Positions 1 to 64,000 of a DNA stretch of 64,000 nt are shown one piece after another. Position 1 is the stretch's first letter; every line of letters starts with the position of its first letter. Made by a program: the position numbers and the translations under genes. Source of the DNA: Craspedostauros australis (Eukaryota > Bacillariophyta > Bacillariophyceae > Mastogloiales > Achnanthaceae); contig JAMXDE010000014.1 of assembly GCA_026770025.1 (NCBI GenBank), positions 1,240,001 through 1,304,000 on the forward strand, given 5' to 3'. Below the pieces are notes generated by a model. The model made no database searches, was not told the origin of the DNA, and worked only from the letters and a program-made list of their open reading frames with translations.

Positions 1-320
1 CATGCTGTGGACACTTCTCCTCTTTTCTCCATCATTTCTTCTGCGTTTCCTTTCGGATTTGGCTTGGGTGGTGGCTTGGGAGAAGCTGTCTGCACAGCCG
101 GTCCTTGGGCATCCTTCATCTCGGTGTCGTCGACGATGTCGTCTGCGATTCTCACTTGTTTGGTCGTCTTCATTGTCGGTTTTGGATCTTTCGTGTCACG
201 TAGAGATTGCTGTAGATTGAGTACTGGTTGTTTTTTGGTTTGTGTGTTTTTGTTTTGTTCTAGTGTTATCGTTGGTTTCGTTTTTTCGGGTTCTGGTATT
301 ATGCCTCTGGTATCAAGAAG

Positions 321-1656
321 ATGCCCATGAAGTGGGACCTTCTGCCTTGGCGTATCAGCCACTTTTCTGTCACGGCCAGTGCTGCCCAGCGGCTTTTCCA
401 CAAGCTCATGGTGGCTGAGGTTCTTCAGATTTGTGCTCGTGCGGTCCTCAACGCAAAGAAACACAGCCCAACCATGGATGACTTCACAAAGCTTGTATTA
501 GGAGAACACTCCATCACCTTTTCATCAGGTTTTGGTCCAGCAGGGTTGGGCATGAGGTTCAAAAACTGTGTGCAGTTCATGATTGGCTTCACAACTCAAG
601 CATGCTTCAATCTTTCAGTGGAGGAGATGTACTCCACCAATATTCTTCAAACTGGCAGTGGATTTCCAACCAGGGAGGAGTGCATGCAAGCATGGGACCT
701 CATTAAAGATTTCGACAAAGCACCAGAAAGGGATCAACCTACTTACCGATGGTTAACTCTGGAGAAGTGCTGCAACGAAGTGCTGGATCACATGGTGCTG
801 CAAAGTATGACATCTGAGAGGTACATTGCCCTTGACAACGACAAAGTGCAATGCATAAGTCGTGGCAGCAAGAGCAACCTTTGCAGAGTACGACACATCC
901 AAAAAATTGGTTTGGGTACGTGTGCCATGTCCATCGCAATGTTTGAGTGATCGTGTGCTTTGCTTCTTGGCTGAGTTGAAGCCAAATGCATCCATACTCT
1001 CAACCTATGTTCTTTTCTTGCATTCTACTCTCCTTCTATTCTTCCTCAGCCTTGTTGCCAACACAATGACATTCACCTGTTCCGGTATGCCATGTGGTCT
1101 GTTCTAGCTCAGGAGATCTCAAGGCGGAGATACAAAGTTGACACTGGACGCCATCAAGCAGCAGCTCGGGAAGGGAATGCTGTGGCTGGAGGATGTAACC
1201 GTCTTGTTTGACCGAGGCTACAGCTGCGAAGAGATAGTAAAAAATCTTATCGAAATTGGAGCTGATATCCTCAGCACCCACAAGCGCGACGGATACCTCC
1301 CATTTGATTTTGGTCAACGCGAACGGAGACAAAAAGGTCAAATGGATCTTCGGATGAAGGGGATACTGTACATTTGGATTGCTTCCACTGACAAGATACC
1401 AAACAAGGTATTGGCAGGCCATGTCATGAGGGACAACAGCAAGATAGTGTTTGGAGTTGACACCAAGAGGGGTGGCTTTGAGTGGGATCTGACTCATGTC
1501 AACTTTGCTGATGGAAGCTGTATGACAACCTTGTCAATGCTCCTACTGATGCAGACTTGCAGAAGTCTTCCTTCCCCAATGTTTCATACCATTTGCATAC
1601 AACTACGGCGCATGCCTTGCAGTGCAAAAAGGAGAGAGGAATTTGGCGCATGCTGA
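321..1656 (+). pseudogene. Broken IS4-like DDE transposase
   Basis: Two fragments in different frames (321-950 and 1138-1656) look like pieces of one cut-and-paste transposase. The first ends with a segment of the form YIALDNDK..CISRG, resembling the first catalytic Asp region of eukaryotic IS4-like DDE enzymes. The second has FDRGYSCEEIV followed by GADILSTHKR and a PFDF block, the second-Asp DRGY signature of the same group. The frames do not join and there is no convincing 5' start, so I call it a pseudogene. The TIR element beginning at 1768 lies just downstream, but nothing shows that this enzyme mobilised it. Family assignment is by motif recall only; a PiggyBac- or Kolobok-like origin is the alternative. 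Confidence 0.5.
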
Positions 1657-1767
1657 TCATCTCTTCCTTGTAACTGATGGTGGAGACCAAAGACGAGATG
1701 CCATGGCTCAGGTCCACATCGCCCAGGAGGAATTGCAACGCCAACAAGAAGCGGCCACAGCAAGATG

Positions 1768-2428
1768 TGTTAGGAATCGAGGGTACGACTCTGTCGAAGA
1801 TACCCATGATTTCCGCAACTCCCAACATTATTCGTCACACCTTTGGATATTATTCATTCCACCCACGAACCAAATCACACATGACTGACCTCAGTCTTAC
1901 CAAGTAAATCAGCCTGTCCTCCATGAATCAAGAAAAGCCACGACATCGGAAAACAGGACGTCCCAGCATCAGACACGGAATCATGATCAAACCAAATATC
2001 GACGTCATGGTGAAGGAAGATGGTGACTGACAGATTGGTGATCACCCCATCTGGAGAACAAGACACGTGCCACTCACGGACTAGAACAATTCAGAAAGGT
2101 CATCAAGCATGACACCAATCGTAGAGTTTGGTGTCAGGAGATCAAAAGAGAAACGCATGACTGTGGAATCGTACCACAGCGAATGTAGATGATGATATGC
2201 ATGACGAGATGCATGATGATGATGCCTGCGGATTGGATTGATGAATGCAAGCGAGAGGTTCATGATGATGAGATGCATGAATGCAACAGTATAACATGAT
2301 GCTGCTGCAGAAGATGCTATATGAGAAATGAAAGTTGAAAGAGCTGAAGAGAATGAGCTTACAGTTCTAAGACAGTACAATCTAACAACCAAATAGTTCC
2401 TACTAACATTAACCCCGGATTTCCAACA
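1768..2428. mobile_element. Short TIR element (MITE-like), copy 1
   Basis: This 661-bp interval opens with TGTTAGGAATCGAGGG and closes with CCCCGGATTTCCAACA, the same pair of asymmetric termini that bound the element at 3370-4155. Subterminal sequence also matches: an imperfect hairpin (GGGTA...TACCC) at the left end and an AGAACTGT-like motif in the inverted right end. It contains no coding sequence. Flanking hexamers (AAGATG on the left, TTCGTC on the right) do not match, so the target duplication is lost or the copy is rearranged. Confidence 0.6.
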
Positions 2429-2521
2429 TTCGTCTTAATTCGTTGGCTAGTTGATATTATTCATTGCAGTAAGGTGGCCATGAGGTGGATCATAAGTGAT
2501 AGTCTATCAGTCTACACACGC

Positions 2522-4413
2522 CTAGTCGTGACCCATGCCTTCGCGAGCGGTCAGAAGCGCCTTGTCTGGATCGAATGCAGGGTAGCCGTTCCCAAGTTCG
2601 ATTTGCGTGATCACAGCAACAGCATGAAACACAGTTTGGTGTTTGTCGACATGGTGGCGCCATTTCTGGCCTAGACGACCCCACTGCTTGAGTCTGCCGT
2701 TGATCGTTTCGTGACGAGCTCGCAAGATACCATCAGCCTTGTACGTTGGGAGGAACACGGAATCATCGCCCCTGTACCCCTTGTCTGCCAAAACGAGTTC
2801 GCCTCGGCGCAGTTTGCCTTTCAGCTCCATGCGAAACAACGTGAGATCATTGGCCAAGCCACACGGGAACGGTCCATTCACCCAGACAATTTCGCCGTTC
2901 GTGATGGACACGGCAACTTCGTACCTCAGTCCTGCAGCATGGAACTTTTGCGAATACCACACTCTGTTGAACGGTCTTGGTTCGTTGGTGCGGAAGTCGG
3001 TCCCGTCCACAGTCATGAACGCACTAGTGTGTTCCGATGCGCCGAGCATACGATTCTCCCAAATGATCTGTTGGACCCCAATGAGTCGTGTATCGTGTTC
3101 AGTCGTGGATGAAAATAAGGGAAACAACGCGTGGTGAGGGTGGGCGTTTCAGTCAGTCCCAGTTGGATCCTGTGTGGCGGTTGACATTCGCATTGCAATC
3201 AATGTAGTCGTAGCATGTTCAAATTGTCGCGCAATAGAGCAAGATGTTAGACTGTCCTTACCACATCATCCTTCAGATCCGCTATCAACTTCGCCATGGT
3301 CCACGCCCATTTGCGAAAGGTCTTTGGTAATACCTGCATCATTCGTGCCACGACTGTCTCCGCAAGATATGTTGGAAATCCGGGGTAGTAGTATAGTCTA
3401 ATGCTTATTAAACTGTACCGTTTCAGAACTGTGAGAACAACATCTTCATTTCTCGTTTCCTCAAGTCGCTTGTTCATGATAATGCTGGAGGCACCCTGTA
3501 GTTGCTCCTGCATTCATCATAACAATCCTCCTCCATTCACATCTTGTTGTTCATGACAGGTGTATTTCATCATGCTTGTTCATAGAGGTCTCCTCCTTCA
3601 CTCCTGCGGTGCATGCATGCCGATGCTCGATTCACTCTCTTCTGATCAGGCATCCATCACTCATTCAGTACACTCTTCCGTGTTGTTCACTCACTCTTCT
3701 CACATGTTCACTGGTGGTCACACTTGGTTCAGAACATGGAGTTCTGGCACGATTAGTCCAGTCCTTCGATGATGCTCCAGTCCGCGCTTTGTTCTCCTTC
3801 GGCGGTTCTCTGCCAGTCACGTAATCATGTTCTGAGTTCTGATTGACACAACAGTGATAGCGATTTCGCATAGATATTTCGGTTCGACTGGTCAACCCTC
3901 GTGCTTGGAACACTTCGGTGTTCCAGTCTCCCTTTTGCATCCATCGTTCGCCATGTTAGTTCGCCAATCATCTCAAAACATGTCACATCATTAGTCTGTC
4001 CGTCTTCCGTCATACTCTTGACACACAGAGGAGGAGGTCCACAATCGACTTGGGAGCGTGTCCGACTTTGGTAGATCAATCAGTCTATTTTTGGTATTTT
4101 GGGAGGTGCGGCAATCTAGGATAACACGGCATAGTCGCACCCTCGATTCCTGACAAAGATACATTCGGAGAAACGCGCACATCCACAGGAGATGTTTTGG
4201 CTTCACATGGTCGGGCAAGAGGTTCGCCCCAAGCAAGTCATCCCACAGGAGGTGCAAGATGGAGGGATCTGTGCCAAATACGGACCGATAGTCTCTCGTG
4301 AGCAAGTTTGTCACGTGCTCGGCCCCAGCCAAATCCAGATTCGTGCCAATTAAGGCGAATCCTTCAACAGCAAAAGTTCCATCAGCAACCGTGTGAGGGT
4401 CTGTTGGCACGTC
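2522..4413 (-). pseudogene. PIF/Harbinger transposase, interrupted (copy 1)
   Basis: A Harbinger-type DDE transposase on the minus strand, close in sequence to the copy at 13079-14156. The likely start is the ATG at 4411-4413. The N-terminal exon reads to ..FLRMYL, is cut by the element at 3370-4155, and resumes as YLAETVVARMM. A donor site (GTAAGG at 3261-3256) and acceptor before 3067 define an intron of about 194 bp. The second exon (3067-2522) holds the catalytic core: TVDGTDF (first Asp), VLADKGYRGD (second Asp) and RARHETINGRLKQW (Glu). Apart from the insertion the reading frame is intact: the duplicated AAGATA plus element is the only visible lesion. Harbinger transposases cut and paste their own element in the nucleus, usually with a second ORF product. 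Confidence 0.85.
3370..4155. mobile_element. TIR element inserted in Harbinger gene, 6-bp TSD
   Basis: The 786-bp element begins TGTTGGAAATCCGGGG and ends CCCTCGATTCCTGACA; these termini are imperfect inverted repeats (11 of 16 positions). It is flanked on both sides by the hexamer AAGATA (3364-3369 and 4156-4161). Removing the element and one hexamer rejoins the transposase codons for FLRMYL and AETVVARM exactly as in the related gene at 13.1 kb. The duplication and precise gene interruption show it was mobile. No transposase is encoded within, so it is probably non-autonomous. A 6-bp duplication does not fit Harbinger (3 bp), mariner (TA) or PiggyBac (TTAA). Confidence 0.85.
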
Positions 4414-6090
4414 CATGGTTGGTTCGTGAATGCGTGCTGTGGGCTGGCGTGTGGTGCTCACTTTGTGTGCGCAACGGTACCGTGTGCCATGTAGCAGCTT
4501 GCTCTGCAAAAAACAATCGATACCCAATCCACACAGAGTGGAGTAGCACTAGAGCAGAGCAGAGCAGAGCAGAGCAGAGCAGAAGAGGACAGTGATGCAG
4601 CACAGAATTGGGAAGAGTACAGCATCAACTTGCCTGCCATTTTGTTGCTATTCTGCTGCATCGTATTTCTGTTGGTGTTTTTGGCGCTCGTGAACAGAAA
4701 CTGCAACAAGTGTGCATCTCCTGTTGATGAACGCAGGCCACAACGGAGGTGGATTTAGTCGCACGATGGGAGAAGCGTCGTACAGTCGTCTGTAGAGGAG
4801 TCTAATTTTTCGCGAGAAGCCTACGACTAAAAAGCACGACTGTTCCGCGATTCGACGCGGTCGACTAAAAAATTTGAAACGAGTCTTGGATTAGTCTTCT
4901 AGATGAACCGAAGTACCGCTACAATTCGTGGGACACAGTTAGGCGACACCTCGCCCCACCCGTTGGACAAGAATGCAACGGGAACAACCGCGAGCGTGCT
5001 CGTCACTAGGCGAGCGTATTGATGACATGTGCCACACCGTGCATGGGCACCGCTACCAACTTCGCTACCAACTCTGCAACAATGTCACCTGTGTTGTGCC
5101 TGCCAGAGACAAAAGCATCGCAAGAACTATCGCTGAGAAACAGGAGGTGCCGATTTGTACGGTACAGTACTCCAGTACTCCTTTCGTAGAATACTACTCA
5201 ACGGTAGCACCCAACGACAGTTACGAAATGCAACTTGTCGTTGGTAGGAACGAACCCGAGGAGGCTTGGAGGGAAACGCGAATAGGAGAAGCGATTGGGG
5301 GAGCGTTGAAGCCGGGAATGGAAAGAGAGAAGAGGAATTGGGAAGAGAAACCACATCCAATTCCACGAAGGAAATCCTGAGCGTTCCGTCTAGTTTACTC
5401 CTTTTGTTCGTGACAATGTAGCGATGAAGTGAAATACAGCACTGGAGATAAGGCAATAATCCCGTCTCCATTTCCCATGGGGGAAATGGAGAGCGATTCA
5501 TCGATGATTCCTGTGGATTACCGTTGGATCGCCACGACGATTGCGTGGAAATCTATTCGTCTCGGTAATCCTCCCTCCCCATCGCCATCACCCCAACCTG
5601 ATGGATCGCCATGGCAAGCGGATCGGATTAGGCGGGAATCCGTCCATCTGAACAGTCTGTTGCAGTTTTTCCTCACCAACATTGTCCTCCAATCAAGCGT
5701 TCGTGTAGACTAACGGAAATGCTAGTTTGTCATGGGACTAAATCAAGCATTCAACCAATGAAACATCTACTTCCACATGGCCACACTGATCCAGTATGCC
5801 ATATGAAGGGGAAAGGAGCTTGAAAATTTGACAAGTTCAGTGTCTGTTGCAATCAAGACACCCTCTGCCAATTTTGTGTTCCCGATTTGTCTAGACTCAA
5901 TTGAAATTTCTGTTTCTCACAGTATCATCTATGCTGAATGCAACTAATGCAATTGTGGCTTGTTGGTAATCATCCAAATCATCATGCCAAGCAACATACA
6001 TAGCTTTTACTACAACATGTTGCTTCACAGGAGTTTGCAAAACCCTGCATTTACATCTCATGAATCAAAGCCAACACTGAGGTGCACACA
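4414..6090. other. Intergenic, no gene seen
   Basis: No supportable gene. The stretch contains a short AGAGC repeat (4551-4580) and a hairpin (5466-5491, 11-bp arms around ATGG). From roughly 5700 onward it shares stretches with the region upstream of copy B (about 9740-10073), for example a TTTGTCTAGAC motif and CTGAATGCAACT. This marks the last few hundred bases as the 5' flank of the copy A unit. Confidence 0.6.
4551..4580. repeat. AGAGC pentanucleotide microsatellite
   Basis: Six perfect tandem copies of AGAGC, followed by AGAAG. Confidence 0.9.
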
Positions 6091-6366
6091 ATGCCACGAC
6101 GCTGGACACAGACCTGCCACCAAGTCCAACTCCTAAAACAGAAGATCAGGAGTGGTGAAATCCCCCCTGAGCAATCCTGGCGACAGGTTTGGAACAACAA
6201 TGAAGAAGCAAGGTGCTTCATCGAACCAGAATTCAAACATACCCTTCGTCGACTCCGCCAGAAGGTTCTCGAAGAAAAACGTAAGTTCCTTGTTGACCTG
6301 AACAGCTGCTTCCTGCTGATGTCATGACATTCCTTTCCTGCATTGGCACTCACACTTTCTCAGGTT

Positions 6367-6442
6367 GCAGAGGCGCAATAGCGTCTCCCACCGTGACAGA
6401 GCTCGCAGAGACGCAATAGCGTCCCCCACCGTGACAGAGCTC
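6367..6442 (+). repeat. 38-bp tandem duplication causing frameshift
   Basis: Two adjacent 38-bp units, 6367-6404 and 6405-6442, differ at two positions. Copy B has one unit. Because 38 is not a multiple of three, the duplication shifts the frame immediately after the intron 1 acceptor; deleting one unit gives a translation collinear with copy B (..ASPTVTELAENARDIRDAAR..). Confidence 0.9.
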
Positions 6443-8003
6443 GCAGAGAACGCTCGAGACATCCGCGACGCTGCTCGCATGGTTCGGATCGAAATTCCCC
6501 CTCCCCTTCCAGACCCACACTCGGACCACGCACCAACATCAACCACGACTACAACACTCGCGCCTTCCACAGCACCAACTGCTCCCACACCATTCGCCCA
6601 AACACAAACAACTACCACAGACACATCAACACCAACCATGTTCACCCACCAACCACATCAACCAACCAACCAAAACAACAACAACATGGACATGAGCGAA
6701 TGGCTAAAGGAGAATGGTAACTTGAACCTGCCTGTCTTGCGCACTTGCTACCTGAGTGACAATGGTGCTCGCATCCTTGACCTCATGTTTCAAGTGCCAG
6801 GGGGCAGTTGTCTCGAGGATTTCACAGTGTCAGTGGTACCGGGGCATGTCTGTGCGCGTGGAGATGGAGCAGATGGCCGCGCTTGCTGACGTGGAGGCCG
6901 TCCACACTGTTCTTCGTGCCGCTGGCATGGCTGAAGGCAATTCTGTTGTGCCTTTCGCTGACGAGCAAGCCCGCCGCGACGCTTATGGCTCCTCGATCGC
7001 CAGCCTCAAGCGTTCGCCCAATGGCAGGCCCGTCCGTTGCCAGACCGTTAACCTACCGTTTGCGGTTAACTGGAGATTTGAAGAAAAGCAGCGATGGTGT
7101 GCTGCCTGGTGTGACATTAGTGGAAATCGAAATTCCTGACCCAGCCAATAATGGCTTTTCTAACGCCGGAGTTCTCCTTGTTCGCATGGTGGAGTTGCAT
7201 CCGGCCCAACCGCTTTTCTCGCGCGCGACACATGCCAAAAAGCCGCCTTCTACATACCCGATCGCGAACATGAACGCCGTTGCAGGCATTCCAACATTTA
7301 ACCGCGCGCCTTCCCACCACTCGATTGCGCGCGACGACAACACCTACACATCAAGCATTGCCACCTCGACGAATGTGTCAACACAACGCCTTCAAATCGG
7401 CGTTAAATCAAATGTGAGTACAGTGAAACGCGCTACTTATGGTTCTATTGTCGTTGCCTTCTTTCCAAGACTAACCCACTGCATTCATTCACTTTCTTTA
7501 TTGTTCTTTGTCATGTGACATGTCAGAGTGCAATTCGCTTGTCTGAACGTGGAAACGCAGCGTCTGTCCGTAGCTCGTCGCGCACTGTTCCAACTCGTAG
7601 CAGCAGGACCTCCATGCGCAGCTCCACCAGCAGCAGATTTGCTGCCTCTGCATCTCTGCGCCATAAAACCGGTCGCTACAACACTCGTCGTCGCCATGCG
7701 AAAAGAACACCACCACCACCAGCTTGGCGAAACAACATGGGCCGCGCCATGCGCCATGGCGCGGCCATGGAGACCTTTCAAGACAGAGAGATGATGCCAC
7801 CGCCACCATCCCTCCCACCAGGCCGTCTTCCAGTCATCACAATGGCGGAAGCAAGAGCTCTTGTGGCAGCTCGCCACCGGGAAGATGGCTTCTTGGCATG
7901 TGGACCTCGGGCAGCACAAGGCAAGGCAGCAGCAGAGGCACAAGACAAGGCAGAGGCACAAGACAAGGCAGAGGCACAAAACAAGGCAGAGGCACAAAAC
8001 AAG

Positions 8004-8687
8004 GCAGAGGTGGCAGCACAAGCAGAGGTGGCAGCACAGGCAGAGGTGGCAGCACAGGCAGAGGTGGCAGCACAGGCAGAGGTGGCAGCACAGGCAGAGG
8101 TGGCAGCACAGGCAGAGGTGGCAGCACAGGCAGAGGTGGCAGCACAGGCAGAGGTGGCAGCACAGGCAGAGGTGGCAGCACAGGCAGAGGTGGCAGCACA
8201 GGCAGAGGTGGCAGCACAGGCAGAGGTGGCAGCACAGGCAGAGGTGGCAGCACAGGCAGAGGTGGCAGCACAGGCAGAGGTGGCAGCACAGGCAGAGGTG
8301 GCAGCACAGGCAGAGGTGGCAGCACAGGCAGAGGTGGCAGCACAGGCAGAGGTGGCAGCACAGGCAGAGGTGGCAGCACAGGCAGAGGTGGCAGCACAGG
8401 CAGAGGTGGCAGCACAGGCAGAGGTGGCAGCACAGGCAGAGGTGGCAGCACAGGCAGAGGTGGCAGCACAGGCAGAGGTGGCAGCACAGGCAGAGGTGGC
8501 AGCACAGGCAGAGGTGGCAGCACAGGCAGAGGTGGCAGCACAGGCAGAGGTGGCAGCACAGGCAGAGGTGGCAGCACAGGCAGAGGTGGCAGCACAGGCA
8601 GAGGTGGCAGCACAGGCAGAGGTGGCAGCACAGGCAGAGGTGGCAGCACAGGCAGAGGTGGCAGCACAGGCAGAGGTGGCAGCACAG
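8004..8687 (+). repeat. Minisatellite, 38 x 18 bp, codes AEVAAQ
   Basis: Thirty-eight tandem copies of GCAGAGGTGGCAGCACAG (the first ends in A). In the frame of copy A exon 3 they encode AEVAAQ, an Ala-rich, probably helical repeat. The array seems to grow out of a less regular AEAQDK/AEAQNK seed just upstream. Because 18 is a multiple of three, other frames also stay open and give spurious ORFs. Confidence 0.95.
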
Positions 8688-8792
8688 GCAGAAGAGCATG
8701 GGCAGCTCTCCCTGAGCTACTTCCTCCACCAATTCCCAGGCCACACTGGGATTGGTGGTGAGGAGGATCATTCTCATGCAACAACCCATTGA

Positions 8793-10073
8793 CGATGTGA
8801 CCAAGTGAATGTGAAATGAAAAAGTGAAGTACACAACCCTAAAAATTAGCAGTGATTCAGTACCCTCAACTCTCTCTCTCTCTCTCTCTGTAATGTAGCT
8901 ACAGTTACATGTCATGAATGCATTGCATTGCTTTGTTGATGGCAAGGGGGGCAACTGGTGTGTGTGTGGAGGTTGCTTGGAAGTTGGAGCCAAAACTGTT
9001 CCAGATTTCGCCCGTTGGGAGCCACGCGAATTCTATATTAAACGCAGTAAATACAAATCGGCTTCTTCCAATACCGGTGGATTACCGCACCTCCCTGTAA
9101 ATCCCCCCTCTGGGATTGTCATGGCGAGTGGATTAGAGAGGTTTTGCATTCCACTCAGCCATTCCCGCGAGGGAGTCATAACCTGATAGAGACATTTTTC
9201 CGGGGGCGGCGAGAAATCACCCCCTCGCTCAGTGGAAATCATTTCCACTCAGAGAGTCCCGGCAAAAGTGTCACTTCCACGCGGAGATGTATGTTTATCC
9301 AATCAGGAAACTTCTATTGATGTCTACAATATTTTCATTTCTAGTTGAGTTATTGCTTCGAAACCATGCTAGTACTAAGATTATCGTTGCTCACAACAGA
9401 CTCAATAGACATATCCATAATGTACTCCAATTAGAGTATAGCCTTCAAAATTGTAATATTATATTGTCAAAATCTCCATTGATCTCCACTGATCGTCCGC
9501 CAAAGACTTCCAGGTCTAAAATATCTAGATTCTAATCAAAGCGGAATTTCATGAATGACTAGATGGACTAAAGGCAGTCCTTCCACGAACCAGCAATTCT
9601 TGAGAACTCTTGTTGGCACCATGTCGTATGTGACATGGCGCCTGGGGGCCTCTGAGTGGAATGCAAAACCTCTCTATTGGATCGGGTGGAAATCCCTCCG
9701 GCATGATTCCATCTCCAAAATTGTCGGTCGTGCTAGTTTGGAAATTCATGTTAGTTTGTCATTGGACGGAACGACCAAACCGGCTGCTTCCGCATTGCCA
9801 AACTGGTCGAGCATGTCATGCGTAGCCAACAGTATGTGGATTTTGAACTTTGACGAGTTAAGTCTCCGTTGCCGTCTATTTTGTCTAGTAGATTTGTCTA
9901 GACGAAACGGAATTTCTTGTTCTCAGTGTTATCCCTGCTGAATGCAACTTCTGCACTTGTTGCTAGCTATGCACAACAGCATGGACAGCATGGAGGCTAC
10001 TGCAACAAGTTGCCAAACTACACAGCCCTGCATTTACATCTCATAAACTACAGTCAACACTAAGGCTCACACC
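8793..10073. other. Spacer between copies A and B
   Basis: No gene. The first ~300 bp is a 3' flank shared with copies B and C: a run of TTTGTTGAT, a GTGTGGAGGT motif, TTCGCNCGTTGGGAGC and finally GGATTACC.C.CCTCCCTGTA (ending near 9090). A CT microsatellite lies at 8872-8889. The rest holds a 24-bp inverted repeat pair (9135-9158 / 9652-9675), a 19-nt palindrome at 9231-9249, and from about 9740 the 5' flank shared with copy A. Confidence 0.6.
9135..9675. repeat. 24-bp perfect inverted repeat, 493-bp spacer
   Basis: Bases 9135-9158 are the exact reverse complement of 9652-9675 (arms contain GGTTTTGCATTCCACTC). Inside lies the palindrome AGTGGAAATCATTTCCACT at 9231-9249. The arms could be outward ends of the adjoining A and B units or the TIRs of a small element between them; no target duplication was identified. 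Confidence 0.75.
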
Positions 10074-12252
10074 ATGCCAAGACGCTGGGCCCAAAGTAGC
10101 AAACAAGTCCAACTCCTAAAAGACAAGATCAGGAGTGGCGAAGTCTCCTCTGACCAAACCTGGCGCCAGGTGTGGAACAACAACAAAGAAGCCAGGTGCT
10201 TCATCGAGCCGGAGTTCAAAAATAACCTCCGTAAGCTCCGCAAGGTTCTGGAAGAAGAACGTAACTACACTGTTCGCATGGAGAGCTGCTGATGTCATGA
10301 CATTTCCCACCTGCAATGCACTCACACTTTCCCAGGTCGCCGAGACATCCGAGCGTCCCCAACCGCGACAGAGCTCGCCAAGAACGCCGCGGATATTCGT
10401 GACGCTGCCCGGACGGTTCGCATGGACATCGAGCTCCCAGACACACACCCAGACCCACACCCCAATCCCGCACCAACACCAACCACGACTACAATAGTGC
10501 CTACACCAGTACCAATTGCGCCTACACCAGTACCAATTGCTCCAACACCATTCACCCACACACACTCCCACACCACAGCCACACCAACACCAACACCAGC
10601 ACCAGCACCAACCATGTTTGCTTCCTCACCACATCAACCAGCCAACTACACCAAGAATGAGATGGATCTGAACGCATGGTTGCAGGAGAATAGTAACTTG
10701 AACCTGCCTGTCTTGCGCACATGCTATGTGAGCGACAATGGTGCGCGCATCATTGACCTGAAATTTCAAGTGCCAGGGGGCAGTTGCATGGAGGATTTCC
10801 ATGTGTCAGTGGTACCAGGAGGCATGTCTCTACTCCTCGAAATGGAACAGCTGGCTGCACTTACAGATGCGCAGGCTATGCACAATGTCCTACGCCCCAA
10901 TGGCCCCACGAACGGCAGTCCCGCTGTGCCTTTCGCGGACGAGCAAGCCCGCCGTGAGGCATATGGTTCTGCAATTGCAAGCCTCAAGCGCTCACCCAAT
11001 GGGAGGCCTCTCCGGTCGCAAACCGTTGAATTGCCGTTTGCGGTTAACTGGCAGTTGGAGAAAAGCAGTGACGGCGTATTCTCTGGGTTCTCTTTTGTTG
11101 AAATTGAAATTCCTGCTAACGGCAAACGCGATGCCGCTAACGCCAATGTTCTCATCGTTCGCATGGTGGCACTTCATCCGGCCCAACCACTTTTCCCTCG
11201 TGCCACTCACGTGAAGAAGTACGGGCATTCATTCCCGATTCGGAACATCGATGGACCTGTTGACATTCATGCTCCCAACAGATTCAGCCATCTTCGTAAC
11301 GCCCGCCAGCCACCGCGCGACACAAGGACATACGCCTCCAGCATTGCGACATCGACGAACGCGCGTTTTTATAGCGGACTAGCTACTGACAAACCCATGG
11401 TAAGTACTGTGACATGGCTATTTATTGCTTGCTTTCCTTTGCCTTCTTGCCAAGACTTACATGTCACATTCTTCTACTTTCTTTATTGTTCTACATGGTG
11501 TGACACAGAAGCCTCCATTCTATCTCACTAACTGCGGCCAGATGACGACTGTCCACAAAAGCAACAAGTTTGTCCATCGTCGGCCAACTTCTGTGCGCAG
11601 CTCGTCCCGCAGCGTGAAATCTTCAAGGAGCAACACCTCGAAGCGCAGTGTCAGCACCACCAGCAGCAGATGCCAAGGTGCTGCTGGTGAGAGCCACAAA
11701 AGCAGCAACAAAATCTGGTCGTTGCAACAACAAAAAACACCACCACCACCACCACCAACATGGCCTCCCCACACGGCCGTAGCAATGGCCAAGGGCACCG
11801 CCATGGCAGCTCACCATGATGCCATCCTCATGCCACTGCCACCACCACCATCACCACCTTTGGAGCTCTTGGCTGTGGCAACAGCAATGGCTGCAGCAGT
11901 TGCAGCAAACAAGACTGCAAGAGAGCAGCAAGCAACATTGGCTGCATCGAAGGCTTTCAACAAAGTGATAGGAGGAAAGGCAACAGAAGGGGGAGGAGCA
12001 GCACCAGCAGCAACAGGAGTGGTGCCAGCAGCAGGCTTCACTGCCTACATGCCTGGCACAATGATGGATGCATTCTCTGCTGCAACCAGCAAGGATGAAG
12101 AGGATGCACAGAGATCCCTCTCTCATTTTCTTCACCATCTCCCACCTATCACTGGAATTGGTGGTTTGAATGATGGAGATGGAAATGAGTATGATGGAGA
12201 TGGAAATGAGCATGATGGAGATGGAGATGATTATGATGAAGAAGAAGAGTAG
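10074..12252 (+). CDS. Unknown three-exon family, copy B (intact)
   Basis: Best model: join(10074-10260, 10336-11399, 11509-12252), 664 aa. Introns are 75 bp (GTAACT..CAG) and 109 bp (GTAAGT..CAG); both phases agree with the reading frames. Residues 1-95 are basic and helical-looking (MPRRW..QVQLLKDKIRSGE, WRQVWNNN, FIEPEF). Residues ~96-165 are a Pro/Thr-rich linker. Residues ~172-390 form a conserved domain with LPVLRTCYVSDNGARI, FQVPGGSCMEDFHVSVV, FADEQARREAYGSAIASLKR and LPFAVNWQLEK. Exon 3 has an Arg/Ser-rich stretch, polyproline, an Ala-rich segment, PAAGFTAYMPG, LSHFLHHLPPITGIGG and an Asp/Glu tail. I recognise no known domain; the alternating hydrophobic pattern hints at a beta-rich fold. 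Four copies or partial copies occur in this window, so it is a repeat-family gene, perhaps transposon cargo. Nuclear location is only suggested by the RS-rich stretch. Confidence 0.75.
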
Positions 12253-13078
12253 GAGATGCAAAATTCAGCCAGGTCGATGTGAAACAGAATGCAGAACAAA
12301 ACAGTGTAGTATTATCTGCATGTAATCAATGTGTAGCTGTGGTCTTTGTTGATACCCAATTGGGTTGGCAGAAGCAGGATGTGTGGAGGTGATGCTGCTG
12401 TGGATGCCCAAGTTGTTTCAGAATTCGCTCGTTGGGAGCTGCGGTAACCGTATAATACAGTCAGTAAAAAATAAGTGATTCGTGCTAAACTAGTGGATTA
12501 CCACGCCTCCCTGTATGGCCGCCGCCTTCTCGTACGTGGAGAGTGCGTAGTGCGTAGCGGTTCCAATGGTGGAGTCATCACAACAGGAGGGCACACATGT
12601 TCGGCACGTGTTCAAGTCGACACGGGATTGAGGCGTAGTAGGGCAGTCTACCAATCCATACAAGTCTTGCATTACACGCATACACGAGTCACCACAATTG
12701 TATTCTGTCGTCTGCGATGGATGCATGCCTGACTGCTCTGCGCTCTACTCCCGCGTTGATGTCACAATTCGCAGTAACCAGCGAAACAGACAGTCCAATT
12801 CATCACAGCATGTCTCCTTCCTGTAGGCCATGTAGGACACACAGATACACCGAAGGAGGGATCACACATTGCCCGTTGCAAATGAAGTTGTGGGAGGATG
12901 AAGCACGACTTCCACACTGAATGCCATACACACATGGTTTGAGTTGGCACAAACTGGTGCAGCTAATTCATAGACTACATGGTCATCATCAGGTAATTAT
13001 GATAGCAACAACAAGCCACTTCCTCCATGATCAGCAAACTTGACATTGTTACTATTGCCACTCAAAACGTAGTCTTCG
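12253..13078. other. 3' flank of copy B and spacer
   Basis: No gene. The first ~265 bp is the 3' flank shared with copies A and C: TCTTTGTTGATACCCA, GTGTGGAGGTGATG, CAAGTTGTTTCAGA, and GTGGATTACCACGCCTCC near 12,495. The remainder probably includes the left end of the Harbinger unit that follows; no TIR could be fixed. Confidence 0.55.
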
Positions 13079-14156
13079 TTGAAATCCACGCGAACTTGTA
13101 TTCCACATAGTCGAATCACTACTCAGGCACGACTCGCAAACACGGATTTGGCAGCGGAGAGTACCAGCGCTTGTGAGTTTGCGGCGGAAGGATTTTTGCT
13201 GATGGGAGATGATGTGGATCACCGTGACATGGACACTCTCAACAATGCACAGTTGTGGGATTTTCGTGGGATGTTTGGCACTGATCCATCCATCACTCAC
13301 CTCCTCTGGGAAGACCTGATTGGCACAGATCTTCTCCCCTGCAATGCGAAGCCGAAGCACCTCCTTTGGATGTGCTCGTTCCTCCGAATGTATTTGGCGG
13401 AGACAGTGGTGGCGCGGATGATGAACACCACTGCGAAAACTTTCCGCCAGTGGGCGTGGGTCGTGGCTCGGGCCGTTGAGGAGTTGCGTCATGACATCGT
13501 AAGTGCAGCACATGAGAACCCCGACCGATGCGAACTCTTTTTTTCCGCCTAACACGACTCACTCACAATTTCCGTTCGTGACTGCTCGTATCCATCTTGT
13601 TTGCCTACAGATTGACCTAGACAACCGCTTTATTGACGCAGACAGAAATGGGAGTGCTTTCTTGACTGTCGACGGCACCGACTTTCGCACTAACGACCCC
13701 AAACCGTTTAACAAGGTGTGGTACTCGCACAAGTTCAAAGCTGCTGGTGTGAGGTATGAAGTGGCTGTTTCCATCAGTAGAGGAGACATTGTTTGGGTGA
13801 ATGGCCCCTTTCCGTGTGGATACATGAATGACCTGGCTATCTTCCGCTCTGAGCTTAAACAAGCAATACGGGCAAACGAGGTTGTGATTGCTGACAACGG
13901 CTACAGAGGAGATGACAAAGTGTTCCCACCCACGTTCAAAGCTGATGGCATTCTTCGTGCTCGCCACGAAACGATTAACGGTAGATTGAAGCAGTGGAGC
14001 TGTTTGGGACAGAAGTGGCGACACCACGTGGACAAACACCACACAGCCTTCCATGCGGTGATGGTCATCACCCAAATCGAACTCGGTAACGGCTATCCAA
14101 CGTTCGACGTCGACAAGGCGCTGTCCACAGCCCGACAGCGAATGGGTCACGATTAG
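13079..14156 (+). CDS. PIF/Harbinger transposase (copy 2, core intact)
   Basis: Two exons, join(13079-13498, 13611-14156); the intron is GTAAGT..CTACAG, 112 bp, phase 0. The N-terminal part includes FGTDPSITHLLWEDL and FLRMYLAETVVARMM, a helical region. The second exon is a DDE_Tnp_4-type catalytic domain: TVDGTDFRTN (first Asp), VVIADNGYRGDDK (second Asp) and RARHETINGRLKQW (Glu). The protein ends at RMGHD. No in-frame ATG marks a good start: the first is at 13202, and the matching start in copy 1 aligns to a non-ATG codon, so an upstream exon or a lost start is possible. The enzyme would excise and integrate Harbinger DNA transposons. The orientation relative to copy B differs from copy 1 relative to copy A, so they do not form one fixed unit. 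Confidence 0.85.
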
Positions 14157-14300
14157 ACTGTACATTTCATTTAAATTAAACACACGTGTTGCATGGAATT
14201 TATCAGTCTAATAATTGAACGTCTCCGAGCCTTGGCACCACACGAATTGTATTAGCGCAACGCTGAATCTCTAACAATAGCGACACCCGTCGACCAATCA

Positions 14301-14507
14301 TATTAGAGCACTATCGAAAAATCACAAGGGGAGAGCAAAAGCAAAGTACCATGCCGGGATTCGAACCCGGAACCTCAGTTAGAATTACTGGTGCTCTACC
14401 GTTGAGCTACAGGCGATGCGATTGCTGAACCGAACACAAGTGAAATTTATAGATAGTGGGGGCTACGGGAGTAACGTACTTTAGCACTATTCGATTTTGT
14501 GCTGATA
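14301..14507. repeat. 207-bp direct repeat with tRNA-like core, unit 1
   Basis: Identical over all 207 bp to 14758-14964. It begins TATTAGAGCACTATCGA and ends GCACTATTCGATTTTGTGCTGATA-like sequence, so a GCACTAT(T)CGA motif occurs at both edges. It contains the tRNA-like sequence at 14347-14416 on the minus strand. Confidence 0.95.
14347..14416 (-). tRNA. tRNA-like sequence, probably pseudogene or SINE head
   Basis: The minus strand carries a box-A-like TAGCTCAACGGTAGAG, a canonical box B GGTTCGAATCC, a D stem GCTC/GAGC and a T stem CCGGG/CCCGG. The anticodon arm pairs as CAGT/ACTG around a loop AATTCTA. That loop lacks the usual U33, so the anticodon (TTC or TCT) is uncertain. The acceptor arms (TCGCCTG and CATGGTA) pair poorly. 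A TTTT run follows downstream on that strand. Internal Pol III promoter elements are intact, but the molecule is unlikely to be a functional tRNA. Confidence 0.55.
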
Positions 14508-14757
14508 CTCCCCTACGCTACGACCGTGGACCACCTGCTCAAGAGCACTATGACGGAAAGTTGTCATCTCCCGCGTCTCCCCATCTCGGGGCACCCTCAT
14601 TGTTGGGTGGCTAATACTGCCAGACGAAGTGGGAGTGCTGCCGTAGCAGACAAGTGTGAGACTGGGTCGAAATGCGGTGATCGCAACGCGCCCACGAAGG
14701 CGTGTTGTGCAAGGTTGTCCTAACTCAGCGATGTAGAACTAGCTGCGACTGTTAATC

Positions 14758-14964
14758 TATTAGAGCACTATCGAAAAATCACAAGGGGAGAGCAAAAGCA
14801 AAGTACCATGCCGGGATTCGAACCCGGAACCTCAGTTAGAATTACTGGTGCTCTACCGTTGAGCTACAGGCGATGCGATTGCTGAACCGAACACAAGTGA
14901 AATTTATAGATAGTGGGGGCTACGGGAGTAACGTACTTTAGCACTATTCGATTTTGTGCTGATA
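14758..14964. repeat. 207-bp direct repeat with tRNA-like core, unit 2
   Basis: Exact copy of 14301-14507, offset by 457 bp. The 250-bp spacer (14508-14757) shows no coding sequence. The pair could be an LTR-like miniature element, two SINE insertions, or a tandem duplication of a 457-bp unit. Confidence 0.95.
14804..14873 (-). tRNA. tRNA-like sequence, second identical copy
   Basis: Base-for-base copy of 14347-14416, with the same intact A and B boxes and the same poor acceptor and anticodon arms. Confidence 0.55.
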
Positions 14965-15890
14965 AATCAGAAATCTCCACTTCTCTTACCTTTTCCGTTC
15001 CGAACGGAAATTTGGTCAAAATTCCGTTGTGTCAAATTTGTGTCACATTTCGCGTCGCAAGAACCGTTTTCCCGTCAATCACAGATCCAAAATGTCGCGG
15101 AAATGGATTTCTTGCCAAGATGAACCTCTCTGTCCAATCAGGACAGACTTCGGTCTTGGGTGCGACACATGCGAATCTTGCCATGACCTTCTCAAGTGAA
15201 TATGATCAATCGTGTGATCGTACAACAAACAACATCGTGAGAAGACATAATTCACAACACGGGGTATTGTGGTGTTTTGTTCATTGACTTTTGCCAACTC
15301 TACTTCACGCAGTAACACGCACATTTGTCGTGTTGTCTCCGTGTTAATTTCACTTGCAATTGCATGAGACCTGCCATGCCTCTCTCATGCTCACAGTTCC
15401 AAGATCTCAATCTTTGGAGCTTGTCAACATCCTACCATACGAATAACTCAATAATCAACAATATCCTCACCAACAACAACGATCTGATCACTCTGCGTTT
15501 TCGGTGCGGTACCCTACGACCCATCTTCGATTTCGTTCTAACATTGATGATTGATCGATCTTGATTGCTTTTCTGAACTTTCTGTTTGTTCAATCATACC
15601 ATTGACCTTTGTCCATCAAGAGCATGGGTTGTGTCCACTATATGTTGGTTTCCGTTTCTTCAGGTGGGATACAACTCCTACCCACTGCCCCTGCACCCTT
15701 TCTGGTCTGACATCACCGACAAGGTTGTTGTTTTGTTGGTTTGTATCGGGACATGCTGTGTCACATGTTCATGGTTCTCATACCAAAAGGAGGACACGGT
15801 ATCTTTCTTGGTACGACTGGGAGCGGGCACGTTTGTGATGGGTCACTGGTGTGATCAACAGAAGTTGATTTTATTCAGTTGTGATTGATA
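14965..15890. other. Intergenic, no gene seen
   Basis: Short ORFs only, none with recognisable motifs. The stretch ends in the terminus of a TIR-family element whose interior should lie to the left, but the matching left end could not be found. Confidence 0.5.
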
Positions 15891-15950
15891 TTATTGGGAG
15901 GTGCGGAAATCATGGGTATCTTGACAGAGTCGTACCCTCGATTCCTGACA
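15891..15950. mobile_element. Solo terminus of the TIR element family
   Basis: About 60 bp matching the right ends of the elements at 4155 and 16962: TTGGGAGGTGCGGAAATC, GGGTATC..GTACCC pairing, ending CCCTCGATTCCTGACA at 15950. No partner start was found within about 1 kb to the left, so this is a truncated copy. Confidence 0.6.
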
Positions 15951-16128
15951 TCTATTGTGCGCCGTCATTCCAAGATCTTTGGTCACCTCCGAGCATCAGA
16001 GGTTGCACCATCAACTCCTCCACCTCAAATCAGCACAGCATACCAACTCCATCTAAGCATGAGCAGCCCTGGAACAATTCAGCATCTTGTCGAAACAACT
16101 GGTGACAGCAGCAACTAGATGGGAGGTA

Positions 16129-16490
16129 CAATCTCCATTGAAGACCGAGTCTACAATCAACCAGATGACCTGGACAGTAGAAGTGATTCAGAATCCATTT
16201 CTGATTTGAGTGATGTCAATGCCAACAGCATTGACTTGGATGTTTACAACAGTGGCGAGGGTGATGTTGCTGGGGAGAAACTGCGGCTTCATTGATCCCC
16301 ACTATGGCTGTCCCAGTGGAGGATGCTGCCAGCAACTCCAACACCAACAGTGGTGGCACTTATAATGTTGAGTTGACTGAGAAGGAAAGGTTGGCATCAA
16401 TGGATCTCAAAGGGAAACTGTTGGATCCCGCCACTGTAGAATTTGATGTGACTGTGGGGAAAGCTCGACAGCACACGCATCAACTGCTGC
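16129..16490 (+). pseudogene. Coding remnant disrupted by a TIR element
   Basis: Two short frame-shifted pieces (acidic MGGTISIEDRVYNQPDDLDS.. and ..LTEKERLASMDLKGKLLDP..) suggest a decayed protein that ends where the TIR element begins at 16491. It may be the N-terminal part of the mariner pseudogene that continues after 16962. No recognisable domain. Confidence 0.3.
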
Positions 16491-16962
16491 TGTTGGAAAT
16501 CCGGGGTTATAGTAGTAATCTAATCTGGTATTAGATTGTACTGTTTTAGAACTGTGAGATCAATCTCATTCGTGCTCTTGGGTGATGAAGGGATAACCTC
16601 CATTTCTCCTTCTCACCGTTGCTCCCTTTCAGGTGACTCCAGAGTGTCTCTGTCCGTCGAACTGCATCGACTGCATGGGGATTAATTGATCGCATCATCC
16701 ATGGTTCTCAGCTCATGTACGGATGCATCCCTAGTGGTCAAGTCCCAGGTTTGTGTTCATTGTAATGGTGGACCATGGACAGACTCTGTCATGGGACATG
16801 ACTGGATGTGATACAACACACAGGTGATTGTATGAGGTGGGACAAGCTACAAGAGTGTCCAAGTGCAATCTATAGAATTGATTCGGATTAGTCTGAATGA
16901 TATTATTGGGAGGTGCGGCAATCATGGGTATCTTGGTAAAAGCGTACCCTCGATTCCTGACA
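16491..16962. mobile_element. Short TIR element (MITE-like), copy 3
   Basis: A 472-bp interval starting TGTTGGAAATCCGGGG and ending CCCTCGATTCCTGACA, in the same order as the element at 3370-4155. Internal motifs are shared: AGAACTGTGAGA near the left end and the GGGTATC..CGTACCC hairpin at the right. Flanking hexamers (TGCTGC / ATGGTG) do not match. It lies just upstream of the surviving mariner catalytic region. Confidence 0.65.
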
Positions 16963-16996
16963 ATGGTGCGTCGCAGGCGAAGACCCTCCACCCTGA

Positions 16997-19203
16997 TACG
17001 GCAACACAGCCACGACCACAATCCAAACGATGATGTTTCTCGCAGCAGTGGCGAAGCCACGCATTGATCCTGTCTCTAGCGAGTGGCTCGATGGCAAGAT
17101 TGGATGCTGGCCAACTGGTGATGAGCTTCCTGCCCATCGCACTTCAAAGAATCGAGTCAAAGGGACTCTGATCTGGAATTCTCGATTTGTCGCAAGAGGA
17201 ACCTACACGGATCTCTTGATGGATAGAGTAGTCCCTGCTATCATGGAGAAGTTCTCAAAAGGGAAAAAACAGTACACATCCAACAAGACATGCCCCAGCT
17301 AATCTACCTGGGAAGGACTTCGCTTCAATTTGGAATGGTCATTGGCAGTTCTTTGTTGCAACATACAAATGCAAGTGGGGGACAGGTTGATCGAACTTGT
17401 GACACAACCTGCAAGGAGCCCTGACTTGAACATTCTTGATCCTGGGTGCTTCTGCAGCCTGCAATCCACGCAACTACGAATGAGATGTATGACAATTGAT
17501 GAACTCGTTGCGCACATGGAAACTATGTTTCGTGAATACGATTCGTCAAAACTCTTGCATATGTTCATCACGCTGGAAACTCTGATGAACAAGATCATAG
17601 AGACTGAGGGTAGCAACAAGTTCAAGATCCCTCATCTCAACAAGGCCAAACTGAAGAAAGAGGGGCGGACACCAGATCATGTGCAAGAAAGTCGGCAGGC
17701 GCTTCAAATCAAAGAACAGCACAAGAATGGGCCTCAGTCGCAACCACTGCCACCAACGCAACGCAAGCCAGCTTCTCGTCCAGCACGATCCAAGACAAAT
17801 CGCAATCGTGCCGGCAAAGCAGGATCGCAACAGGCACAGCACCTGGCACCCCAACTACTCGCACTGAATTGGCGATAGCAATCAATGGATTGGCAGCAGC
17901 AGCGAGCACCACCAACAGCACCAACGATAGCACCACCGCCATCGACAGCGGCAGCAGCAGCAATCCCATGGCAGCCACAGCGACAGCCATATCCGCAGCA
18001 ACAACCACACTAATGGCCACTGCCACAACAAGACACAGCAGTGCCAGCAGTAGAAGCACCAGTTTTCTTGTGACAGCCAAATCTGCACCAACAACCATAC
18101 TATTGGCCACTGCTGCAACCACCACACCTACCACCACACCTACCACCACACCTACCACCACACCTACCACCACACCTACCACCACACCTACCACCACACC
18201 TACCACCACACCTACCACCACACCTACCACCACACCTACCACCACACCTACCACCACACCTACCACCACACCTACCACCACACCTACCACCACACCTACC
18301 ACCACACCTACCACCACACCTACCACCACACCTACCACCACACCTACCACCACACCTACCACCACACCTACCACCACACCTACCACCACACCTACCACCA
18401 CACCTACCACCACACCTACCACCACACCTACCACCACACCTACCACCACACCTACCACCACACCTACCACCACACCTACCACCACACCTACCACCACACC
18501 TACCACCACACCTACCACCACACCTACCACCACACCTACCACCACACCTACCACCACACCTACCACCACACCTACCACCACACCTACCACCACACCTACC
18601 ACCACACCTACCACCACACCTACCACCACACCTACCACCACACCTACCACCACACCTACCACCACACCTACCACCACACCTACCACCACACCTACCACCA
18701 CACCTACCACCACACCTACCACCACACCTACCACCACACCTACCACCACACCTACCACCACACCTACCACCACACCTACCACCACACCTACCACCACACC
18801 TACCACCACACCTACCACCACACCTACCACCACACCTACCACCACACCTACCACCACACCTACCACCACACCTACCACCACACCTACCACCACACCTACC
18901 ACCACACCTACCACCACACCTACCACCACACCTACCACCACACCTACCACCACACCTACCACCACACCTACCACCACACCTACCACCACACCTACCACCA
19001 CCAACAACAGCAACAACAGCAACAACAGCAACAACAGCAACAACAGCAACAACAGCAATTGCAGAGCAGAACAGAACAGGAGCAGACACAAAGGCAACAG
19101 CTGTAGCAGGAGCAGACGCTCCTGTGTCGTAGTATCAATAGAACTTAATGGTATGTACTCATTGATTCATTCAATTTCGCTCTCTGTACATATTAAAGCA
19201 TGA
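16997..19203 (+). pseudogene. Mariner/IS630-like transposase 1, broken
   Basis: Fragments in shifting frames match a Tc1/mariner-type transposase. 17030-17302 has MFLAAVAKPR and KIGCWPTGDELPAHRTSKNR ahead of an HIQQD segment that needs a frameshift. 17330-17878 has QPARSPDLNILDPGCFCSLQ, the NSPDLN-type block near the third catalytic acidic residue, then MTIDELVAHME and FITLETLMNKII. The first Asp block (HxDEKWF) is not found. After another frameshift near 17,800 the frame enters an Ala/Thr-rich tail, the 12-bp array and an Asn/Ser run. Multiple frameshifts and a missing catalytic block make this a pseudogene. Confidence 0.7.
18121..18996 (+). repeat. Minisatellite, 73 x 12 bp (ACCACACCTACC)
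   Basis: Seventy-three tandem copies of ACCACACCTACC with no variant seen, followed by a CAACAACAG run to about 19060. In the frame open from 17869 it would read TTPT repeats, a Thr/Pro stretch at the 3' end of the mariner pseudogene. Confidence 0.95.
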
Positions 19204-19405
19204 CGATACTATCTAAACATAGAAGCATACACATCCGACCATACAAACATAACCATCTAAACACTTTGACTCGTGTTATGTGATGATTGCCTCATGCAAT
19301 AATACCTGTTAGTAATGTCATCTTTCTCTTTGTGTTGATACATACGGACTACTTGTCTCTGTCTCTTTCTTTCTCTGCTCGCACCATGCTTCTTCACTGC
19401 TGCAT

Positions 19406-21364
19406 TTACACCATCATCCTTGTGCACACAGGTGCTGCCATTGCCAATCCGCGGTTGGAGATGAAGTTAGGATGGCCGCCGGTTTTGTTGGACTTGCGGA
19501 TAGCAGCGATGTACTTGGTGATCGAGTCGCACGTGGGGTACGTACTGCAGATGGTGTTGATAGTTTGCTCAACTGGGACATTGTAGTCACACTCGTTTTG
19601 AATGAGCTGCCACGCGACCTTCCGGTTGGAGTACTTGGAGGTACACGCGCCTCTGTCCGCGTCAGTGAAGTCTTTTCCTGGCTTGCGACTGTCCAAGCCA
19701 CACATATACTCCTCCCACAGCTGCTCCAAAGTGAGTGAGCCAACTGTGGATTTTGCAACCGACGAAGGTGGTGCGCGTTGGCTCTCGGCTCCACTGCGGT
19801 GGGTGGCAGCTTCTGCAGTTGTTGGCGAGCTGGGGCTTTTCCCTGCCATCTCGAGGAGGACTGAATGCACGGCGTTGAGTGTCACGCTCATGCTGCCAAA
19901 CTGAGCCTGCAATGCAGCAATCTTGGTGCTGTGGCGCTCTTGCATGGCTGCCCAAATGGCAGCCATGCGATCGACCTTGCTGTCGATGGTCCTGGTGATC
20001 TGCATGCTCACGATGTCTTCATGGACCGTGAACATGCCGGTTGCTGAGGAGGAAGGGTTGTAGTCCTCGTCCATGTCGACGATGTGTAGATTGCCATGGT
20101 TGTTCACTAAGGTGATCAGCACATGCTTGGCAGGATTGATACCCTCAGAGAGATGTGGAGAGAGAAGGCCAACCTTGATCTTGATTCGAGTGACTAACCA
20201 ACCAGACACCATGGCAGATGCCTCGTTGTCCATGGCAGCACAAAGGAGAGCGCGGCCAGCCACCAAAGCAACTTCATGCAACACGTTTGTGGCACCCTTG
20301 GGGGCGACATGCTCAACAATCCAATCATCGTCAATTGGGACACCCTCGTGGATGACATACTTGCAGGGGCATGCCATGCAGGGGGCTGCAGCAACCTTGG
20401 CGTCAGCGTAGGGAGAGATAGCCAGAAGATAGTGGTCCACTCTCTCCTTTCTCATCCAGCGTCCACAGTCGCTGATGTCACCACATTGGCAAATGGCACA
20501 AGCCGCTGTAGCTGCATACTTGCGGGTACTGTGCATGCCAAGAACTCCAGGCTTGACCTTGCCAAACTCATCGCTCATCATGATGTCGTGGATGACCTTG
20601 CTGACCGCAGAGTTGGTAGATGCAGGAATTCTGTGGCCTGTTCCTCCATTGTTGAATAGCCACTCAGGATTGCCTGGGTTGCTGTGGACGGAGGTCTCGA
20701 GAAGGATGGCAAATGCAATCGTTGGGCAGATGCTGGCATCCATGGATCCAAGGATGGTCTAGAACGGAGCTGTCTCCTTGGTGATGACAATCTTGGACCA
20801 GGTCACCTGGATGGTGAGGAACTCTGGGTGTACTTTGCTCATGTCGATGCTCTCGTACTTGAGGTGGGCAAAGCAATCCAAGCGACCGATGAGGTGCAAC
20901 TGAAGCTTGATGACTCTGCATGTGCTGAAGGAGTGCACCTTATTGGCATGCTGAAGGAGCTTTTCCAAGAGTTCGATGAACTCGAACTTGTGGGATGCAT
21001 GCGTCTTCTTGCTTGGAGCTCCCTGGCCACGGCACTGGAACCTGCGGATACTGGCGATGGCCTTGCTGATCTTGGGGGACTTGGTCGGGTTGCCTTCCTG
21101 CATCTTTTCAGACCAGGGGATTTCGGAGTCAGGATTAATACTCGAAATCGCCTTCTTGTCATGGAGGATCGTGAGGAGGCGGAGACGAGTGGGATGGTCA
21201 GCTGCCAAGGGAGCAATCTTGCCGTATGCTCTGTGGTTCACGTAGGCAAGAACTTGGTCAGGGGTGATGGAGGCATACTCCTCCTCCAAGAACGGAGCTG
21301 GATCCTTGGTGGAGTACTTCAATCCATGAATGAAGTTCACGAATCGAATGCCGATATTCTTGTA
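19406..21364 (-). pseudogene. Crypton-type tyrosine recombinase, one amber stop
   Basis: A single minus-strand frame reads from about 21364 (YKNIGIRFVNFIHGLK) to 19406, broken once by TAG at 20759-20761 between KETAPF and TILGSMDA. The upstream half has FLEEEYASITPDQVLAYVNHR. The downstream half carries the recombinase signature GMHSTRKYAATAAC (HxxR, His near 20533) and DCGRWM, followed by a GCR1_C-like DNA-binding region (LTLEQLWEEYMCGLDS, YSNRKVAWQLI). Another stop (TGA, 21365-21367) lies directly upstream, so the N-terminus is missing or reached by a shift. Crypton enzymes integrate circular DNA by tyrosine recombination without TIRs. With one internal stop the copy looks recently dead. 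Confidence 0.75.
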
Positions 21365-21367
21365 TCA

Positions 21368-21697
21368 TCCGGTGACCTCGGCAGGGCCAACGGACCTGGG
21401 ACATCCGGCAAAACCAGGTCGGAGTGGCTCATTCGACCCATCGGACAAAATAATGCAATAATTAAAGTTATGTCCCAATTCGCAGAACGTGAAGAAACTG
21501 ACATTCCAAACTCTTCTTTCACATTCCAACAATGCCTTCCAGTCGAGATGAATGCAATATGGATGTATGCTGGACTAGTAGGTGCACTCATGGAGATCTC
21601 AGGAGGAGATCGAACTTTGGAAGTTGAGAGCAATGAAGAGCTCACAGTTCAGAGAAGTAGATTCTAACAAACAATTAGCTTTCTACTATCATCACCA
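21368..21697. other. Spacer upstream of the Crypton, no gene seen
   Basis: No convincing coding sequence. It ends in a TIR-family terminus. Confidence 0.4.
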
Positions 21698-21713
21698 CCC
21701 CGGATTTCCAACA
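21698..21713. mobile_element. Solo right terminus of the TIR family
   Basis: CCCCGGATTTCCAACA, preceded by sequence like the matching end at 2428 (CTCACAGTTC..GATTCTAACAAACAA). No TGTCAGGAATC-type partner was found on the left. A truncated copy. Confidence 0.5.
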
Positions 21714-21921
21714 TGTGCATTCAAGTACTGGCCTCTCCGGTGTGCTGTGGGCTTTCCACCGTCGTCGTCCTCCTTGTCTTCGTCGTGTCTGTTGCGATCT
21801 CTCAGGATCCGGTTCTTTGGGTTGTCCTGTTCCTCATCTCATTTCCAGTAACACCCAGTAAGCTCCGATTTCAACAGCATCTTCGATTGTCTGCATCAAA
21901 CCACCCATCACCCTCCTTCGT

Positions 21922-23034
21922 TTGACCTGCCACCACCATCGGATCATGAACCACCCACGCCCAAACTCTCCCAACGACGCGCACCAGCCTTCGCCAAAGG
22001 TACGCTGTCCTCATGAAGCCCGCGATGTCCACTCTCCTCACCAGGGGCTCAACCCTTATGCTCTCCCTTTCATACCATCGGTCTCCCATGACCAATCTAC
22101 GATGATCGCACCAGTGGTGAACTATGTACCATCCCCAGCCCCTGCGTCCCCTCCAGCTCATGCGAACTACAACTATCCCGCATGAGGTGGGCACTACGAC
22201 ACTGCGATAGCAAACGTTGGGTATGGTGCGAACTTGCATTCTGCTTTTGTTGGCATCCCGAACTACCTCATGCCACCTATGGTTACTGCACCTGATCCAT
22301 ACAGTACCTATCCAAAACTACCATTCGCGCACAGCATGCCAACCACCTGCATTGGCAACTTGAAATGTCAAGGTTGTGGTATCATGTTCTGCGGTTGCTC
22401 CAATCCGGCATATGCGAGACTCTTGTTCTGCCCGCAATGTGGAACAAACCACAAAGGAGCTGGGCAGGTTAGCTTTGCCCAGAACCGTAATGATCGAAAC
22501 GGATCCAATGCAGCATCCTGTCCACATGTCCAAGCAAATTGCAGCGTTGTCATGTCTGCTCCGGTCCCAACCAGCATTGACAATGATTGCGATGACAATG
22601 CGATGATGAGTGACACCATCGTCAACAACAAAGTCTCAGACCCTGGATGGCAAACCTGGATGAAGGATATGTCTGCAAAGCAGAAGCTCCTATCCCTCTT
22701 CGGGATAGCTGGCAGAGATCCAGGCGCACTGAGGAACTTCCCAAAGGGCGGATACCCAGGGATTTCGACCAAGGCCAACAGATACCATTGGGATTCCATG
22801 GAACGAGCAAGGGAAGAGCATGTTTCTATCTTTTGGAATGCAGCTTCCCCCAACACCATGGTTTCACCTCAACTGTGCGAGGTCATCAAGTATGTCCGGC
22901 ACGACAAGGCTCTACCCCCTGTGGGATTGGTGGATACTGTCTGTCTCTTCGCCTTCTTTGGAAATGACAACTTCTCCAAAGCTGCAGTTGTCTGTGGACG
23001 TATATCAGCACACTGCGATACACACCGAAGCTAA
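21922..23034 (+). pseudogene. Zinc-ribbon-like ORF with one TGA stop
   Basis: One plus frame is open from the ATG at 21922 to 23034 except for TGA at 22183-22185, between HANYNYPA and GGHYDTAIA. The first part is Pro/His-rich. After the stop comes a cluster of cysteines (LKCQGCGIMFCGCSNP..LLFCPQCG), consistent with a zinc ribbon or knuckle. Later it reads WMKDMSAKQKLLSLFG and LVDTVCLFAFFGNDN. It lies beside the Crypton but in the opposite orientation. I do not recognise the family; a transposon accessory protein is a guess from context. Confidence 0.4.
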
Positions 23035-24839
23035 ATCGTGAATGTACCATCAAATCTCCTTCTTCTTGTGACATCATCATATCCATGTGTATGTCAGTGC
23101 ACTTCTGTGAGCATTGTACCGCAGTTGTATTTACCGCAACTCCCAGTACAGAACAAAGGTGACACCAACATGGACCAAGCCCAAGAAACCACCTTGACAT
23201 GCTCGGATCAAGTCGATGACGCCATATACAAAATGGTTATGTCTCTACATACAAGGCATGCCCAAGAAAAAGGAGCTACATCAGTGAACCTCCTACTCCC
23301 TTGTGATTGGCATGAATAACGAGAAGAGGGCACATCGTAATTCACTGCCCTGTTGCTGGTATCCCAGTGAAAGGCAGAACCCAGAAGGCCAGACCTCGCC
23401 ACCAATTCCCATCAACACGCTTCGATAGATTATTCATCACACGTTCATAAAAACAAAATCCATCTCATGCTTTCTTGCTCACATCAACACTTCATCATTC
23501 TCCAATTTCATCACTTTGACCACAAGCAAACCGTGTACATCACACACAATGAAATCACATGTTGCAAACAATCCATCATCATCCCACAATACCCAGAGAA
23601 CAACAATCATCATGCCAACACTAACACTATAAACACAACACAAATACAAAAAACAACCCAACCTCACCCTTCTACTTTGAATTGATCACTCAGACAAAGC
23701 TGTGCAGAAATTATCCTTGACAAACAAATCAGAATCTATCAGGCAACATGACAAGATGTGTGAGTTCACAAGAGGGTGTTGCATAAAAAAGACGAATCCG
23801 GTATTGGCAACGCTTATCTTGAAAGAATGTCCAAATGCCATTACTTGGCGACCATGAGGAATCGGTGAACAAACAGCAGCGAAGGGAGCAGATGTCACTT
23901 TGTCATCCCCAAGTGAGGAGCAGTCATCGTCACTCATCGCAGCACCTGAGTTCTGTTAAACGTTGGATTGCATGCTTTTCAGACGTAGCGCACCAGGTTT
24001 GTAGCACAGTGAGTGGCAGGATTTGCAGAGTAGACTGGTACCAAGCAAACAATGAGAAGAGGTGCATCAATGTCAACATCACTCTTGTGATCATTGAAAT
24101 TGAAAGATGAATTTTGATTACACTGGACTTTCTTGTCAGCAGCACAGTGCAAGATGAGATTGGCGATGATGTGAGGGATGTGATTAAATTTTGGATTAGC
24201 ACTACTGGGGTGATTGTGAATTGTGAGCAATCAAATCACTTTTAGAATCAGTGATTTTGATTGTGTGAAAAATAGCACGTGTGACCATGTGACATCGCGT
24301 AAAATGAAAGTGTGATATGAAGATGAACATGAGAGCAAAGCAACACATTTCCATGATGTTTGGAAGTTGGAGCTATCGATGTTCGTGATAATCCCATCCT
24401 AGTCCAGACCAGAAGCCTTGAGGTGAGAATCATGACCAAACAACCCAATGCGCTTCTTGATGATTGTGCCAAATTGGATGTCTTTCAAATTGCATCAGAT
24501 GGCATGTTCTTGATTCATCATGGAAGTGTTCTGCACAATTGTTTGCAAAGAGGTATGGATGGATGTAGAATGTTCTGTAATGAGTGTAGATGTACGATTC
24601 ATGCTGATGGTGAGACCTCGATACCATTGAATTTGTTGATGTGTTGGTTCGTTTTCGTCTGTTGTGGGAGAAGCGGCAAATTGTCAATTTCAAAGATAAT
24701 GCTTTCAGGAGTGCGCCTGCTGCACTGATCGATGCCGTCACCTGTATGTCGTGGAGTGGAGTGGATGCAGGTTGGACAAACAATTCGAATAATGGTTATA
24801 CTAGGTGAAATATAGCTGTGTGCCGATAGGTATTGAAGG
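23035..24839. other. No supportable gene
   Basis: About 1.8 kb holding only short ORFs on both strands (for example 24360-24728 plus and 23686-23937 minus) without recognisable motifs. AT-rich in places. It may be the decayed 3' part of copy D. Confidence 0.4.
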
Positions 24840-25463
24840 TTGGGTCAGAAAATCAATGGCATGCATCGCGTGGTCTGGCGTCATCTTGAATTGATTGCTC
24901 ACTTGGATGGGGAACAACTCTCTGTGAAAGCGAAAGGGCTATTGGTACACATGACGCATGCTGTGAACTGCAAGCGCATAAGATTCGCTTCGTTTGCGTT
25001 GTCCCCGAAAAGAACGAATTTTGAAATGGGAGGGAAGTGTCTTGTTGAGGCGGTCAATCAGCTCCTTGTCCGTTGCTGCTGATGACTCAAGTTCCTGATT
25101 ATGTTTGATTCCAACCTCCAAGACGCACCCTTGTTCCTTGATGGACACATTCACGTCCCCTTAGCAAGTCCCACCTGGGAGTTCGAAAGTGATTTCAAGC
25201 ACCTTGCCACGCTTCTGGGGAGTACACGTGACACACAACAGGCAAGAAGATTGCGCTGTTCTTGTTCGTCCAAGCTGCAATGGATCAGGCACGACTGGGA
25301 CCAACTTGCAAGGGTGTCTCAGCTGTACTGTTTTCACAAGCATGCCACAACGTGGAACAGACTCAGCAGAAGTAGCACCAGGAGAAACCACAGATGGTGC
25401 AGGTCCAGGAAGACGTGAGGGATCACTAGGAGCAGCAGTCACTGTGTTGATTACCACACACAC
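24840..25463 (-). pseudogene. Unknown family, copy D (divergent, broken)
   Basis: Minus-strand fragment matching the central domain of copies A and B at protein level: VLEITFELPGGTC aligns with IIDLKFQVPGGSC, VNVSIKEQGCVLEVGI with FHVSVVPGGMSLLLEM, and ELFPIQVSNQFKMTPDHA with ELPFAVNWQLEKSSDGV. An in-frame TAA interrupts it directly after PGGTC, near 25160, and another stop follows VYQ at 24939-24941. The N-terminal part is Pro/Ser-rich like the linker of copy B. It is clearly older than A or B. Confidence 0.5.
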
Positions 25464-25837
25464 TATTTAGCCTGTCCCACCTAGTCGTAACAAATAGCCC
25501 AAATCTCAAATCGGTGAATCGTGACGATCTTCGGTGGCTTCTCTTGTCTGTTCGAGTGAGCTCATGTGTGGTGTCCTGGTTTGAAGAGGGAAACATAACA
25601 TTGCACTGGTGGGGTAGTCAAGTGAGGGTTACGTTTTGCTGTTGGAGGTTGGAAATACTATTTTCGAGTTTTCATCTCGGACACACTGACTAGGCATTCC
25701 GGAGAACTGAAAGCGATTTTCGTCCCTGTGGAGGGACACCCCTCCTAGATTTGGGGAGGACCAAGAAGACGATTAGGCACCAATGCTTGCACAAGAGAGT
25801 CCTGTTTTGTTACGTTGAAAAACCAAGGGAAACACCA

Positions 25838-26511
25838 GCGACCGTCTGCGAGGCGCAGTAATTACCTAGTTTAGTCAGAATCCCTTTTTAATCCATGTAA
25901 TAGCGCATTGTCGTGGCTCTCAAAGAGCGAAATCTGAAACAACTTGGACATCAGCAGCAACATCACCTCCATACACCCAATTTTTGCCATCCCAACTGGG
26001 TATCAACAAAGACCAAGACAACACATTCACAAAATTCAAATCCAACTACGCTATACAGACAGATGTTGGTGTGTGGGGTTACTGATTCACTGTTAGTTTT
26101 TTGGGGTTCACTACACTGTTTCAATTTGCATTCATTTTCACATTGACCTGGCTGCATTTTTTGTCTCCTACTCCTCTTTATCATTGTCATTATCATTATC
26201 ATCATAATTATCATCATTCCAACCACCAATTCCAGTGTAACCTGGAAATTGGCGGATAAAATGAGAGAGGGAGAACTACCCATCCTCTTCATACCTGTAG
26301 TGCGCCAGGCATGTAAGCAGTGAAGCCTGCTGCTGGTGCCACTCCTGTTGGTGCTGCTGCTGCTGCTCCAAATTCTTCTGGTGTTTTCCCTCCCATCACT
26401 TCATCAAAGGCAATTGATTCAGCCAAAGCTGCTTTCTGTTGTCTTGCAGTCTTGGTTGCTGCAGTTGCAGCAGCCATTGCCTTTGCCACAGCCGCAAGCT
26501 TCGAAGGTGGC
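25838..26511 (-). other. Unknown family, copy C: 3' half joined to mariner 2
   Basis: On the minus strand, 26511-26289 encodes KAMAAATAATKTARQQKAAL, AFDEVMGGK and PAAGFTAYMPGAL, close to the tail of copy B (AMAAAVAANKTAREQQATL, PAAGFTAYMPGT). Noncoding sequence then continues to match: CTCTCTCATTTT, ACTGGAATTGGTGG, a GATGATAATGA-rich stretch equal to the acidic tail of B, TCTTTGTTGATACCCA, GGAGGTGATG, CAAGTTGTTTCAGATTTCGC and a final TAATTACTGCGCCTC near 25,850. So the last exon and 3' flank of the family lie directly behind the mariner transposase frame. Confidence 0.65.
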
Positions 26512-28493
26512 GGTTGTTGGTGGTGGTTGTTGTTGGTGGTTGGTGGTGGTGGTTGGTGGTGGTGGTTGGTGGTGGTGGTTGGTGGTGGTGGTTGGTGGTG
26601 GTTGTTGTTGGTGGTGGTGGTTGGTGGTGGTGGTTGGTGGTGGTGGTTGGTGGTGGTGGTTGGTGGTGGTGGTTGGTGGTGGTGGTGGTTGTTGTTGGTG
26701 GTTGTTGGTGGTGGTTGTTGGTGGTTGTTGGTGGTGGTGGTGGTTGTTGTTGGTGGTTGTTGTTGGTGGTGGTTGTTGGTGGTGGTTGTTGGTGGTGGTT
26801 GTTGTTGGTGGTTGTTGGTGGTGGTGGTTGTTGGTGGTGGTTGTTGTTGGTGGTTGTTGGTGGTGGTTGTTGGTGGTGGTGGTTGTTGGTGGTGGTTGTT
26901 GTTGGTGGTGGTTGTTGGTGGTTGTTGGTGGTGGTTGTTGGTGGTTGTTGGTGGTGGTGGTGGTTGTTGTTGGTGGTTGGTGGTGGTGGTTGTTGGTGGT
27001 GGTTGTTGGTGGTGGTTGTTGGTGGTGGTTGTTGTTGGTGGTTGGTGGTGGTGGTTGTTGGTGGTGGTTGTTGGTGGTGGTTGTTGTTGGTGGTTGTTGG
27101 TGGTGGTGGTTGTTGGTGGTGGTTGTTGTTGGTGGTGGTTGTTGGTGGTTGGTGGTGGTGGTTGGTGGTGGTGGTGGTTGTTGTTGGTGGTTGGTGGTGG
27201 TGGTTGGTGGTGGTGGTTGGTGGTGGTTGTTGGTGGTGGTGGTTGTTGGTGGTGGTTGTTGTTGGTGGTGGTTGTTGGTGGTTGGTGGTGGTGGTGGTTG
27301 TTGGTGGTGGTTGTTGGTGGTGGTTGTTGTTGGTGGTTGTTGGTGGTGGTGGTTGTTGGTGGTGGTTGTTGTTGGTGGTGGTTGTTGGTGGTTGGTGGTG
27401 GTGGTTGGTGGTGGTGGTTGTTGTTGGTGGTTGTTGGTGGTGGTGGTTGTTGGTGGTGGTTGTTGTTGGTGGTGGTTGTTGGTGGTTGGTGGTGGTGGTT
27501 GGTGGTGGTGGTTGGTGGTGGTTGTTGGTGGTGGTTGTTGTTGGTGGTGGTGGTTGGTGGTGGTGGTTGGTGGTGGTGGTTGGTGGTGGTGGTTGGTGGT
27601 GGTGGTGGTTGTTGTTGGTGGTTGGTGGTGGTGGTTGGTGGTGGTGGTTGGTGGTGGTTGTTGGTGGTGGTGGTTGTTGGTGGTGGTTGTTGTTGGTGGT
27701 GGTTGTTGGTGGTTGGTGGTGGTGGTGGTTGTTGGTGGTGGTTGTTGGTGGTGGTTGTTGTTGGTGGTTGTTGGTGGTGGTGGTTGTTGGTGGTGGTTGT
27801 TGTTGGTGGTGGTTGTTGGTGGTTGGTGGTGGTGGTTGGTGGTGGTGGTTGGTGGTGGTGGTTGTTGTTGGTGGTTGTTGGTGGTGGTGGTTGTTGGTGG
27901 TGGTTGTTGTTGGTGGTGGTTGTTGGTGGTTGGTGGTGGTGGTTGGTGGTGGTGGTTGGTGGTGGTTGTTGGTGGTGGTTGTTGTTGGTGGTGGTGGTTG
28001 GTGGTGGTGGTTGGTGGTGGTGGTTGGTGGTGGTGGTTGGTGGTGGTGGTGGTTGTTGTTGGTGGTTGTTGGTGGTGGTTGTTGGTGGTGGTTGTTGGTG
28101 GTGGTGGTTGTTGGTGGTGGTTGTTGTTGGTGGTTGTTGGTGGTGGTTGTTGGTGGTTGTTGGTGGTGGTGGTGGTTGTTGTTGGTGGTTGTTGTTGGTG
28201 GTGGTTGTTGGTGGTGGTTGTTGTTGGTGGTTGTTGTTGGTGGTTGGTGGTGGTGGTTGTTGGTGGTGGTTGGTGGTGGTGGTTGTTGGTGGTGGTTGTT
28301 GGTGGTGGTTGTTGGTGGTGGTTGTTGGTGGTGGTTGTTGGTGGTGGTTGTTGGTGGTGGTTGTTGGTGGTGGTTGTTGGTGGTGGTTGGTGGTGGTGGT
28401 TGGTGGTGGTGGTTGGTGGTGGTGGTTGGTGGTGGTGGTTGGTGGTGGTGGTTGGTGGTGGTGGTTGGTGGTTGGTGGTTGTTGGTGGTGGTT

Positions 28494-28506
<13 letters not shown>
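26512..28506 (+). repeat. 1,995 bp of pure G/T on the plus strand
   Basis: From 26512 to 28506 I see no A or C on the plus strand; the sequence is an irregular mixture of GGTGGTGGTTG, GGTGGTTGTTG and GTTGTTG blocks. Stop codons need A together with T, so all six frames are open, which explains the many very long ORFs. In the minus-strand mariner frame it reads as His/Gln/Pro/Thr/Asn runs. Confidence 0.95.

Positions 28507-28563
<57 letters not shown>
28507..28563 (-). repeat. CAA/CAG trinucleotide run
   Basis: TTG repeats with occasional CTG on the plus strand. On the minus strand in the mariner frame they give Asn/Ser-rich sequence after AKIIEPH. It joins the coding part to the G/T tract. 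Confidence 0.85.
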
Positions 28564-28564
<1 letters not shown>

Positions 28565-29530
28565 GAGGCTCAATGATCTTGGCTTTGCTCTTCCTGGGCG
28601 TCTTCTTCTTCTTGCCTTTCTTCTGTTGCTCAGCCTCCTCATTGGCTCTGGTGGTCGCGACAATTTGCTTCTCCAGCAACGGAATGAGGCTGCTGGTTGT
28701 TGGCAGGCTCGTTTTAAGGCATTGCAGACCACTGACAGCCATCACCTTGAGCGCATCATCGTACATACCTTTGATGTCAGGCTTGGCATATTTGAAGCCA
28801 GCTGATTTGCCTTTGTTGCCTGTTGCAGTTGGCTTCTTGGTGGTTGTGTTGGTTGCCTCATCCTCCTCCTCCTCCAACGCGAAGTCCGTGTGAGACACAG
28901 TCACACCAATCTCATTGCCGTCCTCGTCAGTTTCAGTGAACGTTTGTTTCCGCACGTTCATGCTCAGTCCCTTGCGCTCCGTCACAAATTCGTCACCTCC
29001 TTCCGCAGCACAAATTGCGTAGGCGATCTGATGGTGGCGAACATACGCGCGAGCGACCTTGTCCAGCCCAAATTGCTCCCAACAGGTTCCACAAGCACCC
29101 CACAACGCTTCGGTGGTGAACATGCGACTCCTGTAGTGCTTACTTTGATGTGCTGACACGTGTTTCGACATCGCTGGGAATATCGTATCGTCTTTCACAT
29201 TCGTGATGGGAGAATTTGATGGTTGGAAGCGTAGGTGCCATCCGCGACTGTCGAACTCCTCGTTGATGAACCTGAGCAGTTCCGTGTCTCTGTGTGGCCC
29301 CGCGCCATCCATCGGTACCGAATCACCACGTTCTTGCCCGTTTTCGCCTTGATTTTGCTGGCGAGCGAATCCAGTGCGGGGATTTCTTTTTCGCGGAAGA
29401 ATTTCTTGAGGCTGTATTTTGGCTTGGGCTTATCACGATGACCATCTGTTTACTTGCTGCCTGTGATCTCCAGTGGTTGAAAGTACAGTTCACCCTTCTT
29501 GCAAGAGATTTTGTTGGGATCAGGAAGGTG

Positions 29531-29710
29531 CTTGTACTTGGTTGGCGAGACCCAAGTTCGCTTGTACTTGGTTGGCGAGACCCAAGTTCGCTTGTACTTG
29601 GTTGGCGAGACCCAAGTTCGCTTGTACTTGGTTGGCGAGACCCAAGTTCGCTTGTACTTGGTTGGCGAGACCCAAGTTCGCTTGTACTTGGTTGGCGAGA
29701 CCCAAGTTCG
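29531..29710 (-). repeat. 6 x 30-bp in-frame repeat in mariner 2
   Basis: Six identical 30-bp units plus a 7-bp partial unit. On the minus strand each adds YKRTWVSPTK to the transposase between the first and second catalytic Asp blocks. Being a multiple of three, the expansion keeps the frame but inserts about 50 extra residues into the catalytic domain. Confidence 0.95.
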
Positions 29711-31086
29711 CTTGTACGTGGTCTTCTGCGCTCGGACCATGCGCCCAACACGTTCGAAGCTGACCCAATACGCCTTTCCTCCTTGCCCAAAGCAGTTGTC
29801 TGTTGGAGCGAACGCTGTTGATGCAATTGCCATGGTCTTTTCGATGTGGCACTTGTGGTGCACAGCATGCTTCACAGGCTTAACTCCCATTTGGGGCACA
29901 TGTTTGAGATTCTTCTGAGCGACAATAGAGTAGAACCACTTTTCATCCATGTGGACAACAACAACTTGCGTATTCTCAAACAGCTCAGTTGATTCCCAGA
30001 ACACACAGAAGTCCTTGGCCCAGATGTTGCGCTTCACCTTGATGTCACCCTGGATCTTGGGGAGCATTGTTGTAAAACGGTATTCGCTGCCCTCCAATCC
30101 CATCACGTATGCTCAGATGGTGTCTTTGCAGACGCATTGGACGTTGCCGTTTCCTGCTAGTTCACGTGCAACATCGTTCCACGAGATTGCGCCATTGCAT
30201 CGTCGCAACACATCCTGGAGCTCAAATTGCAGGAAGGGACCACGCTGCAACCACGAATCAGACAGGGATTTTGCGGATGCCAGCTCTTCAGGCGAAGCAT
30301 GGTCAAAGGCATAACATATGTCCTCAGTCGTCAAGTGTTGTCTTGGATGCTTAAGCCGCAGTTGTTTCACAAAGATGGCACGCGGTGTGAAGTATTGCTG
30401 TTGCTTCTTGGGGCAGGTGAAGATGGTGCTGCCCGCATCGCTGCGCTTCTTCCGTTCCAGCTTGTTCTGTTGGAATTTCTTGATGTTGCGATCGACAGTG
30501 CTAGCGCCAATATCCCATGCGTGGGCGATCAATTTCATGTTGGCTGGGATCCCACCCAAATTGAAATAGAGAACGATGTAGTTTTTGTTGTCTTGCCTAT
30601 CAAATTGTTTCTTCCTATTGATGGGCTTAGTGTTGCTACGCCCTCCATCCTTTCGCAACCATCCTTTCGTTGTTGCGCCTTTCTTCATCTGCTTCGTGAG
30701 ACGGGCGATTGCTGTTGCCTTCTGCTGCCGCGAGACCTCCAGAAAAGCGGCGATTTTGGTTTCTTGCGATTCCGTGGTAGTTGGGGATGGTGTTGGGGGC
30801 TTAGCCTTGTTGTTGACACGCGCAACAGCGACAGAGCGATGCTGGGGAGAAAGGAGGGAAGGCTTAGCAAAGCCACCAGCAGTGCGAGTCCGCGCGAAGG
30901 TGCGAGGCTGTGTGGTGTGCAGAGATGCTCACAAAAAACGTACATTCGGCTCTGCCCCATCACTGGGGTCACCATGACCATTGCCACCTCTCCTGGTGCA
31001 AGAGGCCCATCGCGTTTGACTGTAGCTCTGTCCGCGGTCTGCTTAATTGCAAACTCAACATGACATACGCCCAGGTCGCGGACCTT

Positions 31087-32890
31087 GCCACCTGATCGCT
31101 GGTGGGGTGCCACCTGATCGCTGGTGGGGTGCCACCTGATCGCTGGTGGGGTGCCACCTGATCGCTGGTGGGGTGCCACCTGATCGCTGGTGGGGTGCCA
31201 CCTGATCGCTGGTGGGGTGCCACCTGATCGCTGGTGGGGTGCCACCTGATCGCTGGTGGGGTGCCACCTGATCGCTGGTGGGGTGCCACCTGATCGCTGG
31301 TGGGGTGCCACCTGATCGCTGGTGGGGTGCCACCTGATCGCTGGTGGGGTGCCACCTGATCGCTGGTGGGGTGCCACCTGATCGCTGGTGGGGTGCCACC
31401 TGATCGCTGGTGGGGTGCCACCTGATCGCTGGTGGGGTGCCACCTGATCGCTGGTGGGGTGCCACCTGATCGCTGGTGGGGTGCCACCTGATCGCTGGTG
31501 GGGTGCCACCTGATCGCTGGTGGGGTGCCACCTGATCGCTGGTGGGGTGCCACCTGATCGCTGGTGGGGTGCCACCTGATCGCTGGTGGGGTGCCACCTG
31601 ATCGCTGGTGGGGTGCCACCTGATCGCTGGTGGGGTGCCACCTGATCGCTGGTGGGGTGCCACCTGATCGCTGGTGGGGTGCCACCTGATCGCTGGTGGG
31701 GTGCCACCTGATCGCTGGTGGGGTGCCACCTGATCGCTGGTGGGGTGCCACCTGATCGCTGGTGGGGTGCCACCTGATCGCTGGTGGGGTGCCACCTGAT
31801 CGCTGGTGGGGTGCCACCTGATCGCTGGTGGGGTGCCACCTGATCGCTGGTGGGGTGCCACCTGATCGCTGGTGGGGTGCCACCTGATCGCTGGTGGGGT
31901 GCCACCTGATCGCTGGTGGGGTGCCACCTGATCGCTGGTGGGGTGCCACCTGATCGCTGGTGGGGTGCCACCTGATCGCTGGTGGGGTGCCACCTGATCG
32001 CTGGTGGGGTGCCACCTGATCGCTGGTGGGGTGCCACCTGATCGCTGGTGGGGTGCCACCTGATCGCTGGTGGGGTGCCACCTGATCGCTGGTGGGGTGC
32101 CACCTGATCGCTGGTGGGGTGCCACCTGATCGCTGGTGGGGTGCCACCTGATCGCTGGTGGGGTGCCACCTGATCGCTGGTGGGGTGCCACCTGATCGCT
32201 GGTGGGGTGCCACCTGATCGCTGGTGGGGTGCCACCTGATCGCTGGTGGGGTGCCACCTGATCGCTGGTGGGGTGCCACCTGATCGCTGGTGGGGTGCCA
32301 CCTGATCGCTGGTGGGGTGCCACCTGATCGCTGGTGGGGTGCCACCTGATCGCTGGTGGGGTGCCACCTGATCGCTGGTGGGGTGCCACCTGATCGCTGG
32401 TGGGGTGCCACCTGATCGCTGGTGGGGTGCCACCTGATCGCTGGTGGGGTGCCACCTGATCGCTGGTGGGGTGCCACCTGATCGCTGGTGGGGTGCCACC
32501 TGATCGCTGGTGGGGTGCCACCTGATCGCTGGTGGGGTGCCACCTGATCGCTGGTGGGGTGCCACCTGATCGCTGGTGGGGTGCCACCTGATCGCTGGTG
32601 GGGTGCCACCTGATCGCTGGTGGGGTGCCACCTGATCGCTGGTGGGGTGCCACCTGATCGCTGGTGGGGTGCCACCTGATCGCTGGTGGGGTGCCACCTG
32701 ATCGCTGGTGGGGTGCCACCTGATCGCTGGTGGGGTGCCACCTGATCGCTGGTGGGGTGCCACCTGATCGCTGGTGGGGTGCCACCTGATCGCTGGTGGG
32801 GTGCCACCTGATCGCTGGTGGGGTGCCACCTGATCGCTGGTGGGGTGCCACCTGATCGCTGGTGGGGTGCCACCTGATCGCTGGTGGGGT
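31087..32890. repeat. Minisatellite, 82 x 22 bp
   Basis: Eighty-two tandem 22-bp units (core TGATCGCTGGTGGGGTGCC) plus a 7-bp partial unit, with no variant seen. The period is not a multiple of three, so three units give a 22-residue repeat; the minus strand is open in all three frames, explaining the long ORFs there. It lies just beyond the N-terminal end of mariner 2. Confidence 0.95.
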
Positions 32891-32897
32891 GCCACCT

Positions 32898-33344
32898 TCA
32901 CACGGTCACCAGTGCGTAGCATAATTGCAAGGTGAAGAGTACAGTGGTTGCAGGATGGCGTGTGCTGTGTTGATGGAGGATGCAGTGTACTTCAAAGGGG
33001 CGTCGCGACGCACACTAGAATCACAAGGACAGCGACACAGCGCATCGCATCACCAGCCATCAGCGCACAGCACGGCGCAGCGCGTCATAGGGGGCATGGG
33101 CAACATTGGAGGACGGTCACAAGGTGCATCGTATCGTCCACTCCTCCGATGTGGAGGGTCACAGTCATTGTACATTGTTGTACAAGCAATGACTACAAGC
33201 AGCAGAGAATCAACAGCAGCTCCTCCCAGATGCGCAGTGTTTCCGTTGTCCACTTTGTGAGGACAGTTTTGGTGTTGTGGAATGGAGGCGAAATTCGGGA
33301 CTCGCAAAGTGTTCCCATTGGTTGGCACATTCGGTAGAATCAAG
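32898..33344. other. Spacer between minisatellite and Copia, no gene
   Basis: Short overlapping ORFs without motifs. No feature identified. Confidence 0.5.
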
Positions 33345-33347
33345 TTA

Positions 33348-33515
33348 CAACACACGTGAAACCCAATTAGAGTGAAAAAGAGTAAAGATGCAGATTATGA
33401 GTCTTATCGATGTCGTATGCGTCATTGTATTGGCTGCATTACTGTGTTGTCCATGATTGGTAGCAGCGTCTATCGTGTAACGCCGTTTCAACGGTTTCAT
33501 ACATATCCCGGTTTG
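33348..33515 (-). repeat. 3' LTR of the Copia element
   Basis: Homologous to 39543-39707, starting at ACACACGTGAAACCC and ending CATATCCCGGTTTG on the plus strand. Many substitutions separate the two. Boundaries are approximate. Confidence 0.7.
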
Positions 33516-33686
33516 GTCCCCTCGATGCGCGGTGGCTGTGCTAGCCATCGTATCGTCACATTTTGGTTGCATTCGGGATGTACCTGCTGCATGCCCCACA
33601 TGTGGACACCGCAGGGCGCTCATCCCACCAACCATGAGCAGCGTCCATGATTGACCACCCTTGGGTACTGTTACGCAGCGCCGAGG

Positions 33687-36600
33687 TCAGAAGAGGACCC
33701 GTTGTGCTTGTTCTTTTCGTTTCGGTCCTTGTTGTTGCTTCGTGAGCATGTCGGATAGATTGGTTTCTGATGGTTCATGTTGGACCACCCGGATACCCGC
33801 AGCAATGCTTTCTCTGACGAAGTGATATGCGATGGCATTGGCTTTCTTCCGCAATTGTGATTCTGGTAGTGAGGAGTTGTATTCCACGCTCTGATTGTCG
33901 ACACGTACGTCCGCTGGTCCATCCAGTGGGATGCCCATCATGCGAAGCTTGTATCTCATACCGATGATGATTTCGGTTGCGACCTTGAGCGCCGTGAACT
34001 TGCTGCCGAATGTGGATGTCTCAATGCTGTTCTGTTTCTTGCTGTACCATAGTATCGGTGATGTATTCAAAAACAAAAGCACACCAGTGCGTGAGAGTCG
34101 CGTGACGCGGTCACCTGCATGATCAGCGTCAACCAAGCACGTCATTTGGATTTCCTTTCCGCGCGGCGGTGGCATGTCAGCAGGTAGTTGTTCATGAGCA
34201 TCGGGGTAGAAATCGTTCCAGTTAGGTTGCATCACAGGCGGTTTGTCAATGTATGCATTATCAAAAACAAGGCAAGAACGATCGTGAGATTTGAGGTATG
34301 CGAACATGTGAAAGAGAGCATGCCAATGACCAATTCGTGGCGCAACACAATACGATGCCATCATCGATGTTTCACAACATATGTCAATGCGTCCAAGCTC
34401 AACAGTCCAGCGCAGTATACCGATCAGTTGCTGGTAGAATGTCATTTGCTCGGAATCACAGAGCTGTGATCCGTCCAATTCGGGTCGATATTTGTTCCGG
34501 CAGGATGCTGGGTGCTTTTGTCTTGAGTCGTTGATTGCGTTCGGTGAGATATTTCGTGACGATCTTGAGAGCGGCTTTGATGTATTCTTGTGAGCCCATG
34601 CTCCATTTCGGACGTGATGGATCAGCAGTGAGATGGAATTGTGAGATGGTGGATCCAAGATATGTTGTAGGAGGGCCAATGGAACTCGGTTTGAGGAAAA
34701 AGTGTGAGTCAATCGCATCGAGGATGCGTCGCGGTTGTTTGGATACAGCAAGGATGTCATCGGTATACACGAGCACGTATTCGTATTATTCTGACCCATC
34801 GCTCGCAACAGCAGGCTTCATCCAGACGTCGCTGTCAGCACAGCAGGATGTGAATCCCAACGAATCGCGCAGTGTCTCGGCCAGATGTGCTCTCCATGCT
34901 GCTCCACTGGACTTCAGTCCGTACAGGGCCCGACAAATGATGGCGATCTTCCCCTGGTTGGATCCGAATTCCAGACCACATCGTGTATATATGCGTTCCC
35001 GACACGGTGCATTGAGGTATGCGTTCTGAACATCCGCGGCAAGGATGTCCAAGTCATTGAGTGCAGCAACCAAGAATGCGATGCGTACGCTTTTGTGTGA
35101 CACCACACTTGCGTATGTGATTGTTGCGGGTGCTTCCGTCATGTGTCCCCCAGCGACGAGTCGCGCCTTTCTTGTGAGGTCCACCTTCACGGCGAATATC
35201 ATGTGGCATTCCATGTATTGGTAGCCCACAGGATCAGGAGTGTCGATCTCCTTAATGTCGAATGCTGGCCGCACTGCCTTCATCTCCTTTGCGATAGCCT
35301 TGCACCACAGGTCCGTGCCTGTAGCTGCGTCGATAGCGAGTGCGTGACGCACTGAGGTAGGAAGCTCCACACCAAACATTTCGTCCTTTCGGACGTGTCG
35401 TCGTTTCGTTGCCATGATAATGCGTTGTCGTTTGTGCAGGGTATGTGGTACCCACCACTTGAATGCGGGTTCGTTGATGGGTTTGTTGGCTTCCGCGTAT
35501 TTGGCAACGCGTACTGGGTCGGCTTCCTTTGCGTCACGTAGATGGATCCAGGATGTGGACCCGTCTTTCCATCGGATGCAAAGCTTCCAGCCTTTTGTGG
35601 ATTTGGAGTGGGGAGAAGGAGAAGCAACAGGGGCAAGCGTTTGTGATCAATGATTCCATCCATCAGCATAGTAGTGTATCCATCATTGTCAATGCGCGCG
35701 TAGATGTTCTCCGTGATTTGATTGGCACTGAACACTTCATGGTGACCATCAAGAAATTCGACTTCGTATTGTGCGGTGTCAAGGATTGTATTCGGATGAG
35801 AGCGGCCGATGAGATTGCCTTCTGTGTCACGTTTGCGTCGTTTGACTGTCCCATGTTGCATTTCGTCCCCTGTCGGAAGAATGACTTTGGTTGCAATGTA
35901 TTTGGCATAGGCTTCACTGGTGATGTCGTCTGGCTCCATGATCTGCTCCAACGGTTTGGTATTCTGTAAGAATGCAATGTCGTCTGCGGTATCGTCAACG
36001 TCGTCGCCATCGTCTTCAATTATGATGCCTTCCATGCGATACTTCCACTTGGAACGAAGTGCATCCATGAATTCGTTGCATTTGTTTGCGATGATGTCGC
36101 TGTGTGTATCGTCGTGAGAGAGAGGTAGAACAGAGGATTTGGAGACAACAACGCCATTGGCAGTGAGGATGTACGAACATATGGCGTCACCGACGGAGCG
36201 GCTTGGCCCAAGATATCGACCGAGTTGCTTGACATTCATGGAGGCGTCTTGGATGTTGATATACCAAACAAAGTCAAACCAGCCGAATTCAGCAATGTGG
36301 GAGATGTCTGCAGTATCACCGGACAAGATGGTTGCCGGTGTTTCGCCGTGTAGATCGTGGATGGCGAGTGCAGTGTGACTGCGTATCTCGGCACAGTATT
36401 CGAAACAGTGGTCCCACAAATACTCCGGTGCATCCGTTGAAGTCATCAATTGTCGGTAGTGTCGGCGGAGTTCACGGATGGTTGCTTCTGCTTTGTTCTG
36501 GTTGTGGATGTATGCTTCAATCGGTCGGATGGAGACTTGTGCTGTGTAACTTGCGATGGAATTCGCCAGCCACGAGTTCTTTTGCGTTGTCTGGAATGAT

Positions 36601-37551
36601 TGTGTGTGGGATGCCGTGATCACGAAACAGTTTGTCAAGTGTGAGATGCACTTCTTTGCGTTCCGCCATTGGGTACACCCGGACCCAGTGAAACGGTGTA
36701 CAGTATATCATGGCGCATTTGTTGCCACGAATCGACTTGGTCTTCGCATGCATGGTATCGGCATAAAGTTGGGTGTTGAGCCGACGATATCGTAGTTGCA
36801 TGGCGTATGGGTTGAGACGACGTGTTCCTGACGCGTATCAGAAGTCGCGAACAGCCAGTTGTGTGGTTGCTTCTAGGGTACGTGATTTGGCTTCCGTCCC
36901 AATACGCCAGCGTTGCGCGAGGACATCAGGTGTGATAGTCCCCTTTCGACTGGACGTGTGAGTGTCATGGATGTTGATGGAGGATATGATTTGTTGTGAT
37001 GAGAAGGACGCACGGATGGCATCTTTGTCGTCCCCTGAAGACCATTGGTCTGGATCCCATGTGGCCTCCTGTGTCATCATGATGTGTATACAGTCACGAT
37101 CGGATTGGACTTCTTGTTGTGTTGGCTTCCTCATGTGGAAGTAGGAAATGGTACCCTTCAGTCGCAGCGGGATGTGGAGATCGTCGTAGGATGAGACCAC
37201 AGAATGGTCCTCCAGTTTCCGTTCATGCTCTTTGATCATGAGCAGAGGAACATCATTCACAACTATACCCGCAGCCCTCATTTGGTTTGGGCACAACAAA
37301 GGGTGTTCAAGACGAGGAAAGTAGATCGATTGTGGAAAGAAAAGAATGAATTCTTGATATGTATTTGGATCATCATATGCTATCGCAGCTGTGACGATTG
37401 GTGCGTTGTCGATGGACCCAAGTGAGTCAATAAAGGGAGTTGCAGTGACAGTTTGGTTGGTCTGATGCACAATGTACGCAGTGTCACCAAAACAGCATGT
37501 ATCCGCATGCGAATCGAGCTCTGCCCGTGGGGTATCAGATGGTAGAGACAT
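33687..37551 (-). pseudogene. Copia pol region (protease, integrase, RT, RNase H)
   Basis: Reading along the minus strand: protease RAELDSHADTCCFGD near 37,510; integrase with TGA at 36838-36840 (..AVRDF-stop-YASGTRR), then KCAMIYCTPFHWVRVYP and HTIIPDNAKELVAG, a frameshift near 36,550, and HNQNKAEATIRELRRHY; reverse transcriptase from about 35,415 with ILAADVQNAYLNAP, a TAA at 34786-34788, then YVLVYTDDILAVS; RNase H after a further frameshift near 34,480 with CLVDADHAGDRVT and ILWYSKKQNSIETSTFGSKF. It ends NLSDMLTKQQ. At least three frameshifts and two stops show that it is dead. Protease and integrase motifs resemble diatom Copia lineages. Confidence 0.85.
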
Positions 37552-39086
37552 GCTGACGGATGTGAGCCGTCTGGTGTGACCGCGTGGTCAGGAACGTCCT
37601 TGTTGGTTGCGACAAGTAGCCATGCTGCCAATGCCAGCTTGATTATTGGTACCGGCTTGACTGTCGCCTTGGTTCGTAGCGTCGGATGGCCCATAGTGAC
37701 CAGCCGTTTCTTCATGAGAGCGTTTCGATGGCCTGTTTCTGCCCACCGACATAACCCCACAGCGCTTGTCTCGTTCGCATGCATCTCAAGTGCCTTGGTC
37801 TTCTGTGCAGACGACATGACCGACCATTCCTCTGGTGAGTAGTGACGATCAGTGATGACCATGTCAGGGTCGTATTTCTTGGGTTTGCCTTGGCCTCCGC
37901 GACCGCCCTTGCTTGGTGTTCCGTTGCAGTTGCCACGACCGCCTTTGCCGCGTCCCATAGAACCAATGGAGCGTCTGGGCGACGCGAGCTGTTTGCGATC
38001 GAGTACTTCGCTCAGGACATTGTTTGCACCAGGTAGATCTTCACGAAGGGCTTCGTTGATCGTGATAGCAACGCATGCACTGTCGAGACGGGAGTCGCGG
38101 ATACCATCGATTAGGTGGCGTACTTTCGCCGTGTTCACGAGTGGTTCACCGCATCGTGCCATGTCTTCGTATGCGCCTTTCATGATCTGTGCGTATCGTT
38201 CGAATGAGAACTGGCGTGACTTGCCGTCATAGAAGCTGGTTGCAATCGTCTTGGATGCTGCTGCCTTGGTACGCGCCTGAAAGGAGTCGCCGTGATAGTG
38301 TTCCTTGAGAGCAATGAATGCTGCACGACCATTGCGTGCGCGCTCGAAGCCTTGGACCCAAGCCCATGCAGGTCCGCCGTGAGTGACATGGCGAACGACC
38401 TGCCACACTTTTGCGTTGTCAGCGTCGTAGCGGATGCCTTCATGGATCGCTCGGTCAATGAGCTCCTCCTTCATGGTGGGTACACCGAATCCGGTGTTGA
38501 TTGGAGGCGTACGGTCTTCGGGTTTACGCGTATCTTCACGGATCACGTAGGATAGCGGAGTGTCAAGCGCGCCATGGGTGTTCTCTAAGTAGTTCTGGAT
38601 GTCCTCGAGACTGTCACGGACTCGGTCCACTTTGACCAGCCGTTCCGGCATGTCCATTTCGGTTTCCTTCTTGATGCGTTGTTCCTCGAGAAAGAGTTCC
38701 CATAGCGCAACGAGGCGGTTCATGGGTGCCTCTGCTGCTGTGAAAGGGCGTTGAATGCATTGGAAGTGGAATCGTGCATAACGGAGCTGACGAAGCTTGG
38801 TTTCATGAACCCAACCAACAATGATGCCTGGATCCTTGATTTGCGATGGTATGTTGCCCTTGGCTCCTGTCTTGTATGCTGGGTTTTCGATGAACCCACT
38901 GCCATCACAGATACGCTTGTACAGGGCAGTAACACTGTCATCAGTGATGGACAGGAAATCATCGAACTTCGTGAGACCTTGATCCTCCAAAGCGTCTGCG
39001 ATGTCATCGTCTGGGAAGTTTAACACGTCCTTGCAGTAGGAACGCATTTCGTTGATGTTAGCGTTTGCGTTTGCGGCGGCTGCCAT
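37380..39086 (-). pseudogene. Copia gag-like region
   Basis: Starts at the ATG at 39086-39084 (MAAAANANANINEM). It includes LNFPDDDIADALEDQG, a capsid-like middle region (AWAWVQGFERARNGRAAF, LKEHYHGDS, FSFERYAQIM), a Gly/Arg/Lys-rich segment (MGRGKGGRGNCNG) and DRHYSPEEWSVMSSAQK just before the protease. The gag frame runs past the protease start, which lies in another frame, so the gag-pol junction needs a frameshift. Gag packages the element's RNA in cytoplasmic particles. Confidence 0.75.
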
Positions 39087-39542
39087 GTTGGTGGTGTTCG
39101 TATGTAGTAGTGATGAAAGAAGAGGGAGTTGTGTTGACAAGAAAATGACACTGGGACATGGTGTGTCTTCGTCGTGCAAATGGTTCAACGTGTGTTTTCG
39201 CGGTATCGATCCACGATGAGAAGCACTGACCGGGCAGCGTGGCACACGATCTTTCGCTGATAACAGTGTGTGTCTCTGTAGGAATTTCCGTGTGACCTAT
39301 GGTTGGTGCGTCCACCAGTGTCATCACACCTCGCAATGCGAATGGTGAGATTACATCCCGTTGACGCCGGTCACTTTGCGTCAACACATCATGGTCAAAG
39401 GGGATGCAGCACAATACAAGCAGTGCCGGCTTGGTGACGGTCCACCCTCAAAGCGGGGTCCCAGTATTATCGTCGCCTCTTCAGGCGGTCCCTGCACGCT
39501 CGCACATGCCCGCATAAGCGGATGAGAATGATAAACCAAGAT

Positions 39543-39707
39543 ATTACACACGTGAAACCCAATAAAGATGAAAAGTGGCAAAGATGCAGATTATGAGTCT
39601 TATCGATGTCGTATGCGTCAGTGCAGTTGCTTGATGATTATGTCGTTCATGATTGGTAGTGATGTTTATCGTGTAACGCCGTTTCAACGGTTTCATACAT
39701 ATCCCGG
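39543..39707 (-). repeat. 5' LTR of the Copia element
   Basis: Partner of 33348-33515. On the minus strand it would carry the promoter. Boundaries are approximate. Confidence 0.7.
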
Positions 39708-39710
39708 TTT

Positions 39711-40339
39711 GATTAGACGTTGACATGCAAATTCAAATTTGATCTCTCGTCACATGTCACAAATCTCCTCACATTTTGCCGCCAAATCGAATTTTGCTTT
39801 TCTGCGGTGGTGTGCTGTGCTTGTGGCATGTTCATGTAGTTCTTGTATTGTCACCTTCTTGCATTCCTCCTGCTCAGTTCACTTCCATCAATGCTAGTCT
39901 TCTCTATCCACCCATCAGTACCAATCAGCATCATGCCCGACCTAGATTGATAACTAGCTAGAATATCCTAGTCTCCCAATTGAGTCCAGTCATGTATCTA
40001 CTGTTGCCAGTACTGGATCGAGTCCAGTAACGTCCGTGATTGAGACCAGTCAGCCGAGTTCAACCATGCAAGACTCGACTCAGTTGTATCTGCGGTGTCA
40101 ACATATGGAAACATGCAACCACCAAAACTTGACGCCAAAACATGGAAGCAAAGTAAATGGGCGACCAGGTGGCGCAGGTTTGGAATTCAGGCGTGGTTCT
40201 TGGAACAAGCACGGAGTAAGCAGAGGCGGCATGGCAGAGTGCGCTACTTGTGGAGTAACGCGAAGTAGAGCAGGTGGAGGCAAGAAGGAAGGTAATCATA
40301 ATCTACAGTTATCCCTCCATCATCTGCTGGCATAAGGCA
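39711..40339. other. Spacer, no gene seen
   Basis: No coding sequence supported. Probably the left flank of the two-ORF Harbinger-type unit; no TIR located. Confidence 0.45.
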
Positions 40340-42506
40340 ATGCCCGTCTCTACCAGGAAAGCTGCGTCGAAGGACGCCAATCCTTCTCCCTCCAAGAAGC
40401 AACGCTTGCCATCCTCTCCATCCGTGCGCCCGTTTCCATCGGATCCAATCAATCGCAAGGAACTGTTTGCGCCATCTACTGGTGAGAAGCTTCTGTCTCC
40501 ATTGGGTATGGGTGGTAAGCAACACATTCCACCACCTACAACAAACAAGCTGTTGCCTCCTACACTCAAAGGCGCGACCTTCGACAACGAGTGTGATGTT
40601 GAGGTCCTCACCAACAACGAACAGGTTCGCACACTCAATGCAACCAACGAGAAGCTCTTCGTTCACGTGCACATCACCACTGACAATGGCATGATTCTTG
40701 ATACCTCCAAGGCCACTGTGCAGGCCTTTGGACATGGCGTCGATGCGAATACAAAAGTGCATGTCTCTGTCTGCGTCCTGACTCTGGCACCACCTTCCGC
40801 ACCATCCATCCAACCAGCAAAGAAAGGCAAGCGCATCCAATGCCACAGTGCTGGAGACAACGAAACCTACTGCCCCAAGGGACGCAACAGAACCATAGCC
40901 AGGAAATCAAGCAGCGAAAGATTCCAAAACAAACACAGCAAGGACAAGACAGATGCATTTGAAACCATGCACAAGGTTTTGCGGGAGCTCGGAGTGAAGA
41001 ACCTCACTGCTGTTCTAGCCGACTTGCCGCGTTGCGGATTTGAATTGGGACGCAATTCCGACAGGCAAGTGTGGAGCAAAGCGAAGAAGATCTTTGTGGT
41101 GGCCTCCAATGCGCTGTGGAAAGTGCTGATCCCAGTCACGACCTTGCCAGTTCCGCAGATGGAGCAAGTGGTGGCATTCGTGCGCGCAGGAGTGGACTTG
41201 CCGCCAGTCAAGCTAGCCCTCAACCTCTACACGATTTGCCTTGTCGGTGAGAAGAACATCGCATGTACAGCAAGGTGCATTCTCGCCATGTCCGCATCGC
41301 CACGCCAGTGCACAACTTCCTCACCTGGTACAAGAGCGAACTTCCTGACGTTCAGCGTCTCAACCTCTTGCCACAGCAATACACCATCACGCGGGGCCAG
41401 CTCCTCACGCTGCGCAACTACTACGAACTGTTGCACGAGGGCAATGTGCTTGGTGCTGCTGTCTACAACTATCGCGTCAGCACATACAGCTTGGCTGGCG
41501 TGATACTCAAACCTGAGTATCCATTTTTCCAAAATCCCAAAACATCCAATGTCGTCCTCATCGACCATCTGATGGGGATGGACACCAAGCCTTGGGAGAA
41601 GGACATTGGCGCCAGCTGGATGGGGGTGACTGTGGACCTCGAAGCTCTGCACCCCAGCATGTACAAACCAACAAAGCGTACGTGCAAGAAGACTTGGTAC
41701 CAATACCGGTTCGAGACCCTCATGGCGGAAACGGTGGAGTTCAAGCGCAATGCTCCAAAGAGAACGGGAGATGATAGTGAGCCATCAACACCTCATCTCC
41801 ACAAGCTCCTCACCCTCCATCAGCACTACAGCAGCTTCAAGAGCACAAAGAAGCAAGCCACAGCTCGCGAAAAGAAAATGAGAGCCGTGGCGGCAGACTT
41901 CCACAAAGCTATGTTTGGGAAGAGGACGAAGAAGTCCGTCGCCAGCGATAAACCAGATGCTGCTGATGACGATTCGAAGCCTCCTTCCCCAAAGAAGAAA
42001 GCAAAGCAACTGGACCATTGGGAAGATACCAAAAAAATGCTGACATCGTAAAACGCCTGGTGGAATCGAGGAACAAGCAGTTGGAGACAGGCTGGATGGC
42101 GACTGCAAAGAGAGGTAAGTACGAAGAATGCCTGTCTTGCCAACTCGATGAACTGGCACACCAGCAATGACTTGCATCCCAACAACAAGTGGAGCGAGAG
42201 CAGCGCGAGTTTGATGAACGAAGACGCATCTTCAATCTCCAGCAGCTCGAATGGGAGCAGAATCGTCACCAGCACGAACAGCAAATGGAGGAAGCTCGCC
42301 GTCAGGAACGCGCGCAGACAGAACAGCAGGCTGCATTGACCCACGGCCTCCACTCCATGCTCCATGCAATGACCAAGTTCTTCCATGACAGAGATTCCAT
42401 CAGTGACACAAAAAAATGTAATCAACAAACAGCACACACACACATCAGCAATTTGCTGTACAACTCGTCTGTGTGCGCTTCTCATACTAATCCTGCGATA
42501 CAGTAG
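40340..42506 (+). pseudogene. Putative Harbinger ORF1 / accessory protein, broken
   Basis: Starts MPVSTRKAASKDANPSPSKK at 40340 and runs through FDNECDVEVLTNNEQVRTL, KLFVHVHITTDNG and RCGFELGRNSDRQVW. It shifts frame near 41260 to MYSKVHSRHVRIATPVHNFL, then reads VLIDHLMGMDTKPWEKDIGA and SWMGVTVDLEALHP. Further lesions occur near 42050 and 42168 before a coiled-coil-like end (VEREQREFDERRRIF, QQMEEARRQERAQTE). I know no domain for it. It is convergent with the Harbinger transposase at 42708-43978, and two-ORF layouts are normal for that superfamily, so I infer an accessory role. Confidence 0.45.
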
Positions 42507-42707
42507 GGCACACATGCGCGCGAATTCAAAACAGATACACATGGTAACGAGTAATTTTACATACACCCACTGATAGACGCCATCATGCACGTATCTGCCA
42601 CATGCATATGCAACATAAGAATATGAAGAGGTGGCACATCGGTATAATATGGCATGGCATAGAATAGCAGATATTCTCCAAAAGTCTGATTTCTATTTGT
42701 ATTATAG

Positions 42708-43978
42708 CTATGGCACAAGGAGGAGGTACTCCTCCATACTCATCTTGTTCAAATCGTACCTTGCAGACTGTTGATTACCGTATAGAGTGCAGTGCAGGTT
42801 TGTGAAGAGTGCAGTGCAGGTTTGTGAAGAGTGCAGTGCAGGTTTGTGAAGAAGGCAGCAGTGTAGTAGATATTCGTGAGCGGACTGCCGTAGATTCGCA
42901 TCACCTTGGTTACATCCAGCCAAGGGAAGAGCTTCACGATTTCCTTGAACTGCCACTCGACGCAAATGCGCACCGCAGACATCTCCCTGTTGATGATAGC
43001 TTCAGGTGATCCGCAAACAATGTTGCTGAAACCACCGAACACATACACACGGTTGGCATACGCTGGATCCCCGTAGAGGCGGTAGATTTTGTTTGGGCCA
43101 TCCAATGGCATGATGTCTTCCATTTACTGTTCGACCTGGCTCTCCAGCAGTATGAAACCACCATGGCGATTTGCAGAGATGGGTCCGTAGAAGTGCATCA
43201 TCAATCTATCTGTAGCTGACACTCCTTGATACTTGATGCCGTGACATCGCTTGTGGCCTGAGCATGCGAACTCCTGATGGATGTGTGGGCGACACGTTTT
43301 TCGCATTGTTCCATCGATGAAGCCGACGACGTTGTCAACGATCCCATCAGTCGCTCTCTCGACGTAGTCAGCATACATCTCGAAACGATGCGCGAATGTC
43401 TGCATGTTGTCGAAGTAGGGACGGCCGATGTCATGAAAATGGCCACAGAAGGTGAGAATCACAGCGGATAACTTCGACATCCCAACTCCAAAGACAACCC
43501 CCATGTCAGCCAGAGTGCCCCGATGCGCCAGGCGATACAGCATGTAGAGCATGCCAGTTTCGAAGGGCACACTGTATCCGTATTGGCAGGTGATGGCCTC
43601 GGAAGTTGTTGCGCCAGATACTCCCTCGAATTTGGGCCAAAGGCATCCAAGCATGCGTTGAAGGGAGCATTTTCGGAACCGGAAGTGGACGATGGCCTGC
43701 ATCTCCGAAAGATGTTCAATTCGAATTGGCACTTTCTGACGATTTGAGGGTGGTGCGATGGGGCCGTAGTATCGCATTTGCAGGTGAAGCAAATGAAGCC
43801 CGAGCTCGATGACGAGATCGAAGTTCTCATCCAGGAAAGACTGATCGAACAAGGGTTCGTTGGCGTTGTCCTGTGCCTGCTGCAGTTGCTGCAACTCGTC
43901 CGCGAAAGTGAAGAATGCTATCCTTGCGTGTTTGCAAGCTTCACGCTCTGGAAGATAGTTCCAACTCCTCTTCCCCAT
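42708..43978 (-). pseudogene. PIF/Harbinger transposase 3, broken
   Basis: A different Harbinger lineage from copies 1 and 2. Minus frame from 43978: LQMRYYGPIAPP, VSGATTSEAITCQYGY, HRGTLADMGVVFGVG, then VGFIDGTMRKTCRPH (first Asp), CSGHKRCHGIKYQGVSA and MMHFYGPISANRHGGF. TAA at 43124-43126 follows SQVEQ. The same frame continues with YRLYGDPAYANRVYVFGGF (second Asp), INREMSAVRICVEWQFKEIV (Glu region) and SPLTNIYYTAAFFTNLHCTL. There a triplicated 22-bp unit shifts the frame; the true ending (YGNQQSARYDLNK) lies in another frame down to 42708. One stop plus one repeat expansion have inactivated it. Confidence 0.8.
42785..42850 (-). repeat. 3 x 22-bp tandem repeat in transposase
   Basis: Three perfect 22-bp units (core GTGCAGTGCAGGTTTGTGAA). 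Removing two of them (44 bp) puts the frame from FFTNLHCTL into YGNQQSARYDL, the expected end of a Harbinger transposase. Confidence 0.9.
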
Positions 43979-44582
43979 TGCAATTGGATGGTGTCTGTAA
44001 ATGCGGAAGGGAGAAGATCAACGATATACACGAGGAGGTATGCAGTGCGGATGGAGGTAACGACAAGGCGAGAAATTCAACGGCAACGCGTCCGACGCAG
44101 ATGAATGAAACTGATGAGACGGGTACAGCTCAGGGATGCCGATGTGGATGTGACGAACAAAATGTGACGGTCGGATGGATGAATGAGACGATGGAGCACA
44201 GGAGCCATTTAGAAAATTCCATTTTCCTTTCTAGTCTTGCTTACGACCCTCTTGATTCTAATATTAGTTCACGGTCGGTGACGTCGGTCATTGTTCGGGC
44301 CGTTAGTTTCAGACGTTATTGATAGTCACAGTGCGTGTCGTTTCGGGAAACTGGTTTCGGGTTTCAGGTTATCTCTAATAACTTGAAAAAATGCACAATT
44401 ACATCCTTTTTTGTTTGCATGTTTCTATTTCCCCTGCTCTCCGTCAATCACAAGAGAGAAAGAGAGAGGGTGCTGATGCCACACCACACATCCTTCAGTC
44501 CATACTTGCAAAACACTTCTCTGCCATCGATTCGTGCTATTGTATTTCAATACATGCGCCTGCTCGGAGTGCATGATACAAT
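43979..44582. other. Transposon/host boundary, no gene seen
   Basis: Contains the upstream region of the minus-strand Harbinger gene and, near the right end, the presumed promoter and 5' UTR of RIC8. No core promoter motif can be asserted. Confidence 0.5.
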
Positions 44583-46427
44583 ATGGAGTTTGCAAGCCGG
44601 TTGTTGAGGATCTACGGATGCTCCGATGTGGAGAATGATGAAGCTGCAATGGATGAGAGCGATGATGGTCAAACCGCCATGTTGGAGTCGCTGACGGCGT
44701 TCAATGAAGAAATCGAGGCGCTTCTCGCCACGGGAGGTGCTCCCATCACCTCATCAACCTCCTCTGCCTCGCAGCACCAGGAGAATTCGCAACCATCACC
44801 GGAATCCCTCGCAAGGATTTCAAGGTTGCAGCACAAACTCATCTTCCAATCGTTGCGCCTTTGCATTCCAACAGGTGATGCGAATGACGATGCAAGCCAA
44901 GGCCACAGCGCAATTGCAGGCGCAAGTGCAAGTGCGACCAGAGTGGATGGCGATACAGCCACATCCTCATTACCATCAACGTCGCTGTCGCCGCCATCAT
45001 CCATCGAGGAGGCCAACGAACGCTGCAGAACTCTCACTGCTCTTCTCGGCAAGCAGGATGATTCATGGCATCCCAATCGGCTGCGGCTGGGTGCCTGCCG
45101 AACCCACATCCGAACTGGGAAGAACATGCTGCGGTGGTACAGCCAGATCTATCTGGAGGCAACCAAGCCACACCGCCAAGTGCCGGGGCCATTGCATGAA
45201 ATCCAATCCAGAGATTTCGTGGCCCTCCTAATGCACGTTCTGGAAAGCTCATCCAGATATAACCACCAGCAGCAACAGCAGCAGCAGCAAGAAGAAGAAG
45301 AGTCGGAAGATCCACTCAAGCTCCAGAACTACATTGCCATGACGCTCTTTTATGCGACGTACTCGCCTGCACCCGGAGATTGGGTCGCCGACGATTCACT
45401 CCAGCATCTCAACACGACGTTGCAGTTTCCCAACCGCATTCTCAATCTTCTGCTGCGGCATGATTCTGTGGAACTGGCGCTTGCGCTGCTTCGCAACGTG
45501 CACTGCGCCTTGGTGTGTTTTCCGGGTGGAAGGAAGTGCATTTCAGATGCCGAGGTGTCATGGTTGCCGGTCAAGCCCGGCAGCTCGTCTTCCGTCACAT
45601 CCGTCGCTTCGTGGGCACCGCAGCATGATGGCAAGGTGACATTCCGGACTCTGCTTTCCAACATCGTCATCCACGTCGTCAAGCGATATCAACTAGGTCC
45701 GAACGCATCGCAAACTATGGACAGACAGTCCAAGTCGCCCATTTCGCAAGACTCCGCATTGAGGGCCCTGACGGAGATTTTCAACATACTTTACGCCATG
45801 CGATATCCCATACAAATCGATGACGGAACAACGAGTACACAAGCGAGCCTCTCGAACGCCCTCGTCGACCTGCTGATGTTCTCCGGCGACGATACGCACG
45901 CGAAGAATTGTGCCTTGGCGGTCGTCACGTTGCTCATGGACGCGCCGGCGGCTGAATTCGCTACGTACCTCCTGAAACGCGATGCAGTCCCGCAGTTGCT
46001 CGCCATCCTCGACGAGCAGATCTCGTGGATGCTATCGAACACGGTCGTGGGCGACAAAGGTGCAGCGGCGGTCACTCCCATCCTCGTCCTTCTCTACAAA
46101 TACTGCGCGTGCGATCCCGACTTTCGAGCCGCTGTCAAGCGCATCGTGTTCCCGCCTGAAAGTGACGTCGCCATCCAGGCTGAGGAGCAGAAGCTGGATA
46201 GCAACAGCAGCAGCAACATGTCGCCGTTGGATGCGCCGAAGGATACCCTGCGCTGGAAGCTCGTTCAGCTGCTGACTTGGACAGAGAGCCACGTCAAACG
46301 ATTTGCAGGAGAACTTCTGTGGATCCTCAGTTCCTCCGATTCCAAGGAGTTCATTCGCAGGGTGGGCCTTGGCAACGCATTGCCAATCCTCGGTGTCAAA
46401 GGTCTCGCGCAGATTCCGGGATCTTAG
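44583..46427 (+). CDS. RIC8: RIC8/synembryn-like G-alpha chaperone and GEF
   Basis: Single open frame of 614 aa. Ric-8 proteins are armadillo-repeat chaperones and nucleotide-exchange factors for heterotrimeric G-alpha subunits, acting in the cytoplasm and at the plasma membrane. The match lies in the C-terminal half: ALTEIFNILYAMRYPI, then NCALAVVTLLMDAP, then a VTPILVLLYKYC..RAAVKRIVFPP block (around residue 495) and VKRFAGELLWILSS with RRVGLGNALPILGVKGL at the end, matching the family pattern VK..AE.LFVLC..YTGYGNAAGLL..GL. Two low-complexity insertions are present: Ser/Ala-rich at ~55-140 and Gln/Glu at ~229-240. The ATG at 44583 is the first of the open frame. The ataxin-10 family, another armadillo protein, was considered, but the C-terminal block fits Ric-8 better. 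It converges on PAF1. Confidence 0.7.
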   Translation: MEFASRLLRIYGCSDVENDEAAMDESDDGQTAMLESLTAFNEEIEALLATGGAPITSSTSSASQHQENSQPSPESLARISRLQHKLIFQSLRLCIPTGDANDDASQGHSAIAGASASATRVDGDTATSSLPSTSLSPPSSIEEANERCRTLTALLGKQDDSWHPNRLRLGACRTHIRTGKNMLRWYSQIYLEATKPHRQVPGPLHEIQSRDFVALLMHVLESSSRYNHQQQQQQQQEEEESEDPLKLQNYIAMTLFYATYSPAPGDWVADDSLQHLNTTLQFPNRILNLLLRHDSVELALALLRNVHCALVCFPGGRKCISDAEVSWLPVKPGSSSSVTSVASWAPQHDGKVTFRTLLSNIVIHVVKRYQLGPNASQTMDRQSKSPISQDSALRALTEIFNILYAMRYPIQIDDGTTSTQASLSNALVDLLMFSGDDTHAKNCALAVVTLLMDAPAAEFATYLLKRDAVPQLLAILDEQISWMLSNTVVGDKGAAAVTPILVLLYKYCACDPDFRAAVKRIVFPPESDVAIQAEEQKLDSNSSSNMSPLDAPKDTLRWKLVQLLTWTESHVKRFAGELLWILSSSDSKEFIRRVGLGNALPILGVKGLAQIPGS

Positions 46428-46844
46428 TGGGAGATGGGTAATGCGCAAGTCAATATGAAAAGATACGACGCATCCGTTCAACTCGTGGTATGGTCGAATG
46501 TTCCAAGTACTAATACATACGCGCACTCGCATTTCATCACATTTTGACAGGGTACGGGCATGGTAGTGTCACTGGTACGAGTACATCCACAGCTGTGCGG
46601 GGCTTTCTCATAGAGCATTGCTTTGCTTCAGTCAAGGAGGTTTCCACTACGAAAACAATTGTACGTGCAGCTACATGCAAATAACCGACTTGGAGACCTT
46701 ACACGATTCCCAGTCTGCGTTTTGGTTCTCATCCCGTCGTCTGTGGCATGTCGAATGTACTCTAGAGAGTAGAACACTCATGTGTATGTACGAGCATCAT
46801 GATGGTGCGGGGGCTTGACCTCGATCCACGGCGCCTGGTCTCTC
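46428..46844. other. 3' intergenic between convergent RIC8 and PAF1
   Basis: 417 bp holding both 3' UTRs. Nothing else seen. Confidence 0.7.
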
Positions 46845-48254
46845 TTAGTCTTCAGCAACAATAGTTTTGTTCGTGTTCATGAAGGTTCCTTCGTTGTCGC
46901 TACCGCTGTCGTCATCCGAATCAACTCCCATGGTCGACAGTCCAGACTGTGCAACGCCACTGCCACCTGCGTGCGTACCATCCCCAATCTCAGCGATCTT
47001 CTCATCAAACTCCTTCTGATCCTCTGTGGACATATCGCGACGCGTGATAAGCATCTCGAGATTCCTCTTCTTCAATGGACGGCCCGTGGATAGGTTGACA
47101 CGAGATGAGATGGGAAGGTAGCTTGCCTCGTTCGAGTCCTTGTCAATGAGAATGCAAAAGTTGAAATGCGGAATATCCTCCTCCTTCAGCGGGACGACAT
47201 CCAAATCGTACTGCTGGATTGCCTGCAACCGAGCTCCGGACCCCGATGCCGGAACGAAGAGCTGACAAGACATTCCGGCGCTGGTGTCCTTCTGATGCAC
47301 ATTGGCGACGTAGGAACGACCGAGCTTGTCTTCGTCTCCAGGTGTCTTGTCCATGATGACGTGCGTGAATGTGTGGCCCCAGAAATCCAGGTTGGGTAGG
47401 AATGGCATCTCGCTGACTGGTTTCAGATGCTTCCTGGTCGGATGCTTGACGACAGGTGCCAGCACCTGCTTGAAGGTCTCAGCGATACCCTCCGGCTTGC
47501 GTCGTCGCGACAAGCTCTGCTGCTTGATGTCGAGATCCTCCGCGAGCTGCGCCTTGGTCTGCGCGAGGGACTTGAAGTCGTGCACCTTCCTGGTGTAATC
47601 GTTGGACAAGTACGTCGTCTTCTTCATCCAGCTCTGCATGGTCTCATCCAGAACACGCGAGAAGGCCTTCTTGTTGGAGGTCGTGGAGGCAGACGCCGAG
47701 GATTTCGACTTGATGGTGAACTTGCTCGGCGACTTTCCAACAAGCGCCAGACGAGCACTAGCTCTGTCATGATCACGGCGCTTCTTCAATTCTTCGGCGG
47801 CTGTATCACCGAGGGATCCTGTCCATTCCAGCAACGCCAAGTCAGCCGCCGGCAGCTCCGGCACGGCGTCCGACGATTTGTAGAGACCGGGATCCATGGC
47901 GGATGGTGCCAAGGGGACGCCGAGATCCGCTTCGTTGTGCAGCTTCCACCGGTACATGACTTCCACAGCGTTCATCGGTCGGTACCGGCTTGCATCTGCG
48001 AGAGCGCCATCCAAGCCATTGCCGACAAAGCAGGGACCGACGGGAGGGCGCGGTGGTGCATTGCGGAATCGAAAGTCGATGTGAAATCCCTTCGCTCTCT
48101 GCGTGAACAGATCCTGGAAGGTGGATGTATCGATTCCCGATTCTCCAGTTTTGGCGCGCTTGGCATCGCCACCTCCGCCAGCGCCGTGCTTCTGCAGCGT
48201 CTTTCTCGCGTGCTCCTTTCGTTTCCGTCTCTTCTCCTTCTCGGCGTCGGACAT
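46845..48254 (-). CDS. PAF1: PAF1, RNA polymerase II-associated factor 1
   Basis: 469 aa from the ATG at 48254, ending TNKTIVAED. Paf1 is the scaffold of the nuclear PAF1 complex, which travels with RNA polymerase II, supports elongation and promotes histone H2B ubiquitination and H3 methylation. Family hallmarks visible: a basic N-terminus (KEKRRKRKEHARK), DFRFRNAPPRPPVGP (residues ~55-75), MNAVEVMYRWKL, WMKKTTYLSNDYTRK, and a C-terminal core with LPNLDFWGHTFTHVIMD, FNFCILIDKD and RVNLSTGRPLKKR. The last ~60 residues are acidic and Gly/Ser-rich (SDDDSGSDNE), normal for the family. The open frame extends 12 codons further up, and a candidate 5' exon lies at 48754-48689, so the true N-terminus is not settled. 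Confidence 0.85.
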   Translation of the reverse strand: MSDAEKEKRRKRKEHARKTLQKHGAGGGGDAKRAKTGESGIDTSTFQDLFTQRAKGFHIDFRFRNAPPRPPVGPCFVGNGLDGALADASRYRPMNAVEVMYRWKLHNEADLGVPLAPSAMDPGLYKSSDAVPELPAADLALLEWTGSLGDTAAEELKKRRDHDRASARLALVGKSPSKFTIKSKSSASASTTSNKKAFSRVLDETMQSWMKKTTYLSNDYTRKVHDFKSLAQTKAQLAEDLDIKQQSLSRRRKPEGIAETFKQVLAPVVKHPTRKHLKPVSEMPFLPNLDFWGHTFTHVIMDKTPGDEDKLGRSYVANVHQKDTSAGMSCQLFVPASGSGARLQAIQQYDLDVVPLKEEDIPHFNFCILIDKDSNEASYLPISSRVNLSTGRPLKKRNLEMLITRRDMSTEDQKEFDEKIAEIGDGTHAGGSGVAQSGLSTMGVDSDDDSGSDNEGTFMNTNKTIVAED

Positions 48255-48688
48255 CTTGGATTGCGCCAGCTGGAAAAGGTGGGGAAGCATCGAGAAGACA
48301 ACCGTTCGCCATTGCGATTGGAATCACGACGGGTCAGATGACATGGTGCATGCGACGAGCATGGTGGTGGAATATGTCGGCATGCGCATGCGCAGTTGTA
48401 TACCATGCGGATGCAAGACTACACGTCCGGATCGAGTGCCGACACTCCATTGGTATGGTCGAGGAGAGGAGAGTGGAGCAGTCATTCTTCAATCGGCACC
48501 TTGTCTGATCTTGTGAAGCAATAGCCAAGCTCTCGTGGCACTCTGCATGGAATGGATCCTTTTGTCAGGCCTTCCCTTGCGGCGTGCCTTGCCTTGCAAC
48601 ATGCCTAGACGCGCCATGTCATTCCAGTCATTCCACATTGCATGTTGCGCACATTCCTGTGCCAGCTGCGTGATAACCGCGTGCTTAC

Positions 48689-48754
48689 CTTGCGCTTGGC
48701 TCGCCGATCAGCCTCCTCCCTCCGGTGCCTCTCATCATCAGGTACGCCACTCAT
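48689..48754 (-). other. Candidate 5' coding exon of PAF1
   Basis: ATG at 48754 opens 22 codons (MSGVPDDERHRREEADRRAK + RK), ending exactly at a good donor (AAG|GTAAGC). An AG directly before the PAF1 ATG (48256-48255) would splice in phase 0 across a 434-bp intron, joining two charged, Lys/Arg-rich stretches. It is also possible that PAF1 starts at 48254 and this is a chance ORF. Confidence 0.35.
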
Positions 48755-49492
48755 GGTTGCTGTCTGTTTGTTGCCTTCTTGTGGCGGACTTGTATGGTAT
48801 GCTACGAGTAGCGTGGAGCAAAGCAGCGTGGAGCCAATCGACTTGGCAGCCCTGTTCGTGGTGGATGATGAAGCAATCAAGTAATCAAGTCATCAATCGA
48901 TCAAATTCATTCGCAACTCAAAGATGATCGCGGTCGTGGCAGTACCAATACTCCACAAATGGAGCAGAGTATGGTGCGGCGCTCTTGTTCTGCTCTCGGT
49001 TTGTGTTTGTGGAGATCGTCATCGCTCCCTTTCTTTTGTTGGCTGTTGTTTTGTGTTGTTGTTGTTTTTACGTTGTGTCCGCTGTGTCCGCTGTGTCCAT
49101 CGCGTTGATTTTATGGGACGATATTTTTGCTGTTGCCATAGACTGGCGCTTCGGGACTAGATGCTACTTCAGCACGAGGACAGGTAGTTTGCAAACTATG
49201 GAGTCTCCTGACGGACTAGCCGTACCAATGGTCGCCTCTGCACTCTACATTGTAAATTGTACATTATACACTCTACACTTTGCTCTACCCGAATCTGCAG
49301 CCATTCCAACACCATGTCGACACCCGCAAAACCGAACTGTTGATACGCGAGTGGAAGTCCCATGGAGTACCAGAAGCAGGATACGCCATGTTTTCATTGC
49401 ATGTATTATATTTTGCAATAGAGTATGCGATTCCAATAACTGCTGTGGAAAAGACAGTGCGAGCGACCTATCCAATCAGCCGATGTTATCTG
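48755..49492. other. Intergenic, no gene seen
   Basis: Upstream region of PAF1 and 3' flank of the polymerase gene. Plus-strand ORFs here are overlaps without motifs. Confidence 0.55.
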
Positions 49493-52355
49493 TCATCTTT
49501 TCCTTCGGAAGAAGTCGTCAATGTGATGTTTCGTCTTCCTCTTCGTTTTCTTTGGCGGCGGTTGGGACGGGATGGATTTCCTTACCTCTGCCGCAACATC
49601 TGGTGGAAGTTGGCTCAGCACGGACGGATCGATGTCATCCCAACACCGCGGGTGGTTGCCAACAGATGGACGGGACGAGTACGGAGGTTCCAGACTCGAA
49701 CGTGTTGGCGGAAGCAATTGCGCGGCATGCTGGCTTGGAGGTCTTTTCATATGCTCATTCTGCGATGTCTGCCGCTGTGGCCGCGTTCGTGCAAAGAAAG
49801 CACGGAAGTTGCCGCCGGTTCCACCATCATCACTTCCATACTCTCCATCCACTTTGTCAGCTTGCGCCTTTTCCTCGGTTTGCTTGACGTCGCCAAAATT
49901 GGAAACAGCGAGATTCAGTCTGGTGATATTGATGTTCACACCTCGCGTGTGCAGTAGGTGCGTCAGTAATGGATATGCCCTCTCTTTCAATCGTCTGCTG
50001 TGTCGATTCAAGTCGGATCCTTGGAGGATGCAGTCTCCGTCCATACCGCACTGCTTGCTGATCGTCTTGAATGGTCTTCTTCGGTCGTTCTGTCCAACGT
50101 GGAGTTGCTCCGCTTCCAACACGAATCGAATGGTGACTCTCAGGGTTGCCGGATTGCCAGCCTCGGCTTGTTTCGACCAAGACTTGCGATCTCGCAGCAA
50201 GCGAGGGAGACGATCCAGTAACTGGTCAAGAGCCCCAAAGACTCGATCCATGCTGACTAGGGTGCCTCGGCAGAATGAATCTTCCACTGAAACGGTTTTC
50301 GGAAGAGCGCCGCCATCATCAACCACTTTTGTGTCGTCGATACCTCTACATCGTGCAATGATCGAATCGCACCGTTTCTTGCTGCTGCTGTTGCTGCCGT
50401 TGTTGCTGTGGTTATTGTTGTTGTTGCTGCTGCTGTGAGTGCTGCATGCATGCATCGAAAGAGAGAGAGAGAGAGGGAAGCGGTGCGATGGTTCGCGTCG
50501 CATGAGAAAAGGAGGATGTCGGAGAGAGAAGGCCAAGTTGGACAGCATTTTAGAGGTTGCGATTTGCGTCCGAGGAGCCTTGCACATGCTCCACTTTGGC
50601 TCGACTGGCGTGCTCTGCGGATTCGTTTGCGTCCATGATCACTGCCACAGAACTTACGCGACACCTTGTTGAGATGGTAGGTTCTCAACAGACCTCAAAA
50701 TTGTTTGATACGGCAGCATCAACAAATGGCTGATCATCCGGTTGCATGTTTGCATTTCCGTTTGCGGATGAATTTCCATTCGGACCCCCGTTCCAAATTG
50801 CAATTGCCATGGTTGTAGATGAATGGTACGGGTGAAGAATGGTCACAATCGGTAGTGTTAGCAAAGGAGCTTCGACGGCAAGATCACGATTGTATGCAGG
50901 ACAGTGCTTGGACCCCTCCAGAGAGCACATGCGTGCACACAGTTGAATCGCAACCCACAGCCCACAGCATTCATGGACCAATCAAACGCACCGAACTTTC
51001 CAAAACTTCGGACGCCCCACAGCGCCATCCAATCTGCCTTCAATGCCAAGCGAATTTGCGCATGATGGGACGACATGAAAGTCGCTCAATCCTTGGTCGA
51101 GAGCCTTGAGAAGGCGGCTGCCGATGGTGTGCACTTTCCGTAGCGGCATCTCGTACATCAATTCATGGCACCGCCACGGGAGTAGCACATTTGTGGATTG
51201 AGGCTTCTTGACATCCACCGCAATCTTGGCAAGCTGCGGCGAGACGGACACGCCAATGGTAGTGAAGAAGCCTGTCGAATCAAAGACCTCCTTGCGCACA
51301 CGAAGCGCCAAGTGAGCGCACATCATCAATCGCCGTCGGCAGTTGTGCTGTTGTTCCAGAATCAACCGCCCCATCCCATCACTTGTTCCGCCGCGTCCAA
51401 GATTCATTCTTACACGATGGGCATTTCGTCGAGACTTCGGAATGGCTTGGTCATTGTATCCATTTCTGTTCGTGCTGCGGATAATGCTCACGGCGCCGCT
51501 CTGATCTTCCACGAGGGTTGTCTCGCAATCTCCACAACTTCCGTCGCCATAGACAAACGGATCCACGTTTGTCCGATCAGCTCGGGCAACACCGTCGTCG
51601 CTGTTGATGTCACTGCAGGTATCGGCAATCCCAACGAGGGATGAAAGATCCGCCATCATCTCATCCATGCCACTGCCGCGCTGGATGGCGACAATTGCCT
51701 TGGTCATTCCAACTTGTTGGCTGTGACGAGACCGGTGCTCCTGTTCGACGTTGCGCAGTGCCTCGCGAAATGCGTCGTATATCTTCCGAGAGTACCGCCT
51801 GTAACGCTCCAAATCACTCCCATCGACGATCATCAAATCGGGACACTTGCGCAGTGCTTCTGATTTCAGCTGCAGTTTCGTCACTCCATGCCTCCGCGCT
51901 TCGTAGTTGCACGTCACCACGATGTGTTTCTGTCCAATGGCCAGTTTGGGAGGCGGATCACGGTTGCGCAAGTCCCTGTCAATTTCTTCACACTGGCAGT
52001 AGAAGCAATCGATGTCAAGGTGCAGGACGGATCGTTGCCAAAGAGCCTCGAATCTGGTTTCTACATCGTCGTCAGCGTCCAGACTGAGGGCATGGTGAAG
52101 CACTGCATGATTCGCATCATCGCAGATCCATGAGCGATGGTTTGCGACTGCACCTGGATGGTTGCTGACACGATGCCTCGCTTCTGCTGCTGATGATTGG
52201 GACGATCGGGATGACGCATGCTCAATTCCATTGTGGCAACCAGGCGCTCGGCTTTCATGATCAAGATGGTTGCGAGTGATGCGGATGCTGCTGTCGCTGT
52301 CGCTGTCACTATCGCTTTCACTGCTCGCGGACAGATCACCGTAGTACCGAGGCAT
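49493..52355 (-). CDS. POLI: Y-family DNA polymerase, iota-like
   Basis: Translesion polymerase acting at stalled replication forks. Exon 1 begins at the ATG at 52355 (MPRYYGD, Ser/Asp-rich). The palm has LHLDIDCFYC (Asp114, Asp116), HIVVTCNYEARRHGVTKL and SGMDEMMADLSSL (Asp231, Glu232), the sequence style of Pol iota rather than eta or kappa. After KVHTIGSRLLKAL a first intron of uncertain borders follows. A short exon (..ILRSVENLPSQQGV) ends at GTAAGT (50657); the last exon (50381-49493) carries RCRGIDDTKVV, PKTVSVEDSF and a little-finger region (LRVTIRFVLEAE). Near the end are a ubiquitin-binding motif (DIDPSVLSQLPPDVAAEV) and a PIP-like KHHIDDFFRRK for PCNA. Rev1 or Pol eta are less likely alternatives. 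Confidence 0.75.
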
Positions 52356-53269
52356 CGAGCCGCTCTATTCCCGTAGCGTATCCCTGTATTCGTCCTCGCT
52401 CTCTCTCTCTCTCTGTGTTCGTGGTGGGGAGTATGTATGGTAGTGCGAATGGTACCATGCGTCTGTCACGTCGCTCACGTCTGTTTCTCTCTCATTGACG
52501 CTCCTCGTTCGCCTCTTTTCATTGCCGACAGCTACCCCGAATGATGTTCTTCGTCTTGTCGGTCAGCTGGACAGTCGCCCGTTGATGAAATGGTCGTTGC
52601 AAAGTGCAATCGATGAGAGTAGAGGCTAGTGGAGCAGAACAGTTGCGCATCCTTGCGATGCATTGTAATATTATATTGTATTATATAATATTGTGTAATA
52701 CGAGCAATGGTGCGATTGTTGTGGAGAAGAGTACTATGTATTCTTCTATGTGCGTCGGACGATGGCCGAACCGCGGTTGTGTTCCAATAGTCTTTGGTTT
52801 TGCGTGTCCACGTTCATTCCTCAACAATTTTTGGCGCGAAGAACAAATCAACGAACGAAGAGCATCGAGTCGACGAAGTCGAGTTGGAAATCAATGCGGC
52901 TTCAGAAGGCAACTAGCAGAGCGGTGCGAGCCACGACCTACGAGTTACAAGATACGTGTTGTGGATCCATGAACGCCTCCGTGTTGCTCAAGTTGAATGT
53001 GGCCGCGGCATCACGTCCCTGTAGGAGGGACGCTTGTGCATGCGAACATGTTGCCTACTCTACTTGCGTATAACATCTGCGTTCACTCTGGGATGTACTC
53101 ACTGATCAAGACCACGTTTGGATGGCTCCCAAGGAGATGATAATGGGTACAGCAGGTGGATGTGTCCCTTCTTGCTCATGTCAAGAAGTCGGTCAATCAT
53201 CTCACACAGTATGTATTCATCTTCGTTCTCATTGATAGTCGCACCATATAGTACAATGCCATTTCAGAA
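52356..53269. other. Intergenic, no gene seen
   Basis: Upstream region of the polymerase gene, with a CT run near 52,400 and an AT-rich TTATATTGTATTATATAAT stretch near 52,670-52,695. Plus-strand ORFs have no motifs. Confidence 0.55.
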
Positions 53270-54501
53270 CTAGGAATTTTGTGGCTCGGGGGTGGTGCCT
53301 GTGATGGTCTCATCAGTCTCCTCGATGGCGCCGCGGGTGAAGCTGACGTACGCCGTCCAAAAGAATGAAACCACATGTCGGAACGGGAGTCGGATATGGA
53401 TCGGCAACACGAACTGGATGCAGTCCGATGGTCCCCACAGCTTGATCATAGCCGTGAGGTCGTCCTTAGCGTTGTGGACGTACTTCGCGACACCATCACG
53501 AGCCCAATCGAGAGGATTCCACGTCTGACCTCCGACGACTTCCTTGACAACGTAGTACGAGGGAAAGTACATGACCGGCAGATGGACGATGAGGTCGAAG
53601 AGCACCATCTTGCCGGCATCGAGCAAGCCCGCCGTGTCCTTGAGCTTGTCAGCAAAGGAGAGCTTTGCGAATCGGTCCATGGTGGGGAACCACTGTCTGT
53701 ACTTGTTGACCATGAGGTAGTACTGGAAACCACCGAGGTAGGCAAATCCGAAGGCGACGAAGATCCCATTTCGCTTCCAATCGATCTCATCGAACGACCT
53801 CTTCTCGGCCACCACCTGGACCACAAGATCGGCAGCCGCTGTCTTGCCCTGCAGGTTCGTTGGTTGGCAGGTTCGTTGGTCGGTTTGCGAGTCGTTGGTC
53901 GAAAAGAGAATGGGATGATTGATTCATGTTGATAGAATGGGTTGCACACGCGGTCGCAATTTCCATTTGCACGGCAGACGTTGCGGGCAGCGTTTTGTGA
54001 AAGATCGCCGCAACCATGAATGCGAGCGGATGAAATGGCGGGTGAGATGAGCGTTCATCAGTGATACCAAACATTCATCAGGATTACATCCGTCCATGCA
54101 CACGGCACAGGAAAGGCAAGGCAATGCAAGATGATGTCAGATATTCCTTCGTGACATCATGGACCATGAATCTTGGAGCGATGGCCGTCACCATGCCGTG
54201 CCTCATCATATGATGTGACGAGCGGCAAGATCACAAGCTGCGAAAAAGTGAAACGTACGGTGGCGACGCCCAATTGAAATGCAAATGGATGCGTTTTGGC
54301 AATGTTGGCCAATCCGCCAGTGCTCTGCGCTGGTGCTGCAGCGGCGGCGGTCTTCGCGGCAGATTCCGACGCAGCCTTCACGGTCTCCGAGTTCTCCACA
54401 GGGATCTTCTTCGACGAGGACTGGCATCGCTTGAACACTCCCTGGCGGAAGGAGTTCGGAGACACCCTTGAGAATGTGGCTATCCGGAGTGATGAGATCA
54501 T
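53270..54501 (-). CDS. Mpv17/PMP22 family membrane protein
   Basis: Model: complement(join(53270-53848, 54259-54501)), 273 aa; the 410-bp intron (GTACGT..CTGCAG) is phase 0. Splicing rebuilds the family start HPFAFQLGVAT + GKTAAADLVVQ. Other hallmarks: DWKRNGIFVAFGFAYLGGFQ, WFPTMDRF, a ..QTWNPLDWARDGVAKYV segment, and the C-terminal WGPSDCIQFVLPIHIRLPFRH with FFWTAYVSFTRG. Mpv17 proteins are four-helix membrane proteins of the mitochondrial inner membrane or peroxisome thought to form regulated channels. The first ~32 residues (MISSLRIATFSRV..CQSSSKK) are rich in Arg, Ser and hydrophobic residues without acids, like a mitochondrial presequence; an Ala/Ser linker follows. Divergent with the CARNMT1-like gene. 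Confidence 0.85.
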
Positions 54502-55151
54502 TCTTGCGTTTGCTAATTCGTTCGTTGTCGTCGGTCGTGTGTGTTTTGCAGCTGGAGGACTGATGCGAGTATCACCTGCAGCTGATGGCTTGAAGTGAAG
54601 GAGTTTCTGTTCGGAGTGGAGCACGAATAGAGCAGGGCAGAGTGGGGCAGAGTCAAGCAGAGTAGAGTAGAGGAGAGCGTTGTGGAGCGGTTGTGATGGG
54701 GTCTGATCTTGCTTGTGAATGTGGAGCAATGCAGCTGTGTGTGTGTATGTTGGTGTGGTTGGTGGCGGATGTGTGACGAAAGCAACACGCACAGCACACC
54801 AGGCAAAAAGCGATCTGGTTCGGTTTTTGGTGAGGCGCGGTTGTTGCGGTGGTTTTGCGTGTTGTTGAAGATTTGTTCCGCTTTTGTGTTGTTGTTCCAA
54901 CAATGCTTCGTCATCACCACCTGATGACGTCATCTGTGTGGCCGTGTGCGTTGGCCCACTATTAATGATTGACCAAATCGACTACAAGCAACGCAAGAAA
55001 GTCGACTTGTGTTGACCAGTTCGAGTACATTATCGCCAAGAACAAAATCGAACTCAACAGCAACAGCAGCAACAACAGTGCATCCTGATGCCACCAAATC
55101 GAACAAGCCAGTTGAAAACACCATGACAGCGACCCCAAGAGTAACCAACAA
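54502..55151. promoter_or_regulatory. Divergent promoter region, Mpv17-like / CARNMT1
   Basis: 650 bp between two divergent starts, so it should hold both promoters. I see short repeats of GCAGAGT (54,635-54,675) but no TATA box or other motif I would defend. Confidence 0.5.
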
Positions 55152-57215
55152 GTGCAACAAGCCATACCAACCCTGACATACTCTGACAAGTGGACGTTTG
55201 ACATCGTTCTAGTATGTTTGACATGCATCATGAACAAAAACAACGGCGACGCGATGGACTCAGAACCATCACTGGCAACAGCACCAGCAACAGCACCAGC
55301 ACCAGCATCAACATCAACATCAACATCAACATCAACAGCACCAACATCAACATCAACAGCACCAACATCAGCAACAGCAACAGCAACACCGATGGCAGCC
55401 GCCATGTCAGCAACAGTGGAGAAAGCACCGGCAACGAATGGGCAGTCTCAACAAATTGGTCATGAACATGATCGTCCACACAGTCATGAAAATGGCACAT
55501 CCAATGGACAGCAAGCACAGCATCGCAGCCATCGCCAACATGCACATCCACACCCACACCCACATCATGACGCCCAGAATCACACTCACAATATTGGAAA
55601 CCACCGTCATACCAACGATCCATCACAGCACTCGCCACAGCAGCAACATCATCAGCAGCATCGTCAACGGCAGCATCAACAGCAACAACACGAACAACAC
55701 CAACATCAAAACGAGCAACAACCACAGCGTGCTCCGAGGGAAGAAAATGAGTTGCACTCGCTCTCTCTCGCCTACCAAACGTACATGAGGCACAACGAAA
55801 CCGAGACCAATCACTTTGGTGATGTTTGCAAGGCGTACCGACAGTATGCCACCTTCGCGATGAACATGTGGGCCAATCAACAATACCGCGTCCACGCACT
55901 TCCGGAGGATCAACAGCGGCTGCTACCGAGAGCGCTCAAAAGGGACTCCGCTGAATTCCATGCAAGGGCCAAAAACTGGAAGGAGGCGGTCATTCGCAAT
56001 CAGTTCCTCCTCGACTGCATCCTTCGTCATGCTGGCGTGCCCCATTCGCAACAGATCACGACGGCGACCGCCTTCGTCACGGATGGCCAGGTCAGCAAGG
56101 TCTCCTCAGTCCTCAAGTCCATTGCCAGAGATTGGTCCAATGACGCTACGGAACGCAACATGGCATACGCGCCGCTCATCGAGCAGGTCAAACGATTCAT
56201 CCCGCAACCACAGAAATCACAAAGAGGGCCAAGGCCAAGGATATGCGTCCCCGGTGCAGGTAAGGTCTCCACACGAGTACTGCATGGCTGCTGCATCTTG
56301 CATAGTTGGAAGCCACCTTGTGCTCCCCGCAACTTTCAACGCACTATCCCGTTCATAGGTGGAAGCTTCGCTGTCGAAGGATTTATGACCCTCTTCTCTC
56401 ACCCATCCCTCTGTGCATGCGTCATCTCTCTCTCTCTCTCTTATGCCTCCATCTCTGCTATGTGGCACTTCCACTATCGCTTGTCAACCCTTGCAGGAGT
56501 GAGTCGGCTGGCCTTCGATTTGGCAGGGCTTGGATATTGCGTACAAGGCAATGAATTCTCGCTTCACATGCTTCTCGCATCCGATTTCATCCTCAATGGT
56601 GGCATTTTGAATGCCGAGCAACCGTTGAGTATATCGCCATGGCTGCTCGAATCGCGGAACGTGCACGGTCCCAACGATCCATGCCGGCAGGTTTATGTTC
56701 CGGATATCGACCCGTATAGCATTCTCAGCGACGTGGAGGAAGGTGAGGAGTCCATCCAGTTCTCAATGGCAGCCGGGGAATTTCTGTCGATATACAGCCA
56801 CCCCAAGGAAGCCGGCAAGTGGGATGCAGTCGTTTGCTGCTTCTTCCTCGATGCATGCCCCAACGTCATCGAGGTCATTCGTCTCGTGCATCACATGCTG
56901 AGACCAGGAGGGGTGTTCATCAACTTCGGACCGTTGCTCTATCACTGGTCCGGCCCTGCCATGAGGCCGGATGATAAGGACTTCGAGAGCTACCAATCGC
57001 GTTTCTCCTTCCTCGACAAGCGCTACATGACCAGCATCGATCTGTGTTACGAGGACATTCGCGAGATCATCTTGAACGTCGGCTTCGAATTCGTGGAGGA
57101 AAAGACTGCCATGAAGTGCTTGTACACCGCGGACAGACGATCCATGATGAACATGGTCTACCACAGCGTCCATTTTGTGGCGAAGAAGCTGCAGACGTCA
57201 TGTAATGGAGAGTAA
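55152..57215 (+). CDS. CARNMT1: Carnosine N-methyltransferase-like protein
   Basis: join(55152-56259, 56497-57215); intron GTAAGG..TTGCAG. The family (N2227-like) methylates carnosine-type histidine dipeptides, or protein His, with S-adenosylmethionine. After ~200 residues of low complexity (Ala/Thr/Ser, then His/Gln-rich) the domain begins at HSLSLAYQTYMRH with FGDVCKAYRQYATFAMN and PEDQQRLLPRALKRD. Splicing yields the SAM-binding VPGAG-VSRLAFDLAGLGY and GNEFSLHMLLASDFILN. Later motifs include QPLSISPWLLESRN, WDAVVCCFFLDACPNVIEVI, LRPGGVFINFGPLLYHW and SIDLCYEDIREIIL. The intron is 237 bp without an in-frame stop, so retention would keep the frame. The start may instead be the ATG at 55230. 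The domain is complete. Confidence 0.85.
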   Translation: MQQAIPTLTYSDKWTFDIVLVCLTCIMNKNNGDAMDSEPSLATAPATAPAPASTSTSTSTSTAPTSTSTAPTSATATATPMAAAMSATVEKAPATNGQSQQIGHEHDRPHSHENGTSNGQQAQHRSHRQHAHPHPHPHHDAQNHTHNIGNHRHTNDPSQHSPQQQHHQQHRQRQHQQQQHEQHQHQNEQQPQRAPREENELHSLSLAYQTYMRHNETETNHFGDVCKAYRQYATFAMNMWANQQYRVHALPEDQQRLLPRALKRDSAEFHARAKNWKEAVIRNQFLLDCILRHAGVPHSQQITTATAFVTDGQVSKVSSVLKSIARDWSNDATERNMAYAPLIEQVKRFIPQPQKSQRGPRPRICVPGAGKVSTRVLHGCCILHSWKPPCAPRNFQRTIPFIGGSFAVEGFMTLFSHPSLCACVISLSLSYASISAMWHFHYRLSTLAGVSRLAFDLAGLGYCVQGNEFSLHMLLASDFILNGGILNAEQPLSISPWLLESRNVHGPNDPCRQVYVPDIDPYSILSDVEEGEESIQFSMAAGEFLSIYSHPKEAGKWDAVVCCFFLDACPNVIEVIRLVHHMLRPGGVFINFGPLLYHWSGPAMRPDDKDFESYQSRFSFLDKRYMTSIDLCYEDIREIILNVGFEFVEEKTAMKCLYTADRRSMMNMVYHSVHFVAKKLQTSCNGE

Positions 57216-57604
57216 GACTATTCCAACAAAGCACACTAGATTGCTCCACACAAACGCATGAGTACGAGTGTGACTGGGGATGTCGCAAACATGAACCGGA
57301 TCAAACTTCACTCCAAGCTCGTAATTTTGCGGAGAGGAAGGAGCATTCTTCTTGTTGTGCACGGATTTGATCCACAATTACGAGTAGGTACGTTGGCAAA
57401 ACTCGTCCTTTGCTTGCCACACCATGGGTCTGGTCTTGTCTTGTTCTTTTCCTGCGGAACCACGATACTCTAGAGAGCACGGGGCAGTTGGGACATGGTC
57501 CAGCACAATTGGGATTGCACGCCCATCTCCTCTGCGGTACCCTCGAGCGACTGTGCCTGTGCCTCTTACACCAGCGCGATGCAAATCGATCAAATGTAGG
57601 GCGT
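57216..57604. other. 3' intergenic between convergent CARNMT1 and VPS13
   Basis: 389 bp, nothing beyond the two 3' flanks. Pieces that read as protein here carry no motifs. Confidence 0.6.
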
Positions 57605-60600
57605 TCATCGTCTTCCACGCTGCGCGCCATCTTGACGGGAAGACCTCTTTCCAGTCACTGCGCCTCCGATCCCCTTTCCAACGCTCCTCAAGCCGGAAAA
57701 GAGTCCTTTGCCTGCGGACATGACGCCGTCTGCTGTTCCCATGATGGCAGATTCGACGCCTTGGCCAACACCGCCGCCGATCGCCTTTCCGCCCTTCTTG
57801 AATCCATCCACCATGGCCTTGCCATCAGCGTCGACGATGCCTTTCCCAATGCCTTTGCCGACCATCATGACACCTCCGGCCACGCCGCCAACCATGTGAC
57901 CGAGGCCTTGGCCAGAGCCTTTGAGCACCTGACCAACACCCGTTCCCACTTTCATACAAGTGCCAATACGTAGTAGGAAATAGGATGGTGCCGCACGATA
58001 ACGTAGTCGTAGTCGTAGCGTATTCGTACGCATGGTATCAATGGCGAAGAATGTGCACAAACGTTGAATCAAATCAGATGGGATATGTGAGTGGAAGCAC
58101 CGTCGTACGAGTAGTATTCATGCATACACCACAAGATAGCATGCATGCTCCAGATGCCATACGAGCAGTCTTACCTCCTGAAATCGTACTTCCGACTCCA
58201 TCGCCTACTCCACTGACGACATTGTTCACGCCAACGCCAAGCCTCCCAACTCCCACGGTGTCTGATGATGATTCGATCGTGTTGCCGAGAGCGCGGGTCA
58301 TCCCGCTAATTCCATCTCCAAGGCCTCGACTGGCCTTTTTGAAAACGTACCCAACAGTCTTGCCGGACAAATGACCTGTGGCTCGAAGGATATCCCCTTC
58401 CACGTACTCGTCGTCACCGTTGTCTCTTGCAGCAAGGTACTTCCAATCCTGAATACTCGCCGCGCTTAGGATCTTGATTATCTTGAACTTCATCCGAGAC
58501 ATGTACACCGCCGCGAGTGACTCCATCAGTCGATCTGGCGGACCCCTGAGGGTGCGATCTGAATACCTCCCGAATTTCAATTCGGCTCTGTCGATCTGGA
58601 ATTTCAAGCGTTGGGTGAAGTACTTGAGCATCGCTGCGCCCTTTGTGCCGCGCGCGCCACGGTATCTCGATGCCTGAGGGTTGCGCTTGAAGCTCACCAG
58701 CAAGGTGAATGGCGAGACTCGGGTGTGGGCGATGCTGTACAGCTGGTCAGTTGTTGGCGGGGTGTAAGATGTTGTCTCCAGGCCCTTGGATTGCTCGACC
58801 CGAATCTTGTACCCACCATGTTGCTGGTCAGGCTCTATTTTCCACACCATGTGACCAACCTCCTCCGTTGCTGTGCCGATCTCGTGGACCACGTCCAGCA
58901 GCTTCCACACGAACTCTTCATCTGTGTTCAAGACTATCTTTTCGGTGCTACCATTGACATGCGCAAGGTTGAGATCGAACAAATCCACTCGGATGACATC
59001 TGCGCTCAAGGATCCTCTGAGACGTATGCAAAGGTCCAGGAAGCTCACTTTGTTTGAGCACCCAACCACGATCGGATACGCGGAATTCTTGCTCTCGTCT
59101 TTGACCTGGATTTCATGCGCGATCAGCGATATCTGCGTCCTCTCTTGCGATTTCCGGCTTTGAGATGATGCCTTCGTCTTCTGCCTGTCATCGAAGATGC
59201 GTTGGTAGTCCACTGTGAACCTGTTGAGCGACACTGTGGCTACGGGCTCATCGCCAGTCAGTGCGATGACGGACGATCGACGTGTCGTGGCCGCGTCCGT
59301 CGGGATATTTCCGAAACCCAGTAGATCGCCTGTTGGCACATTCGGTGACATGGCTTGAGTTGTTGCTGGTTCATCCGATGTTACGATCTTCTTGTTCAGT
59401 GTGATGGAGAGCGCAGTCCACCTCACGCGATAGCGAATGAAGTCATTCCTCAGAAGATTGGATCGATTGCCTTCACTGTGCAGAACCTGTGTGCCAAACT
59501 TCATTTCTCCGATCTTGATCACGAGACAGGCGTTGCCAATGGTATCGATCGCTGTCTGGATGGCCACACTACCGACTGAGTACCCTTCCCTCGATTTCAC
59601 GATGGCAACGATCATGCCGAGGTCGTTGACACTCAGGAAGGCTGTGCTGCAACCATTTTCAATGAAGGTGAATGCCAACTGGACCCCGTCAGGACGAGAT
59701 GCCACGCGCAGCGGCACCGCCTTGCCTGATTCCACGATTATCTCGGGATGGTTGGCTTCGTAAATAAGGACAGTCGTCGAGTTTCCATTGTAGATGTAGA
59801 ACTCTGGGATGAAGTGTACCTCACACTGATGTTCGTTGATGAGCTTGCGGTACGCGAAGTAACCGGACGGGTCACCTGTCTCCCACAGCACAGGTAGCGA
59901 ATCCAAACCCCCGCTGCTGAGAGGGGCTTCTTCGATTTGGAAGGGCTGAAAGAGACGGTGAATAGATTTTCATATTTGGCAAAGCAGAGAAGCAAAATAT
60001 TGTCCTCGCACGAGTATGGTGGTCGAGTTAGAATTGAACGCGGCAGAGGTGTGAGGGAAGGTGGACGTTGGCATCAAATCCACACTCAAACTTCACTTCG
60101 CTGCACTTCATTTTTTCGGCATGACATCAACAAAATGTACGTATTGTACTCGGCAACGGTCCATGCAGGGCAATGCTTTCCGCCTGCATGAGTGCACTTG
60201 ATGCAGACGTGGGTAGGGAGAAAGATCAACAAACGGAGAGGAGAACGTCGCAGTACACACAGAAATCGGGATTGGTATCAGAATGCGACACAAACGACTT
60301 ACGGCACTGCGCTGCATCCCCTCAGCATGGTCCATCGTCAACTTCACAAGCTGCAGAAAGGAATTTTGTGCGTTGGGGAGCAGCGATAGGCGATGCTGGT
60401 GCTTTTCCGTTGCGAAAGCACCAAATGGTTTCGAATTAGGGACAGCATTCGAGGTTCGTCTCAGCGCATGGGATGCCCGTGTAATTGAATTTCTCTGGCG
60501 TTTCGCTTCGGTTTCGGTAACCTGCTGGAATAGAAGATCACCCGTGTGATCAAGAGCGTAGTTGCATGTCGTGATGAAAAAGGCATGGACGGTTTTGCGC

Positions 60601-63600
60601 TTGTCAAGCGGTCCCCCATTCGATTCTTCCTTTTGAAATTTCTGCGTGGAACACATGGCTGACAGATTCTTGAGCATGTCAAAGCCTTCGACAATGAAGC
60701 ATTCACTTCCAAGGGCAACGGCAGACCGCTGCTGACCCTGCTGATTGGACACGAATGGGAACAGGCAGCCAAGCGGTTCAGGAAGCTGAAATTCTGAGAC
60801 GAGCGGTAGGTCGATCCAGCCCCCGCTCATCCAACTCAAGCCAGTGCCTCCGACCAGACTTTCTGCCGGTTTTGCGATGACCGCGATGGAAGGGCCGGGC
60901 GTAAAGATCTCAAGTCGATCGTCCTGATCCAGAATGACGACTGCGATGTCACCAGCTGTCGCTGAATTGTCTGCATCCTCGATGTAGATGTGTGGCATCG
61001 GCGTTCGTATTTGCACCTTGATTGGCAACTTGTTCTGCAGCACCGCCCGTGGCAGCAATTCGATGCACATCGAAGTGAACTTCTGATCCACAAGTGTGTG
61101 TGTTACGAAGGCCTGCAAGACGAATGGGTCGCTTGACTTGTTCGGTTGCAAAGAGGAAGCGGCATTGGTTCCACTTTGGACGCCCATGACATTTCTGCAT
61201 ATGATATCGAAGATTGCCGATGCTTTGGTGCGAGACGACGACTTCAGCTGTTGAAGGCAAGGTCTGATGGAAAGTGATCCAAAAAGGGTCTCGCTGCTTC
61301 TGCTTTGGGTGTTTGTGAGGTCTGGAATAATCCCAATGACTGTGCTCGTCTCCTTCTCGGAGTAATATGCGTCTGAGAATGCGCCAAGCAGAGACGCGGG
61401 AAGGCTGAAACTTGATGATGGAACGTGGGGGTTGTTGGAATCGATGCTTGTGGCCTGCGCCATCCTCTCCTTGCCCTCCTTAGACTTTCGTGATTTGCAC
61501 AGGCCGACATTTTGGAAGTAGTCGCCATTTTGGATGGAGATGTGGAACGGGATGGCAGTGCTGTTCTTGATCTGGACGCAACTTGTGACATGGAGAAGCT
61601 GCAGTGACAGCGGAGCAGAGAATAGGAAAGTCTCTCTATCTGGGTTAGATTGTGCTCGTGTCAATAGACGAATTGCAGCGCCGAAATGCAACCGATTGCG
61701 CAAAGTGTGTCGCGTCCATACAATACTGGTACAATCGACAACCGAAAGTGCAAGGGCAGCAACAGCAGCAGCAGCAGCACAACGGTAGCAAAGAATAGCA
61801 CAGTGATAGAACATTGCAACACTCGTCCAGACGCATGGCAGAGTGAACTTACCGTCGTCTTGCCGAACTTCTTCACCCTCGTGAATAACACGGCATTGCC
61901 ACCCAGCTCATGCGACTGCCAGGAATCGTCGAGACGATGGTCGATGTCTGTGATGTCGAACGTTTCCCCAGACACTTCGACTTTGACCGACTTCTGGAAC
62001 GACACATCTTGCCCATACTGCCGTTTGCCGCCGCAGCCGTTCGTTCTTGGCGGGTCGAAGCGGAAGTAGTGCAGATCACCATGCGAACAGACACGAGGTC
62101 TGTTTGCGAGTCCCGAAACAGTGAATGTGATATCAAGACCCGTTTGGTTGTCGATGGCGTACGGTAAAGATGTCACCAGATTTCTGGCCACGCTGGACAC
62201 GATGCTTCGGCGCAGGGTTGGATCCGCAGGCATGCCTCCAGTCCCCGTATTGTCGATGTGCGAATTGGGTTCCTCCACCAGTTGAGAATAGATCTTCCAC
62301 AATTGCTTTGAGCTGGCCACACTCATCAGGAACTGATCAGAAAGCGAGAGTCTGCACGGGAAGGACTCCAGATCAACGACAGTGTGAAGACGGCCGGATG
62401 ATTCGGCTCGTTGGACCTGTGATCGGTTGGCCTTCAACGAGATCTCCCATGGCTCAATCAGCAGCTTCGTCCACCGTCCTGTGGATGGATCAAAGTAGTC
62501 TGCCAATATAGATGTGCTGAGGTTCGCATCAAGCAGTGGACCGTTTGATGTGTTTGAACTTGCTACTGTGTCTGTGCCTATGCCTGCCATCATCTCCAAG
62601 TTGAGCGCGGTGGTTGCCTTGGTCACAAAGTTGCTCAGAGCAACCCGCAACAGCGCCTCGTCCAGACCTTGGAGGTCATTGACGAGCGTCATACGGGCTG
62701 ATGACACAGTCAATTGAACCTGGATCTTGGTGTCGATTTCGTTGCTACTCAATTGCACGCTCGGCATCGACGAAGACCTTGTAACGGAGGTGTCATCTGA
62801 CTGAGACTGGACGGTTGAAGCGTCGTTCTCGTCGGCGCTCTCAAGCGCATGGGCCAGCTTCTCAATGCGCTTGGTCTCATCTAGATTGAGTGCAGCGTGT
62901 GGAGTGTCGATAGTGCTCTGGCTTTGACCGCCCTGTTTGAAGTCGTTCAGACTGGAGAGTATGGAATTCAACAACGCAGCATCGTGCATCGAAAAGACGA
63001 CATCGACATGTGATAACGTGGCCGCTCTCACTTCGTACAGCTTGACACCAGCGGGAGTCGTGCTCATGGAGAAGTGCGCCGACAAATCTGTTGGGTCCAG
63101 AACTTGCGTTGGGTTGATGAGGTCATGTCCAAAGGCGGTGTACACCTGCACCGAGTCGCCGTTGTATTCCACTTGCGCATCGGTTTGCTGCTTCGTCACC
63201 AGATCGGTGGTTGTGGACACGTTGCACATGAAGATACCCTCGATGGCGATGACTTCACCCGCATTGCTGCTGCTGTTGCTGCCGTTGTTGTTGCGGCTGT
63301 TATCGAGTCCGGAATCGCTCTTAGCTTGTAATTGGCTGCCGAGATCCACCAGCAGGATGCTGCACTCCTTGCTTTGGATCTTGGCGTGACTCATGCCGAT
63401 GTACGCAGTGTCCGCGACCCCATCTGGTTGGATTGGATATGGGTCAGAACCAGGCTTGTTGTCCGCAAATTGCGGAAACGCTCTTTGCCCCATGTTATCG
63501 TCGCCATTGTCATCCAGATTGGAGTGTGTGCTGTCATTCCATTCGTTCTGGGCATCCGGTCCCTCGAAGAAGTGGGCGATATCAGCAATCGCATCAGGGA

Positions 63601-64000
63601 TCAGAGTTATTTGCGGCGTTCCAATGAAGAGTTCGATATCGGATGAACCGACTTCGGTTGTGTACTTCATGCGAAACAAATCTTCTTGGCTGATGGTGCC
63701 CGATTCATTGGAATTGGCCCGCTGCTGCATGAGGTAGCGGAAATGCCGACCAGCAGCGATCTCTCGTTGATCTTCACAGATCAAATTCCTGAGAACAACT
63801 TCCCAGCACTGCTTCAACATGTCCGGGTATTGCATCAGCTTTATCTGGGTGTCAACGGCTGCGATGGACGCCAAACCACCTGAGCAGTCTTCGGACAGCA
63901 ATTGCAATGAGAGCTCCTTGATATGCGCCGTCAGCACCAACCGTTGCGTCCTTTCAACCACAGCGACGCCAGCATGAGACATCCGATGCCTTGCATATCC
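57605..64000 (-). CDS. VPS13: VPS13-family lipid-transfer protein, C-terminal part
   Basis: Model: complement(join(57605-57948, 58175-59945, 60303-61598, 61853-64000)), open at the right edge; 1,852 codons visible. All four introns' or exons' joints have good sites (GTAAGT donors at 61852 and 60302, GTAAGA at 58174) and matching phases. VPS13 proteins are bridge-like lipid transporters at organelle contact sites. The visible part starts in the extended chain (VEVVLRNLICEDQRE-like stretches), includes the VAB/SHR-BD adaptor region (LLHVTSCVQIKNSTAIPFHI; PEFYIYNGNSTTVLIYEANH) and ends with the family's Gly-rich ATG2_C-like helices (KGIGKGIVDADGKAMVDGFK, GKGLFSGLRSVGKGIGGAV). Which VPS13 paralogue (A-D-like) cannot be told without the N-terminus. 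The ATG at 63982 is internal. Confidence 0.85.

Follow-up and report, generated by a model that had tools for sequence, protein, structure and literature searches.

A probable ORF1-type partner gene with a predicted HSP20/CS-like domain in a PIF/Harbinger transposon group of the diatom Craspedostauros australis

What is the gene that stands in two adjacent copies, in the same orientation, within a 64,000-nt stretch of the Craspedostauros australis genome (the window: GCA_026770025.1, contig JAMXDE010000014.1, positions 1,240,001-1,304,000, forward strand), and does it belong to the host or to something that moves? An earlier note, made from the letters of this window, had described copies A and B as sharing a three-exon plan and intron positions, and this is borne out, the introns lying in the same places in both, with a matching exon 1 and a homologous exon 2. 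The three exons of B (10074-12252) splice in frame to an open protein that ends at a stop and has the 664 aa previously described. The exons are as follows.

6091-6280, plus strand: gene A exon 1, predicted three-helix N-terminal domain, counterpart of B exon 1
6364-7413, plus strand: gene A exon 2, frameshifted central domain, homologous to B exon 2
7527-8792, plus strand: gene A exon 3 region, containing an 18-bp tandem array
10074-10260, plus strand: gene B exon 1, predicted 62-aa three-helix domain (AlphaFold2 pLDDT 81.6)
10336-11399, plus strand: gene B exon 2, coding for a Pro/Thr linker and, at 10662-11195, the central domain with its HSP20/CS-like modelled fold
11509-12252, stop included, plus strand: gene B exon 3, with a basic Ser-rich stretch, a Pro/Ala-rich part and an acidic tail (by eye)

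Gene A is decayed, since the matches in exon 2 (6656-6844, 6843-7085 and 6994-7374) fall in three different frames; the array in its exon 3 comprises 38.4 copies of the 18-bp repeat at 8002-8692. The homologous 5' flanks proposed for the two copies do exist, but extend over only about 200 bp at the search sensitivity used, rather than several hundred (70.8% identity over 5871-7232 and 9878-11209). As to the 3' flank homology of about 250 bp proposed for A and B, the 3' flank of B is shared with a further copy, C (12328-12509 with 26027-25850, 74.7%), and the same-window similarity search that gave this match returned none between A and B.

The adjacency and common orientation of A and B would suit a tandem gene family of the host, unconnected with transposition. 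The central domain of B, however, gave 71 matching rows in its own genome, corresponding to 69 loci on many contigs (A alone accounts for three rows), a recurrence that is beyond chance; 66 of the 71 rows are without internal stops, and several rows fall into groups of identical score that sit on different contigs. A family confined to a local tandem duplication, the outcome against which the first description had set its reading, is excluded by this dispersal. Twenty copies (L009-L028), compared as 10-kb stretches, share long collinear blocks, and element length is 5.9-6.3 kb in the 12 copies in which both ends were located. Two copies on separate contigs, L009 and L010, agree at 99.97% across 5,884 bp, and L025 matches L026 without a difference over 6,801 bp; the subfamilies of the gene range from 22 to 38% identity to B. 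The gene shows a low dN/dS.

Upstream of the gene, the opposite strand encodes a DDE_Tnp_4 transposase whose N-terminal exon is separate. PF13359 is above cut-off in the window (2525-3148 and 13503-14153) and at L009, L025 and L027, and tblastn placed both transposase parts together with both gene exons in 18 of the 20 loci, the transposase being absent inside the fetched stretches of L017 and L022. Six more distant loci (L029-L034) gave no DDE exon of this transposase inside the stretch by tblastn; by the same search L030 and L031 contain no more of it than the N-terminal part, the genome-wide listing places group transposases just outside the stretches of L029 and L030, and L034 contains a different DDE_Tnp_4 gene.

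The same pairing is evident from the transposase side. With the L009 transposase as query, the best 150 of 350 candidates were listed, and the transposase group was defined by identity alone, as the 65 rows among these 150 with at least 56% identity to the query. Among the matches listed, a partner gene lies within 6 kb of 55 of these 65 and within 30 kb of 62; none of the remaining 85 listed rows (47-54% identity) has one within 30 kb. Many of those 85 distant DDE_Tnp_4 rows, among the matches listed, form identical-score groups. Conversely, 56 of 71 gene rows (the 69 central-domain loci and two more) lie within 9 kb, and 63 within 30 kb, of a transposase among those listed; a count with 68 transposase rows at 9 kb pairs 56 of 69 genes and 55 of 68 transposases among the matches listed. 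B itself has no transposase of its own remaining, and counts as paired only because that of element A is 7.6 kb away. The pairing rules out a one-gene element.

Defining the repeat ends from a multi-copy comparison, as the earlier note had proposed, gave inverted ends of the type GGAGGCGCGGTAATC: 12 of the 20 loci have this motif at one end and its inverse at the other (at most two mismatches). The triplets flanking these ends are all CNG and are identical on both sides in 11 of the 12 loci, those of L020 differing (CTG/CAG). Usual Harbinger targets are CWG as well as TWA. At L028 another end sequence, GGAAGCGCGGTAAA, was found on both sides, flanked in this one element by TGTG on both sides; L027 yielded one end (the right), and L024-L026 the 3' end only, with three mismatches. 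When the flanks of L009 are joined on a single CAG, they match an uninterrupted paralogous site within L020 (7457-7715, 246 of 259 columns). A search of the fetched loci and the window gave no such site for the other 11 of the 12 insertions; for L011, the joined flanks have matches that cross the junction, at 70-77% identity, in 38 other parts of the genome. In the window, 3' ends were located for both elements, and no left end was found for element A.

9080-9094, plus strand: 3' terminal inverted repeat of element A, the 16-base motif with one mismatch, followed by CTG
12496-12510, plus strand: 3' terminal inverted repeat of element B, the 16-base motif with one mismatch, followed by CTG

Five Markov controls gave no 3'-type match at up to three mismatches and one 5'-type match. 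Short related repeats, 82-88% alike, at 1768-1842, 4091-4155, 15877-15964 and 16894-16973 include sequences that nearly match the end motif and are possibly non-autonomous relatives.

These direct observations of pairing, ends, target duplications, an uninterrupted paralogous site and low dN/dS confirm that gene and flanks move together within a mobile element, but replace the suggestion that it is the cargo or sole gene of an undescribed one: it is paired, within inverted ends, with a PIF/Harbinger DDE_Tnp_4 transposase. A host tandem family is refuted by the dispersal together with the pairing, ends, duplications and uninterrupted site, and we give that reading hardly any credence. We think it probable that gene B is the ORF1-type partner gene of a PIF/Harbinger transposon group, with elements of about 6 kb, GGAGGCGCGGTAATC-type ends, a 3-bp CNG duplication and two divergent genes. 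The gene could instead be passive cargo, captured from the host and playing no role in transposition, and HSP20 and CS domains are indeed frequent in hosts (this genome has 10 rows of each); against this stand the near-constant pairing across subfamilies 22-38% identical to B, the conserved two-gene layout with low dN/dS, and the presence of a group transposase within 30 kb of 63 of the 71 gene rows among transposases listed, so that passive cargo appears very unlikely.

Within the window, the following element copies could be delimited.

2428-9097, plus strand: element A, PIF/Harbinger copy (blastn with L023 over 2428-3369, 4156-8098 and 8516-9097)
2546-3025, minus strand: DDE_Tnp_4 catalytic exon of the element A transposase (PF13359 E 4.9e-10 on 2525-3148; tblastn)
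3370-4155, no strand assigned: 786-bp insertion splitting the N-terminal exon of the element A transposase (gap between L023 blastn blocks)
12510-14247, minus strand: T2, an internally deleted, reversed copy of the L009 subfamily (blastn with L009/L010; tblastn)
23753-25838, minus strand: D, an internally deleted and interrupted copy of the L027/L028 subfamily (blastn, 65-73% identity in blocks)
25848-26527, minus strand: C, the 3' end of a B-like element (blastn 11841-12310 with 26527-26110 and 12328-12509 with 26027-25850)

Element A is 87-92% identical to L023 in blocks, and its transposase, interrupted, spans 2546-4371 on the minus strand, with N-terminal matches on either side of the insertion (3259-3369 and 4132-4371). 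T2 has kept its transposase (13181-13501 and 13647-14132, plus strand; PF13359 E 4.6e-10) and has lost the partner gene but for a 132-bp piece. The partial copies C and D had been described as lying on the other strand, and both do exist on the minus strand, but they represent two different subfamilies, the gene pieces of D (24012-24113 and 24816-25223) being of the distant L027 type by tblastn. The inverted end of C at 25848 is diverged, with three mismatches, a level that one of the five controls reached once in the same orientation. A 1046-aa open frame at 26289-29429 (minus strand) has a C-terminal end that matches the tail of gene B and a middle made up of a Pro/Thr/Asn/His array with periods of 13 bp and 55 bp; an unrelated-looking N-terminal part appears to be fused through this array to a piece of element C.

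Several other features share the window. A 22-bp unit, TGCCACCTGATCGCTGGTGGGG, is repeated in 82.4 perfect copies at 31086-32897, open in several frames, and a 12-bp unit in 73.7 perfect copies at 18118-19001, within a long open frame. On the minus strand lie a Copia-type retroelement recognised by eye (33687-39296; RVT_2 E 3.6e-13 in 34789-35646), a further distant DDE_Tnp_4 copy with one stop (42842-43318), and an open frame with a 30-bp repeat in 6.4 copies (29453-30112), parts of which look mariner-like by eye and which has no Pfam match at E 0.01. The same strand carries two host genes, Paf1 (46848-48323, E 1.4e-25) and a Y-family DNA polymerase (50985-52364, IMS E 1.6e-25, the domain running across residues 116-383). 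A 212-bp direct repeat (14296-14507 and 14754-14964, 99.5% identical) includes a block that looks tRNA-like by eye; ARAGORN, run with the bacterial code, found no tRNA in the window. Elsewhere in the genome, copy L023 is adjoined by a gene of DUF6824, a family frequent in diatoms.

The protein itself matches no Pfam family as a whole at E up to 1. Its central domain had been described as belonging to no recognised family, and this stands for Pfam: 34 central domains searched at E up to 1 gave six scattered sub-threshold names (best E 0.012), with PF00011 (HSP20) not among them, and a sequence search of the PDB returned one chance-level row (E 1.5). At the level of the model it does not stand. 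Structure prediction, likewise proposed at the outset, gave an HSP20/CS-like fold with the strand order of the alpha-crystallin/CS beta-sandwich, and all 50 of the structural matches listed are of HSP20/CS types, the best lying above the stated background of 7-8. A known domain of host type is thus matched, but at fold level only, since Pfam is blank and it is the modelled fold that is HSP20/CS-like. Compared with HSP20/alpha-crystallin and CS/p23 domains, the central domain carries a helical insert of about 50 residues, and its C-terminal half has no sequence match. The exon-1 model is a three-helix domain with weak homeodomain/FF likeness. The folds of both domains, exon-1 and central, are demonstrated as models, and by these the protein of B appears to combine a small DNA-binding-like head with a small-heat-shock-like domain, an arrangement for which the literature searched gave no precedent.

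Two further explanations turn on these domains. In the first, the gene would be an ordinary, diverged Harbinger ORF1, with a Myb/SANT-like exon 1 beyond the reach of Pfam and a dimerisation domain particular to the lineage, its resemblance to HSP20 being due to convergence or to an artefact of modelling. A Myb-like ORF1 protein is described for the superfamily in the part of PMC2836001 used here, the 62-aa exon-1 domain is indeed three-helical, and the HSP20 sequence likeness of the central domain is weak and local. Against it, 14 exon-1 domains compared with Pfam at E up to 5 gave no Myb family among their matches (seven sub-threshold names, best DHX37_C, E 0.016), and the structural matches of the central domain are uniformly of HSP20/CS types; we regard this explanation as unlikely while taking it seriously. 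Myb_DNA-bind_4 and Myb_DNA-bind_3 have no match in this genome, and the control genomes are equally without a match, so that this absence carries no weight. In the second, the central domain would be a capsid-like or other viral structural protein, as two phage "minor capsid protein" names among the BFVD rows (E 0.013 and 0.21) might suggest. No BFVD match reaches E 0.001 or below, the top Foldseek probability among the 50 BFVD matches listed (0.84) belongs to a phage small heat shock protein (E 0.041), and an IMG/VR scan gave no relative; a viral or capsid origin was rejected for want of an IMG/VR relative or a significant BFVD match, and its probability seems to us negligible.

For the ORF1-type partner gene that we favour, known systems offer a plausible role. 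The superfamily needs two element proteins, the ORF1 protein binding the ends and carrying the transposase into the nucleus, as far as described in the part of PMC2836001 used here, and the gene suits such a role in its place, its constraint and its plausible layout. The three-helix domain of exon 1 would bind the element ends, and the basic stretch could act as a nuclear signal taking protein and transposase into the nucleus, as for ORF1 (PMC2836001, in part). The HSP20/CS-like domain may form dimers or oligomers, or dock to the transposase, a host chaperone or a chromatin factor, and both element ends could be brought together through it.

Rice Ping/Pong and zebrafish Harbinger3, as presented in the same part of PMC2836001, are alike in their DDE transposase, second gene, inverted ends and 3-bp target duplication, whereas the second protein here is without a recognisable Myb-like domain and has instead the central domain with its HSP20/CS-like modelled fold. 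The target also differs, CNG here as opposed to TAA for mPing (PMC2836001) and TWA for Tourist (PMC12595863), each as given in the parts of these sources used. Harbinger-like elements of the same superfamily are known from the diatom Thalassiosira pseudonana (PMC2806351, in part, with no mention there of a second protein), and the element itself therefore belongs to a known superfamily; its partner protein is the new part. In the literature searched, no Harbinger element is described as encoding an HSP20 or alpha-crystallin domain. Alpha-crystallin-domain proteins do occur together with Harbinger-derived proteins in the Arabidopsis MBD7 complex, which suppresses silencing and in which the HSP20-like LIL/IDM3 and ROS5/IDM2 co-purify with HDP1 and HDP2 (PMC5462541, in part). 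There, they are separate host proteins, whereas here the HSP20-like domain is transposon-encoded, and we liken the two by association. By this analogy one could picture a transposon lineage in which an end-binding head is joined to an alpha-crystallin-type module of the element's own, the module oligomerising on the element DNA or recruiting host factors to it and so helping it to escape silencing, and the plant association reflecting an older or recurrent Harbinger/HSP20-like link; we consider this broader picture quite unlikely.

The identification accounts for about 70 gene copies in this genome that would otherwise be anonymous. If the partner protein does carry a chaperone-type fold, a single element would unite Harbinger proteins with HSP20-like domains, a link otherwise coming from separate host proteins of Arabidopsis (PMC5462541, in part), the job of ORF1 would be achievable by another design, and such a lineage would be a natural test of what ORF1 must supply.
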